DNA of 64,000 nt from Paramecium tetraurelia. Taxonomy: Eukaryota; Ciliophora; Oligohymenophorea; Peniculida; Parameciidae. Made by a program: the position numbers and the translations under genes. The notes under the pieces were generated by a model. It saw only the letters and a program-made list of their open reading frames with translations. It was not told the origin of the DNA and made no database searches. Within the stretch, counting starts at the first letter, position 1. Each line of letters opens with the position of its first letter. The stretch covers positions 314,728 to 378,727 of the forward strand of contig NW_001799189.1 in NCBI RefSeq assembly GCF_000165425.1, written 5' to 3'. Below are positions 1 through 64,000 of the stretch, piece after piece.

Positions 1-446
1 GAAATTTATATTCTTATTATATTTTCTTTCTTTTCAACTTGAACTAATATTTTGACAAATAAATTTTGTAGTACTACAATTATAAATCGAAACTAAAATG
101 AATATCTTATGGAAAAATATTTAATAACAAATTCAAATTCAAAAAATAAATTATTTTCTTTTTTCTATTTAATTATATATCTAATTTATAATATATTAAA
201 TAATATTATCATTGTTTTGTTTGATGAGGCAAAAAAATAATTAAAAATTTATACTTCTTTTTAATTTTACCCATAAACTATCATACTAAATAAAATCTAA
301 TTGGAGTTTGACTTTTAGAATGAGGTGATAATAATTAAGTTATTATTTCGATCCTTTTGAAAATATTTCCTAATTCTATTTATTCATAAACTACGAAAAT
401 TTAAAGAAAATATTCGTTAGATTGTTATTATTTTATATATTATATT
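1..446. other. AT-rich intergenic DNA
   Basis: No reading frame with protein-like composition was seen on either strand between the window edge and the transporter gene that ends at 447. Confidence 0.5.
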
Positions 447-1881
447 TCAATTTTATTCATCTTCTTGTTCAAGAATAATTTGATAATCAGGTAATTTAAC
501 GGTAGGCGACATTAATTTATTACCATTGTATCTATCATAAAAATAAATATTGATATTGCTGATATTAGCTATAAGGGCGATAAACCCAAGAAAGTATATC
601 ATATGTAAATAGCCAATAGCAGTTTCTTCAATCAAAATTTTACCTACGATAATTGGAAATACAGTCAAACCAAAATTTTACATAGAACAAACTACACCAA
701 ATCCAGTTCCTTGGGTATTTGTGCTGACACAAATTGGAATACAAGGCCAAATCAAAGGTGCAAATAAAGAAAAAAACATTCCGTTTAAAATTTGTCCTAT
801 TAGTGCATAATTAAAACATTCATTCTAAACTGAACAATCATTATTTAATGAATAAACTAACATTGATAATGTTGTCAAAAACCCAGAAAGAATTAAAAAA
901 TATGGTCTCTTTCCCACTTTATCTACGATATGACCAATAATTGGTGTTAAAATTATACAAATAATGTAGGGTAGACTATAAAGTAATGTTTAATAAAAGA
1001 ATGTTAGATTATATCTAAGAATAAAATTACAATTAACCTTATTTAAAACATGCGTAGAGCGTTTAACTACAATATAAAAAAGATGCAATATCCACACATA
1101 CAACTTATGGAAATTAAATAGAACCCATAATTAAACTCTTTTAAATCTTTGCAACTCACTGGTTTTTGTTACTCTAATTATAATTGTGCTTATGATTAAT
1201 AATGATTAGAGTCTCTTCTGTCACTTACATAATCAATTACTGTTTCAATGATACAAGATAATGTGATGATCAAAATAGTAGCCAAGCAATAGGTCATACA
1301 AGCTACAAAGCTATTACCATAATTAACATATATTTGAGGAAGTTAATTAACAGCAATAATTGATCCGACTCTGATAAAAGTAAGTTAAATTCTAAGATAA
1401 TTTATTATAATACCCAAAGGCTAACGATATTTCTTTTCCAAAAAACCATTTGGTTAACAAAGCACCTTAAGTGACTAACAAACTAACCTCAGCACCTAGA
1501 CCAAGTAAAAACATGCCTACTTTGAGCAAGTTAAAATCCTTAACCTATGCACTATATACACAAGAACCTAAATTCAACAAAAAAAAGCTTACTTTATCCA
1601 ATAATCAAAAACGCACAAAAAATAAGTAATGCACTTCTAATACCGATTTTATCTATAATAATTCCTCCAAAAAAAGGAAGAATAATGTTGGGCATAGAAT
1701 AAATTGCATAAAGATAATTAATGTCTTGTTGATGTACATTATAATAATTCTAGATTTCTGTTGCTAAAACAAAAGGAAAATCAATGCATAAAGAGCAGCC
1801 GGCCTAAAATAAGCATAGCAATGCTAACAATAACCACCTGATCTTTGTATCATGCCAAGAAGTGTATAATTCTTATTTCAT
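447..1881 (-). CDS. MFSD1-like major facilitator transporter
   Basis: A multi-pass transporter of the major facilitator superfamily, probably about 450 residues. The ATG at 1881 opens a short hydrophilic N-terminus followed by a hydrophobic helix (WLLLALLCLF). The segment DFPFVLATEIQNYYNV and the later block FLLGLGAEVSLLVTQGALLTKWF with GKEISLAFG match the MFSD1 signature, in which a glycine-rich helix precedes an aromatic/GKE-LAFG motif. MFSD1 is known as a lysosomal dipeptide exporter; that role here is inferred from similarity alone. At least one tiny intron (GTAAGC to TTTAG, near 1588-1612) is required to keep frame. In the ciliate code the C-terminus runs past the TAA at 453-455 to TGA at 447. 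I am confident of the superfamily and moderately confident of the MFSD1 subgroup. Confidence 0.8.
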
Positions 1882-3753
1882 TCAATTATAAATGAAAAAT
1901 AGTTTAAGAAGGGAAAAACCAACAATTCATTAATTATTATTTTACAATTTTTTTATTAATGGTGGTAAGTTGCATAATCATTTGAAGAGGTATTCATAAT
2001 TAAATCAGATTTTATTACTAAAATTAAATATAAAATTTCAGCAAAAAAAAGAAGAAAAATTTAGAGAAATAATTAAAATGACTTTGGAATTGAATAATAA
2101 GAATCAATAATTAACTAAATTGTTATAAATTTAATTAAATGATTTCATTTGATTATGTACTCATTAGTTGATTTATATAGTCTTTATGATATTTTGTATA
2201 AGCAATGTGATCAAATATAATATTTTGGATTTATGTAACAAATATATACCTTCAGAAACAATATTAAAATTTTGAAAAACAACACATTTATTGGATTAAA
2301 TTAAAAAAAATCTTTATTAAAGAAATTAATGATTTACTTTTATTCATTTATTAATAGTTTAAATTACTAAATTATTTAGTGATGCTCATGAATTGACTCT
2401 CTGTTATGAAATAGCTTTACAATATATTATTTCAAAATTTTCTGTTTTTCAATTAAATTTACTTATTTAGCTGCTTCCCATTACTTAAACACCATGATTA
2501 CATTCCTTCGTTTTTTTGTCTACCCATACCATTTGCCTTCTTCGTATTTTTGCATTCATCAATTAAGAGGCTAATTATAACATGAATTACTTTCAACCTC
2601 TTCTTTCTATTCCACAATAACAACCTGATTGATATCTCAAGATCAGTCCACATATTTGTTAGGACCATAACTTTTGTATTACAGGTACAAGCTGAAGGGT
2701 TGAGTTTAAGTGGCATCCAACCAAAAATACAACCTAAGGTGGGATTTGCAGATTAGATTATATTCAAAGTTATTTTTACAGTAAATCCTAATTAAGGATA
2801 TTATTCAAAAGTAACTATTTGTTTACAGAAATTGTGTAACTCCTAAATTTATATCGTAAGATATAATAGGTTTTTTAGAATTACTGTATATTTCGCAAAT
2901 AAAGTTAATTATGCTTTCTTAAATAGGTTGATTAGTAGTATTATTATGGATGGATTATCAAAAATCTACAGTATATTTCCAAAGTAGAATTATTCAGTTA
3001 GGTGAACAATTTTATTTCTATTGAACTTTATGTTGGATATTATTACAATTAAGGGGTTTACTTATGAAATTAAGAATTAATTAATAATAGTTAATAGTAT
3101 TTTTAATTATTTCAAATTAATTCCTACTCAATTAAGTAATAGTAGCCATTATAAAAATAAAGAGAGTTTTAGTATTTATATGTTATTGAATTTACAGATC
3201 GAAATTATCTTTTTGATTCAGATTTGATAGCGATATGATAAAAGTCTCTTAGTAGGGTATATTTTAAATTAGAAATTATTGATACACAAATAACATTTTC
3301 AGAATATATTATTAGGTTTAGTTAACCATATATAAAACATTTAAAGATAATTAGATTATTGTTCAAATTTTCTCTATCTTCATTTTTAATAATTTTAATG
3401 TGATCTATGAATTAATATTTTTGTGGAAACTTTAAAATTTTCAGTATTTAGTTGAAATATCATCAATTGAATTTTTGAAATTAATATGAACTGAAAACCT
3501 TCCAATTTCCTAATTTTGAGATTATAATTTATTAAATAATATGATAAGGAGTGTTATAAAATGCATTTTTTAAAGTACTATGGTAATGTTAAATAATAGT
3601 AAGATAACCCAAAGTTTTATATATGATCAATCCTGACCCAATATTTTATGCAGAAATGGATGATCTAATAATTAATTAATTAACTTAGCAAAATGCTTAG
3701 GTTTAAAGAGTAAATCTAAAGGACATAAGTTTCACAGTTGGAAATGTAAAATC
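1882..3753. other. long intergenic region
   Basis: Nearly 1.9 kb between the transporter and the ATP-grasp gene. Apart from the possible remnant at 2692-3066 and its antisense shadow, only short frames interrupted by TGA are visible. The DNA at 3600-3750 may hold a 5' exon of the ATP-grasp gene that I could not join. Confidence 0.4.
2692..3066 (+). pseudogene. possible gene remnant, ORF without start
   Basis: A TGA-free frame of about 124 codons with a balanced, Q/Y/K-rich composition typical of ciliate proteins (for example EFKWHPTKNTTQGG and YYGWIIKNLQYIS). It begins just after a TGA, has no in-frame ATG at its head, and ends at TGA. A longer TGA-free frame lies on the opposite strand over the same DNA but is hydrophobic and I/L/N-rich, as shadow frames in AT-rich DNA tend to be. 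It may be a decayed gene, an exon with unrecognised splicing, or chance. I recognise no family. Confidence 0.25.
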
Positions 3754-4561
3754 ATGTTATTTTCAAAGGAATTTAAATTTTATATAAATAACGAGCTAAT
3801 AGATTTTGATGCATTCTTAGCGTATGGATACATGAATCCTAAGCATTTTCTTGACTATTTGTATATTAACTAGGCAGTTCATGCATCAGGTCGAATTACT
3901 TTACATAAACCTGAGACAGAACACATCCTCTACAATAAATTACTTTAATACATCAACTTTTCTAAGTACAAAATACCTTTTCCAAAAATTGGAGCGGCAT
4001 TTTCAATAAACTCATTTAAATCAGTTATATAATAATTTGATGAAGAAGCAATCATGAAAGATGTTCATGGATATTCAGGAATAGGAGTGCATCTAACTCA
4101 TTGTAGAAACAATAGTGTAGAAATGTACTCACGTGCTTTGTGGAAATAAGAACAACAAATATCTTAAGTGTATGTTGATGATTGTCCTGGAAAATCAGTG
4201 AGAGTCCTTGTAATAGGAGGTAAAGCAGCATCAGTTGCTGAATTTAAGTTTAGTAAAGTAAAATATCATTTGGAGTTTAAAATAGAATTTTAGGTCAGTT
4301 GGTTTAAGTGAAGAGGCTTCAGTGGAGTCATTAATGAATTCGGAAAAGAAGAATATATATTGTGATCTGGCTGAAAAAGCGTGTCTAGCTATTGATGATA
4401 ATTTAACAGTTGGGGGAGTGGATATATTGGATTCTAAGAGATTTGGGTTATAGGTTTTGGAAGTAAACAGTTGCCCTGAGATTTGCGATTCTATTGATGC
4501 TACTAATCTACCTTTACTTGAGTATTTTGGATAGGCTTTCCTTAAAAAAATAAAAATTTGA
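3754..4561 (+). CDS. RimK-like ATP-grasp ligase
   Basis: About 259 residues from the ATG at 3754, with one 28-nt intron near 4260. The protein carries an ATP-grasp fold of the RimK/glutamate-ligase type. There is a lysine-containing glycine-rich strand (MKDVHGYSGIGVHLTH), then VRVLVIGGKAASVAEF, an FRSVG motif after the intron, and a C-terminal metal-binding segment GVDILDSKRFGLQVLEVNS containing the catalytic-type E-x-N. Such enzymes join amino acids to a carboxylate with ATP; the substrate is unknown here. The open frame continues upstream of 3754 without an ATG until a TGA, so the true start may lie in an unrecognised upstream exon, and the N-terminal lobe looks short. Family assignment is good, function is inference. 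Confidence 0.7.
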
Positions 4562-4699
4562 TTTTGTTTTGGGCATTTATAATTAACATAGCATATTTAA
4601 TAATTCATTTTAACTATTCTGAATAATTTTGAATATGTAAAATATCAAAAACAAATTTTTTTAATAATTGAAATAATATTTTTTATTTATTTTCAATAT

Positions 4700-5712
4700 A
4701 TGATAAATCGTATATTATTATAAACATGGAGCAAATTGGCATTTCAGACAAGATACTTCAATGTTTAGGCACCAGCAACTTAGAGTGAAAAATTGTTGTA
4801 ATTCACTGATGCATTGACTAAATAATAATTGAAAGATACTAAATAATAGGTCTCATAGGGAAGATCTTGGAAGGTAGAGGAATTGCGATTGAAATCAACA
4901 GAAGATTTAACAAAATTGTGGTACTTTTTCAAATTAATGATTGAGGTATGTAATGTTGAAGGAAAAGAATTTATTATTATCAGATGGCATATTTTTCAAA
5001 AAAGTGGTAGGTGTCAAAGGTAGGATGGGAAAACTTGTGCAACTCAAAATATCAATGGCCAGATTAAAGACTGTTGTATAGGAGAGGGATAGAATCAGAT
5101 AAAAATATAGAAAATAATTAGAAGATGAGTACGTGAAATAAAAGACAGAATAATATTTGGCTTAGGTAAGTTATTGATATATTTGCAGCAATAAGAAATC
5201 AGTAAGTCAGAAATTGAAGTTCCAGAAATAACCCCTAATCTTTTAAGAGCCAAAGTCAGAGATCTTAAATTGGGAAAAGATGATGTCTCCTATATTGAAC
5301 AGGCATTAAGAATTAAACATAAGAAAGAAGATTATAAATAGTATTTAAGAGAGAAATATGATTATAAAAATAAGCCAATTGTTAGGTTGGGAGAGAGTCT
5401 CCCAGAGGGAAAGACAGAGGTATACACTCTTTTATTAATAATGAGGATTAAGTCATTAGATAATTTAAGTCTTCAGTATAAGAATAAATAGAGACTGCTA
5501 AACCAATACCTTAAGATGAGATTTTGAGATCACATGTCAAAAATTGGTTCATGTTGGGTCCAAAATAAAAGAGAGTCATTGTGAATTTCTTATAGGCAAG
5601 AAGAGCCAGAGAATCTAAATCACTATTTTTAAGAGAATTAGACTTATTAGGATAGAAGATTAGACATGATTTACAACAATACCAATAATAAAAATAAGCA
5701 TAGTAGTAATGA
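4700..5712 (+). CDS. mitochondrial ribosomal protein uL29m (mL47)
   Basis: A large-subunit mitoribosome protein of 312 residues after removal of three introns (25, 23 and 26 nt; the spliced length is divisible by three). It opens with a basic, amphipathic mitochondrial presequence (MINRILLQTWSKLAFQTRYF). The diagnostic L29/L47 core follows: GRSWKVEELRLKSTEDL, LWYVMLKEKNLLLSD across the first intron, and ISMARLKTVVQERDRIR. The C-terminal half is a charged, Q-rich extension. Two of the three introns end in GAG and one in CAG, instead of the usual TAG, yet each is needed to restore the conserved frame. Neighbours on both sides are unrelated and on the same strand. Confidence 0.88.
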
Positions 5713-5787
5713 TATAATATATAATGAGTATTAAAGAAATTATCAAATAAAATATGATCTTTTAATATAAATATTTCATTTTTTCTT

Positions 5788-6654
5788 ATGAAAAAAGGAA
5801 AAAAATAAAAAGATTCACTAAAGAAGCAAGAAGAACAAATTGAAAATTTTTGGAAGGCCTAAAAACTAGATCTTAACTTTTTAGATGGGTTGAACCTCAT
5901 GAATCAATAATATCCACAAAATAAACAAATATTTGTGAATGAATTGATGGATATATAAAAAAGAAACTCAAAAGTCAGATGTGTAAAGAAAAGAAATAAT
6001 AATGCTCCATTAATTGATTGTAGAACAAAAGATATACCTCAAAAAATTAGTGAACCTATTAATAATCAATAAATCGAAATTGAGAAAATATCACAAGTAA
6101 ATGAGCCAATCGCCATAGAAGTTAGCAACAACAATGCGGTTATTGTGATTAGTTCTGATGAATCCGTAATATGTCTAAATGATGTTGAAGATCAACTTTT
6201 AGATGATTATTTATCATGTCATGATGACTAGTAATCTAAGACTTAAGCTTAACCACAAATCTATTAAAGAGCCAGACAACCTCCTCAAATACCTAGATAT
6301 TTATAATATGAGCCAGAGAAATCCAGTTCTTCTTCAATAAATCTTAGTTAACCATTATCAGCGAGTTTAGTTTTTCAGTTCATGAATGATGAATATGATT
6401 TCCAAAGAAACTTTGATGAATGGAGCTTAAGTAGTTTAGAATCTAAAACTCCACCAATTAAAAATAATCAACATTACAATACATTTTTAGAATTGTAAAA
6501 GTATTTCTCAACAATTACTGATTATTAATATGAGGCTTTATTATTAGCATATAATAATGATTATAAACTTGTGATGAGGATCTTAGAAGTTGATTAAAAG
6601 TAAATACAAAGATTATTGGATAAAAATAAAAATAGAAAAAGAGTGAAAAAATGA
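5788..6654 (+). CDS. unknown hydrophilic protein
   Basis: A single-exon frame of 288 residues from ATG at 5788 to TGA. The N-terminus is lysine-rich (MKKGKKQKDSLKKQEE), the middle is low-complexity with serine and proline clusters (EKSSSSSINLSQP), and the C-terminus has a more structured segment (YEALLLAYNNDYKLVMRIL) with the spacing of a small UBA/CUE-like helical bundle, before a basic tail. The acidic-hydrophobic stretch AVIVISSDESVICL could be a SUMO-interaction-like motif (VIVISSDE). I do not recognise the family. The start lies about 75 nt after the mL47 stop. Confidence 0.6.
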
Positions 6655-6995
6655 TTCATTTATAATATTCTTTGTATTTATATTATAATTCCTTACTTTT
6701 GCAAGTTAAATAATATAATATTTATGAATTTAAATAAGAAATTATTTTCATTAATCTAAAAATATTATTAGAAATTTTTTTTGCGTTTATTTCCATAAGT
6801 CTTATTTTGAAGAAAAATTTAATTGAAATTCCAACACCTTCAATAATATAAATATGCTTTTTAGGAAATATATATTATCTGAATAAGACAATTGGAATAA
6901 TTATATAAACAAGATATTAAATGTTATATTAAAATAAAACTGCATACATTATTTGATATCTAATCATTTCTGTTAATAAAAATATTAAAACATTT
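6655..6995. other. AT-rich gap between convergent genes
   Basis: About 340 bp between two 3' ends. No coding signal was seen; it presumably holds 3' UTRs. Confidence 0.5.
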
Positions 6996-7678
6996 TCAAT
7001 TTAGTGTTAATTGATAAAAAGAAAGAGATTCTGTTGATGATTTATTTTACAATTCCAAAAAATAACTATCAGGAACTATTTTCTATTTAAGATCCCAATT
7101 GAATATCCAAAATTAAGACTTACAAAATTACATATTTATCTAGTATTTGGTTGATTTCTTATTATCATTCTAATTTGAATAACACAAATGTCTTGTCAGT
7201 AGTTGTAGTTATCCTCTCCTTTCCCTATAGACTTTGACTAATGGATTGCTAATAGACCCTAGCCCACTTTCCAATTACACGTTTTCTAAACTGTCTTACT
7301 TACTAAGCACAATATCATTCTTTTTAGTTTAGCTAAGCCAAATCTCGACCCAGCATTTCCACATTATTTAAGGCTGTAGTTCCTCATCTACTTATTTTTC
7401 TAATTTCTCAACTATTGTATATTCCGTTTCTAATTTTTAAGGAATAAATTACTTATAAGTTTACCATTGCTTTGATCAACTACAAATTTCACTTTAGTTC
7501 CATTAGATATTTTCGTTGAAGTAAAATGAATCTGATTTGACTTAGTTACCCAACTTAATGAGTACTCAATAGGACAGGTAATTACAGATTCATTATTTTG
7601 TTCAGAAAACTTAGATTCCCCTTCTGATATGATCTTGGATAAAATGACAAATAAACTTTTATTTATGAGTGAGTCCAT
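6996..7678 (-). CDS. unknown protein, one tiny intron
   Basis: Encodes 219 residues after removing one 23-nt GTA..TAG intron near 7430. The frame upstream of the intron reads MDSLINKSLFVILSKIIS, and downstream TEYTIVEKLEKQVDEELQP then MWKCWVEIWLSQTKKNDIV. Composition is balanced and globular-looking, without membrane segments. The general size and alternating pattern recall small HORMA-like autophagy factors such as Atg101, but no motif is decisive, so I leave it unassigned. A TTG-initiated extension to 7705 is possible on paper; the ATG at 7678 is preferred. Confidence 0.6.
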
Positions 7679-8544
7679 AATTACACTTCTCCCTTGGCAG
7701 GCCAAAAAAAATTGTTTTATTGTGATTGCTATTATCCCATTTTAATTATAGTTTATTATTCAATCTCATTTAAAAAGTAGAACTCAAATAAATTTCATGA
7801 GATCTCAGTAAAATCCACTTCATTCAACAATTATTAATTCTTTCTTAATAATTTTTCAATACAAAAAAAGAAACCGAATCATATATTCTATCAATGAACA
7901 TAAATTCCTTTAAAGAAATTGAATAGAATATTTAAAAACACATTATGGCAGCTAAACTCTTTTTATTTTATTATGAAATAAACAGATAACAAAATATATT
8001 CTATTTGCAATCCTTTTAAGATAACAAATCCTTTTAAATTTTCTTTCATTTTTAGAATTACTGATTCAATTGAATAATATAAAATTTAGTGTTATTTATC
8101 ATTAAATTGTATTAATGAAGCATCCATAATTAAATATAAATCTATAAAAAAGGGAAATTGACATGTAACACAATCTGGAATTTTCCAAAAGTAATTATCT
8201 TTAGATCAACAATATTTTAAAGAAGAAGTTAATTCGTTTATAAATTTTCAAGATTCAAACTCAAGTTTTTATGTAGCATTTATAATCAGATTATAACAGC
8301 TTAGCTGATTTTTTAATATTAATCGAAATCCTATTAAGGTAAAAACAATATTAATGATTTCAGATAACAAAAATAACTTAATAATAATGGATCCTTGTAA
8401 ATTTTAATAATAATGTTAGTATATCTAATTCTTATACTAAAAAAAATATTAAATATTCAATTCAATTGTTATTGTGAGAAATCAAAGTTTCATTTTAGAT
8501 TGTAAAATCTATGTATAATTAGAAATACACACAATAAAAATTAA
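7679..8544. other. AT-rich intergenic DNA
   Basis: About 870 bp upstream of one minus-strand gene and downstream of another. Only short TGA-interrupted frames are visible; nothing supportable was seen. Confidence 0.45.
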
Positions 8545-9321
8545 TCAATTTCGTTTTTTGGAGTAGATGAGGCATGGAAGGGAAGATCTTTAAATTTACA
8601 TACTTTTCATTTACAGATCGCCACATTCTTCATTTATTAACCATGCATCATCATAACTGAATTATTTACTTTTTGTTACAAGATCAGGGAATTAATTGTC
8701 TAAATGATTGAGTTTTTCTGGTTGTAAATCCAACCATTATACTTATTTTTTATTTTTGAAATCTTTGTTATTTATTCTTTATTCAATGGTAGTTTTTTCA
8801 GTCCTAACTTATTACGATATACTTTTCTAAGTCTTTTCATCTTAATTCGCTACTTTAATTGTGTAGAATGAATGAAAATTGTCTATGTCTCTAACTGAAA
8901 GAAACTTTTGATTAAGCTCTAGGTTATTTTTTGGTATATTGAAAATCCAGAGCACTATATCTGAACATCTTGGCTCTTTAACATAGCTTTCGAAGACATT
9001 TTCAAAATAATAAAGCTGGAATTTCGGAAATTTGACGATCAGTTCAATTTCTCTCTCTGAATTTTGAACACATGAATGATAGACATTATTAAAATATATC
9101 CCACATTTTGGTTTTTTTTTATGTTAATCAAATTCTTTAGAAGGCCAATTGAAACATTTACTATAATAGACAAGCATTCCATTATTTTAGAGTGAAATCA
9201 TTCTTGAATTGTGATATAGAAAACTATTATTCATTTTTTTGGCTTTTATTATTTTTCCTTACAAAAATGACTCAATTTTTAACTATTTTTTGCCTTTATG
9301 AGATTAAAACTCGTTGTGCAT
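8545..9321 (-). CDS. PH-like domain protein
   Basis: A single-exon frame of 258 residues. Residues about 15-110 look like a pleckstrin-homology fold: a strand FLQGKIIKAKK, a central SFLYHNSRMISLQNNG followed by MLVYYSK, later strands IELIVKFPKFQLYYFE, and a closing segment with Trp (DIVLWIFNI) placed as in the PH C-terminal helix. PH domains bind phosphoinositides or protein partners; neither is shown directly. The C-terminal half is hydrophilic, Q/K-rich and ends in a basic tail. No catalytic domain is attached. The assignment rests on pattern rather than a signature motif. Confidence 0.55.
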
Positions 9322-9841
9322 AATAAAAATAATATCATTTTACAAAAAAAAATCGTTTATTTATCTATTATTCAATCTTTGCCTTCGTTTCTTTTACTTC
9401 CAATATTCAGATAGTGGAACTACATAGTTTTCTATGTAATGAAGAAGAATAATTAGAAAAAATGAAGTAAACTAGCTCTAAGTTGATAAATTTATAAATT
9501 TATGTTATTTCTTAATAGCTTTCTAATCAAAGATATAGTTATTTTTATATTTAAGTGTTTTTAATTATGTATAAAAATTTTAGCAGACTTAGATAAATAT
9601 TACCTACTCCTCACATAATTAAATATCATAAAATAGGAATAATTATTAAAATTTTATATAATTTTATTAGTTAATTTGAAAATTAATATCGATAAATGCA
9701 ATCCTCCGAAAATACGATTATTACTAATTCGTTGACTTACAACTTGATTTAGGGTTGATAAAATAGGTCGATTCATAAAAATAACAAAAGACAAATCTAT
9801 TATATATAATTACAATTTGGAATAAAGTAACAACGAAGCAT
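9322..9841. other. AT-rich intergenic DNA
   Basis: About 520 bp 5' of the PH-like gene; nothing recognisable was seen. Confidence 0.45.
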
Positions 9842-10099
9842 ATGGACTTTAAGAGATAAAGATATTATGTAAGATAGAAAAGACAATTAAAAAGACAATG
9901 GAATAGAAAAGTTTGTGATATATACCATCTGTTTCATGAGGTTATTTTAAGGCTTGATAAAATAAAAATAAATTTACATTATTCTCATACTAAAACTATC
10001 ACCAAAGTTAATTAAATGGTGGTGAATTCCTTAGGTAAAAACAAAATTGATAGATGGGAATTATTATAATAATTGAAACGATGTGTTATTCAATATTGA
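9842..10099 (+). CDS. small basic ORF, doubtful
   Basis: An 85-residue TGA-free frame starting MDFKRQRYYVRQKRQLKRQW, strongly basic at its N-terminus. It sits 150 bp before the large cysteine-repeat gene. ORFs this long occur by chance when only TGA stops translation, so it is listed as a candidate only. Confidence 0.25.
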
Positions 10100-10253
10100 G
10101 TAGTTAAGATTAAAATGAATTTTTATTATATCTTATGAGAAAATTGGAATATAATTTAATTTTTCAAAATTTTAATATTCTTATCTTGAGATAATTAAAG
10201 TAAAATATAAGTTTAAATCTTCTAGATTATATACAGTGATTTCAATATTAAAA

Positions 10254-13200
10254 ATGCTTATAAAAGTAGTATTATACTTGATAGTTGTTTCTAATTCGTC
10301 GTGCATGGTTTGCAATTACTTCCCCATGGATCCCATAGCATGTATAAGCAAAACCGAAGGCGTGATGTGTAAATTCCTCATTTAATCACTTAGGTCAATT
10401 TAGTGTTTTTGACAATGCTTGCTTACCAATTCGCAGCACGAATGTTGGATGTATTCCTTAATTAAACAAAATGGCATGCTTAAATTAACTGACAAATAGT
10501 GATGGCAATGAAGCAAGATGTATGATGTTTGAAGTTATTTAAGGTTACTTTGGGTAACGATGTATGGATGCACAGTAAACCCATTTGATGAATTTGGGAT
10601 GTTCAAAATAGCTTTCTCGAAATTCTTGCACAAATGTGATAGGCAAGGATTGTCTTTGGAATGGGAATGAATGCATGGAGACTTCAGAAAGGGCATTGCA
10701 GATTGCATATTGTTCTGAAGTTTATAAGGCTCCAGTTACAGCAAGTCTTTGTTCGAAGATAAAGGGAATCAATTGTAAGAGCAGCTAATTTGAAGGGGAT
10801 TATGCTTGCATTAATGTAAAGGATGAATAGATTTAATATTTAAAATGCAGTACTCCTGGTTTGAATGAAGATGCTTGTGTTAGGATTACAGGATAAAAAT
10901 GTAACTGATATGAGTAAGCTAGGCATTTTTAAAAACATGATGTGTTAGGAGTCGAATGAAATGTCTGGATGTAATGATTCTGTAAATAAGGAATTGTGTT
11001 TATCTGTAGAGGATCCAAATCTGACATGTTAATGGTATAAAAACAGATGTCAACAAGCAATCTTGAAAGAAACAATGAAATGTTAGGATTATACTGAAGT
11101 AAATCCTACTGTCTGTGCAAAATAGAAGGGTTAATGTCAATATCAGTAAGGTAGATGCATAGTTCCGAAAAACTCAGATCAAAGTTGTTCAGATTTAGGA
11201 TTGAGCAAAGAAACTTGTTTACAAGTTAAAGATGATTATTGTTAGTTCATTAATAATTAATGTAAGAGATTGGAAAATGACGAACTAAATCACATTCTTT
11301 GCACTAATTTAAATTAGGATTCATGTGTGAATGTAACAACTTAGTTTTAGTTTTGTAAATGGACAGGATCAGAATGTGTTTCTATTTTTATAAATCAAGA
11401 ATTAGATTGTCCAATATTAGATGTAGATAAGAATGTTAAATTTAATGGAAATGTGTGTAGAGCTATCTCAAAGCCTGGAGTTAAATGCAAATACAACTCA
11501 AAAAAGTCTTTATGTGAAAAGAGTATAGATAGTGATGATTGCACTACTTCATATTTGAATTTAAATGGATGCACTGCCATATTGGGAATGGCCTGTAAAT
11601 GGACTGATAGTGGGTGCACTGTGGCATAGATTACTTAAGAAATTACAAGTTGTTTAGATTTAGGATTTGCAAATAAAGTGGCGTGTTCTTAAGTAATTAA
11701 ATCAGATGAGGATGGATGTTATTTTGACATTAATGCCTAATAATGTAGATTAGTCAATGATCAATTGCTCAAACAGATTGAATGTACAGGTATGGGATTA
11801 AGCAGAATTGCATGTGCTCAAGTAATAACTGTAGGTCAGATCTGTAGATGGTATAATAATTCATGTCAACAAATAAAAACTAAATAGGACGTTTCATAAG
11901 TATTCTGTTTACAAATGCAATACGTTAATCCTGCTGCTTGTGCTTTAGTTGATGCCGGCAAAGAGGTCTGTAGATATGAACAAGTAGCGAAGGGCTGTGT
12001 GAATAGTTTGGATACTGAAACCATGACTTGCACATACCCAGGACTGAATGCTTATGCTTGTGCTTAAATTTAACTTAAAAGTTGCTATTATGATAAAGTG
12101 CAATGGTAATGTAAGTAAATTTAAGTGATATCTGCTAATTATCTTACCAGAAAGTTGACAGAACAATTATTATTGACTTCTGATTGTATAAACAGTTCAC
12201 CTACTCCTGATGTTTGTAGATCAATCACTAAAGTTGGACAGAAGTGCACTTGGTTGTTTAGGGAAAGCAGGTGCTCAACTTAATTTATTACATTCAACGA
12301 AAGTTGTTTGGATTACAATTCAGCCTATACTGGTAAAAATATTTTAATAAATCCCAATGTTTGTGCTTCTATTGAAATGGAATTGCCAGAATATGATGCA
12401 GTCAAGGGGCCTTTGATTGATAAAATGAAAGGCTATTGCATTTATGAAGGTGGTAATTGCAATGTGTTCAAAGCTATTTGTGCTACTCCTTGTTGTACTG
12501 AGTTTCTTGGTATCAATTCCCATGTTTGCGGACGATTTTCTACAGGTAAGTATTGTTACTTCAGCAATGAATTGAAATGTACAGAACTGACTATGGATGT
12601 TGTAGATATCACAGTTGAAAAATAGGTTAAGGATTTTTACAATTCCCAATAGCTCAAATGTTCATCTATGAATAAGAATTCATGTCATATGATTGAGTGG
12701 TCAACATAACAACATTGCTATTTTAATGGAAATTTGTGTGTCAATGTCAATTTTAATTTGTTCCCAAATTTGAATATTTTTACAGATCCTACATAAATCT
12801 TGAATAAATATGCTTGCTTATCTATTGAAGCCATGATAACGACTTAAAATGCAGTGAAATATTTTGGATATTAGGATAAACATTGTATTGCAGATCCACC
12901 CATTGTAGATTTATTAAATTGTGAATCGACAGAACTAAATAGCAATGCATGTTTAGTTAAATATCCAAATATCCTTTGCAGATGGAATAAACAAGAATTA
13001 AAGTGTAAAAATATAGATACTGAATATGTATCAACTTTGAATTATTGTGATTAATATTTGAATGAGTTTGGATGTGTGAATATCTAAAAGGCAAGTTGTT
13101 TCTTTTCTTACATAATTGATAAATGCGTTGATGCACCAAGGGCAGTCTCATGTGGATATTTTGGATCTACAACAGGAAAGGTTAGTAAGTTGGCTTGTAT

Positions 13201-16200
13201 GAATATTAATTTAGATGGATAAATCTGTGGTTATGATGAAGTTAATCATGTTTGTGTAGATATACTTACATCATCAGATAATTGTGATTTGGCAGATGGA
13301 AATTCCATCGCATGCTATTCCAAAACAAAAGGAGATTGTAGATGGAATGATAAAGAGATGTATTGTTATGAGAATGATCAACCAATTGATAAATTGGGAT
13401 GTGAAGATAATGTGAGCAAAGAATTATGTTTAAAAATAGATTCAGAGCCTTGTGAATGGAATGCTCTCAAAATGAGGTGTATAAAAGTGAGAAGTGTTAT
13501 GGCTTCTATGATTTCCCCAGATAATCTCTATAATGCAGAAGCCTGTGTCTCAGTGTTTGGTGCTCCTTTCAAATTTGATAAGAATTTAAATAAATGCATC
13601 CAAATAGATCCATCAGAAACAAACATATTTTGCGATGGAACAAAGATTTTAAATGTAGATGCATGCTTATTTAGTACAATAAATTAAAAATGCTATTTTG
13701 ATAAATCTTAAACAGCTTAAAAGAGATGTCAAACATTTTTAGGAGTTCAAACCTCATGTGAATCACCTTATTTGATAAGTTTATAAATGTGCAGTGAAGT
13801 TCCGCAATCATGCTATTTTTCTAAATCAACTTATGAGTGCAAATATATAAGAATTGATGATTCCATGAAATGCAGTCAGCTTAGATAATAATCAGCTGAT
13901 AATCTTTATAATAAAATTGCTTGTGCTTCCATTAATTACGATTTTCAAGAATACATTGGTGAATTACAATGCTAGAAGTCAGGGGATCCTTTAAAGAAAC
14001 CAGATGATTAATTCATGTAGTAATGCAGAGTGGAAAAGTACTGTAAGTGGAATTCTGATATTAATACTTGCTCAATTATGGCATTGAAGGATTTAGAATG
14101 GATGTAAGAGTATAGATGGGTTACAGATAAAAATGGAGTCACATCTCAATAATTATTTTAATGGTGTGAGGATACAACTATAGTTTATTAGGCGGATGAT
14201 TGCCGTAATATATTTAGTAAAGGAGTGTGTTTGTAATTATCGTCCTAATGTGTTTTCGATCTGACTATGGGAGGATGCTATAACATCGAAGACAATGAAT
14301 AACAAATTTTATCATGTGAAAATATCTTAGGATCCAATTGCTTAAAATCCAGAAATCCTAATGCTCCTTGCATTATAGATAATGATAATAGTGCAGAATT
14401 TCCAAAAATTAGTTCATGCAGTGGTTTCCCAAATAAAAAAGAATAAATTTGTAAATAGACTGCCCCTAGCAAATGCAAAGATGCTCAAGATTTGGGGAGT
14501 GTCAGTCCTATTGTGTGCAGTAGAGTTAGTGATAATTGCTATTACGATGGAACTAAATGTTCATCTGATACAAAGAAGAAGAAATGTAATGAAACATTTA
14601 GTTATAATGCTTGTCTTTCAAATGGATGTGATTTTACTTTAGGATATTGCTAATAAAAGTTTACTCTTCCTTCATTCAATTAAGATAGTCCATTCTACCT
14701 TTATCAATGCTAATACATCAACAAATTAACAATCAAACCTATTGTAAAAAGAAATATTTGTGCTTAAATGAACTTTCCTTGTGCTTTTTAAAATGAATTA
14801 TGTGTTTCAGCAGCTCAAGTAACCTGTTCTTCTTTAACCAATATATACGTTACCTTATAGACTTGTATTTATTGCTTAAATGATGCATATGCTTATGACT
14901 CAGCAACATAGCAATGTAATCCATTATTAGTTGCTTAATAAGGATGTGACAATACAAACAAGTATGGATGCCTATCAATGACAACAGGTAAGAATTGTGC
15001 TTGGTCAGGAGTCAATTGTGTAGAATAAAGTGATATAGTTGTATAATCCTTAACAGATTGTTCATTAACAAACTCTTAAGGCTGTCCAAAGGTACAGAAT
15101 GCTTGTTGGGTATCTCCATCAACTAAATTATGTTCGATAGTAGATGTATATTCAGACTGTTCTTTGATTAGAAAGCAAAATGGAAACCAACAAGCCTGTA
15201 TTATTAGCAATTAGTAATCATGTCACTGGTTAAATGGATAATGTGAAGATTATCCATTAGACAGTATGGATTGTACAAAGGCTAACAAATTTGGTTGTTT
15301 AAATTTGACCAAACTATCCTGTGGTTGGTCAGAAGATGATCAAAAGTGTTATGAAATCGACCCAAAACTCTCTGTAAGTAAATGTTCCGACTTCTTTAAC
15401 AGCAGCAAGAATTTAGTAAAATTCAATCCGAGATCCTGTTAATAGATTCCTGGATTTGCATGTTTTAGAGATAGAACACTTAGATGTAATTCAATTGGAG
15501 TCAAAGATAAACCGTCATGTGAAGCTACTGGGTTGAATTATTTAGGATGTATTGTATATTCCACAGGATATTGCTAATTTACAAATGGATAATGTACGAG
15601 TATCAAAGATTTACAATAAGTGTCATGTACATCAATAATCAACAAGGTCGCCTGTTTTAGTTTGAGTAAAACGTGTAAATTTGATAATAATTAATGTTCA
15701 GATTACGATGTAAGTTCATTTACCACTATTGCATAAATAACTACGAAAATGTCTTATCCTTATTCGCCTTATGTTTGTAAAGTCTACAAAGAATTGGAGG
15801 GACAGACTCTTCAATTATTTTATGATGAGATAAACGGTTGTTGTGTAAATGCAAACTAAGATAAGCCATTCATCTATAGTTGCAAAACTCAAGGTTTGAA
15901 TGAGATTACTTGTTTAAAATAAACCAAAAGTCTTTGTTAATACTCTCAGAATCAATGTATGGACTTATCAACATCTGATTTGAAGAAAGCATAGAATTGT
16001 GAACCTACATTCAATTGGTTAGCATGTGCTTCTGTGAAATCGAAATGTAAATTCTATCAGAATTAATGTCAATCAGTAAGAGATTCTGAAACTTGCATTT
16101 CATTGGCAGGAATAATAGCGTCTCCTTTGACTTGTTCAAGTCGATCTTCATCTGCAATAGCTTGTATATATGATAGCGAGACTCATTCGTGTGTTACGAC

Positions 16201-18427
16201 TACTAATACCAATCTGATGTGTACACAAAATGGATTAAATAAATATGGTTGTTAAATGAATACTCAACAAGAGTTCTGTAGATTCAATGACTTAAGCAGC
16301 ACTTGCATGCCCACATATGAAACTAATTTGAATTGTCAACACCTGACCAATAAAAACAAATGCCTATTCATAAAGACTCCAAAATAATACTGCAAATTCG
16401 ATAATGGATGTGTCCCATTAGAACCAACCTAAGTCATTGATTGTTACAATCTTACTCCAACAAATCCAATGACTTGTACAGCAGCAGAATCTGTAGCATG
16501 TAAGTATGACAAGGTAAGTTAAACTTGTGTTTCAGTCCCAAATGCAATGAATGCGGATGAACCATGGTCTAATGTAGTTTCATTTAATCAAGCTGCCTGT
16601 ATGAAATATCAAACTGGCAACACTCAAGTAATATACTCAACAGAGGGGTGTGTCGTTGTTGATCCCCAATCTCTAAGTGATTTAACTTGTGATTAACCTG
16701 TCAATCAATTTACCTGTTCCTATATCTCCAATCCAACTTAATATTGCATATATTCCAATTACAAGTGTTAATACATAATACCCTCTAATATACCTGTGAA
16801 GTCTTGCACAAGCATTGGGTATGTCAATAGATAAGAATTCTGTGAATAAGCCAACGATGTTCCATGTAAATTCAATTCCTATACCAAATAATGTGAATAA
16901 ATAGATATAGTGGCTGATCCACTGGCTGGTTGTATCAGAGGAATCAATAAGGTAGCTTGTGATTCTCTTCCAACTTGTCAATTTGATTAGTTCTGTCTAG
17001 ATATCACAGCTAGTTGTATAGGTGGTTTTGATTGTGGAAATGTCAAAGTACAACCATGCAAAATAGTCAATGGCAATTGCATTCTGGCTACAGATTTGGA
17101 TACTCTTTAATGCGATTAAGTTGCCAACAAGCTAGCATGTATATCTATTACTACTCCATAATAATATTGTCAATTCTCTAATTCTTAGTGTAGCCTTGAA
17201 ATTTTGGATGATTTTATATAATAAAATTGTGAAACCATTGTAAATATTAACTCGCCTTACTTTTGTGAATAGCCTACTGACATTCCTTGTAGATATAATC
17301 AATTTGAAAATAGATGCATTGAATCACAATCAACAGATAATCTAGATTGTATTCGAGGTCTCAATGAATATGCATGTTTAAATAACACCAAATAAGATCT
17401 CAGATGCAGATTCGCTGATTTTTGTTATGGACCTACTCAACCTATGTTTGATTGTGATTAAACCATTTTCGATTGTTGCAACAAAGCCCCCAATAAGAAC
17501 ACTTGTTTATTATAGGATTTGATGAAATGCTAATGGAATGGTAGTCAATGTGTTAAATATGATACTCCAATCACTTCTTGTAATTTGACTAACACATCCA
17601 AATTGACATGTGTCCAATCTAGTGATTAAAATTGTGTTTTTGACCTCTAGACATCCTCATGTCATCAAATACTATCACCAACCTCTTGCGATTAACTTTA
17701 ATCTAAAAATTAATGCTAATCTGCTTAAAGTCTACCTTGTGTTTGGTAAAATGATTCGTGTAAATATCATTAATCAAATGCATATGAACTTTGTCAATAC
17801 ATCACTAATCTAAATGGCTCTTCAAGAGCATGCCTGAATATAATAAGGAGTGGGTAAATGTGCCAATTTAAAGATGGCATCTGTTAATCATATGATCACA
17901 CTACTGATAACTGCTTAAATAATATTAATAAAGTTGCTTGTATTAGTCAAACTAAAACTTTATGTATGTGGAACACTTAAACGCAACAAATCAAAATAAT
18001 CAGATCCTCTGACCCTATTGAAGTTGAATTCGGATCATGTCAACCATATATTCCAAATCAAAGTCAAATTTGCAATGATAAATTAAGTTACTTATCTTGT
18101 TTATCAATCACAACACTTAAACAATTCTGCAAATGGTATAATGGTTAATGTGTTCAAATTTCTGAAACCAATTAAATCGTAACACCAACCACTCATCTAT
18201 TAGTTAATGTGAATGCATGCTCACTGGTTAATTCTGTGCCTGTTTATTACAGTCCATTATAAGCTCTATGTATTCCGCTCTAAGAAGGTGATCAGATCTC
18301 TTGCTTACCTCCAACTCCTGGTTTAAACATGAAAGCCTGTCTTTCTATCACTAAACAAACATGCAAATGGAATTTTGACAAACGATAATGTGAATACTCG
18401 TAATCTTAAAAATTTAGACATCTTTGA
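10254..18427 (+). CDS. giant cysteine-repeat secreted/surface protein (PSA-repeat type)
   Basis: A protein of about 2,708 residues encoded in an 8.2-kb frame with two tiny introns at the 5' end (25 nt near 10372, 22 nt near 10900). The rest of the frame is uninterrupted by TGA but studded with TAA/TAG glutamine codons. It begins with a hydrophobic signal peptide (MLIKVVLYLIVVSNSS) and then consists of degenerate cysteine-rich repeats with recurring elements such as C-x-W-x(n)-C and N-x-x-A/V-C. This resembles the PSA repeats of Paramecium immobilisation surface antigens. Such antigens are normally GPI-anchored on the cell and cilia, with one expressed at a time. This one ends in a hydrophilic tail (CEYSQSQKFRHL) with no hydrophobic GPI signal, and the central perfect tandem repeats of classical antigens are not evident. 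It may be secreted or matrix-associated. It could instead belong to another ciliate cysteine-repeat family. Confidence 0.8.
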
Positions 18428-18712
18428 CTTTTACATCAATCTTTATCATAGAAATTATTGAATTATATAATATGATATATTCTATTTATTTTAAAAAACA
18501 AATAAAGTCTTTCATTGTATTATCATACATGCTAATATAGGTTATTCGAATTTTAAATAACTAAAATGTATGTAAACCCTTTGTTTAAAAATAATTAATT
18601 TAATATTAAATTATTCAAAGTTTATTCTCTTATTTCGAATACAACTAAGACCTTTACTTTTGTTATGATAGTTGTCCCTTAAAAATTAGTGCCCCATAAT
18701 TTTCTATTCTTT

Positions 18713-19643
18713 ATGGTTATCATTTAAATTTGCCTATTGAACACCTTGGTGCTTGGCATTCCAAATGTACATTAAAGAAAAGTGATTGAAGATTTAAAAA
18801 AGAGAAGAACAATTATTTGATTTTCATCCAAATGAAAAGCTAAACAATAAGATGAAGATAGGACCATATCCATAAGATTAGGTTGATTGCAATTAGGTCT
18901 CAATTTGCAAAAATTGTATAGATTATCAAAATGTACTTAATTACTCCTAAGAATGTTCATCTTATTGGACTTCATTTTGGATATAAATAAGAAATAATAG
19001 ATCTATTTCATTCTTTAAAATTTATTGATTAAGATTCTGCATTATGGTTTGCATTTGCTGAGAAATCAATTTGTATAGAGAAAAGTCAATTATAGATTGA
19101 TGTAATAGAATTGATTATTTTTAGATATCCCTTTAATCCATTTTCAACTAATATTAAACTCTGTAACATTCTTTGGAAGTATTCCCTCAATTATTTTCCA
19201 TTCAAGATAACATTAAGTTGAACAACATTAAGATGATGGCGAGATTTGATAGAAATGAAAGAGAAGATTGGAGTTATGAAATTCTATCTCTTAACTACAC
19301 AGGGAATTGCAATTCTGATTTATTACTTTGCGAATAGTTTTATCAAGAACCTACTAATGTAATATAGTAATGTAATTTTTAGGTTTAACTGAGAGTAAAC
19401 GGAAAATTAAATATAATGGAGGAGATAGGGTTTGAGATAATAGGAAATAAAGATATTAAATAAATAATTATAGAAGAAATGGTATTGCCAAATTTAATTT
19501 TTGATTAATTGATCAAATAATTCTTCGGAGAGAGATTCATCGAATAGATCGAGTATGATTTGGATCGGCAATACAAAGTAGAGATTAAGGAGTCTCTTAA
19601 GGAGGATAAACTTGAATTAGAATTAATAATGGAGGAGGATTGA
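18713..19643 (+). CDS. secreted or ER-lumenal unknown protein
   Basis: About 287 residues. The start MVIIQICLLNTLVLGIP is a clear signal peptide. Downstream lie paired cysteines (CNQVSICKNCIDYQ), a helical segment FHSLKFIDQDSALWFAFAEK, a possible N-glycosylation site (NYT), cysteines in GNCNSDLLLCEQF, and an acidic C-terminus (KEDKLELELIMEED). At least three splices are needed: a 25-nt intron ending AAG near 18765, a 23-nt TAG intron near 19110, and a middle one near 18930 that I cannot fix (either 19 nt or a 37-nt GTT intron keeps the frame). No family is recognised. It ends about 35 nt before tRNA-Ser. Confidence 0.6.
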
Positions 19644-19677
19644 ATATATAGATATTGGCATATTAAGTATTGATGAA

Positions 19678-19758
19678 GTCAGTTTGGCCGAGTGGTTAAG
19701 GCGGTGGACTTGAAATCCACTGGGTTTACCCGCGCAGGTTCGAATCCTGCAGCTGACG
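19678..19758 (+). tRNA. tRNA-Ser (anticodon TGA)
   Basis: A class II tRNA with a 7-bp acceptor stem (GTCAGTT with AGCTGAC), the A-box-like TGGCCGAGTGG, an anticodon loop CTTGAAA giving TGA at 19711-19713, a short variable arm built on TGGGTTTACCC, and the T-arm GGTTCGAATCC. An eight-T run follows within a few bases, as expected for RNA polymerase III termination. It decodes UCA serine. No intron is seen. Confidence 0.95.
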
Positions 19759-19875
19759 ATTTTTTTTGATTTTATTAATTGATGATGTATTTGCTTTAAG
19801 GACTTATTATTGTAGTTAATTAATTAAATGTTGATTTAATAAAGACTGCCCATTATCTAATATAATGATTACAAA

Positions 19876-20195
19876 TCATTTTTAAACAGTTAATGGTTGA
19901 TGAATAACTATCTCACCGAAATTTAATTTATAGATTGTCTCAAAGAAGTAAGCAATTAAGTTGGGATGCTCAGCAAAGAAAAGGCTTAATTTAATTAAGA
20001 GTAGCTGGCTTAAATAAACACCATCAATCAAAAAGTAATTTTACTAACTTACTTTCTTTTTGGTTACCACATTATTTATGTGGAGAAATAATATTTCGTG
20101 TATGCTCTCTATAAGTAATTTTTGCTTATCATCATTAAGATAAGCAATAAGAATTGTGATCAATTACTTTCAATTACATCTTCCTCCCATCCCAT
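19876..20195 (-). CDS. small unknown ORF, head-to-head with BEACH gene
   Basis: A TGA-free frame of about 90 codons with balanced, charged composition (LIAYLNDDKQKLLIESIHEI, FFAEHPNLIAYFFETIYKL). A possible first exon MGWEEDVIES starts at 20195 or 20190, but I could not find a splice that joins it to the main frame. The start would lie only about 30 bp from the BEACH start on the opposite strand. It may be a real small gene, a remnant, or a shadow. Confidence 0.35.
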
Positions 20196-20226
20196 ATGTA
20201 AGTCTATATTTTTTGAATGCGTCATT

Positions 20227-26735
<6,509 letters not shown>

Positions 26736-26797
26736 TCAAACTAAATACTTGATAATTATATTTTTTCTCTTATAAAGTTTAATATTAATATCTAATT

Positions 26798-29700
26798 ATG
26801 GGTAATAAATTGTAAGGGAGAGAAGCCATATCATATAAATTGAAAAGTGGAAAAGTATTTGAAATACAAGTCAATGATCTTTAAGGAGGCAAGAAATTTC
26901 CAAAGCCTCCCAAGAGAGAGGACATTATATTAAAATATAATCAATGGCTATCAGAAGTTTATCTCAATTATATATATTAGGTTATTTTGGAAGAGTCAGA
27001 TATTAAACTCTTGTAGACAGTTGAATCGAAGTATAAATTTCGTATTTGCTACCTTCATGAATAAATAATGGAAAAAATCAACATATAGAAAAAAGAAGAA
27101 TTTTAGACTAATCAGATTTTTATTGATTAATTAAAAAAAAGTATTAATAGATTATACGAGGATTATAATGATGTGGATATAAGCAGTAATATCTTAAACC
27201 ATTCTCATAGGCATTAGTAAAAGTCTTTCGAATTCTAGTTGTATTGATCAAAAAGTAGAGCTAATTAAAAATATGAATTTCATCTCCTATTTAGCAGATA
27301 GATTGATACTTTTAGAAGAGACATCTAGAATTACAAATAATTTTAGAGATCAAATTAGAATATTAGAACTCTATTAAGTTATCTTGAACACATACAATAT
27401 TAATCATAAGTCCCTATTTCATGAATCTAAATGTTTTAAATCAGTCATTCAAAATTTTCATCCAGTTGAACCTAAAGTAACTGGTTTAGTTTTCAAAATT
27501 ATAGCAGGATAAAATGGATTAAGTTGGAAAGAAAATAACTTTCAAAATATCTAAGATGCCTTACAAAATCTGTAAGATCTTTATGCATTTTAAAATAAGT
27601 AATCCATATTTATATTATTAGATTCTAAATATTTCTTAGAACAATGTATTATACAAAAAATCTTATAATGATCTATTAAATTATAAAGTTTCTCTTTCGA
27701 TATTTGTATTCATTAGATGATAAAAACTAATTATAAGTTGCAACTGAACTCTACACTTCAAAAGTAAACGATAAATAGTTAGAGGATGTTTTTAAGTAAA
27801 TTAAACTTAGAATAAAACTGGATCTATATAAAAAAGAAGATTGTACTTATGAATCAGTTAGAAACATACTTACTACTTTTGAACATCCATTGATTTCCTA
27901 TAACTAAGATGATCCGAGATTGACAAAACAATTTGCTTCATTTGTAGAGACAATTGTTGATGATAAAATGAATTACGAAAGTGATTATGACTCTTCCCAA
28001 AATATTTAGGATATCAATTTTTTATAAGATTAGTATTTTTACTATGAGGAGGGTTAGGAACATGTGTTCAAAGCCATAAAATAATCAGTTATAGAATGGA
28101 TTGATGCAATCTAAAATATAAGTCTACTATCTTTAAAGGAGGATGAGGTCGATTAGTTTTTCTTGGAAAATGAGAAGACATAGCATTATGCATTTATTGG
28201 AGAAAAGGATATCAACTCTTCTAATTAGGCACTTTCTAAAACACCCAAGAATGATCGTTCTGAACAAGAAGATTAGAATGTGGAATAGAAAAACTATAAA
28301 AGCAAATACAAAGAAGCAAAAGAAATAATTAATGAATTAAGAAATCAATTAGATTAATAAACAAATCAACATTATCTAAAACTATAAGAACTGTCAGTTT
28401 AAAATTAGAAATTAAATGAAGAGAATGGCTAAACTATAAAAAAATTATAAGAATAAATTAAACAACTCTAAAAAGAAATCCAAGATTATAAAACACTGGT
28501 GGCTTAAGAGGATTAAAAATCAATTTAAGTTTAATTAAATTAATCTAATATCCCTATGAAACAATAAAAAGATTCACAAACATAAAATACTCAAGATTCT
28601 TAAAAATAATAAACTCCACCACCACCACCACCACCACCACCACCACCTCCACCTGTATAATAAACTGGAACATCTCTTCCTCCACCACCACCTCCTCCAC
28701 CTATTTAAACAACAGGTGGACCACCTCCTCCTCCTCCTCCTATGAGATCTAACAATTAATAACCATAACAATTACTTAGAAAATAATAGCCTGCCCCATC
28801 CAAACCTATGAAACCACTTTTTTGGACTGCTATTCCGGATTCCAAAGCTTTCAAATCAATTTTTGAAAAAATCTAAAATGATGATATTACTTTGGATACA
28901 TAATTTTTAGAAATGAACTTTTGTAAACCTCAAGAAATATAAAAATAAACAGATAATTCAGTGGAAGTTAATGTTAAAAAATAAAAAATTAAGCTTTTAT
29001 AACCAGAAAGATCTCAAAATATTGAAATTATTCTGAGCAAATTACGTTTAAATATTAATTCTTTTTCTGATTCATTACTTTAAATAAATCTAGAAGTTTT
29101 AACCGAAAATGTAATAAACTCCTTAATTGCAATTTGTCCTTCCTAAGAGGAAATTGAATTATTGAATGAATTTACAGGAGATAAATCATTATTAGGGTAA
29201 TCTGAATTATTTATTGATGCTCTACGTAAAATCAATGGTTTTCAATTCAGAATCAAAGCATTGCATTTCATGTATAATTATCATGACAATAAATCAACAT
29301 TTCTAAAGGAGGCAAACAAATTGACTGAAGCTTTTATAAATTTGAAGAATTCCTAAGAGCTATAGACTGTTATTTTGATTGTTTTGAGATTGGGTAATTT
29401 TCTTAATGGTAATTTAACATTTAATAATTAGCAAAGACTCCAAAAGGAAACATTGCAGCATTTAAACTAGAAGCAATTGAAAAGTGTGGTGATTTGAAAA
29501 GCGTCGATAATTAATAGAATCTTTTATACTATGTAATCGAAAAATCAGAGTAGATTTTAAATAAAGATTTCATAAATTAATAAAGTAATGTTCGCTTTCT
29601 ATTTTAGTTATTACCTAATTCGAAATTATTGAAAAAATTTCTTTATCATAACTTCAACAAAGCTTAAATGACATTAAAAAAGGCCAAAATCTAATTGTCC

Positions 29701-30167
29701 AATCCATTGAGTCTGCATCTGATAATCCTAATGATCTTGTGGCAATATAATTTTAACCAATTTTAACAGATATTCAATAGGATTTTGTAAAATTTTAACA
29801 AGAATTTTCAACAGTAGATAAACATTACAAGGAATGCTGCGAATTTTATTGTGAAAATTAATCAGAGTAATCAGATAAATTTGGTGAAAAAATAATGAAA
29901 ATATTGAGATGTTTATACAAAAATAAATAAGAAAAGCTTATTAAAATAGAAAAGTAAAGAAAAGCTGAAGAATAAAAATTAAAATCATAACAATCATAAC
30001 AAAATGAAAAACCAATAGCTAGGAATGACAGAGTGAACAAAACCTGGATGCCTTAAAATCAATAAAATTAGGGATAGACAGGAATTAAAAAGGGAAGAGA
30101 AAGCATGGTAGATAAAGAAATTAAAGAGATGTAGAAATTTAAAAATCAAAGCAAATTTTTAAAATGA
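26798..30167 (+). CDS. formin (FH1-FH2)
   Basis: A formin of roughly 1,000-1,100 residues that nucleates and elongates actin filaments. The N-terminus (MGNKLQGREAISYKLKSG) leads into a helical region (27270-28150) compatible with the GBD/FH3 regulatory half, then a Q/N-rich coiled coil. FH1 at about 28615-28745 holds two long proline runs and a third of seven prolines, the profilin-binding track. FH2 starts with KPLFWTAIPDSKAF and continues with LRKINGFQFRIKALHFM and VILIVLRLGNFLNG, the lasso/knob/post elements. The C-terminus after about 29900 is highly charged. The end at 30167 follows a basic, DAD-like tail (GRESMVDKEIKEMQKFK). Several tiny introns are needed in the N-terminal half and near 29440-29640. 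Confidence 0.92.
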
Positions 30168-30682
30168 ATTATAATTTTGTTGTTTAAAATTCATCGATTA
30201 TGAAAAGCTATCATAAAATATGCTATCTAAAAAGGATGGAATATATTCATGAAAGGTCTTAAGGAAAAATAAAATTTCTCATAAAAACTCGAAAAAAAAT
30301 GGAAGAAGATTGGATTACTCTCGAATTAGGAAAATTTCAATAAAATCTCTGAAAAATGAATACCGATAAGCAAGCTGAGAATGGAATAATTTTGAGAAAG
30401 CACATTAATAATAATCGATTTCAAATTAAATAAAATAAATTATAATAACATTTGTTGAATATGAGAAAATTTACTATATTTTACAGAATCTTTTTCAAAT
30501 AATTTAACATAGCATTTTATTATGGATTTTAATTGCATTAAATCCTCATCTATTTGTATTGTAATATAACACTGATAAATTAAGTAAAACTGAAAAACTA
30601 AAACAAATTAGAAAACTTTGTATTTCAAATAAATATGCTTATTTGATAAGATGTCACTATAAATTTTATATAGATAAAAGAT
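30168..30682. other. gap between convergent genes
   Basis: About 515 bp between the formin stop and the 3' end of the small CaaX-protein gene. TGA-free but featureless stretches continue from the formin; nothing supportable was seen. Confidence 0.45.
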
Positions 30683-30976
30683 TCATGAGATTTAACACAA
30701 GCAATCGTCCACTGGATCTCTTTCTTTAACATTAAATGTTTTCCAGTTTACAACCTCATATATATCAGCCAACCCAGCTTCTGGATTGATTTCATCTCTA
30801 AAACTGATTTTATGGTTTTTGGTTTTTGCTTTAATCTCAACATTATATTTGTCAGTTCTCTATTTTGTTTCTTATTACTTAGCACTTATTTCTGTACACA
30901 TTCTTTCAAACCAGAGGTTAATATCTTATTCTTATTCAATCTCATCATCCCCTGTACATTTTTATATTCTAATCAT
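30683..30976 (-). CDS. small CaaX-box protein with RVxF-like motif (paralog A)
   Basis: A single-exon protein of 97 residues. The N-terminal half is charged and probably helical (DINLWFERMCTEISAKQQE). The C-terminal half carries KNHKISFRDEI, then YEVVNWKTFNV, and ends DDCLCQIS. The final CQIS fits a CaaX prenylation box, with a second cysteine two residues upstream that could be palmitoylated. HKISF fits the RVxF class of protein-phosphatase-1 docking motifs (K-I-S-F). The same ordered blocks recur in the 78-residue protein at 46203-46439, so the two are paralogs. Predicted to be a membrane-tethered regulator; this is inference. No known family name comes to mind. Confidence 0.7.
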
Positions 30977-31174
30977 TATAAATTAAATTAATGTTATTAT
31001 GTCAACAATTCATTAAAAATAAATCAATAAAATGTTGATTATAATAACATTTACACCTAAGCTTTATAAAGAAAGTTGTTTGAGAATGATAACATTTAGT
31101 TGCTATTATCAAATATATAATCATTATTATTTTAACGAACAACAATAAATATTATTTGGCTAAACAATTTATGA

Positions 31175-31489
31175 ATGCAATACTAAATTGCAATATTGCC
31201 TATTTAGATTCTTCTTAGCAAGAGCCCAAAGATTTACCAAAATGAACAAAATTATAAATTAGGTTTATACCGAACTAAAGTTCTTCAATAAAACCCAGAA
31301 GTTTATTTTACATTTGTTTTCAACTAAAATATTTACTATCATTTATATTTCTTGTCTTTTAAAAGGAAAGTATATCAATATTTCAATTTTGATATCAAGA
31401 GGGTAATCTCTAGTAAAATCTTAAAGCCAAAAGCATGTAATCAAGATAGACAAATATTTTTGGTTAAGGAAATGAAATCTCATCAGTGA
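31175..31489 (+). CDS. candidate small ORF
   Basis: A 104-codon TGA-free frame, start MQYQIAILPIQILLS, then aromatic-rich segments (NPEVYFTFVFNQNIYYHLYF) and KACNQDRQIFLVKEM before TGA. Composition is plausible for a protein, but the length is not significant by itself in a one-stop code. It lies in the 0.7-kb gap before the GAF-domain gene. Confidence 0.28.
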
Positions 31490-31688
31490 ACAGGAAATAA
31501 TGGAAATACAGAATGATTTACTATAGAACTGATCATAAGATTAGATTTCAAATTACAGCTTAGTATTAATTAGTAAGGTTGTTCTTTTTTAAGGAATAAT
31601 AATTTTTATAACCTAAAATTACATGTAAACTTAAAATTCAGAAATATAGCCAAACAATTATTTTGATTTGATAAGTGTTCCACCCTCA

Positions 31689-33920
31689 ATGAGAAAAAAA
31701 AGTGCAAGAGTAGATTAAAGGCCAATTCAAACTAGCAAAATGTATTTTGAATCAGATTCTAATATTGATAAGTAAGTATGATGATTAGGGTCAAGCACAT
31801 AATCTTTGCATAGTCTATTACAATAGAAAGAGGCTTAATTAGATTCATTACAGAGGAAATACATGTAAATTAGATAGGTAAAGTCAAGAAAGCCTTAAGG
31901 ACAAAATTTTATGCATGGATATTTAGATGACTTGATTAATTCATTCAAAGATAAGGTTGACAACAATATCATCAGCGAGTTTATAAACTATTCAAATTCA
32001 ATGAATGATATCTATAGGATATAATAAACTCATTTACAACTTTGCTAGTAAAGGTTGTAACAAGCAGATGCATTGGTTGATTAGCTCAAAATACTTAAAG
32101 AAGCAGATCTCTTCAATCTAAAAAAGATAATTTAATCTTTATAAGAATCATTGTAATAAGCTTAAGTTACAGAATTAGATTCAAATAAATTGTATAGGGA
32201 TCTTTAGAACATGAAGTTGAAGTATGCAAAATTGCAAAACCAATTTGAAATAGTACAAAGGTAGAATGAATATACTGAAAAAAATATGCAATCGATAAAG
32301 TAGCATCTATAGCATACAAACGAGGAAACTCAAATTTATAAGAAGACTTTAAGAAAAGAAACTAGTTAGAATTAATTAAACCAAAGAAGAGTTTTTACAT
32401 TAGAATAAAGATTGGAGGTTTTAAGTGGGAGTGATTATAAAAAAGTAGTTCTATTGATATTATTTTAGGACAAAGACTCATTAAGAAATATTATAGAGGA
32501 TATGCTGAAAGAGAACGAGGCAAACAAAAGAAAGGCATTCTAAAAATGTCAAGAAGTGTTAAAGCTGGAATAAGTTGTTTAAGACTTAAAAGAAAAGAAT
32601 CAAAAGCTACAGAAGAGAAATATGTTGTTGGAGAAACAATTAAAATTGCTAGGGTATTCAGCTTATGATTTAAATGGAAACACTTTTGGACAAAAGACTA
32701 TAGTAGAATCCAATGATCAAGATGATGAGATTTAGGATGTATTTCAGCAGGCTAACTTGCCTAATAAATTAGAATTTAAATTAAATAATTTGAAATCGAG
32801 ACAAAAGAATTTAGTTTAAGACTTATTAGATTGTGGTGTTAAATAAGCAATCGATTAATTATTCTAGATGGATTAGTAGCATCAAGTGGATTAAATTAGT
32901 ATCTTTATGGATTTGTTTGTATAGTATAAGAATTTAGGAGAGAGTGTGAATAGTTTAATTAATTTAATTAAGCAGCTATTGAAAATTGATTAGATTGAAA
33001 TAATAATGCAAAGACTGAGTTCTGATTCTTAGTTATTTAATTGTGAGTTGATTCAATTATGGTTGATAGATTAATAGACTGCCACATTTTATACTTATAA
33101 TTAAAAAAATGAATTGGTCAATGCATATATTGATACGGATGAATTTTTGAATGTCGTTAAATCATCATTGCCTATTTATAAATAATAAGCATTTGTTTAC
33201 AGAAACATTAATACTGCTAAATTCGCAAAGGATTGCTATCTTATACCTTTGTTAACTGATAGTAGATTGATTGGAATTATATCGTTGGAAAATCTAAATA
33301 ATAAAAAATAGGATGCTAAATATCTTGGTTTGTTGATTTCATAATTGTTATTGCCGATAATAGATAAGGTATTGTAATTTAAACTTATAAATTATCAATT
33401 GAGATACAAAAATCTCTTATTTGAAGCATTTACTGAATTATCAAAGTAAAAGTCAAAATTTAAATTATAAAAATCAATTGAAAGTCAAGCTGAAACACTA
33501 TTTGGTGTGGCCAGCAGCAGATTTTTCTTTTATAGTTAAGGGATCATTTATACTTATAAGGATGACTTACATACAACTGAATATAGCTCAGATATAGGAG
33601 TAATTGGTTATGTAGCAAAATCTCAAGAGGCATTGCTACTTGGCAATATTAAACAGCATCATTCATTTCATTAATCAGTCGACATGATTAGTGGATTACC
33701 AATATTTACATTGCCCTTGGCCTTTGGTGTTTTGTAGATTGTATTGAATTAGAGTGCACAATTATAATAAAATAGTAATGCATCCAATATATTCTAATTA
33801 GATAAATCAATTGAAGTTCGTAAGTTATTACAACCTGGGGAAACTTTACAGAGCATGGCATTAATGTTCACATAAATTTGTAATTTCGCATATGAAATTC
33901 TAAAAATAGAATTATCATGA
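31689..33920 (+). CDS. coiled-coil GAF-domain protein
   Basis: 735 residues with one 24-nt intron near 31770 that ends AAG. The first 330 residues are hydrophilic and coiled-coil-forming (DLKEKNQKLQKRNMLLEKQL). A GAF-like region follows from about residue 430: LSSDSQLFNCELIQLWLID, FYTYNQKNELVNAYIDTDE, FAKDCYLIPLLTDSRLIGII and SLENLNNKKQDAKYLGLLIS. This order of strand-loop-strand elements is typical of GAF domains that bind cyclic nucleotides or small ligands. A second, weaker GAF-like half (FGVASSRFFFYSQGIIYTYK, GVIGYVAKSQEALLLGNI) follows. No catalytic domain is attached, so it is probably a ligand-sensing scaffold. Ends close to the convergent cathepsin-like gene. Confidence 0.75.
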
Positions 33921-34019
33921 TACATTAAATAATAAAATTGACATTTTTCATAAAAATTTTATTAGATAGAACAATCTTATTAATATAAAATTAACAATAA
34001 TGTAAACAATATGTTATAC

Positions 34020-35172
34020 TCATTCTGCACTTTTTTCGGTAGAAGCTGCTACGATTGGAGCAACTGAGTATGCTTCTAATTGTAATTAGTTTTGTCCTAA
34101 AAATATAACTAATTTGAATACCAACAGCAACATAGGCTAATCCTTTCAATCCCCAACTGTCTCCCCAAGAATTTTCAATGACCCAATAGTTGACTCCGTC
34201 TTATTTACCCCAACCAATAACTTTGACTGCATGTCCATATTGGAATCTAATTATTTAATAGATAAGTATACTTTGAACTTCCTTCGACAACTTCATAGAC
34301 TCCTCCTTTGTAAACAAGGAAATCTTTGAAGACTTAGATGACAGCAACAATTGGACCATTGTTCAATATTTCTCTTTTGATGTTTTCCTCACCTGAGACA
34401 ACACAGTAATCATGGATCTTATATTTTTCACAATTTGAGAAAAGAGCATCACAATTGTTTTTGGCATCTTCTGTTCCACTGTATGGTAAACATGAGGTTG
34501 AAACAAATCCTTGTTTCTTACCAACTTCCAAGACTCTTGTTACACTACCTCCTCCACATTTGTAGTTCTTGTCATCACATGAGATTGGGGATTATGGTGA
34601 CAATTGGTCTTAGAATTCTCCATTCTTTGATTTGCATAATCTATCACTTGTGGCTGATACTGCAGCAATTGAATAACTGGATGAGCAATTTCCTATACAT
34701 ATTTACAATTATTAATACCCTAGAAGTAGATTGGTTATGCACATTCTGGTTAGGCTTCTCTGAAATTGTAGCTCTCTGGAATTATGACACCGCTTTCAGG
34801 GCATTGTTAGATTTTTCCTTTGAATGTTAAATGATTGTTGAAAATGAATTTGGCATCACTGAATTTCCAATCTTTGAAGAAATCATTTGGACCTTAGAGG
34901 TAGGATCCTAAAGAATTGTGTGCAGCTATTTCCTCTTCATCTATTACAGGAGCTGTCGTTAATTTCTTGCTAGATCGTGTCAAAATGGAAAACAAAGCAT
35001 AGACACAAACAAATCCGAATGCTCCTATGACCAAATGATAGGCGTATTTATCGAAAAAGCTTGGCTATGTTTGGTTACGTCTTTTCATAGCTTAAGCTGC
35101 TTTCTCTCTTTAGGCTACCTTTTCTGGAGATTAGGGAGAGGGACTTCTCTATCTTTGAGACACTTAACTCAT
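34020..35172 (-). CDS. membrane-anchored papain-family protein with Ser at the catalytic Cys
   Basis: 358 residues with three introns (26, 25, 25 nt; spliced length divisible by three). The N-terminus is cytosolic and basic (AQREKAAQAMKRRNQ), then one hydrophobic helix (HLVIGAFGFVCVYALFSIL), then a peptidase C1 domain. The oxyanion-hole/active-site block reads QGNCSSSYSIAAVSATSDR, where papain and cathepsin B have QG-x-CGSCW: the catalytic cysteine is serine and the following Trp is Tyr. The histidine (GHAVKVIGWG) and asparagine (VIENSWGDSWG) motifs are intact, as are typical cysteines (CGGGSVTRVLEVGKKQGF). It could be a serine-type variant like the Plasmodium SERA proteins, or an inactive pseudoprotease. 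The type II anchor is unusual for this family, whose members normally have a cleaved signal peptide. Confidence 0.9.
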
Positions 35173-35246
35173 GTATTAATTTAATTATTCAACACGTTTT
35201 ATTAATTAAATTATATATATACTTTAAAATAACATATTTAATTAAG

Positions 35247-36325
35247 TCATAAGAAGAATGCATGCTCTAGGGCTTAACGTGCATTTATTCTTAATTTCTA
35301 TGCAAATTAGATTAAATAAATACGTGATCATAAACAAAGATCTTTTCCAACAGATCAATCGCATCTTTGGTTGCCCATCTCTTGTTCTTTTTATTCACCA
35401 ATTACTTGAAATCTATTCTCTCTTCAACTTAAGGAATATCTTACAAACGTAATTTAATATGATATTTTTTCAGATATTCATATAAATCCTTCTTTCCCAA
35501 TTTCTAAATTATTTGTCTTAATTAATCTTTTAGATCCTTCCCTTTAAACAAGGGATCAGTCTTGAATATAAAATCAGCCAACATGCATCCAACAGCCCAA
35601 ACATCAATTGAGTAATCATATTTCCTATATTTCAATAATAGCTCTGGTGCTTTATAGTATCTAGTACCCATTCTGACGGATAAAATTTTTCCACTGTCAT
35701 AAAATTGACTTAAACCCCAATCTATTAATATAATATTATCATTTTGATCTACAAGTACATTTTCAACTTTAATATCCCTATGCATTATATGTAAATCATG
35801 AGCCTAAACAAGGGCACTGAATATTTACTTAAAGTATTTTTTTACTTATTTTAAAGTGTACCTTCTTTTTTTAAGGATATGATATAAATTACGAGTTGTA
35901 TTTTGGTAAGTAAATATTATAGTGGTATCAAGAGAATCATTATGATGGGGGGGATCTTATTTAGCTTATATTGCTTAAGTCTCCTTATTTAAGAGTTATT
36001 AGTAATAGTCAGCCTATTCAACTTAATGTCCCTTGATAGCATCTATCATTTGAACGATATTGGGCAAACCTATTAAGGCTTACAGAATTTATATCTCTTG
36101 ATTGATATCGCTCTCTCTGGTGTCATTGATGTGTTTTAAAACAACCAGCTCTTAATCTTGAATTCTTTATGCTAAGTAAACCTTAGAAAAGGCACCTTCT
36201 CCTATCACTTATTTTAATTCATAATCAAAAATGTTTCCAGAATTGTAATCCAATATTTAATTGACTTCATCAGAATTGAGTTATTATTATTATTGATATG
36301 TAAAAGCAAAGATTTGAAGTGGCAT
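35247..36325 (-). CDS. casein kinase 2 alpha-like protein kinase
   Basis: 350 residues with one 26-nt intron near the 3' end; the intron is required to join the C-lobe helix to LRINARQALEHAFF. The kinase domain has a glycine loop GEGAFSKVY, the VAIK-equivalent ELVVLKHI, catalytic loop MHRDIKVENVLVD, and the CK2-typical DWG in place of DFG (LIDWGLSQFYDSGK). TRYYKAPELLLKY and DYSIDVWAVGCMLADFIF follow. Classical CK2 alpha has HRDVKPHN and a basic substrate patch; here both are altered and a hydrophilic insert (KQDPPHHNDSLD) sits between C-lobe elements, so it is a divergent paralog. CK2 phosphorylates acidic sites. It is transcribed away from the GSK3-like gene, with a RING remnant between them. 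Confidence 0.88.
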
Positions 36326-36394
36326 GAGAAGGAAAAACAAGATCATAATAAAAAAACGTATTTTTTTAAATATTGCTTAAAAACCAAAATAAAT

Positions 36395-36691
36395 TCACAA
36401 TATTTTAGAATCACTCTATTCTTTATTACAAAGTGGGCAAGTATTACTTTATTTCAATCATCCGTCAATTCAAATTTTATGTAATCCATGATCACATAAT
36501 CTTTGGACTATTTTACACTAAAGGAGTAAATTCAGAATTTTTATAACTCTTCTAAAATTTGATTGGCTTCACACACCAAACATTTTCCAAGAGACTTTAT
36601 TTATCAATAGCGCATCTATCTTCTTTAATATATTATGTCCAAACTCAAGCAGCTTGCAAAGATTTGATTTCTATGCTATTATCTATTCCAT
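36395..36691 (-). pseudogene. RING-H2 finger gene remnant
   Basis: Pieces of a C3H2C3 RING finger are visible in broken order. One frame gives GKCLVCEANQILEELQKF (first metal pair). A neighbouring frame gives LCDHGLHKI, then a TGA at 36470-36472, then IDG, a TGA at 36458-36460, then LKQSNTCPLCNKEQ. In RING-H2 domains the positions of these two TGAs are Cys and Trp (H-x2-C-I-x2-W-L). A third TGA ends the first frame and no tiny intron joins the two frames. TGA is a stop in every other gene of this window, so I read it as a decayed E3-ligase-type gene. It sits in the 380 bp between the CK2-like and GSK3-like starts. Confidence 0.6.
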
Positions 36692-36704
36692 TAATTAAAA
36701 TAAT

Positions 36705-37792
36705 ATGAAAAATAGTGAGAATCTATAGAGCTACGCAGTTGAAAAAAGAATTGGAGAAGGTGCATTTGCAATAGTGTAAATCTCAGATCATATGAAAGAT
36801 ATTTAGCTTAGGTACAAGAGAGTGGAGAGAAAGTTGCAATAAAAAAAGCTCCAATAGACAAAAAATATAAAAACAGAGAGCTGGCGAACTTAAAATTACT
36901 TGGAGAACATCCAAACATTGTCGCCTTAAAAGATGCATTCTATGTTGTTGGTTAAAAGTACAAATTCTATACATTATATTCAACTTAGTGAGGAAGTCTA
37001 CATTAATTATGTGATGGAATATATGCCAGACAATTTATCTGATTATTTGAGAAATATGAAGAAGCAGAAACAATAGTTAACATAGATTCAATTACAGATC
37101 ATAACGTATCAACTATTGCGTGGTTTGGCCTTCATACATGGCAAGGGCATGGCACATAGAGACATCAAACCTCAGAACATTTTAATTGATGGAACAATCG
37201 TAAAATATTGTGATTTCGGATCTGCTAAAATCATTTCAGGTGGATAGATCAACACTTCCTATTTATGTTCCAGACATTATAGGGCACCTGAATTGATATT
37301 TGGAGCCACTGATTATTCTACGAGTATAGATATTTGGTCTTTGGGATGTGTCTTTGCTGAACTCATTTTATTGGAACCGCTATTTCCTGGTGAAAGTTCT
37401 GTTGATCAATTAGTGGAAATTATGAAGGTCTTAGGGACTCCAACAGCTACTGATATTGCAGAATTCAATGCATCTAATACAGATTTTAAATTTCCTTAGG
37501 TCAAAGGACATCCATGGTCTAAAGTCTTTTTAAAATATAAACCTGATCCCCAATTCATTGACTTAATTAAGAAGATGGTTACGTATTAATTTTCATCAAT
37601 GCTAGTTACTAACCTTAACAGAGAATCAAACCATTTATGGCTTTGATGCATCCATTCTTTAATGATCTGAGAGAGTTAAAGAATGAGGAGGTTCCGAATA
37701 AACTTTGGTAATTCACGCCTGAAGAGGAGAACATTTTTGGAAAACAGCCATTAAAACATTTGATGCCATCATGGTGGAAAGGTGGAAGATGA
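36705..37792 (+). CDS. GSK3/shaggy-like protein kinase
   Basis: 336 residues after removing introns of 23, 31 and 23 nt (divisible by three). The sequence shows the glycine loop [14 protein letters not shown], the catalytic lysine in [25 protein letters not shown], the hinge [10 protein letters not shown], catalytic loop [19 protein letters not shown], and the activation segment [20 protein letters not shown]. The last is diagnostic of GSK3, where the tyrosine of CSRYYRAPE is normally phosphorylated; here one Tyr is His (CSRHYRAPE). C-terminal helices include [17 protein letters not shown]3 kinases act in developmental and ciliary signalling on primed substrates. The first intron ends AAG. 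Confidence 0.92.
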
Positions 37793-37877
37793 TAATGATT
37801 ATTTTAATACTGTAAAAAACAAATCTCTTTCAATTAATTGAAATTATTTTGTTATTAAAGAATTAATTATTATTTTC

Positions 37878-38480
37878 ATGGATCAACAAATTAAGAAAGT
37901 GTTTCATACGGCTTTGGTCTTAGTTCCTCCAAAGCAATGTATAGATTAAATATAACTCCTAAGGAAACAATACGATAAAGCGTACGAAAGATGGATGCCT
38001 CATGTCAATTTGTGTTTTCCATTTGCAGATCCTGCTTAATTTTAATAAGTTTTCCAAGCACTTTAAAATCATCTGAGTAAGAAAATATAACATTTCAAAC
38101 TAGAGGACTTTCCTGCTTTTTAAGTTCGGTTAAGAGAATTTAATCATTTTCAACATGGCAAAAATTGTGTAATGTGGTTAAACCCAGAATCTGAGAATGA
38201 TGGAATCTAAAAGTTATACTAAGAAATCTTAAAGGTCTATCCCTAATTGGATGATCTAAATAAAAAATCAGAACATGGGTTTCAACCTCATATAACAATT
38301 GGATAGTTCGGAACAAATCAGATTGAATAGAGAAAAAAAGCATTCCAACCTTAATTTTAGGAAGTTCAATTTCAATGTTAAGAGATACACATGATTAGTA
38401 GGAATGGGTAAGATGACCCATTTTAAATAATTCATACCATCAAGTAAGTTAGTGATCTGATCATTTAGATTCAAGACTGA
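37878..38480 (+). CDS. 2H phosphoesterase (LigT / RNA 2'-5' ligase-like)
   Basis: 200 residues, single exon. Two H-x-(N/T)-h motifs, the hallmark of the 2H superfamily, appear as MPHVNLCFPF near residue 38 and QPHITIGQFG near residue 140; each histidine would supply general acid or base chemistry on 2',3'-cyclic phosphates or related bonds. The stretch CVMWLNPESENDGIQKLYQE is the usual central strand and helix. No fused domain. The GNAT gene starts 60 bp downstream on the same strand; a functional link is possible but unproven. Substrate unknown. Confidence 0.82.
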
Positions 38481-38539
38481 GAATCCATAAGCTTATGAAT
38501 ATCCAGGTCAAAAATGAATATAAATAATTATTATATTAT

Positions 38540-39537
38540 ATGTAAGGGTCTGAGATTTTAATTGCTCAAGCACAGCATAAAACTGAATTAGTTCATCAGT
38601 TGTAGGAGCAAGCTTATGAAACAGAATAAAAATAATTGGATAACAATCTAGTGACAAAGGCAATTGAGTACATTTTGGAGAACCCTCATTTTGGCTTTTT
38701 TTTAATTTATACCGAAAATCATCACGTCTTCGGGTAGATCCTGATGACCAAAGAATACAACATCTACTCTGGATTAACTTGCTGGTTTCAATCTGTAATA
38801 TTATGAATTCAACCATTTTAGGTTTACGTGAAGAAGGATCATAGAATGAAGGGAATATTTAAGTAAATGTACAAGGAATTTATGAAATATGCAGCAAAGG
38901 AGAAAGCAGGGACAAAATTATATGTAGAAGTTGAGAATAAGAATGCCATCAAAGTATATGAGAAATTGGGAATGATTAAAACAGAGGAAACCATATTTGA
39001 AGATGATTTCGTATTTCATCCTGTTAAGTAAGTCAAATTGCTTATCAAATTAGAATTATTAATCTTGGTTAAGATTGTGTAACAAGGACTTCAAGCAACA
39101 AAAAGGAATTAGAGGACTTATTAAAGAAAGGAAAAAGTATCTTAGGGAATGACTTAACTCAATAATTGTAAATTGAGAATTGTTTAAATAATAACAAAAA
39201 TGCATTTATAATAACAGAGAGTTCAACAGACTATCTGATAGGACTATATTTCATCGAATTTAGTGATTGGAGAAATGGAGTATTAATTAATTAATAAAAT
39301 TAGATAATTCTATGGTTTTACGATTTTGTAAGTTCAACTTATAATAATGGAATTATTAGTATAATGATGAGCAATATGCTGAATTCGATTAAGCATAAAT
39401 AGGTTAAGTTTAATCCTGAAGTGAAAGGAATTAGAATACTTGTAGACAGATCTAAAGGTTAGCGGTTAGAGTAATTATTGGAAGTCATTGGTCTAAAGGA
39501 GTCACACTATTATATATATTATTAAAAAAGTGATTGA
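38540..39537 (+). CDS. double GNAT acetyltransferase
   Basis: 314 residues with introns of 27 and 26 nt. The first GNAT domain (residues about 40-160) reads ENPHFGFFLIYTENHHVFGQ, then the acetyl-CoA-binding V-x(n)-R-x-x-G/A segment as YVKKDHRMKGIFKQMYKEF, and the C-terminal strand-helix LYVEVENKNAIKVYEKLGM, all classic motifs A and B. The second half (AFIITESSTDYLIGLYFIEF to LEQLLEVIGLKESHYYI) follows the same fold order but lacks a good R/Q-x-x-G-x-A/G loop, so it looks like a catalytically dead copy, as in other double-GNAT enzymes. The start MQGSEILIAQ uses TAA as the second codon. Substrate unknown. Confidence 0.75.
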
Positions 39538-39622
39538 AATGAGCAAGTATTTTAAATAAATAAAGTAACATGATTTCCATAATCAATTATTTAAGAAATT
39601 TAATTCGAATTTATTATTAAAA

Positions 39623-41567
39623 ATGTCAGAATAACAAAAGAACTTGGAACCTCCTCAAGAATAACCAGATCAAGAACAATCACTCTTGTAACAAGCTCTA
39701 GAGAATAGATAGGTTTTTGATTCGGAAATTTAATAATAAATTCAGAAAGATGCTTTTGACTTTAAGATGGAAGTCAATAATAAAGAAGAAGACTTAGGAA
39801 TGATGAAGAGAGATATAATCAAGAAGAGGAAGAAGAGGGAAAAGAAAGAGAAATTGATATCTGCAAGAAGATTAAAACGATTGCTGAAAAAGAAACCTGT
39901 TGATAAGATTAGATTAGTTTACTAAGCTTATTTCTTTATAGTTAGTATTACCGTACTCACCCTAAGTATATTGTCATACAGAGATCAAACAGTTTATGAA
40001 GGAGATTATCAGTAATTCGTTGACAATGTTAATTCCTATGTAATTGATGATATTCAATTCACATATACTAATAAAAATTGCAAAACTCAGTTCGGAAGTC
40101 AAGTATGCAATTTTTCATATCATAGTATTCGTCCCTTTATGAATACCATTGGCCAGGTACTAAGATTGGATGTGATTGTAGTAAAGGATTTAATTTCTCT
40201 TCATTAACAGAATTTAATATTGATGCGTTTTTCAGTGAATCCTTTATGCTTGGCCGTATTTGCAGTTAAGACTTGCTCTCTAAGAATTGTAATACAGTGA
40301 ACGAACAGCAACCTAAAATCTTTAACTCATGGAATGATGGATCATATGGAAGACGTACTGTCATGCTTCAATTTTATTAGCCTTTGTATTGTGTGCCAGA
40401 AGATAACTTGGAATTGATTTACAATCTAACTAAACCAATTGTCAATCCGATCATAAAGTCTGTGGAACTGGTGATAATTCATTTTGCGTCCCCTCCGATA
40501 TCAGTTGTCCTATATCAGAAATTGGATTTACTACAAATTCAAATTATTAAAATTTATCATTAAAAAACGATACAAATATAGGGAATATTTTTGATTTGGG
40601 ATCAGGATTCTATTTTTATTATATCAAAAACACTTCAAGTTTACCAATTGTAGAATTTAGAGTTACTGAAGGAGACAAGGTATGTAGAAGGAATTTAGAT
40701 CAAAATATTTCACCAAACCGAATAGATTATCCTTTAATGGTATCAATGAGAAAATAATGCGAAAATACTGACTAACTCTTCTAAGTAATCCATTCTATCG
40801 ATGAAGAGTAATTTTATCTTTCCAATAATGTAATTTATTTATCTGAAAAATTACCTTATTTTAACATTGATACCAAATATAATTGGACACTTCATGCTAA
40901 AACTTTTATTCCTTGGGCACCTCAATGTCGAGGAGAGTTATTTGATTAGGTTCTACAAGAAGGAGCTAATTTGCATCATGTTTACATATCTTTAAGAGTT
41001 TAACTAGGAGTTACTATTGCCTATTTTATTGTTATTGGCCTTATTTTTAATGTTGTTGGAACGATGACTGCTTGCAACTTTGCTTGGTCTTGTATGGCAA
41101 GTAATAAATTATTATTTATCATTATAGCTAGGCCTGATTCATAATATAATTATATTTTCCTAATTGAAGTTGGATTCAAAATACTATTATAAATAACTGA
41201 GATAATTGTTATAATAGTCTCTTTTGCTATCATAGATGGCAAAAGAAAGATAATTAAATAAATTAATGATGATGGATGTGTATCTGATCCTGTTAGTGGC
41301 TATTTCTTTACTAATTTGGAAAGCGATTTAACTAAATTTGCTTGGTCTTACAATCTAGCCAATTTAGTGATATTCACAGTTACTCTTATTCTTGATCTAA
41401 TCATAATTAAACACTCAATTAATTAAGGACATCATCATGGAGCAAAAAAACACCATGAAAAAGGAGAGCATTAAGAATTAGATGTTGGATCAAATGGTGA
41501 ATCAGGAAATTAGTAAGAAATTAAAAGTGATGTAAAACTCTAAGCTAAGTCAGAGCCTCAAGTATGA
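39623..41567 (+). CDS. four-pass membrane protein with large cysteine-rich ectodomain
   Basis: About 620-628 residues. A long cytosolic N-terminus with a basic cluster (KKRKKREKKEKL) leads to TM1 (AYFFIVSITVLTLSILSY). A large ectodomain with many cysteines and N-glycosylation sites follows (CDCSKGFNFSSL, CGTGDNSFCVPSDISCP). Then come three C-terminal helices: LGVTIAYFIVIGLIFNVVG, FKILLQITEIIVIIVSFAII and LANLVIFTVTLILDLIII. The tail is His/Lys/Glu-rich (HHHGAKKHHEKGEHQ). Introns of 32 nt (ending CAG, near 40126) and 26 nt (near 40355) are required; a further 27-nt one near 41102 is likely. The one-plus-three topology with a Cys-rich loop recalls ciliate transporter- or channel-like orphan families; I do not recognise it. 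Confidence 0.7.
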
Positions 41568-42383
41568 AATTATTTAACATCAAAATTATTATTAATTAAT
41601 TTCTAATTATCTATTTGTCAACATTAAATATTATTTTTGTTATATATTTTTGTTTATTAATATTATCAGTTATCTCATTTCTCGTGCTAAATATTCAAAT
41701 AATTCCTATTTGTCATTAAAACAAATTAGGTTGCATTAGTAAAAATTATCAGACTATATTCAAAATATAATAAGTTTTAATGAAAATATGCTTTGCTAAA
41801 ATTTATTGAAAAGAAGGTTTAAAGGTTAATAACTCAATTTCTATTATAGACATCAATAGTTACATGTTTTACAAGCAATAATTATGTATTTTTATGACCT
41901 ATTTATTTTGGTTTATTATTCGACAAAAATTGTTACTCAAGACTGAAGTTGATTAAATTTCAAAATTTAATTTCATAAACTAAAAATGATGTTACCAATA
42001 AAATAATTACTTTAAAAAGGTAGACTAATTTTTAGATAAGAAATAAATGACTTATTGTACAGATATGATAACAACTAGTTTGATAAATACAAAATTAATT
42101 CATTTACAAAATGATTTAAGGCAGATAATTTTAGTTTATTTATAATAAGCGAAATATTGAACATAATGTTCTGTTTTGATCCTTTCTGCTTTGGAACTAC
42201 AACAATATTTTAGATACAATCTTTATGTTTTCATAAGATTAATTATTTTGGCATAATAAATTATCATAAGAATTGTATTTAAGTGAATTAAATTAATTCA
42301 ACTTACATATAGAACTTTTAGATTTTTAGTTGAATAAAACCATAGAATATTTAAGATTGATAAATCTTAAAAGTACCTACTTA
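41568..42383. other. AT-rich intergenic DNA
   Basis: About 815 bp downstream of the membrane-protein gene. No frame with convincing composition was seen. Confidence 0.45.
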
Positions 42384-42539
42384 ATGAATACCTAATAAGT
42401 GTGTATAATAAGGCGTTTGAATGCAAAATTGAAAATCATAGGAACCATATGCTCATAGCATAAGAGAAAGATCCAATATCTGATTGAGTGTGGAAAGAGT
42501 TATACTCCTTAGATGATGAGGGAACTCTAAGGCGCATGA
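42384..42539 (+). CDS. candidate 51-residue basic miniprotein
   Basis: A short frame starting MNTQQVCIIRRLNAKLK and continuing IGTICSQHKRKIQYLIECG to TGA at 42539. It has a higher GC content and a more protein-like, basic composition than the surrounding DNA, and stops 90 bp before eL6. The DNA also contains a small inverted repeat (CCTTAGA / TCTAAGG at about 42508-42533), so a structured RNA or 5' element of eL6 is an alternative. Confidence 0.3.
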
Positions 42540-42629
42540 TGAAAAACAGGAAATGATATTGAACAAGAGATGAGTGATTTAGGATAATTAAATTTAAAAT
42601 TAGATTTAAAATTAATTAAAATACAATCA

Positions 42630-43249
42630 ATGCCTGCCAAAAAGAGAAGTGTGAGAATTGGTAATTGGTACAAAAGTGATGATGAGAAAGTCCATTTCGT
42701 TAGAAAGAGAAAAGTATTTTGAAATAAAATCAAAAAAGGCTCCAAGACCAGCTACATTGAGAAAGATTGTCCCCGGATAAGTGTTAATCTTGTTGTCTGG
42801 AAGATTCCAAGGAAAGAGAGTTGTATTCTTGAAGTAGCTCAAATCTGGATTGTTGCTTGTAACAGGTCCTTTCAAAATTAATGGTGTCCCTCTCAAGAGA
42901 GTCAACTCCGCTTATGTCATCCCAACATCCACTAAAGTTGATGTGACTGGAGTTAATGCCAACTAAATTAATGATGATTATTTCAAGAGAACTTAAGCTT
43001 AAAGACGTAAGAATGAATAAGGATTTTGGGCAAAGAGAGGAGAAGTAATTTAATATCCATATATATAATTAGCTCACAGTTGAATAATAAACAGCAGAAA
43101 AAACAAGATTGGATGGAAAGAGAAATACACAAAAATCAGTTGATGCTGCATTGATCACTGCAATTAAGAAAACATAATTATTGAAATAATATCTCGGTGC
43201 TCGTTTCACCATTGGAAAAACCACAAGACCTCACGAGTTAGTCTTTTGA
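42630..43249 (+). CDS. 60S ribosomal protein eL6
   Basis: 188 residues with introns of 25 nt (ending AAG, near 42700) and 28 nt (near 43051). The short basic N-terminus ([18 protein letters not shown]) precedes the conserved KOW-like core: [39 protein letters not shown] and [20 protein letters not shown]. The tail is basic and helical ([15 protein letters not shown]). This is a structural protein of the cytosolic large subunit. Codon usage is more biased (GCT, AGA, AAG) than in neighbours, as expected for a highly expressed gene. Confidence 0.95.
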
Positions 43250-44133
43250 TCATTACCAAGATATTATCGTACAATAATAAATATTATAAATCAATATATT
43301 AAATTCCACCTGTTTAATTATTTTTTACTCTCTCCTGTTAACTAATTACTTTATTCTCAATATGCTATCCCACATTTAAGATCTCCTCATATCCCCTAGA
43401 TACTTAATCTCTGGACTATTAATTAAATTAGTTATTTTTATGAGTTAGAGTAATAAATTACTATATTACAACTAATATTTGTATTTTTATAAGGATTTTA
43501 TAACTAATTTATTTATTTTATTTTAGAATTCACTACCTTTAGTTTATTTTCACTACTATATATTAGAACTCCAATTTATATCGTCATAACATCAAAGAAA
43601 AACTTAACAAATTTTCTCATATTAAGTATTGAGTTTTAGATGAATTATTTCAATGTTTATTACTTTATAATATATGTCTTGTTTTGTGATTATAGTAAAT
43701 CTATAGTTTCATTGTTAAGGCTAATTTCTATGTTACTTTTTTTAATGTTTATAACGTGTTATTAAATTACATATATCTAACTCTAAGAAAATAAAATATT
43801 TCTAGAATTTGAAATAATCCAAAGATTGCAACAACATAAATTATTAAAAAATTAAAGGATGGTTTTAATTTATCTGGCTTAATATTAGATTTTTGCATTT
43901 CCACAAATATATATTTTATATTTCCTAGATTGTCGATTCTTATTTTAAATTCTTAATTTTATACTTTTCTTGAATGAATTTTTAGAATAATTTCAACTAG
44001 GTTGTTAATAAAATTGAGTGACTATTAGGATTGATTACTTTATCTGCTAATAAATATACATTTATATGTAATATAAAGATTATATCCAATTTTACAAGAA
44101 TAGTTCATAAAATTTAATATGAATACTATAAAA
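43250..44133. other. AT-rich gap between convergent genes
   Basis: About 880 bp between the eL6 stop and the tubulin-like stop; nothing coding was recognised. Confidence 0.45.
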
Positions 44134-45133
44134 TCATTAATATGCTGCAACAATCTGATTGAGACTTTCATTCACCTCGTAATCAATATTAAAAAACTAT
44201 TTTGGAACTTATTAAAATTTATTGATGGTTTTTGCCAATATATTCACATTACTGCTATGGTTACTTATCTAAGCAATTCCAGGATAGGCTTTCTCAAGAA
44301 TGCCCATGTAAGAAGGAACTTAGGTGATTTCTTAGACCCACTTGACCTATTCTAAATTGGGTTCTCCTCTTATAATTAATCCTGTTCTATTGAATTTTCC
44401 TTCCTAATAATTAATACCTCCAAAATTATTAGAAAAAGCATTAACATAAGTGTAATCAAAACCACATGACAAAAACTTTTAATCGTAGTCTAAAAATAGA
44501 TGTTAGGAGAATGTTGTCAAATCTAATTCTTTCTTATAAGATTGATTAATTGTAGCCAAACAAAAACTTAAGAATTATGAAATATTTCTTGGAGGATAGG
44601 ATGTATATTATTTATTGTCCAAAAATACACTTCCATTGATCTACAAGCACACCTCTGCAAATTCTTTCAGCATTTCATAGCATTTTAGTAAACTTAATTG
44701 CTAAGAATATGATATTTAATCTTCAATCAAATTCACAAAATAAAATGGAACAGTAGGTATCAATTATTATTATTCTTTGATGTAATCGTCGTAATTTTAA
44801 TTTGTTGTATTAATAACAAGGACTCCTTGTAGATTTTCACATTTCTCAACCATCTATCTGAATGAGGAAAACTATCAGATATATAAAATTACGTACATTC
44901 TATTTTGCATATATTTTCTTCTTTTGAAATTGTGAATCAGAATCAACGAATACAGTTTTAGGAACAAATTGGCCATTTTAAGTTTCATAATAAAATGATT
45001 TGGCTAAGAAATCTGATTCCTTGTTTAAGAGATTCAAATCCTGTATTAGATTTTCAGTGGCCAATTATTCTTGCAAATGATCTCCTATAATGCCCCCATT
45101 CCAACCCAAGTTGAGTATGATTATTTCCTTCAT
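44134..45133 (-). CDS. divergent tubulin-superfamily protein
   Basis: 324 residues with one 25-nt intron. The N-terminus KEIIILNLGWNGGIIGDHL mirrors the tubulin opening (E-I-I-x-I-x-x-G-Q-x-G-N-Q-I-G), followed by QFVPKTVFVDSDSQ in the place of the FVDLEP strand. After the intron KCENLQGVLVIN matches the tubulin strand that leads to GGGTGSG, but the glycine loop itself is replaced by TTNQNYDD. The C-terminal part (ISNHSSNVNILAKTINKF then VNESLNQIVAAYQ) follows the tubulin pattern of an N-S-T-containing strand and final helix. At 324 residues it is about 100 short of alpha/beta tubulin. It probably cannot bind GTP normally. Ciliates carry several rare tubulins; I cannot say which, and a Misato-like relative is an alternative. 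Confidence 0.55.
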
Positions 45134-45248
45134 TTCTTTATTTTATATATTAATGAATTAGTTAATTATATGAGACCAATAATTTGGAATAAATTATTAA
45201 AAGATTTATTTAGTATTTTGAAATGGGAAAATTGTAAGCAATTGTAAT

Positions 45249-45758
45249 ATGGCTAGCTTGAAACCAGGTCGTTTAGTAGTTATGCTTGCCGGTAGATAAG
45301 CTGGAAAGAAGGCTATTTTGATTAAAGCAAATGAAGAATCAACTAAAGTAAATCAAATGTGGATTTATTTTAGGATGCAAAATTCCCTAATGGTTTAGTG
45401 GTTGGTATCTAGAGATATCCCAGAAAGGTAACCAAGAGAATGGGTTAAAAGCAAATCAGAAAGCGAACTACATTGAAGGTGTTCATTAAATAATTAAATC
45501 TTAATCACATTATGCCAACAAGGTAATGATTATATACAATTTTATTTTAGATATAGATTAGAGGAATCAACATTGAAGGAAGTCAGAGACAGAATTGAGA
45601 GAGTTAAGGAAGCTGAATTAAAGAATGTTGAAAAAAGAAAAGAATTGAGAAAGAATCTTAGAAAATACTTAGCTGAGAAATACAGAACATTACCAGCAGG
45701 TAGTTTGGCTGATAAGAAAGCTTAATCAAGATTCCTATTCTCAAAATTGAGATTCTGA
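45249..45758 (+). CDS. 60S ribosomal protein eL27
   Basis: 151 residues with introns of 26 nt (near 45348) and 28 nt (near 45524). The KOW-type N-terminus MASLKPGRLVVMLAGRQAGK is followed by GLVVGIQRYPRKVTKRMGQK and LNHIMPTRYRLEESTLK, and the closing SRFLFSKLRF is the signature C-terminus of eL27. Component of the cytosolic large subunit. Divergently oriented from the tubulin-like gene, with about 115 bp shared upstream DNA. Confidence 0.96.
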
Positions 45759-46202
45759 TATAATAAAGTATAATATAAAATATATTTATTATTGTAATTC
45801 TTTATCTCATACATATATCTATTTAAATTATTTATTTTTCAATAAAAACATATGAACAATTATATTTTGATGAGTAATATGAAACTTAACCTTTATTTTC
45901 TAGTGTTTCTTGGATTTTCACTGAATCTACCTATTGAAGCAGATGTAACTCGAAAGGTAATTACAAGATTGTAAAAAAAATTAAAGCAAAAACACTCATA
46001 TATATTAGAAAAGTAGATAACATATTTCAAAGATTTTTGCTTTAAATATTAAATCAAAATTTTGAGTTGGTTCTGTAGTGATTTAAAGCAATTATCATTT
46101 TAAATTTTATGAAGATATTCATGAAGATCATATTCTTAAATGGGGGGGAAGATGAAAATCCAAAATTTGACTGATATTTAAAATAAAATATATTATACTT
46201 AT
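45759..46202. other. AT-rich intergenic DNA
   Basis: About 440 bp between eL27 and the second CaaX miniprotein. A G8 run at about 46143 stands out in otherwise AT-rich DNA; no gene seen. Confidence 0.45.
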
Positions 46203-46439
46203 ATGAACCAAAAGTCAAAAAAGGTGCATGCGGATTCTCAAATAGAACTAAAATCTAAGAATCCTTAAAGATAGATACGCGTGGATACTTTTGGATAGCA
46301 AATTTTGAAAGGATAAAAAAATCATAAAATTGCATTCAAGGAACATATCAAAACAATTCACATAGTAGAAAATTGGAAATTGTACAATCTTGATCATGTG
46401 GATAAGGAAGATGATTCTTGTCCATGTTAATTAGTTTGA
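46203..46439 (+). CDS. small CaaX-box protein with RVxF-like motif (paralog B)
   Basis: 78 residues, single exon. The lysine-rich N-terminus (MNQKSKKVHADSQIELKSKN) is unrelated in sequence to paralog A. The C-terminal half shares the ordered blocks KNHKIAFKEHI, HIVENWKLYNL and DDSCPCQLV with paralog A at 30683-30976. The last four residues CQLV fit a CaaX box, with a cysteine two residues upstream, and KIAF fits the RVxF phosphatase-docking pattern. The likely picture is a lipid-anchored adaptor or phosphatase regulator; nothing beyond the motifs supports this. Confidence 0.7.
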
Positions 46440-46610
46440 GAAACTATTGATAGTTATTTTTTGATTTCAGTTGTTATTTGTTTTATAAAATGATGTTGCA
46501 TTGATATAAAAATTAGCAATAAATAAATATGTGAAGTTGATATTATCACGTAAATTCCTATTATGAGAATAAACAAATTAATTTCTTTAAATTGAGATAT
46601 TAATTAAAAT

Positions 46611-47394
46611 ATGTACTCTTAAGGCACTTAATATCCAAATTCTAAGTACAAAACCTAACTTTGTAGACATTTTAGTATTGAGTTGATAATTATCTGAATA
46701 GCACAGAATGGAGTTTGCGCTTTAGCAATAAGATGTTAATTTGCACATGGACCATAAGAACTTCGATAGAATGCTTAACAGCCACAAAGCTTCCCAGAGC
46801 AAACAATCTAAACAAATGCGTTTAATAAAGTATAAGGAATCAACCCTATGATCGTGAATTACAAAAGTAAGATTAAGGACTAATTAATGTAGCATAATTA
46901 TGTAAGCATTTTAATCCTTAAACTGGATAATGTAAAAATGGCCCTACATGCACATTTGCACATGGTGAAAATGAATTAAACACAATGCCATATTTACAAA
47001 ATTAATATTTGTAATGTTATTAATTGATTATTTCTGATTAGATTGATGTAATAGCAGATGAAACAGATGAATTAGCAATAAATGTAGGCAGAATTAACAT
47101 AACAAATATTAGTGATGATCTTAACAAATATGGAACATATTTTTCCAGGTTAGCAAGTATTAAATACTTTAATTGTAGTAAATACTGGCATTGCTGAAAC
47201 AAGGATAGGAGAAAGCAAAATCAGGCGATACTTAGGGAGCAAGTGAAATTATCAAACTCATAATACACGATTAGGAGAGATCAAAAGAAGAGAAATAGTA
47301 ATATCAATAAATTTATAATAATGCTTAAAGGCATTATGATTAAAAATTGAAAGAGATTTAATCTTCATAATAGTAGTAGTAATAGCTTTATTGA
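46611..47394 (+). CDS. tandem CCCH zinc-finger protein (TTP/TIS11-like)
   Basis: 225 residues after four introns (27, 26, 31, 22 nt; divisible by three). Two CCCH fingers are each preceded by the YKTQLC lead-in typical of tristetraprolin-type RNA-binding proteins: YKTQLCRHFTQNGVC with CQFAHGPQELR, and YKTQLCKHFNPQTGQC with CTFAHGENELN. Spacings are C-x8-C-x5-C-x3-H and C-x9-C-x5-C-x3-H. The rest is a glutamine/methionine-rich low-complexity tail (LMQQQMKQMNQQQMQAEL). Such proteins bind AU-rich 3' UTR elements and control mRNA decay. The linker between fingers is longer than in animal TTP. Confidence 0.9.
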
Positions 47395-47525
47395 AATATA
47401 TTATTATATATACAGATATTATAATGAAAATTGATGTTATATTTTTAGGGAGATGCAAGACTTGTAAGTCCTAATGGAAATGGCAAAGACACTTAAAGGT
47501 ATGTTTATAATTAATATACATATTT

Positions 47526-48142
47526 TCATTAGATTTATTATTGCTGTTATTACTTTTACAATTATGCTTGTTTCCATTGTTTTAAATACTCGATTATTTA
47601 TAAAATGTTTTGCTCTAATTAAGGCACTTCCTCATTATTCAACTCCATAATAATATTTTGTTTATAAGAACTAAACATAATTACAATATTAAACAACCTT
47701 TCGACCTCATCTTTGCTGACATCTAGAATTTCACACTCGATATTCTCTGTTATCTTCTTATCTTCGTATCCTCTGGCTTTGAGTCTGTCATATAAGACAG
47801 TGTTGTTGGTCCTTAGTAACACAACTAAGTCGAACCACTAAATTTATAACTCTGAAATACTCGTTCAGGGAAGAATGAAGATGTATGAAAATCAATGATC
47901 ATTCCTCCTGCTGACATAGCATCTTCTAATTCATCACATACCATGTCCTAATCAAATTCAGGCACATTAAATTCTTAATTCCATTCCTTATACAATTTCT
48001 TTTGATTTATTAGCAACCCAATATCAACATATTGGAGACCCTCGATATGTTCACTCAACAATTTCCCTAAGGTGCTCTTTCCAACTCCTGGTGTACCAGT
48101 AACTAAAATGTTTGGCTTTTACCTATTATTTTCAATTTCCAT
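47526..48142 (-). CDS. adenylate kinase isoenzyme 6 (Fap7/hCINAP)
   Basis: 188 residues with introns of 23 and 27 nt. The Walker A loop is ILVTGTPGVGKSTLGKLLSE, followed by QYVDIGLLINQKKLYKEWN, the acidic VCDELEDAMSAGGMIIDFH, the strand WFDLVVLLRTNNTVLYDRL with KARGY, and the C-terminal EILDVSKDEVESSYKQNI and IIEYLKQWK. These match AK6, a nuclear NMP kinase/ATPase that acts in 18S rRNA maturation with uS11. The second intron starts GTT rather than GTA. A glutamine run (five or more, mixed CAA/TAA) ends the protein. Confidence 0.92.
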
Positions 48143-48201
48143 AAATTAATTATGAATTGTAAGAATAAATTAAAGTCTTATATTCATTTAAGGTTTAGAA
48201 G

Positions 48202-48274
48202 GCGGTTGTGGTGTAGTGGTTATCACGTCAGTCTCACACACTGAAGGTCCCCAGTTCGAAACTGGGCAATCGCA
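48202..48274 (+). tRNA. tRNA-Val (anticodon CAC)
   Basis: A 73-nt cloverleaf: acceptor GCGGTTG with CAATCGC, D-arm TGGTGTAGTGG, anticodon stem TCAGT/ACTGA with loop CTCACAC giving CAC at 48235-48237, T-arm CCCAGTTCGAAACTGGG, discriminator A, then a T-run terminator. Decodes GUG valine. Confidence 0.95.
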
Positions 48275-48458
48275 TTTTTTTGTTAATAATATATATTATA
48301 TTAAAATTTATTATAAATTTATCCTCCCATTTTTGATTATGTATTTTTCATCATAATCATACAATGTATGAGATTGATATTATATCCAAAAAAGAATTAT
48401 TGATAACTGTAAGATATTGGACATATTTAATAAAATTCTTTTTTTAATCTAAATTTAA

Positions 48459-49292
48459 ATGAAAGTACCATCTTTGGAAGGAGAAATGTTTATGACAGCA
48501 GTATATGCTCCGAGTGCCAGAGCCTCTTGCAGAAGCTGTTAGGCTAAAATAGCCAAAGATGAACTTAGATTAAGCAATATTGTGGATGAAGATCATTATC
48601 ACCAACAACTTCATTACCATGCAGATTGTTTCTAATTAAAACCAGATTTTAAGAATGCAACCTATAAAGATATCTTTCATGTAGAAAATTTAACAAAGGC
48701 AGATCAAGAAAAAGTCAAGGCTATTCTTGAAAAACTACAAAAAATGGAATACAAAAAGAAACCTTAATAAAAAAAAGCTAATTCAAAATCTAAGAATAAC
48801 AAATAAAAAAAAAGTGAACTGGAAGATGGTGGCGATAGTGGGGATGATAACAAAAAAACCAAGAAATAGAGGAAAGAGGTAGCAAAAAAGGATAAAAAAT
48901 TAGAGACTACCAAAAAAGCAGAATCATATGAAAGTCAGAGTGATGAAGATGAGCCTGGCATCCTTGTACTTTATGATAAGCCATAAAAGGAGGAATTCAG
49001 GAAGATCCAATAAGATTTAGAGAAAAAGACAGCAGGTTAATTGAAGTCGATGCTAAAAGCGAATGATCAAACATAAATGGGAAATAAAGCAGAACTTATT
49101 GAGAGAATCGCTGACTGTATGATTAAGGGATGTTTAGAGAAATGTCCCAATTGCTCTGGAGGAAGACCAAAATTTAATCCAACGTAGAAAGTCTTCAAAT
49201 GTCCAGGATACATGGATGACACAGAATTTAGATTTTGCAATAAAGTTTATGGGCCAAAAGATCTCAAGAGAATTCCCTGGGTTGATGTTTGA
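48459..49292 (+). CDS. PARP-type zinc finger + PADR1 protein without catalytic domain
   Basis: 277 residues, single exon. Residues about 15-62 form a PARP-type finger: YAPSARASCRSCQAKIAKDE then LHYHADCFQL (C-x2-C...H-x2-C). A lysine/glutamate-rich linker follows. A PADR1/SAP-like zinc module begins KSMLKANDQTQMGNKAEL, continues RIADCMIKGCLEKCPNCSGG, and ends FKCPGYMDDTEFRFCN. In PARP1 these elements recognise DNA breaks and relay the signal to the ADP-ribosyltransferase domain, but no WGR or catalytic domain follows before TGA. It could be a DNA-damage adaptor or a nick-binding protein; the plant APE2/DNA ligase style of single PARP finger is another precedent. Confidence 0.87.
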
Positions 49293-49360
49293 TATTTATA
49301 TAACAATTATGTCGAAGATATTACTGATTGATAATATATGGAATATTAGCAATCCCAGTT

Positions 49361-49648
49361 ATGATCTTCTATCTTTTTTGCACCGTAGACAAACCGACAC
49401 TCTTTATAATAATTTCGATGAAATTAAACAGTGTGGAGATACAGGGTGCTTATAATAGTTATACTAGAGTGTATACTCTCCCGTAGACTCAAATATATTC
49501 AATTTAAGGTGTCGAAGCGCCCTCAACAATGAAATTAATCAAAGTTTGTGAATACAGCCTTAAGGTTTTGGGAGAGAGTATATTTATCACAAATTGTAGT
49601 ACCATCTTCACATTAAGTATAATCAAGCATGCAAAACGCAAGACCTGA
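49361..49648 (+). CDS. candidate small unknown protein
   Basis: A 95-residue frame with well-balanced composition: hydrophobic N-terminus MIFYLFCTVDKPTLFIIISM, then NSYTRVYTLPQTQIYSIQG and IKVCEYSLKVLGESIFITN. The frame is open upstream to 49337 and adds another hydrophobic stretch (YGILAIPV), so an upstream exon may exist. An overlapping TGA-free frame from 49311 (start MSKILLIDNIWNISN) is less convincing. Could be a short membrane protein. Confidence 0.35.
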
Positions 49649-50015
49649 AAATGTATGCCAAGATGTATATTTAATTTGTGATGAAAAAGTATTTTAATTA
49701 ATTAATTAAATCCATCAAATACTTATTCTCATTTCAATCTTGAGATATTCATATATAAATTTATTGCATTATTTTATATCTCATCTTTCAGGGAAGGAGG
49801 AGGGCAACTGTCTTAATATAATAATAGTATTTCAATAAATTTATAAACAAATGTTGTGTCGACAATAAAAAATGCAATGCCATTTGGATATTGAACATTT
49901 AAACACAAGTGAGGAGTAAAACAATTTATTATCATATGATTAATGGGACACAATTTGTTATTGAGTATTTATTAATTAATAAAATTTTAATTGTTCGATT
50001 AACGGAATAAAAATA
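49649..50015. other. AT-rich intergenic DNA
   Basis: About 370 bp upstream of the next gene; nothing recognised. Confidence 0.45.
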
Positions 50016-51912
50016 ATGAAAAATTCCCTGACTAAATTTTATACTTTAAACTCATTTTCACAAGATAAAAGCTATACCTTTGTGAAATTGCGAAAAGAGT
50101 AATTATAAGAGGAAATCATTAGAATCAATGATGAAACAGAATTTGAAGTAATGATAATTATGAATTAAAAAGGATTTTGCTGAATTCAAGTCATTAAATT
50201 AAAACGAAACCATAATCTCAATCAAATACACTGTTGATCAATTCTATGACCCTTTTTAATAGTAAGAGATAAAAGTGGAACATTATGTCTAAGAATTGAT
50301 TTACAATGTACGTCGAAAATACCCCTACATTACAGTGTTGGAAAAGCGAATATCTCAATCCGCATAGTTGCAGTGCCAAATTTAACTTTACAATCAGAAA
50401 CACAAGATTGTGTTGTTCAACAAACCATTTACAAATACCTAACATATCTTGGAACTATTGAAACTCTACATAGAGAGAGGAACAATCAACATTAAATTCA
50501 TCTGTCACAATTAGGACATAATTGCTTTGGGGGGTCAATTGAATAATTTGTTTGAAGATGCTTTTATCACAATCTCATAGAAGGATAAATTGCAAATCAA
50601 TGATAAGTCACATATCCCTGCCAAATTGATTACAATAAACAAGAAGCTTACATCTAACTTTATTAATTTCAAAGATCTCCCCTTAAATAACGATTATGTA
50701 GTGGATGTGTAAGGAAAGCATTTTAAATATGTGCATCAAGAAGTAAATTTCAAAGAGAATGTCATTGAGTTGGAAAGGAATGACATCATCTAGGCCAAAT
50801 ATAAATTGATTCATCAAGGGAAATTGGTAGAAGCCGATAAGTTCCTGGTTAATGGCATGCCTATCATTTTTAATGGCGAATATAGGTTTTGGACAAAACC
50901 GTAGATGGAATATATTGTTAATATCGAGAAATTAGATTTCTATCCTAAACAGCAAATGTTAATAACAAAAGGTCTGGGAGAGTATAGATAGGAGATTGAG
51001 ATGATTAAAATATAGAAAACTATTCTGAGAATTACTAGTAAGAATATTATAGATTCATCCATACTTGACAGTGTAGATATAAGTATAGATGGTAAGTTTG
51101 TTGGATAGACAAATAAAAATGGTACCATAGTAATTTAGAATCTTGATTTGAGAAGCTTCGTAATCAAAGCATCGAAAAAGGGGTTTCTCACAATGCCTTT
51201 ACAATTTGACATATCTGCAAATAACATTGGCTAAAGTCTATTAATTGAGATGTTTCCTGATTATTTTAGTTTAATGAATTAGTTCCACATTTTGGTAGTC
51301 AAACCTAAGAGTGCAAAGAATTTATCACTCTAATTAATTGATTTAGACGAGTAAAATAAAAGCAATATCCAATAAAAGATAGTTCCATATAGCAATGGCA
51401 ATATAGTAAACTACGGAATACATATTGGTAATTTCGATGTGTTCGACAAACAGAAGAATATCTATCAATTGTTCATCAAGGATTCTAAGGAAGTCTTGCC
51501 ACGATGCAGATAGAGCAGCTAAAACTTAAATAAGAAATCATAACATGTTAATTCATCGCCAGTAAATCAAATGAAAACTAGAATAAATAATCAGAATTCT
51601 GATTTAAAGACAGAGAGAGGGTTAAATCAAAATAAGAAATCTACTCCGAATCTAGAGGTTGAGCACTTACACATCTACTTATCTTTTGGAATGGATATAG
51701 TGTGTTCTCAAATTTTTGAGGTTGAAAAATTCGCCTCAAAAGTTTATGCAACGATAAATTGTAAAATTTATTGATTTATTTTATTAGTGCACAGAAGAGT
51801 TGTTGAGTTAGATGGTAAGGCTTATAGCTGCAAGAAACAGACGTCTTAATAAAAAACAAATAAAAGAAGTAACACTGGAAATATTCTATAATTATTAACA
51901 AATCAAATATGA
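50016..51912 (+). CDS. unknown beta-rich repeat protein
   Basis: 614 residues with introns of 25 nt (ending AAG, near 50146) and 27 nt (near 51761). No signal peptide or membrane helix. Repeated beta-strand-like segments alternate with turns: INKKLTSNFINFKDLPLNND, ADKFLVNGMPIIFNGEYRFW, and VDISIDGKFVGQTNKNGTIV followed by IQNLDLRSFVIKASKKGF. The last two have the G-x-(W/F)-x-G-x-T-x-x-x-G look of PEGA or transthyretin-like carbohydrate-surface folds. The C-terminal third is N/Q/K-rich, then a cysteine-bearing segment (VHRRV after splicing, then KAYSCKKQTSQQK). I do not recognise the family; it may be cytosolic or ciliary. Confidence 0.6.
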
Positions 51913-52025
51913 TTACTTTGTTATATGCATTATTTTAATATAAATAAAATCTATTAATAGTTGAATAAATATAGAACTCTTTATGAATTTTATACAAATA
52001 ATCATAAATAAATTAAGAAATTGGC

Positions 52026-54276
52026 ATGAATAACTCTAGTCTAAACGATGATACTCATTATTGTTGCATAATTAATAGTAGAAGAAATTCAGATTCATTT
52101 TTTGCAAATCATGTTATAGATGATGAAGTATAATACTATTTTATTTAGGGTGATGTATTAAGTACTAATGCAGTGCTTTTATAACTATATAAAGGGGGTT
52201 TGGATATAGAAGTTATCAAAGCCAATTTGGAGAAAGTCAGATTGAATCCGAATTGGTTGAGTTAGAAGAGAGATGATTTGGAGTATTATATACCATAATT
52301 TATCAATTACTTGGTATTCAAAGAAAATCATAAAGAATTAATAAATTTCTTAATAAATGTATGCGAAAATCACTATTTTTTTGCGCATTTGACATACTTT
52401 TAATTAAAATCCTTATCGCAAGTAGTGAATAAAAAAGTCATAAATCTCAAAGAGGTTTAAGAGTTTTTGATTGAATACATAAATATAATGAAAGCACAAT
52501 ATGGCGATGAATATTTAATCAACGGACATGAATATGTTTCCCATAACATAAACAAAGAAGCAATCTAGATTTATGGCACTGCAGATTATGATTATTCAAC
52601 ACCTAAACTTAATGCATCAGAAATTAATATAAAGCAATACACTTCAATAAATGGAGATGATTAAATGACAGATAGCAGTATAGGATTCTCATCTACAATC
52701 AATTTCTGGAATGACATAATCCGAATTTCTGAAAGGTATTTCAATTTGTTATTTAGACTATATTTAGCTTACCCATAAATAATATCCTTAAAGGCAGATC
52801 TACAAAGAATAAATGAGAATTTACCATCTTCTGTTTACATACCTTTTGTTAAGGACTAAATTAGAAACTATGTAATCTTGAATATAGTGGCATCAGAAAG
52901 CAAAGTATTCTCTACAAAAGAAAGATCACCCTTCTATATTTGCCTAGAAATCTACAGGCCAGATGTTGAAAAGGATCAAAGGAATGACTACAAATAATCC
53001 ATTGCAATGACCTTACACAAATCTATATTACCATAGAAAATGTCGATAACAGGTTCAATCAATATTGATTAAGCCAAATGTATAGTGTTCCATATATAAT
53101 AAGATACAAAAGTCCATAATATCTCAGTTTCACAGCCTCTTCAAATCATTGAAGAAGACGTCATTGATGAAACACCCACTGTTTAGTTTTACTCGCCCTA
53201 AAATGATGACGAGAAAAGTGTTTATTAATCATTTTTAAAAGAGCAGAATGATGATTTCGTTAGTGTAGCTAGTTCATTTGTATAAGATGTACAACAAAAA
53301 AGTATATTGCTTGGAGAAGATGGACAGCATTTATTTGGTGAATCAGCCAAGGATTAGGAACAAAGAATTAGGGATTAGTCCTTATTTGGTAATTTGAAAT
53401 CCTGGCGATTGGTTCATCTCATTGTGAAATCAGGGGATAATCTGAAATAGGAGTAATTTGCCATGCAACTCTTATCAACTATAGATTAGATATTTATAGC
53501 TGAAGATCTTCCTATGAGATTATCCATTTATGAAGTGCTATCCTTGGGACCTAATTATGGATTAATAGAAATGGTGAAAGATGCTATTACAATTGATTCA
53601 TTAAAACGATAGTTATGGAATAGACAATAAACATTGACCTAATTCTTCGAGTAATCAGTATATCTGTTCGATTATTAGTAATAATTTTAGTGATCGTCAT
53701 CGAACCAATTTCCTGCATAGCTTAGTTGGATATTCTCTAGCCTGTTATATTCTCTAACTCAAAGATAGACACAATGGAAACATTTTATTAAAAAGAGATG
53801 GCCATTTAGTCCATATAGATTTTGGATTTTTTTTGGGAAATGCACCAGGAAAGGGAATCGAAATAGAAAATAAAGTCCCATTTAAGTTGTTAAGTGAATA
53901 TATCGAAATACTTGGTGGGGTTTAAAGTGATTTGTTTAAAAAGTTTAGAGAACTGTTTTATAAAGGTTTTATGGCCCTTAGAAAACATAGTGATCGAATC
54001 TTATTACTTGTAAAAATGATGTAATTTATAACATATGAATCTAAAGGTACTCTGGACATAAGAACTCTATGCCATGTTTTAAAAGAGGAGATAAATCTAT
54101 AACTCAATTGGAAGAGAGATTTTATTTGTAGGAGGAGAATCAAAGATTAAATGTTATCTGTTAAAAGTATAATCACTCTATATTTATATATTAGTATCAT
54201 CAATTCGTCCATAGATAACTGGAGGGCAAAATGGTATGATAAATACCAATATTATTTTCAAGGTATCTTTTATTGA
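52026..54276 (+). CDS. phosphatidylinositol 4-kinase type III beta-like
   Basis: 715 residues after introns of 21, 28, 26 and 28 nt (divisible by three). An N-terminal helical/PIK-accessory region (VFKENHKELINFLINVCENH) precedes a hydrophilic linker. The catalytic domain begins LVHLIVKSGDNLKQEQFAMQ, then LVGYSLACYILQLKDRHNGN (catalytic DRHNGN), GHLVHIDFGFFLGNAPGKGI (DFG), FKKFRELFYKGFMALRKH, and MPCFKRGDKSITQLEERF. It closes with WRAKWYDKYQYYFQGIFY. These match PI4K beta/Pik1 and exclude PI3K classes. It makes PI4P, mainly at Golgi and endosomal membranes. The third intron ends AAG. The protein is shorter than animal PI4KB because the N-terminal half is reduced. Confidence 0.93.
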
Positions 54277-54796
54277 TTTAAGTTATTTTCATAATTAAAT
54301 AAATAATTTTGTAAATGCAATTATTTAATCACTTTTCGTCATCTTTTAAATAACAAAAGACAGAATTTTATTTTTGTAACTATATTTAAATTCAATTTTA
54401 TTTTTTATATAATCTAAATTATAAAATTATTTTTAGCTCTCAAATCAATTTGAGAATCTTATAAAGGTATTCTATCAAAGTCCAAAATATATATATATAG
54501 ATTTGAAATAAACTAAAGCAATCTATGAAACTAATAATTAGAGGAAGAATTTTTATATATAAATCTATGAGTAATTTGATGATTTCAATAAGACAAGAAT
54601 ACAATACTTATGTCTAATTATTAAATGAAATTTGAAGTATCAATGTTATTAATTATAATTAATTACAAATGAATTAAATAATAGGAAATAATTAAGAAAT
54701 CGGATATTAGAAGTAATTGCAATCCTTTAAGAGTCACTTATTCATGGGAAAATAATATTATGGATAAAAGAAATATTGATTAATAAATAAAATAAA
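54277..54796. other. AT-rich intergenic DNA
   Basis: About 520 bp before V-ATPase subunit c; no coding signal seen. Confidence 0.45.
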
Positions 54797-55355
54797 ATGC
54801 TTTTCATTCTTGACACAATGGTTAGTGCAGCAGCAGACACTACTGAAATAAGTGCTTCTTCATTTTTTGGTTTTATGGGAGTCACAATGGCTTTGGTGTT
54901 GGCAAGTATGAATTAAGGATGAGTCTTTAAGATTTGGGTGCAGGTTATGGAACATTCAAGGCTGGTGCTGGTATAGCAGCCATAGGTATTTGGAAACCTG
55001 AGATAATTATGAAATCATTAATACCAGTAGTTATGGCAGGTATTTTGGGTATTTATGGTATGATCGTTGCAGTTTTGCTGTCATAAAAAGGTATGTGTGA
55101 GATTTGTAACCCAAAATAGTGAAAAACCCTTTGGAATACTCATATAAGTCTGGATTTGCACATATGGCATCGGGATTATGTTGTGGTTGCAGTTGCATAG
55201 CAGCAGGTTTTGCAATTGGCATTGTGGGAGACGTGGGTGTTCGAGGGAATGCACAGTAGGAGAGATTGTTTGTTGGATTGATTTTGATTCTCATTTTCGC
55301 AGAGGCTTTGGCATTATATGGTTTAATTGTATCCTTGATCTTATCGCAATCATGA
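54797..55355 (+). CDS. V-ATPase proteolipid subunit c
   Basis: 167 residues with introns of 26 nt (ending AAG) and 29 nt (ending TAG). Four transmembrane helices: [24 protein letters not shown]-type glycine packing, then [20 protein letters not shown]-like second hairpin partner, [20 protein letters not shown], and [20 protein letters not shown]. The last contains the proton-carrying glutamate (FAEALALYG). It forms the rotating membrane ring of the vacuolar proton pump. The ATG at 54820 is an alternative start nearer to the usual family length. Convergent with the H3 gene, whose stop is 35 bp away. Confidence 0.95.
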
Positions 55356-55389
55356 GTTTGAAGATATCATAATATATTATGAAATAAAA

Positions 55390-55779
55390 TCAAAATTCAT
55401 CTCCTCTAATTCTTCTTGCTAAATTGATATCTCTTTGCATCACAGTCATTCTTTTGGCGTGATGTGCACAAAGAACACTGTCTTCTAAGAGATTAACTAT
55501 AAATGCTTCCGTTGCCTCTTATAAGGCAAATATGGCGCTACTTTGGAATCTCATTTCTTTTTCATTCACTCCTGCTATCTCTCTTATTAATCTCTAAAAA
55601 GGAATCTTCCTTATTAATAAACGAGAGCTCTCTTGAAATTTTCTGATTTCCTTCAAAGCAACTGTTCCAGGTCGGAATCTGTGTGGTTTTCTTTCCTTTC
55701 TTTTGGATTTCATTTTTTTTCCTGAGTTTTTAGCAATGCTTTTCTTTGACATCTCTTTGCCTTCTTTGGTACGGGCCAT
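55390..55779 (-). CDS. histone H3 variant with rewritten N-terminal tail
   Basis: 129 residues, no intron. The histone fold is clear: [76 protein letters not shown] and the end RIRGDEF. The tail is not canonical: it starts [20 protein letters not shown] and reaches KPHRFRPG about seven residues early. ARTK with K4 is kept, but the ARKS contexts of K9 and K27 are absent. Loop 1 ([11 protein letters not shown] for AQDFKTDLRFQ) is changed without the insertion typical of centromeric H3. It is likely a specialised replacement H3; ciliates use several. Chromatin role is inferred. Confidence 0.93.
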
Positions 55780-56063
55780 AACTTTAATGCGAGGGAAAAA
55801 AAATAAAACAAAAATTATTATTGATTAATCATTTTTCCGTCAAATTTAAATTTGAATTACAATTTATATTCAATCAAATAAACGAGTTTAAATAATGAAA
55901 TCACGTAAACTATTTAGATTCATTTTATAAAAGATAGATTAACTATGTGTTTAATTGAAAAGCATTATTAATTAAATATTATTGTAAAATTAAACAACTG
56001 ATTAATAACTTTATACAATATTACGGGTTTTATGTAGTTGACGATCCCCAAATATTCGAACGT
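55780..56063. other. short intergenic region upstream of H3 and tRNA-Ala
   Basis: AT-rich DNA holding the H3 5' flank and the tRNA-Ala 5' flank; no further gene seen. Confidence 0.45.
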
Positions 56064-56136
56064 GGGGTAATAGCTCATTTGGTAGAGCGTATGCTTAGCA
56101 TGCATGAGGCGCTGAGATCGAAGCTCGGTTGCTCCA
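56064..56136 (+). tRNA. tRNA-Ala (anticodon AGC)
   Basis: A 73-nt cloverleaf: acceptor GGGGTAA with TTGCTCC, D-arm TAGCTCATTTGGTAGAGC, anticodon AGC at 56097-56099, discriminator A at 56136, then two T-runs. The T-loop reads GATCGAAGC, a slight departure from GGTTCGAANC. Decodes GCU/GCC alanine. Confidence 0.92.
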
Positions 56137-56480
56137 TATTTTTTATTTTTTATTTTTATAATAATTCACACGTATTATAATATTATAACATTCATGTTAT
56201 TCTACGTTAGAACTCAATAGTTTATACCAAAATCAATACGATCTGATAGTTGATCAAGTATTATATATGTGTTTTAAGTGATTGAGGTTGAACGATGATT
56301 GCAATGCATAGAGTTTTGGACTTTTGAGATGATTGTGCAGATGAAAAATAATGATTGATGGAAAATCTATTGCGAAGATGGTCACAAGCACAGAATGTGT
56401 CCCAATTATAAAATATGGAGGTATTAATAATTTATATTCCAATTATATTAAAATTAGATATTTATTTTTTTAAATAAATA
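56137..56480. other. intergenic region
   Basis: About 340 bp between tRNA-Ala and the Alba gene. Short frames only. Confidence 0.45.
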
Positions 56481-56839
56481 ATGAGCACCTAATAGACCCA
56501 AAGACCTCAAAAATAAAAGCTTGATCCAGCAGATAACTAATTGCACGTGTCATCAAAGAAGAGTGCTAAGGAATTCATTTTCATCGCTAAAATATTTTTG
56601 AAGAAATTCAATAGTGTTGAATTACATGCATTAGGTGAAGCCACAAAGATCAGTGTTAGAGTAGCTGAAAATTTGTAGAGATAAGGTATTGAAAATCTTA
56701 TCCTCTAGGTTTAATTACAATATCTAAGATTAATTCTTTCACAACCGATATCGATGGAAGAAAAAGAGTGAAATTGGTTATCATTTTGCAATTGACCTAA
56801 GACGGAAAAGCAAGAATTGATCAAGAATTATAAGCTTGA
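56481..56839 (+). CDS. Alba-domain nucleic-acid-binding protein
   Basis: 111 residues with one 23-nt intron (near 56684). The Alba core is visible: HVSSKKSAKEFIFIAKIFLK, then FNSVELHALGEATKISVRVA with the G-x-A/G-x-(A/T) loop, ENLQRQGLITISKINSFTT across the intron, and VKLVIILQLTQDG. Alba/Rpp20/Rpp25-family proteins bind RNA in RNase P/MRP, or mRNA and chromatin in protists. The N-terminus is short and Q/K-rich. Which Alba subfamily it belongs to cannot be told from this alone. Confidence 0.85.
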
Positions 56840-57821
56840 GTGATTAAGTGATGGCAAATAGTATACATATATTAATTTGTTTATATTTATCAGTATGAAT
56901 CCTGAATAAGTCCTCTTTATATTAATATATTGTCTCTATACCCTTATAGAATAATTTAATTAAATATCACATCAAATTTCCCCTACTTTATATATTTATG
57001 CAGAATTGCAATAGTATTAATAATTATGCTGGTCATTAAATAGAATTCACGAATGCTACTCTTCAATTTTGATTAAGAGAATCAATTAGAACTATAATCA
57101 AGAGGTTTCTACTACTATTGATAGCTTCATATTGATTTCTCTTCCCAAGATCATGCAGGTTGATCTAATATTAAATTTAATATAAATGCTCTTTACCTAA
57201 TATATTAATAAGTATTTTCAATTTAAATATGTTTAATTTTACTAATTCATAGATTGTTAGGTTTAATTAGTGATCTTATTTTATTTTGAATCTTGTACTA
57301 ATTTTAGGAATATTTGTTTTTGTATATATAACTACCATATTTAGTTTCTTGGATTTAAGAGATTTGATGGTCCAAAAATATGAAATAAAAGGATATTTTT
57401 AATCCTAATGAGCTATAAATTTATTGTTTTGTTATTATTTCAATTCATCTAATTATTTAACAGTTTTCAACAACCATAAAGTTTAAATTATCTAAGAACT
57501 GTTATTAAGAGAACAAAATTGAAGTGTTACAATTAAAATCTAACAAATATTGAAGTTATTTTATTTAATGATTATAACACTGGGGCTTATTTAATAGAGA
57601 TATTATTGACTTTAAAATCTTGTAATATCCATTTTTCTATTTAATTTTATAGGTAGTCATTTCATATTATGTTATTAGAATAAATTATTATAGATTCACA
57701 TTCATAACTGCAATTAATGAATAGTTTGTTTATTAAAAAACACGTTTAATCTATTTTTATTTTTGGTTCTTAGTTATTAATCTGAGATGTAAAACAATAT
57801 ATATGTAATTAAAATATAAAT
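56840..57821. other. long AT-rich intergenic DNA
   Basis: About 980 bp before the doublecortin-like kinase gene. No convincing frame on either strand. Confidence 0.45.
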
Positions 57822-59298
57822 ATGGATCCATTTTATGAGGATTACACTCCAACAACAAACAATAAAGATGTAATAGATAAAGAGTATGAAATTAGATTAA
57901 AATATATCGAAATGGAGATTCAAATTTATGTTGCACGGTAACAATAAGAGATAATACGAAATTTCATGAAATACGTAAAACACTGCAATAAAAATGGGAC
58001 ACTTATTTTAATCGTCTTCGTTTATTCAACTAGGAAGGTGTGGAGATAACAGAGGACGATATTGATTATATAAAAAATGGAACTGTGTTGTTTGCTTCTA
58101 AGGGTATGAATTAAAGTAACTATATTTATAGGTGAAGAATTCGATGAGAGTTTTTAATTAGCAGAATATGAACAACTTCAAGACATTGGAGAAGGAGGGT
58201 TTGGTAAGGTTGTTTTGGGTAGACACAAACAAACAGGAGAGAAAGTAGCAATCAAAATGGTGAAATAAACATTGACTAATGCTTAAGTAATAACAAATTA
58301 AAATGTAGGATGTTGATATGATATTTAGAGAGGCTAGAGCTCTTAAGTCTTTAAAGCATGATAACATTGTTAAGATTTATAATGCATTCTTTTTACAAAA
58401 TTTGTAAACGGTGTATATAATGGAATATTTGGAAGGTGGTGAATTGCTTTAATATTTACAAACAAAAGGAAAATTCGAGGAGAATGAAGCAAGACATTAT
58501 TTCAAATAGCTTGTTAGTGCTATTTCATTTTGTCACTAAAAGAAAATTATTCATAGAGATTTAAAATTAGAAAATCTGTTGTTAACTAGCAAAGATTCAG
58601 GTGTAATTAAATGCATCGATTTCGGTATCTCTGGTTTTGCTTCAAATGATAATCCTGAAAATGCAGACGCAGGAAGTCTTCGATATATGGCTCCAGAACT
58701 ATTGAAAGGTATTAGAATAATTGATCAATTTAGGATTGGATAAAGCAGTCTCTCCCTTAGTGGATGTTTGGTCAATGGGCATAATTCTATATGGAATGTT
58801 ATTCGGAACTTTACCATTTACTGGCAACACCAATAAGGAAATTATCGCTTAAATCTCAGAAGGTCGAGTAATGATCCCAACAGATCTTATTAACAAATTG
58901 TCCCAAAATTGTTAAGACTGTCTTTATCGTGCTTTAGAACCAGACCCAAAAAAGAGAATAACTTCAATTGAGTTATTAAATCACCCATTTGTGACAAATG
59001 AAAATACTCTCAGCACAAATTCGAATAGTACAAATAAGTAATCATTGTATTCTAAATATTAAGGCCCAAACTTTAAAATTAATTATAGCAAATCGATGAG
59101 GTTGAAATCCCTGTTCAAAAGTAAATGTAATCGGCAACTAATAAAAAATAAAATCTTCAATTTTCTAAATAACATCCTTAAAGTTCGAGACAATTGACTC
59201 AGGCTCAAAAGAAAACTCCCTAATAATCCCCTTTATTATAAAAACAATCATAATCAGTTGGTTAGACAACAAAGATGACTAAGTTTAGTAAAAAGTGA
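57822..59298 (+). CDS. doublecortin-like protein kinase
   Basis: 449 residues after introns of 26, 28, 22, 25 and 26 nt (divisible by three). The N-terminal doublecortin fold reads KIYRNGDSNLCCTVTIRDN, then YFNRLRLFNQEGVEIT and IDYIKNGTVLFASKGEEFDE, matching the V-x-x-Y-R-N-G-D and L-x-x-G-x-x-Y-V-A-S-G-x-E-x-F motifs that bind microtubules. The Ser/Thr kinase domain follows: GEGGFGKVVLGRH, KVAIKMVKQ, HRDLKLENLLL, CIDFGISGFAS and SLRYMAPELL. The C-terminus is Q/K/P-rich. Order is DCX then kinase, as in animal DCLK, but with a single DCX repeat. It probably acts on ciliary or cortical microtubules. The last intron ends AAG. Confidence 0.9.
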
Positions 59299-59339
59299 TA
59301 AATGCTTTCAAAATAAATATATATATATATAGAACAGAT

Positions 59340-60887
59340 TCAAACTTCTTTTGAATGTATTTTTCTAGAACCAGAATTAACTGAGATAGCATTAGCTTCA
59401 TCAGATACTCCTATTTCTTATTCCAATTCGCTTAAAGATATCTCTTGTTTCATGTCCATGTCTATTAATTGATATCCAAAATAATACTTATTTTATTGTC
59501 ATCTTCATTCTCCAGATCCATATTTGGATAGAATGAATAAGGAACATCATGAAAATGAATTCCTGGTGCATTTTCTAAGTTTTTCAGATGATCATACACT
59601 TGAGATACAATTTTGTTTAAATCTTCAGCTTTATTTTTGTTTTCAACATGTTCTTGGATTGGAAAGTGTAAATGATAATCCCCGCTATAATTTTTATAGT
59701 AAACATCATTAGTTGGAATAGGCTATATTCAATAGTAATCTCCATACCTCGTCAATATTCTATCCTAAGCATAACCCTGTCTCGTAAGCCCAACATCTAG
59801 ACACATTCTAAATGGTATAGCCTCCTCCTCCTAAAAGAATCAATGGAACTCCAAATTATTTCATATAGGTAATACACTATCCATGTCCTCTTTTAATAAT
59901 ATTATTCAATTTTACTTTATGGATAAATTTAGTGCTCCTAATCGATCCAGTGATAATGAATCTGCACCACATTACACAACAACGCAATCAGGACGAAAAG
60001 TCTCCATGACTCTGCTTGTAACTTTCTTAAACAAATCTAAGTAAGGTCCATCTGAAATCCCTGGTTTTAACGGCACATTAACTGCGTAATATCTGCCTAC
60101 TCCTAACCCTACTGAATTCAATTATCCAGTTCCTGGAAAGAAGTCATCTCCATATTAATGAAATGATAAAGTCATGACTCTATTGGTTAAATAGAATGCT
60201 TCTTCAACTCCATCTCCATGATGACAATCTATATCCACATACAAGACTCGAACATAAATTCTCAATAACTCTAAAATACACAAGACTATATCGTTTATAT
60301 AACAAAATCCAGCAGCCTCTTTTTTCTTAGCATGATGCAATCCTCCAGACCAATTGATTGCTATATCTGCTTATCCAGTTAAAATTGTATGTGCGCAATC
60401 TATACTAGCACCTGCACTGAATTAACAATATGAGAAAAGGCCTGAAAATGTAGGATTATCTGCTGAGTCTCCTACTTTGTATTCTGCATTCAGATTCTTA
60501 GTATTCTTATTTTGACTCCATTTAGTTATTAATCGATATTCTTCAAGTAGGTTCTCAGGTATTACACCATCATTATTTGTTGAACAGTACTCTTTTACAA
60601 AGTTTACCTTATTGTCACTCATATACTAACTTAAATAAGTAACGTATTCAGGATCATGAAACTTTTTCAATTCTTCTAATTATGCTTCTCTAATCAGATA
60701 TACATCCAATGATCTATATAGTCTATCTTTATATATGTTTCAACTACCCAAAATTTACTATTAAGCTATGAGCCATTGCGATACGTTTAGGTTTCATAGG
60801 ATGTTCCTTACCATAATGAAATTTTCCTATCAATCTATTATAAAAGTATGCCACTCTTCTACTTGAATCCGAATCAGCTTAAATCAT
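59340..60887 (-). CDS. class I histone deacetylase
   Basis: 481 residues with introns of 25, 26, 25 and 26 nt (divisible by three). Conserved blocks include [20 protein letters not shown], the catalytic [19 protein letters not shown] (His-His and Tyr/Asn), [16 protein letters not shown] (zinc Asp and His), [29 protein letters not shown] (zinc Asp) and [18 protein letters not shown] (Tyr). All zinc and charge-relay residues are present, so it should be active. The segment [19 protein letters not shown] is an insertion near the N-terminus relative to human HDAC1. The C-terminal tail is acidic and lacks a recognisable partner motif. Nuclear deacetylation of histones is the expected role. Confidence 0.95.
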
Positions 60888-61085
60888 GTATTAATTATTT
60901 AATTATAATATTAATATTAAATTTACTATTATTCAATAAATGCTTTATTAAAATATTATAATTGGCTCATATATAATTAAAATTAGAATAAATATTAATT
61001 TACATATTTATAATAATTATTTAGTTTCATAACAAACTCAAATCAATCCTTGCAAATTTGAAGTAGTTTATATAAACATAAAATT

Positions 61086-62541
61086 TCATTATCTCTAACT
61101 GAAAGATCTCTAAGCAGAATCGATCTTAGAACATAATAACATTTTCAGAGTAGATTTAGTAATCTTATATTCAAAACTTTTATCCAAATATTGAATTTAT
61201 TTATTTGTGCTTCCAGCTTATCTAAAATATCAAAGATATTACTATTCTTTTTATTTCATAGGACTTGACTCATTATCAAATGTTATTTTGTTAAATGAAT
61301 ACTATACAACCTTGGGTAATTAGACAGGGTAAACATAATCATAATTTCTGTAATATTATTTTTAAGAAATCTAGGTTTAATTCAGTAGCTTCTTTGATGA
61401 TTGAGAGTGTTTCTCAGTAAAAGATAAATTTTTTTTACTTTCCCCCAACTCCAATTGAAGAGTGACTAATTATTATTTGATATCTAAACAACTGTCATTA
61501 TTACTAAATTTGTCTCCCTAACGTTGAGGAGAGGGATTTGTGAACTTAATTTTCTTCTCTGATTTTAAAATCTTCGAAGGTTTAAATGAAGGATATTTTA
61601 AAACTTTATTATTCAAGTAGATTTAATTTTCCATTACATTCCGCCTTGGTTCCTTCTTCTTTTGTTGTAATACAATCTAATCAATCTTAAATTTCGATAG
61701 TATTTATAAAACATCACATTTTTCTGGGCTTATCAAGGCTTATTCTGCAAAAAGTTTAACTGAACCAATTGAGGGTCTTATTTCAGGATCATAACAGAGT
61801 AATATTCTTAATAAATTATTTAAATTCAGACTATATTATGGATGATAAGTAAATTTGATTCCTTTTAGTATTTATTTATGTAAAACACTAATATTGTTTG
61901 CTTTGAAGGGTTATTCCTTAAACATTAATTAAAAAACCAAAACACCAAGCATCCAAATATCAGATCTACAATCATATTTTCTTACTTTTACAAATTCTGG
62001 AGCTAATAAATATATATCTTAATAGTTTTCTTAATAAAGATATTATAAAATATTCATTTCTCCCAAAATTGTAGTTTGCTAAGAACAAAATATATTTGAT
62101 AAACTTATTTTTCCATGAGGATTCTTCGGATGGAATAATTCAAGTGCTGAACAAATCTAGTAATTTCAATTAAAAATACCTATATTAGAACATTAAGGAT
62201 TTCTTATTCTTTTAAAGGACATTAATATTGTGTGTCGTGATAATCACTTATTACTCTTTTAATTATACATCAAAGTACCCTAAATAAGTATTATCTGCAT
62301 CATGTGAGGCTTCATAAAATTTAACTAGATGAGGATTGCAAGTTTTGGATAGTTTATCAATAAATTGTAATAGAGAAGTTACTGTGTTCTTATTAATATC
62401 CTCTAAACTGTACAATCTCAAGATGTATGGTTTATTGAGTCTTTTAAGGATAATAGTTTTTTTGAATTTATTACATCGAAGCACCTCTACAACATTAAAT
62501 TATGGATAAAGTTTTTCGATGTCCTTCTTTAATGATTTCAT
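61086..62541 (-). CDS. pseudokinase-like protein
   Basis: About 460 residues with several tiny introns (the last, 21 nt, near 61235). The N-lobe keeps a lysine strand (FKKTIILKRLNKPYILRLY), but no G-x-G-x-x-G loop is apparent. Where HRDxKxxN should stand is HGKISLSNIF, so the catalytic Asp is gone; the DFG position reads ILGEM. The C-lobe is otherwise good: YLLAPEFVKVRKYDCRSDIW, MLGVLVFQLMFKEQPF and LCYDPEIRPS. These losses mark a pseudokinase, probably a scaffold. The C-terminal 200 residues are hydrophilic (KEPRRNVMENQIYL, SSKKLLNQTQIS) without a recognised domain. Confidence 0.75.
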
Positions 62542-62786
62542 AATGTTCTTGTGATATTAATTTTATTATTTATCATAGTTATAGAATTCGTGTCACTAGT
62601 GGATATTTCAAAATTGATTGAGAAATACTATATCAAAAATTAGAGTTAGATTCCAAATAAACAGCCAAGCTTGTAATGATTCAATAGGAAAACCAAAAAA
62701 ATAATGAAGGATCTTATATACTTTTTTATTTTGATATTTTAAATTGGTTGATTAAATCTTTATTTGTTGTGTTACAAGATTAAAGC

Positions 62787-63961
62787 ATGTTGAAATTTTC
62801 ACGAATTTGTGAAATTATGGTTGCCTAAAAATAATAAATATTTTTATTAATTGTTATATAAAATTTAATGTAAATAATTACTGGTGATGAAACAGGATTA
62901 TTGAAATTGATTGATTTGGAGAAAAAGGAGGTGGTTAGGAAATATGGGGAATAAGGAAAGGAGTTTAAAATAATCTAAATACTCACTCTGAAAATATCTG
63001 ACATTAGCTTTTTTCTGGTTTTGAGGGAGGAAAGCTTGGTATTATTGGATAATGAATTAAATGAAATAACACAAATCAGCATTGATGCATCACCTTTAAA
63101 AGCATTTTGTGATTCAAATCATGATATCTATATAATTTATACCAACAGAAAAATTAATCATGTAAAGTATGACTAAGATCAAAACATATTTCTTTAATAA
63201 GCAAATATTAACTCACAGGATTTTTTGCCATTAACCAATTGTAAAGATAAGTATGTGACTTCTGCTGCTATCTCTAATGATTAAGCATTGTTATTGGTAA
63301 CTTATTTTGGTGCTCCACCATCCATTTTCAATTTAAAATAGAAAAAATTATAATGGCAATCAAGGAATGTAAAAAATGATGAATTAGATCTCTAAGTCAA
63401 AATGCATGATTATGATGGATTGTTCTTAGATGACTATTCCGTCGGTGTTATTACAACCCACTTAACCTTAAGAATATATAGTATTCTAGAACAGAGATCA
63501 TAACCAGTTGCTGAGCATTCCTTAAAGCATTCAAAAACCAAAATCAAAATAATCAGACCTTATAATGAAAAATATTATATGATTAATGAGAGAGGAGAAA
63601 TTTTAATTTACAAGAAAAATTTTACTTTTGAGAGAATGATTAAGGGTACCTTTGGAGCTGTCAGAGATGTGGCTTTTAATAAGGAATACATCTACACAGT
63701 TAGCATTGATCGTTTTTTAAGGTTTATTTTCATGTTTATTTTAGGGTTTATCACAATGAAAATGTAAGAATTCCATTATCAATTAATTTATCACAAAGGT
63801 TGCAAGCCATCAATTTCTATTGTGCTGAATACAAAGATATTGAGATAGAGAAAAAATAAGAAAAGATTTGGACAATATAAAATGTGAAAAGAGGCCAAGG
63901 CTAGATTTGCTGGAATGAGAAGACACACCATTAAATTGCCATATTTGGATAAGATGTTTGA
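62787..63961 (+). CDS. WDR74/Nsa1-like beta-propeller protein
   Basis: About 380 residues with at least one 23-nt intron near 63720 (starting GTT). Strand patterns of a WD40-like propeller: TGDETGLLKLIDLEKKEVV, ISDISFFLVLREESLVLLD, YVTSAAISNDQALLLVTYFG, YYMINERGEILIYKKNFTF, then GTFGAVRDVAFNKEYIYTV and SIDRFLRVYH across the intron, ending LSQRLQAINFYC. The last block matches the closing DRYLRVH-x-QRL-x-C-V element of WDR74/Nsa1, a 60S pre-ribosome factor that recruits the AAA ATPase NVL. The N-terminal MLKFSRICEIMVAQK and the junction into TGDETG could be altered by an unrecognised intron. Confidence is good for the propeller and fair for the subfamily. Confidence 0.65.
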
Positions 63962-64000
63962 GAATCATAAGCTTAATAAATAAAAAAAAGAATAATAAAA

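Follow-up and report, generated by a model that had tools for sequence, protein, structure and literature searches.

Two short genes in a 64,000-nucleotide stretch of Paramecium tetraurelia DNA (the window) encode proteins with different N-termini and the same C-terminal blocks in the same order. The locus thus raises the question whether the two genes, here termed A and B, represent a genuine protein family, and what the shared blocks may do. An earlier note had described an unlinked pair of paralogues and proposed that they are lipid-anchored phosphatase adaptors. Both open reading frames and all blocks quoted for them are present when the DNA is read with the ciliate code (code 6), namely KNHKISF, VVNWKTFN and DDCLCQIS in gene A, and KNHKIAF, VENWKLYN and DDSCPCQLV in gene B (Table 1). 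The proteins share 35% identity across 69 aa (E 8e-11). In gene B, an in-frame ATG at 46140 would extend the product to 99 aa, but the start at 46203 is the better one, because the closest paralogue (L010) has no in-frame Met upstream of the Met that matches 46203. The genes are not unlinked, since they lie on one contig with about 15.2 kb between them. On contig C156, their closest paralogues are separated by about 15.0 kb.

Table 1. Positions of genes A and B and of their sequence features in the window
Feature	Position	Strand	Remark
Gene A, 97-aa protein, C-terminal CLCQIS	30683..30976	-	ORF under code 6
Gene A residues 40-51, RTDKYNVEIKAK: conserved R-x-D and Ile at SILK-like place	30824..30859	-	
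Gene A residues 55-59, HKISF: RVxF-like motif	30800..30814	-	fits strict [RK]x(0,1)[VI]{P}[FW]
Gene A residues 75-82, VVNWKTFN: conserved block V-x-N-W-K-x-[YF]-N	30731..30754	-	
Gene A residues 92-97, CLCQIS: upstream Cys and CaaX box CQIS	30686..30703	-	
Gene B, 78-aa protein, C-terminal CPCQLV	46203..46439	+	ORF under code 6
Gene B residues 34-36, ILK: SILK-like motif	46302..46310	+	9 residues before Val/Ile of RVxF-like motif
Gene B residues 41-45, HKIAF: RVxF-like motif	46323..46337	+	fits strict RVxF pattern
Gene B residues 55-62, VENWKLYN block	46365..46388	+	
Gene B residues 73-78, CPCQLV: upstream Cys and CaaX box CQLV	46419..46436	+	

Family size and selection

The idea of a family was borne out and that of a pair was not, as the family that includes genes A and B has at least 48 copies. 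Two core queries without the tail found at least 48 loci in the window's own 69 Mb genome, which was the one ciliate genome covered by the profile-type search; 14 of the first 50 loci were repeat fetches of a place already covered and were removed before counting. The members are about 80-130 residues long. The observation made on genes A and B is therefore confirmed, and was understated. A weak 49th place (C156:397837-397923, E 0.029) contains KNYIKLIHVVENWK but lacks both a CaaX box and the Phe of the RVxF motif. It resembles a relic and was left out of the 48; its inclusion would bring the count of retained tails to 48 of 49.

The family is under purifying selection, with dN/dS values of 0.04-0.33 across 18 paralogue pairs. 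Over the last 75 codons, dN/dS is 0.19 for gene A and its paralogue L002 (70% identity), and 0.15 for gene B and L010. Together with the background of window ORFs described below, these values rule out chance ORFs.

Database searches yielded little. No Pfam family scored above the cut-off for gene A (best E 0.069) and none was listed for gene B, and the 36 of the 48 members that were scanned gave weak, scattered matches, the best being a holin family at E 0.0015 in 2 members. The PDB sequence search reached E 0.98 at best and contained no match to a PP1-bound peptide; with a profile, the best E was 0.46, for perakine reductase. A folded domain was ruled out by AlphaFold, which returned no fold (mean pLDDT 64.4, pTM 0.22), as expected for a disordered PP1 regulator. 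Among the titles listed from the open-licence PubMed Central literature, none names such a family, which is apparently undescribed so far.

The C-terminal tail

The end Cys-x-[I/L/T/M/V]-X is found in 47 of the 48 copies as read, and in all 48 once a 25-nt GT..AG intron is taken out of L086, whose six unspliced frames leave the count at 47. The splice search retained only solutions ending in C-x-x-x; the one solution found also restored VENWKQYN, which had not been required. The terminal CaaX cysteine, predicted from two genes, is hence conserved in every counted copy, one of them after inferred splicing. With the family found and this cysteine kept throughout, neither a lack of further homologues nor a loss of tails is seen. 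All 48 copies have a second Cys at -9 to -5, that is, 1-5 residues before the Cys at -4. Position -2 is Ile in 33, Leu in 9, Thr in 4, Met in 1 and Val in 1 copies, and the last residue is Ile (12), Phe (11), Ser (10), Gln (8), Leu (3), Val (2) or Tyr (2). By the textbook rule, CaaX boxes that end in Ser or Gln are substrates of farnesyltransferase, and those that end in Ile, Leu, Phe or Val of geranylgeranyltransferase.

Such tails are rare by chance. Of the 353 window ORFs of at least 60 aa, nine have Cys at -4 and three also a second Cys, and genes A and B account for two in each group. Shuffling the last 12 residues 20,000 times gave Cys at -4 in 9.2 copies on average and in 21 at most, against 48 observed, in a comparison that ignores kinship; all 27 representatives below 60% identity keep this Cys. 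The distance from the RVxF Phe to the terminal Cys varies from 27 to 39 residues and the Cys is always at -4, so that its position is set relative to the C-terminus, as prenylation requires. Judged by these features, the tails are very likely prenylated, and probably dually lipidated, with the upstream Cys of CLCQIS in gene A as a possible palmitoylation site. In the dually lipidated tails of Ras and Rho type, a cysteine likewise adjoins the CaaX box; unlike those proteins, the products of genes A and B have no GTPase domain, with no Pfam family above cut-off.

The conserved core as a candidate PP1-docking site

Upstream of the tail, the family has a K/H-x-[IV]-x-F motif at a fixed place. The sequence [VIL]xF is present in 48/48 copies, a relaxed RVxF pattern ([HKR]x[VIL]{P}[FW]) in 41 and the strict pattern (Table 1) in 27. 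In the alignment of 36 members, just three positions are invariant, namely the terminal Cys, the Ile of the SILK place and the Phe of the RVxF place. The Ile and the Phe correspond to I48 and F59 of gene A, in which R40, D42, V75, K79 and N82 are nearly invariant. A net charge of at least +2 in the 8 residues preceding the motif is seen in 47 copies, Asp or Glu within the four residues after it in 46, and both in 45, counts to be read with the fact that the motif picker favoured such flanks. Flanks of this kind, basic on the N-terminal and acidic on the C-terminal side, are described for RVxF sites in excerpts of PMC3792071. The middle of the motif is Ser or Thr in 31 of the 48 members.

A strict SILK motif ([GS]IL[RK]) N-terminal to RVxF occurs in five copies from three lineages (six if the L083 motif upstream of its first Met is included), whereas shuffling predicts 0.37 and none of 2000 shuffles reaches five. 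The looser I[LIVM][RK] is found upstream of RVxF in 34/48 copies, with QILK in gene B and none in gene A, where the place is degenerate (IKA instead of ILK). The spacing between the Ile of this element and RVxF is constant in 41/48 copies, and the gap between ILK and RVxF is 5 residues, compared with 8 in Inhibitor-3 (excerpts of PMC10066265) and 18 in Rif1 (PMC5437018). Two motifs that dock independently would not be expected to have so short and fixed a linker, which speaks against PP1 binding, as does the VENWK block, which is missing from about 10 members and has no citable PP1 role. Independent docking of SILK and RVxF in every member is ruled out by the fixed spacing and by the lack of ILK in gene A. 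Altogether, PP1 binding by the core appears likely from its sequence. The earlier proposal is thus upheld unevenly: the sequence strongly supports a lipid anchor, and supports PP1 docking indirectly, through a set of motif features.

Proposed membrane tethers for PP1 and competing readings

On balance, and with modest confidence, we favour the view that genes A and B are part of a large family in this ciliate, with at least 48 loci, whose short and mostly disordered products tether PP1 to membranes; the cell may use them to hold the phosphatase there. Very likely, the terminal CaaX box would be prenylated and then undergo trimming and methylation; together with probable palmitoylation of the adjacent cysteine, this would anchor the protein in a membrane. 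The H/K-x-[IV]-x-F motif, with basic residues before and Asp or Glu after it, would then likely dock in the RVxF groove of PP1, with help from the upstream ILK/SILK-type element; the hydrophobic V-E-N-W-K-x-Y-N block further downstream may contribute as well. The variable N-termini might conceivably select the membrane or the substrate, and a Ser/Thr in mid-motif might let a kinase release PP1. A more tentative extension, which we consider possible rather than probable, is that 48 or more microproteins serve the cell as interchangeable PP1 addresses anchored by a lipid. They would have one docking core in common and differ in their N-termini and in the CaaX residue, which would select between farnesyl and geranylgeranyl; many would also have an RV[ST]F motif that phosphorylation could switch. 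Which of these microproteins is present would determine how active PP1 is locally, along the cortex, the cilia and vesicles, a task that in animals falls to large multidomain targeting subunits.

Among known systems, the animal PP1 subunits TIMAP (PPP1R16B) and MYPT3 (PPP1R16A) also combine a PP1-binding motif with a C-terminal CaaX box in similar order, and according to excerpts of PMC3560227, prenylation of this box brings PP1 to the plasma membrane. They are long proteins (567 residues in TIMAP) with ankyrin repeats, whereas the family members are short; with no ankyrin match in genes A, B or the 36 scanned members, relatedness to TIMAP is ruled out. Excerpts of PMC10066265 describe Inhibitor-3 (PPP1R11) as a short disordered PP1 binder with SILK, then RVxF, then cysteines, and place SILK N-terminal to RVxF in Inhibitor-2 (PPP1R2) also. 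The order is that of the family, in which the cysteines are however those of the terminal CaaX region. The 36 scanned members gave no match to the Inhibitor-2 family, and none to PF07491 (Inhibitor-3) among the 19 families listed at E<=1. PF07491 places exist elsewhere in the genome (C53, C61 and C212, two of them above cut-off) and not among the 48 loci, so that the family members are not Inhibitor-3 relatives.

The tails could be prenylated while the partner of the core (R-x-D ... ILK-x-x-K-x-H-x-[IV]-x-F-x-D-E ... VENWK-x-YN) is a protein other than PP1, such as one of the ciliate membrane skeleton or of trafficking, and the likeness of the core to RVxF is coincidental. RVxF-like strings are frequent by chance, the simple pattern occurring in about 25% of proteins according to excerpts of PMC4794898, and even the relaxed pattern is unmet in 7 copies. 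Moreover, the conserved region exceeds any single PP1 motif in taking in R-x-D and VENWK-x-YN, and the spacing of its first half is fixed in 41/48. We nevertheless regard this as rather unlikely, since the most conserved core positions are the Ile and Phe that the SILK/RVxF reading predicts, the flanking charges agree with RVxF, and strict SILK motifs are over-represented. It is improbable that the proteins are membrane-bound inhibitors or competitors of PP1 rather than targeting subunits, occupying the RVxF groove and blocking other regulators or the active site: prenylation best explains the tail and no conserved inhibitory element in common with Inhibitor-2 or -3 was seen, despite the small size, the absence of a recognisable substrate-binding domain, and an RVxF and SILK combination shared with both inhibitors (excerpts of PMC10066265).

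The paired cysteines might instead coordinate the active-site metals of PP1 in unlipidated form, as Inhibitor-3 joins SILK and RVxF to a Cys cluster that inhibits via these metals (excerpts of PMC10066265). This is very improbable in view of the Cys at -4 and the aliphatic-type residue at -2 in all 48 copies, set against a variable distance from RVxF; the W43-C60 gap of Inhibitor-3 is 16 residues by the numbering in the same excerpts, and the genome has separate Inhibitor-3 genes. Finally, in an AT-rich genome that reassigns two stop codons, short ORFs could be decayed or non-coding repeats, and the one extra weak place looks the part. For the family as a whole this is scarcely credible, and for the 18 pairs it is refuted by their dN/dS values and retained tails.

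How PP1 is directed in single-celled eukaryotes that lack the animal set of targeting subunits is poorly mapped. A single ciliate with at least 48 tiny candidates on lipid anchors would have one of the larger sets of like PP1 partners proposed so far, and each gene would be easily testable on its own. If the tether reading is true, PP1 addressing is reducible to about 80 residues. Even with a partner other than PP1, a highly amplified, apparently undescribed family of prenylated microproteins under purifying selection would deserve a name.

The genome also contains candidates for the machinery that PP1 tethering would involve. Prenyltransferase-beta matches occur at 4 places and in none of 14 controls, and may include the CaaX-serving beta subunit. 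Matches to the CaaX methyltransferase ICMT occur at 2 places, and are weak evidence for CaaX processing, because 5 of 14 prokaryote controls match too. Among 12 fetched phosphatase stretches, 5 are marked as PP1 catalytic genes by APNYCGEFDN, and the PP1 groove strand ETLMCSF was read directly in 3 of these 5.

The two window genes and their family

Translation of the window with NCBI code 6 (TAA and TAG as Gln, TGA as stop) confirmed the two short ORFs, here gene A and gene B, and all sequence blocks that the earlier note had quoted from them. Its description of the genes as unlinked has to be corrected, as they lie about 15.2 kb apart on the same contig, C157. The two proteins align over 69 residues with 35% identity (E 8e-11). 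For gene B, position 46140 is an alternative possible start; its closest paralogue has no in-frame Met before the one matching 46203. The closest paralogues of genes A and B are about 15.0 kb apart on contig C156, and because of this similar spacing it is probable that the pair was duplicated jointly, as one block. The genetic code, a G+C content of 23-33%, a 25-nt intron and these paired blocks of paralogues suggest Paramecium as the source.

Searches of the genome with the two window proteins gave 16 and 35 matches, and 20 at a looser cut-off, together 36 distinct places, which were fetched and translated. Two consensus queries, ending at the WKxYN block to avoid bias toward the tail, found 45 and 33 places, and their union of 48 loci includes all 36 earlier ones. 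Search counts are lower bounds, so the family has at least 48 loci in the one ciliate genome searched. Judged from titles in the literature searched, it is apparently undescribed. A weak place (C156:397837, E 0.029) was excluded from the 48. This locus, L103, contains KNYIKLIHVVENWK and the VENWK string, without the RVxF Phe and without a CaaX box, and may be the remnant of a copy resembling gene B.

Over the last 75 codons, dN/dS was 0.04-0.33 in the 18 of the 20 nearest pairs with measurable dS; in the remaining two, dS was saturated. For the 8 loci outside these 20 pairs, no unpaired partner reached 50% identity. In a tree of 48 rows and 80 columns, with 23 of 45 inner branches resolved, gene A clusters with the paralogues L002-L005, and gene B with L010.

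The CaaX tail

In the reading frames of the 48 translated loci, a Cys is present at position -4 in 47 as read, and in all 48 after splicing of L086. In this locus, the only one that needs splicing for the tail to show, removal of a 25-nt GT..AG intron between RVxF and VENWK places Cys at -4 and also restores VENWKQYN. All 48 members of the final set have another Cys at -9 to -5. Residue -2 is mostly aliphatic (I 33, L 9, T 4, M 1, V 1), and the last residue varies (I 12, F 11, S 10, Q 8, L 3, V 2, Y 2). Among the 353 window ORFs of at least 60 aa, Cys at -4 occurs in nine, and together with a second Cys in three, genes A and B included in both counts. Shuffling of the last 12 residues (20,000 rounds) gave Cys at -4 in 9.2 loci on average and 21 at most. 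The tail is also kept in 27 of 27 representatives with less than 60% identity. The stretch from the RVxF Phe to the CaaX Cys varies between 27 and 39 residues, so that it is the distance to the C-terminus that fixes the position of the Cys, as a CaaX box requires.

Prenyltransferase-beta matches were found at 4 places in the genome and in 0 of 14 controls. ICMT matches were found at 2 places, but 5 of 14 prokaryote controls match the same model. Prenylation of the family members is predicted with high confidence.

The RVxF-like core and candidate PP1 docking

Only three positions never vary among the 36 aligned rows, namely the ILK-like Ile, the Phe of [VI]-x-F and the Cys of the CaaX box. Nearly as constant are R-x-D, the second Cys and three residues of VENWKxYN (V, K and N). 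[VIL]xF is at the expected place in all 48 loci; the RVxF pattern is met in strict form by 27 and in relaxed form by 41, with Ser or Thr as the middle residue in 31. The net charge before the motif is at least +2 in 47/48, and an acidic residue follows in 46/48, in a selection by a motif picker that preferred such flanks. The literature describes such a charge pattern, basic before and acidic after, around RVxF sites (PMC3792071). The upstream I[LIVM][RK] element is found in 34 loci, and the downstream V..WK in 37, an undercount since one IENWK was missed. Subfamilies with L026, L037, L050, L079-L081, L082 and L083-L085 keep the RVxF-like core and the CaaX box without VENWK, so that family members can do without this block.

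A known PP1 signature is SILK N-terminal to RVxF, exemplified by Inhibitor-3 and mouse Rif1. Counted from the chosen Met, strict SILK ([GS]IL[RK]) occurs in 5/48 loci from three lineages (L006, L007, L032, L033, L034), with 0.37 expected by shuffling, 0 of 2000 shuffles at 5, and 0.19 expected from window ORFs; ignoring start codons adds L083 as a sixth. In L006, L007 and L032, the position normally occupied by ILK is degenerate; in L033 and L034, SILK aligns with that position, but five additional residues precede the Phe. In 41/48 loci, the ILK Ile is at a single fixed distance, with five residues between ILK and the RVxF-like motif, whereas the spacer in Inhibitor-3 is eight. Gene A lacks the ILK element altogether. 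Together, the fixed distance, the short spacer and the state of gene A argue against two free docking motifs. Chance alone yields a simple RVxF pattern in about 25% of proteins (PMC4794898). Mouse Rif1 binds PP1 through SILK 2128-2131 and RVSF 2150-2153 (PMC5437018), and its KIAF, the string of gene B, lies outside the region where binding was mapped; therefore, the KIAF string alone proves nothing. A sequence search of the PDB found no PP1-bound peptide. PP1 itself is encoded in the genome: APNYCGEFDN is present in 5 of 12 phosphatase stretches fetched, and 3 of the 5 read directly through ETLMCSF, the strand that lines the RVxF groove of PP1. On balance, PP1 docking by the family core appears fairly likely.

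Inhibitor-3 was considered as an identity of the family and rejected. It binds PP1 via LTIK 28-31, KVEW 40-43 and a CCC cluster (PMC10066265). PF07491 matches three other places and none of the 48; two of the three are above cut-off, with typical RSVQWTEDTVDNEN and CCIYHKP strings. These loci (L100, L101, L102) are the canonical Inhibitor-3 genes of the genome, separate from the family. Ankyrin, GTPase and Inhibitor families were not found in the 36 members scanned, those from the searches with the window proteins. AlphaFold on the family alignment gave a mean pLDDT of 64.4, a pTM of 0.22 and one helix (residues 16-34); in view of these low scores, the protein is taken to be largely disordered.

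In the mechanism that we propose, the CaaX Cys would most likely be prenylated and the neighbouring Cys probably palmitoylated. The RVxF-like core would probably hold PP1 at the membrane, and the N-terminus may be the address of each copy. TIMAP and MYPT3 are a precedent for prenylated PP1 subunits (PMC3560227). They are long ankyrin proteins, whereas the members found here are short. At most, these may work like TIMAP/MYPT3, without belonging to their family.

Neighbouring genes

Features of the window and two loci elsewhere in the genome (window coordinates unless a contig is named)
Feature	Position	Strand	Remark
Long open frame	10865-18427	+	2520 aa, Cys-rich start
Row of several overlapping ORFs	19828-25698	+	
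Last ORF of the row	24883-25698	+	BEACH domain, E 1.8e-69
Formin homology 2 domain	27644-29497	+	E 1.5e-40, adjoins gene A
Gene A	30683-30976	-	97 aa, tail CLCQIS
Protein kinase	35189-36346	-	E 7.2e-45
Gene B	46203-46439	+	78 aa, tail CPCQLV
PARP-type zinc finger and PADR1 domains	48459-49292	+	domain matches
PI3/PI4-kinase domain, start	52026-53693	+	E 2.1e-10
L086, spliced family member	C41:65980-66380		
L103, weak place	C156:397680-398100		

The other ORFs in the row that ends with the BEACH match gave no Pfam match, and no paralogy was found among them; the ORFs are probably exons of a single large BEACH gene. The long open frame has no Pfam match at E 0.001, and from its sequence, the product looks like a surface protein.
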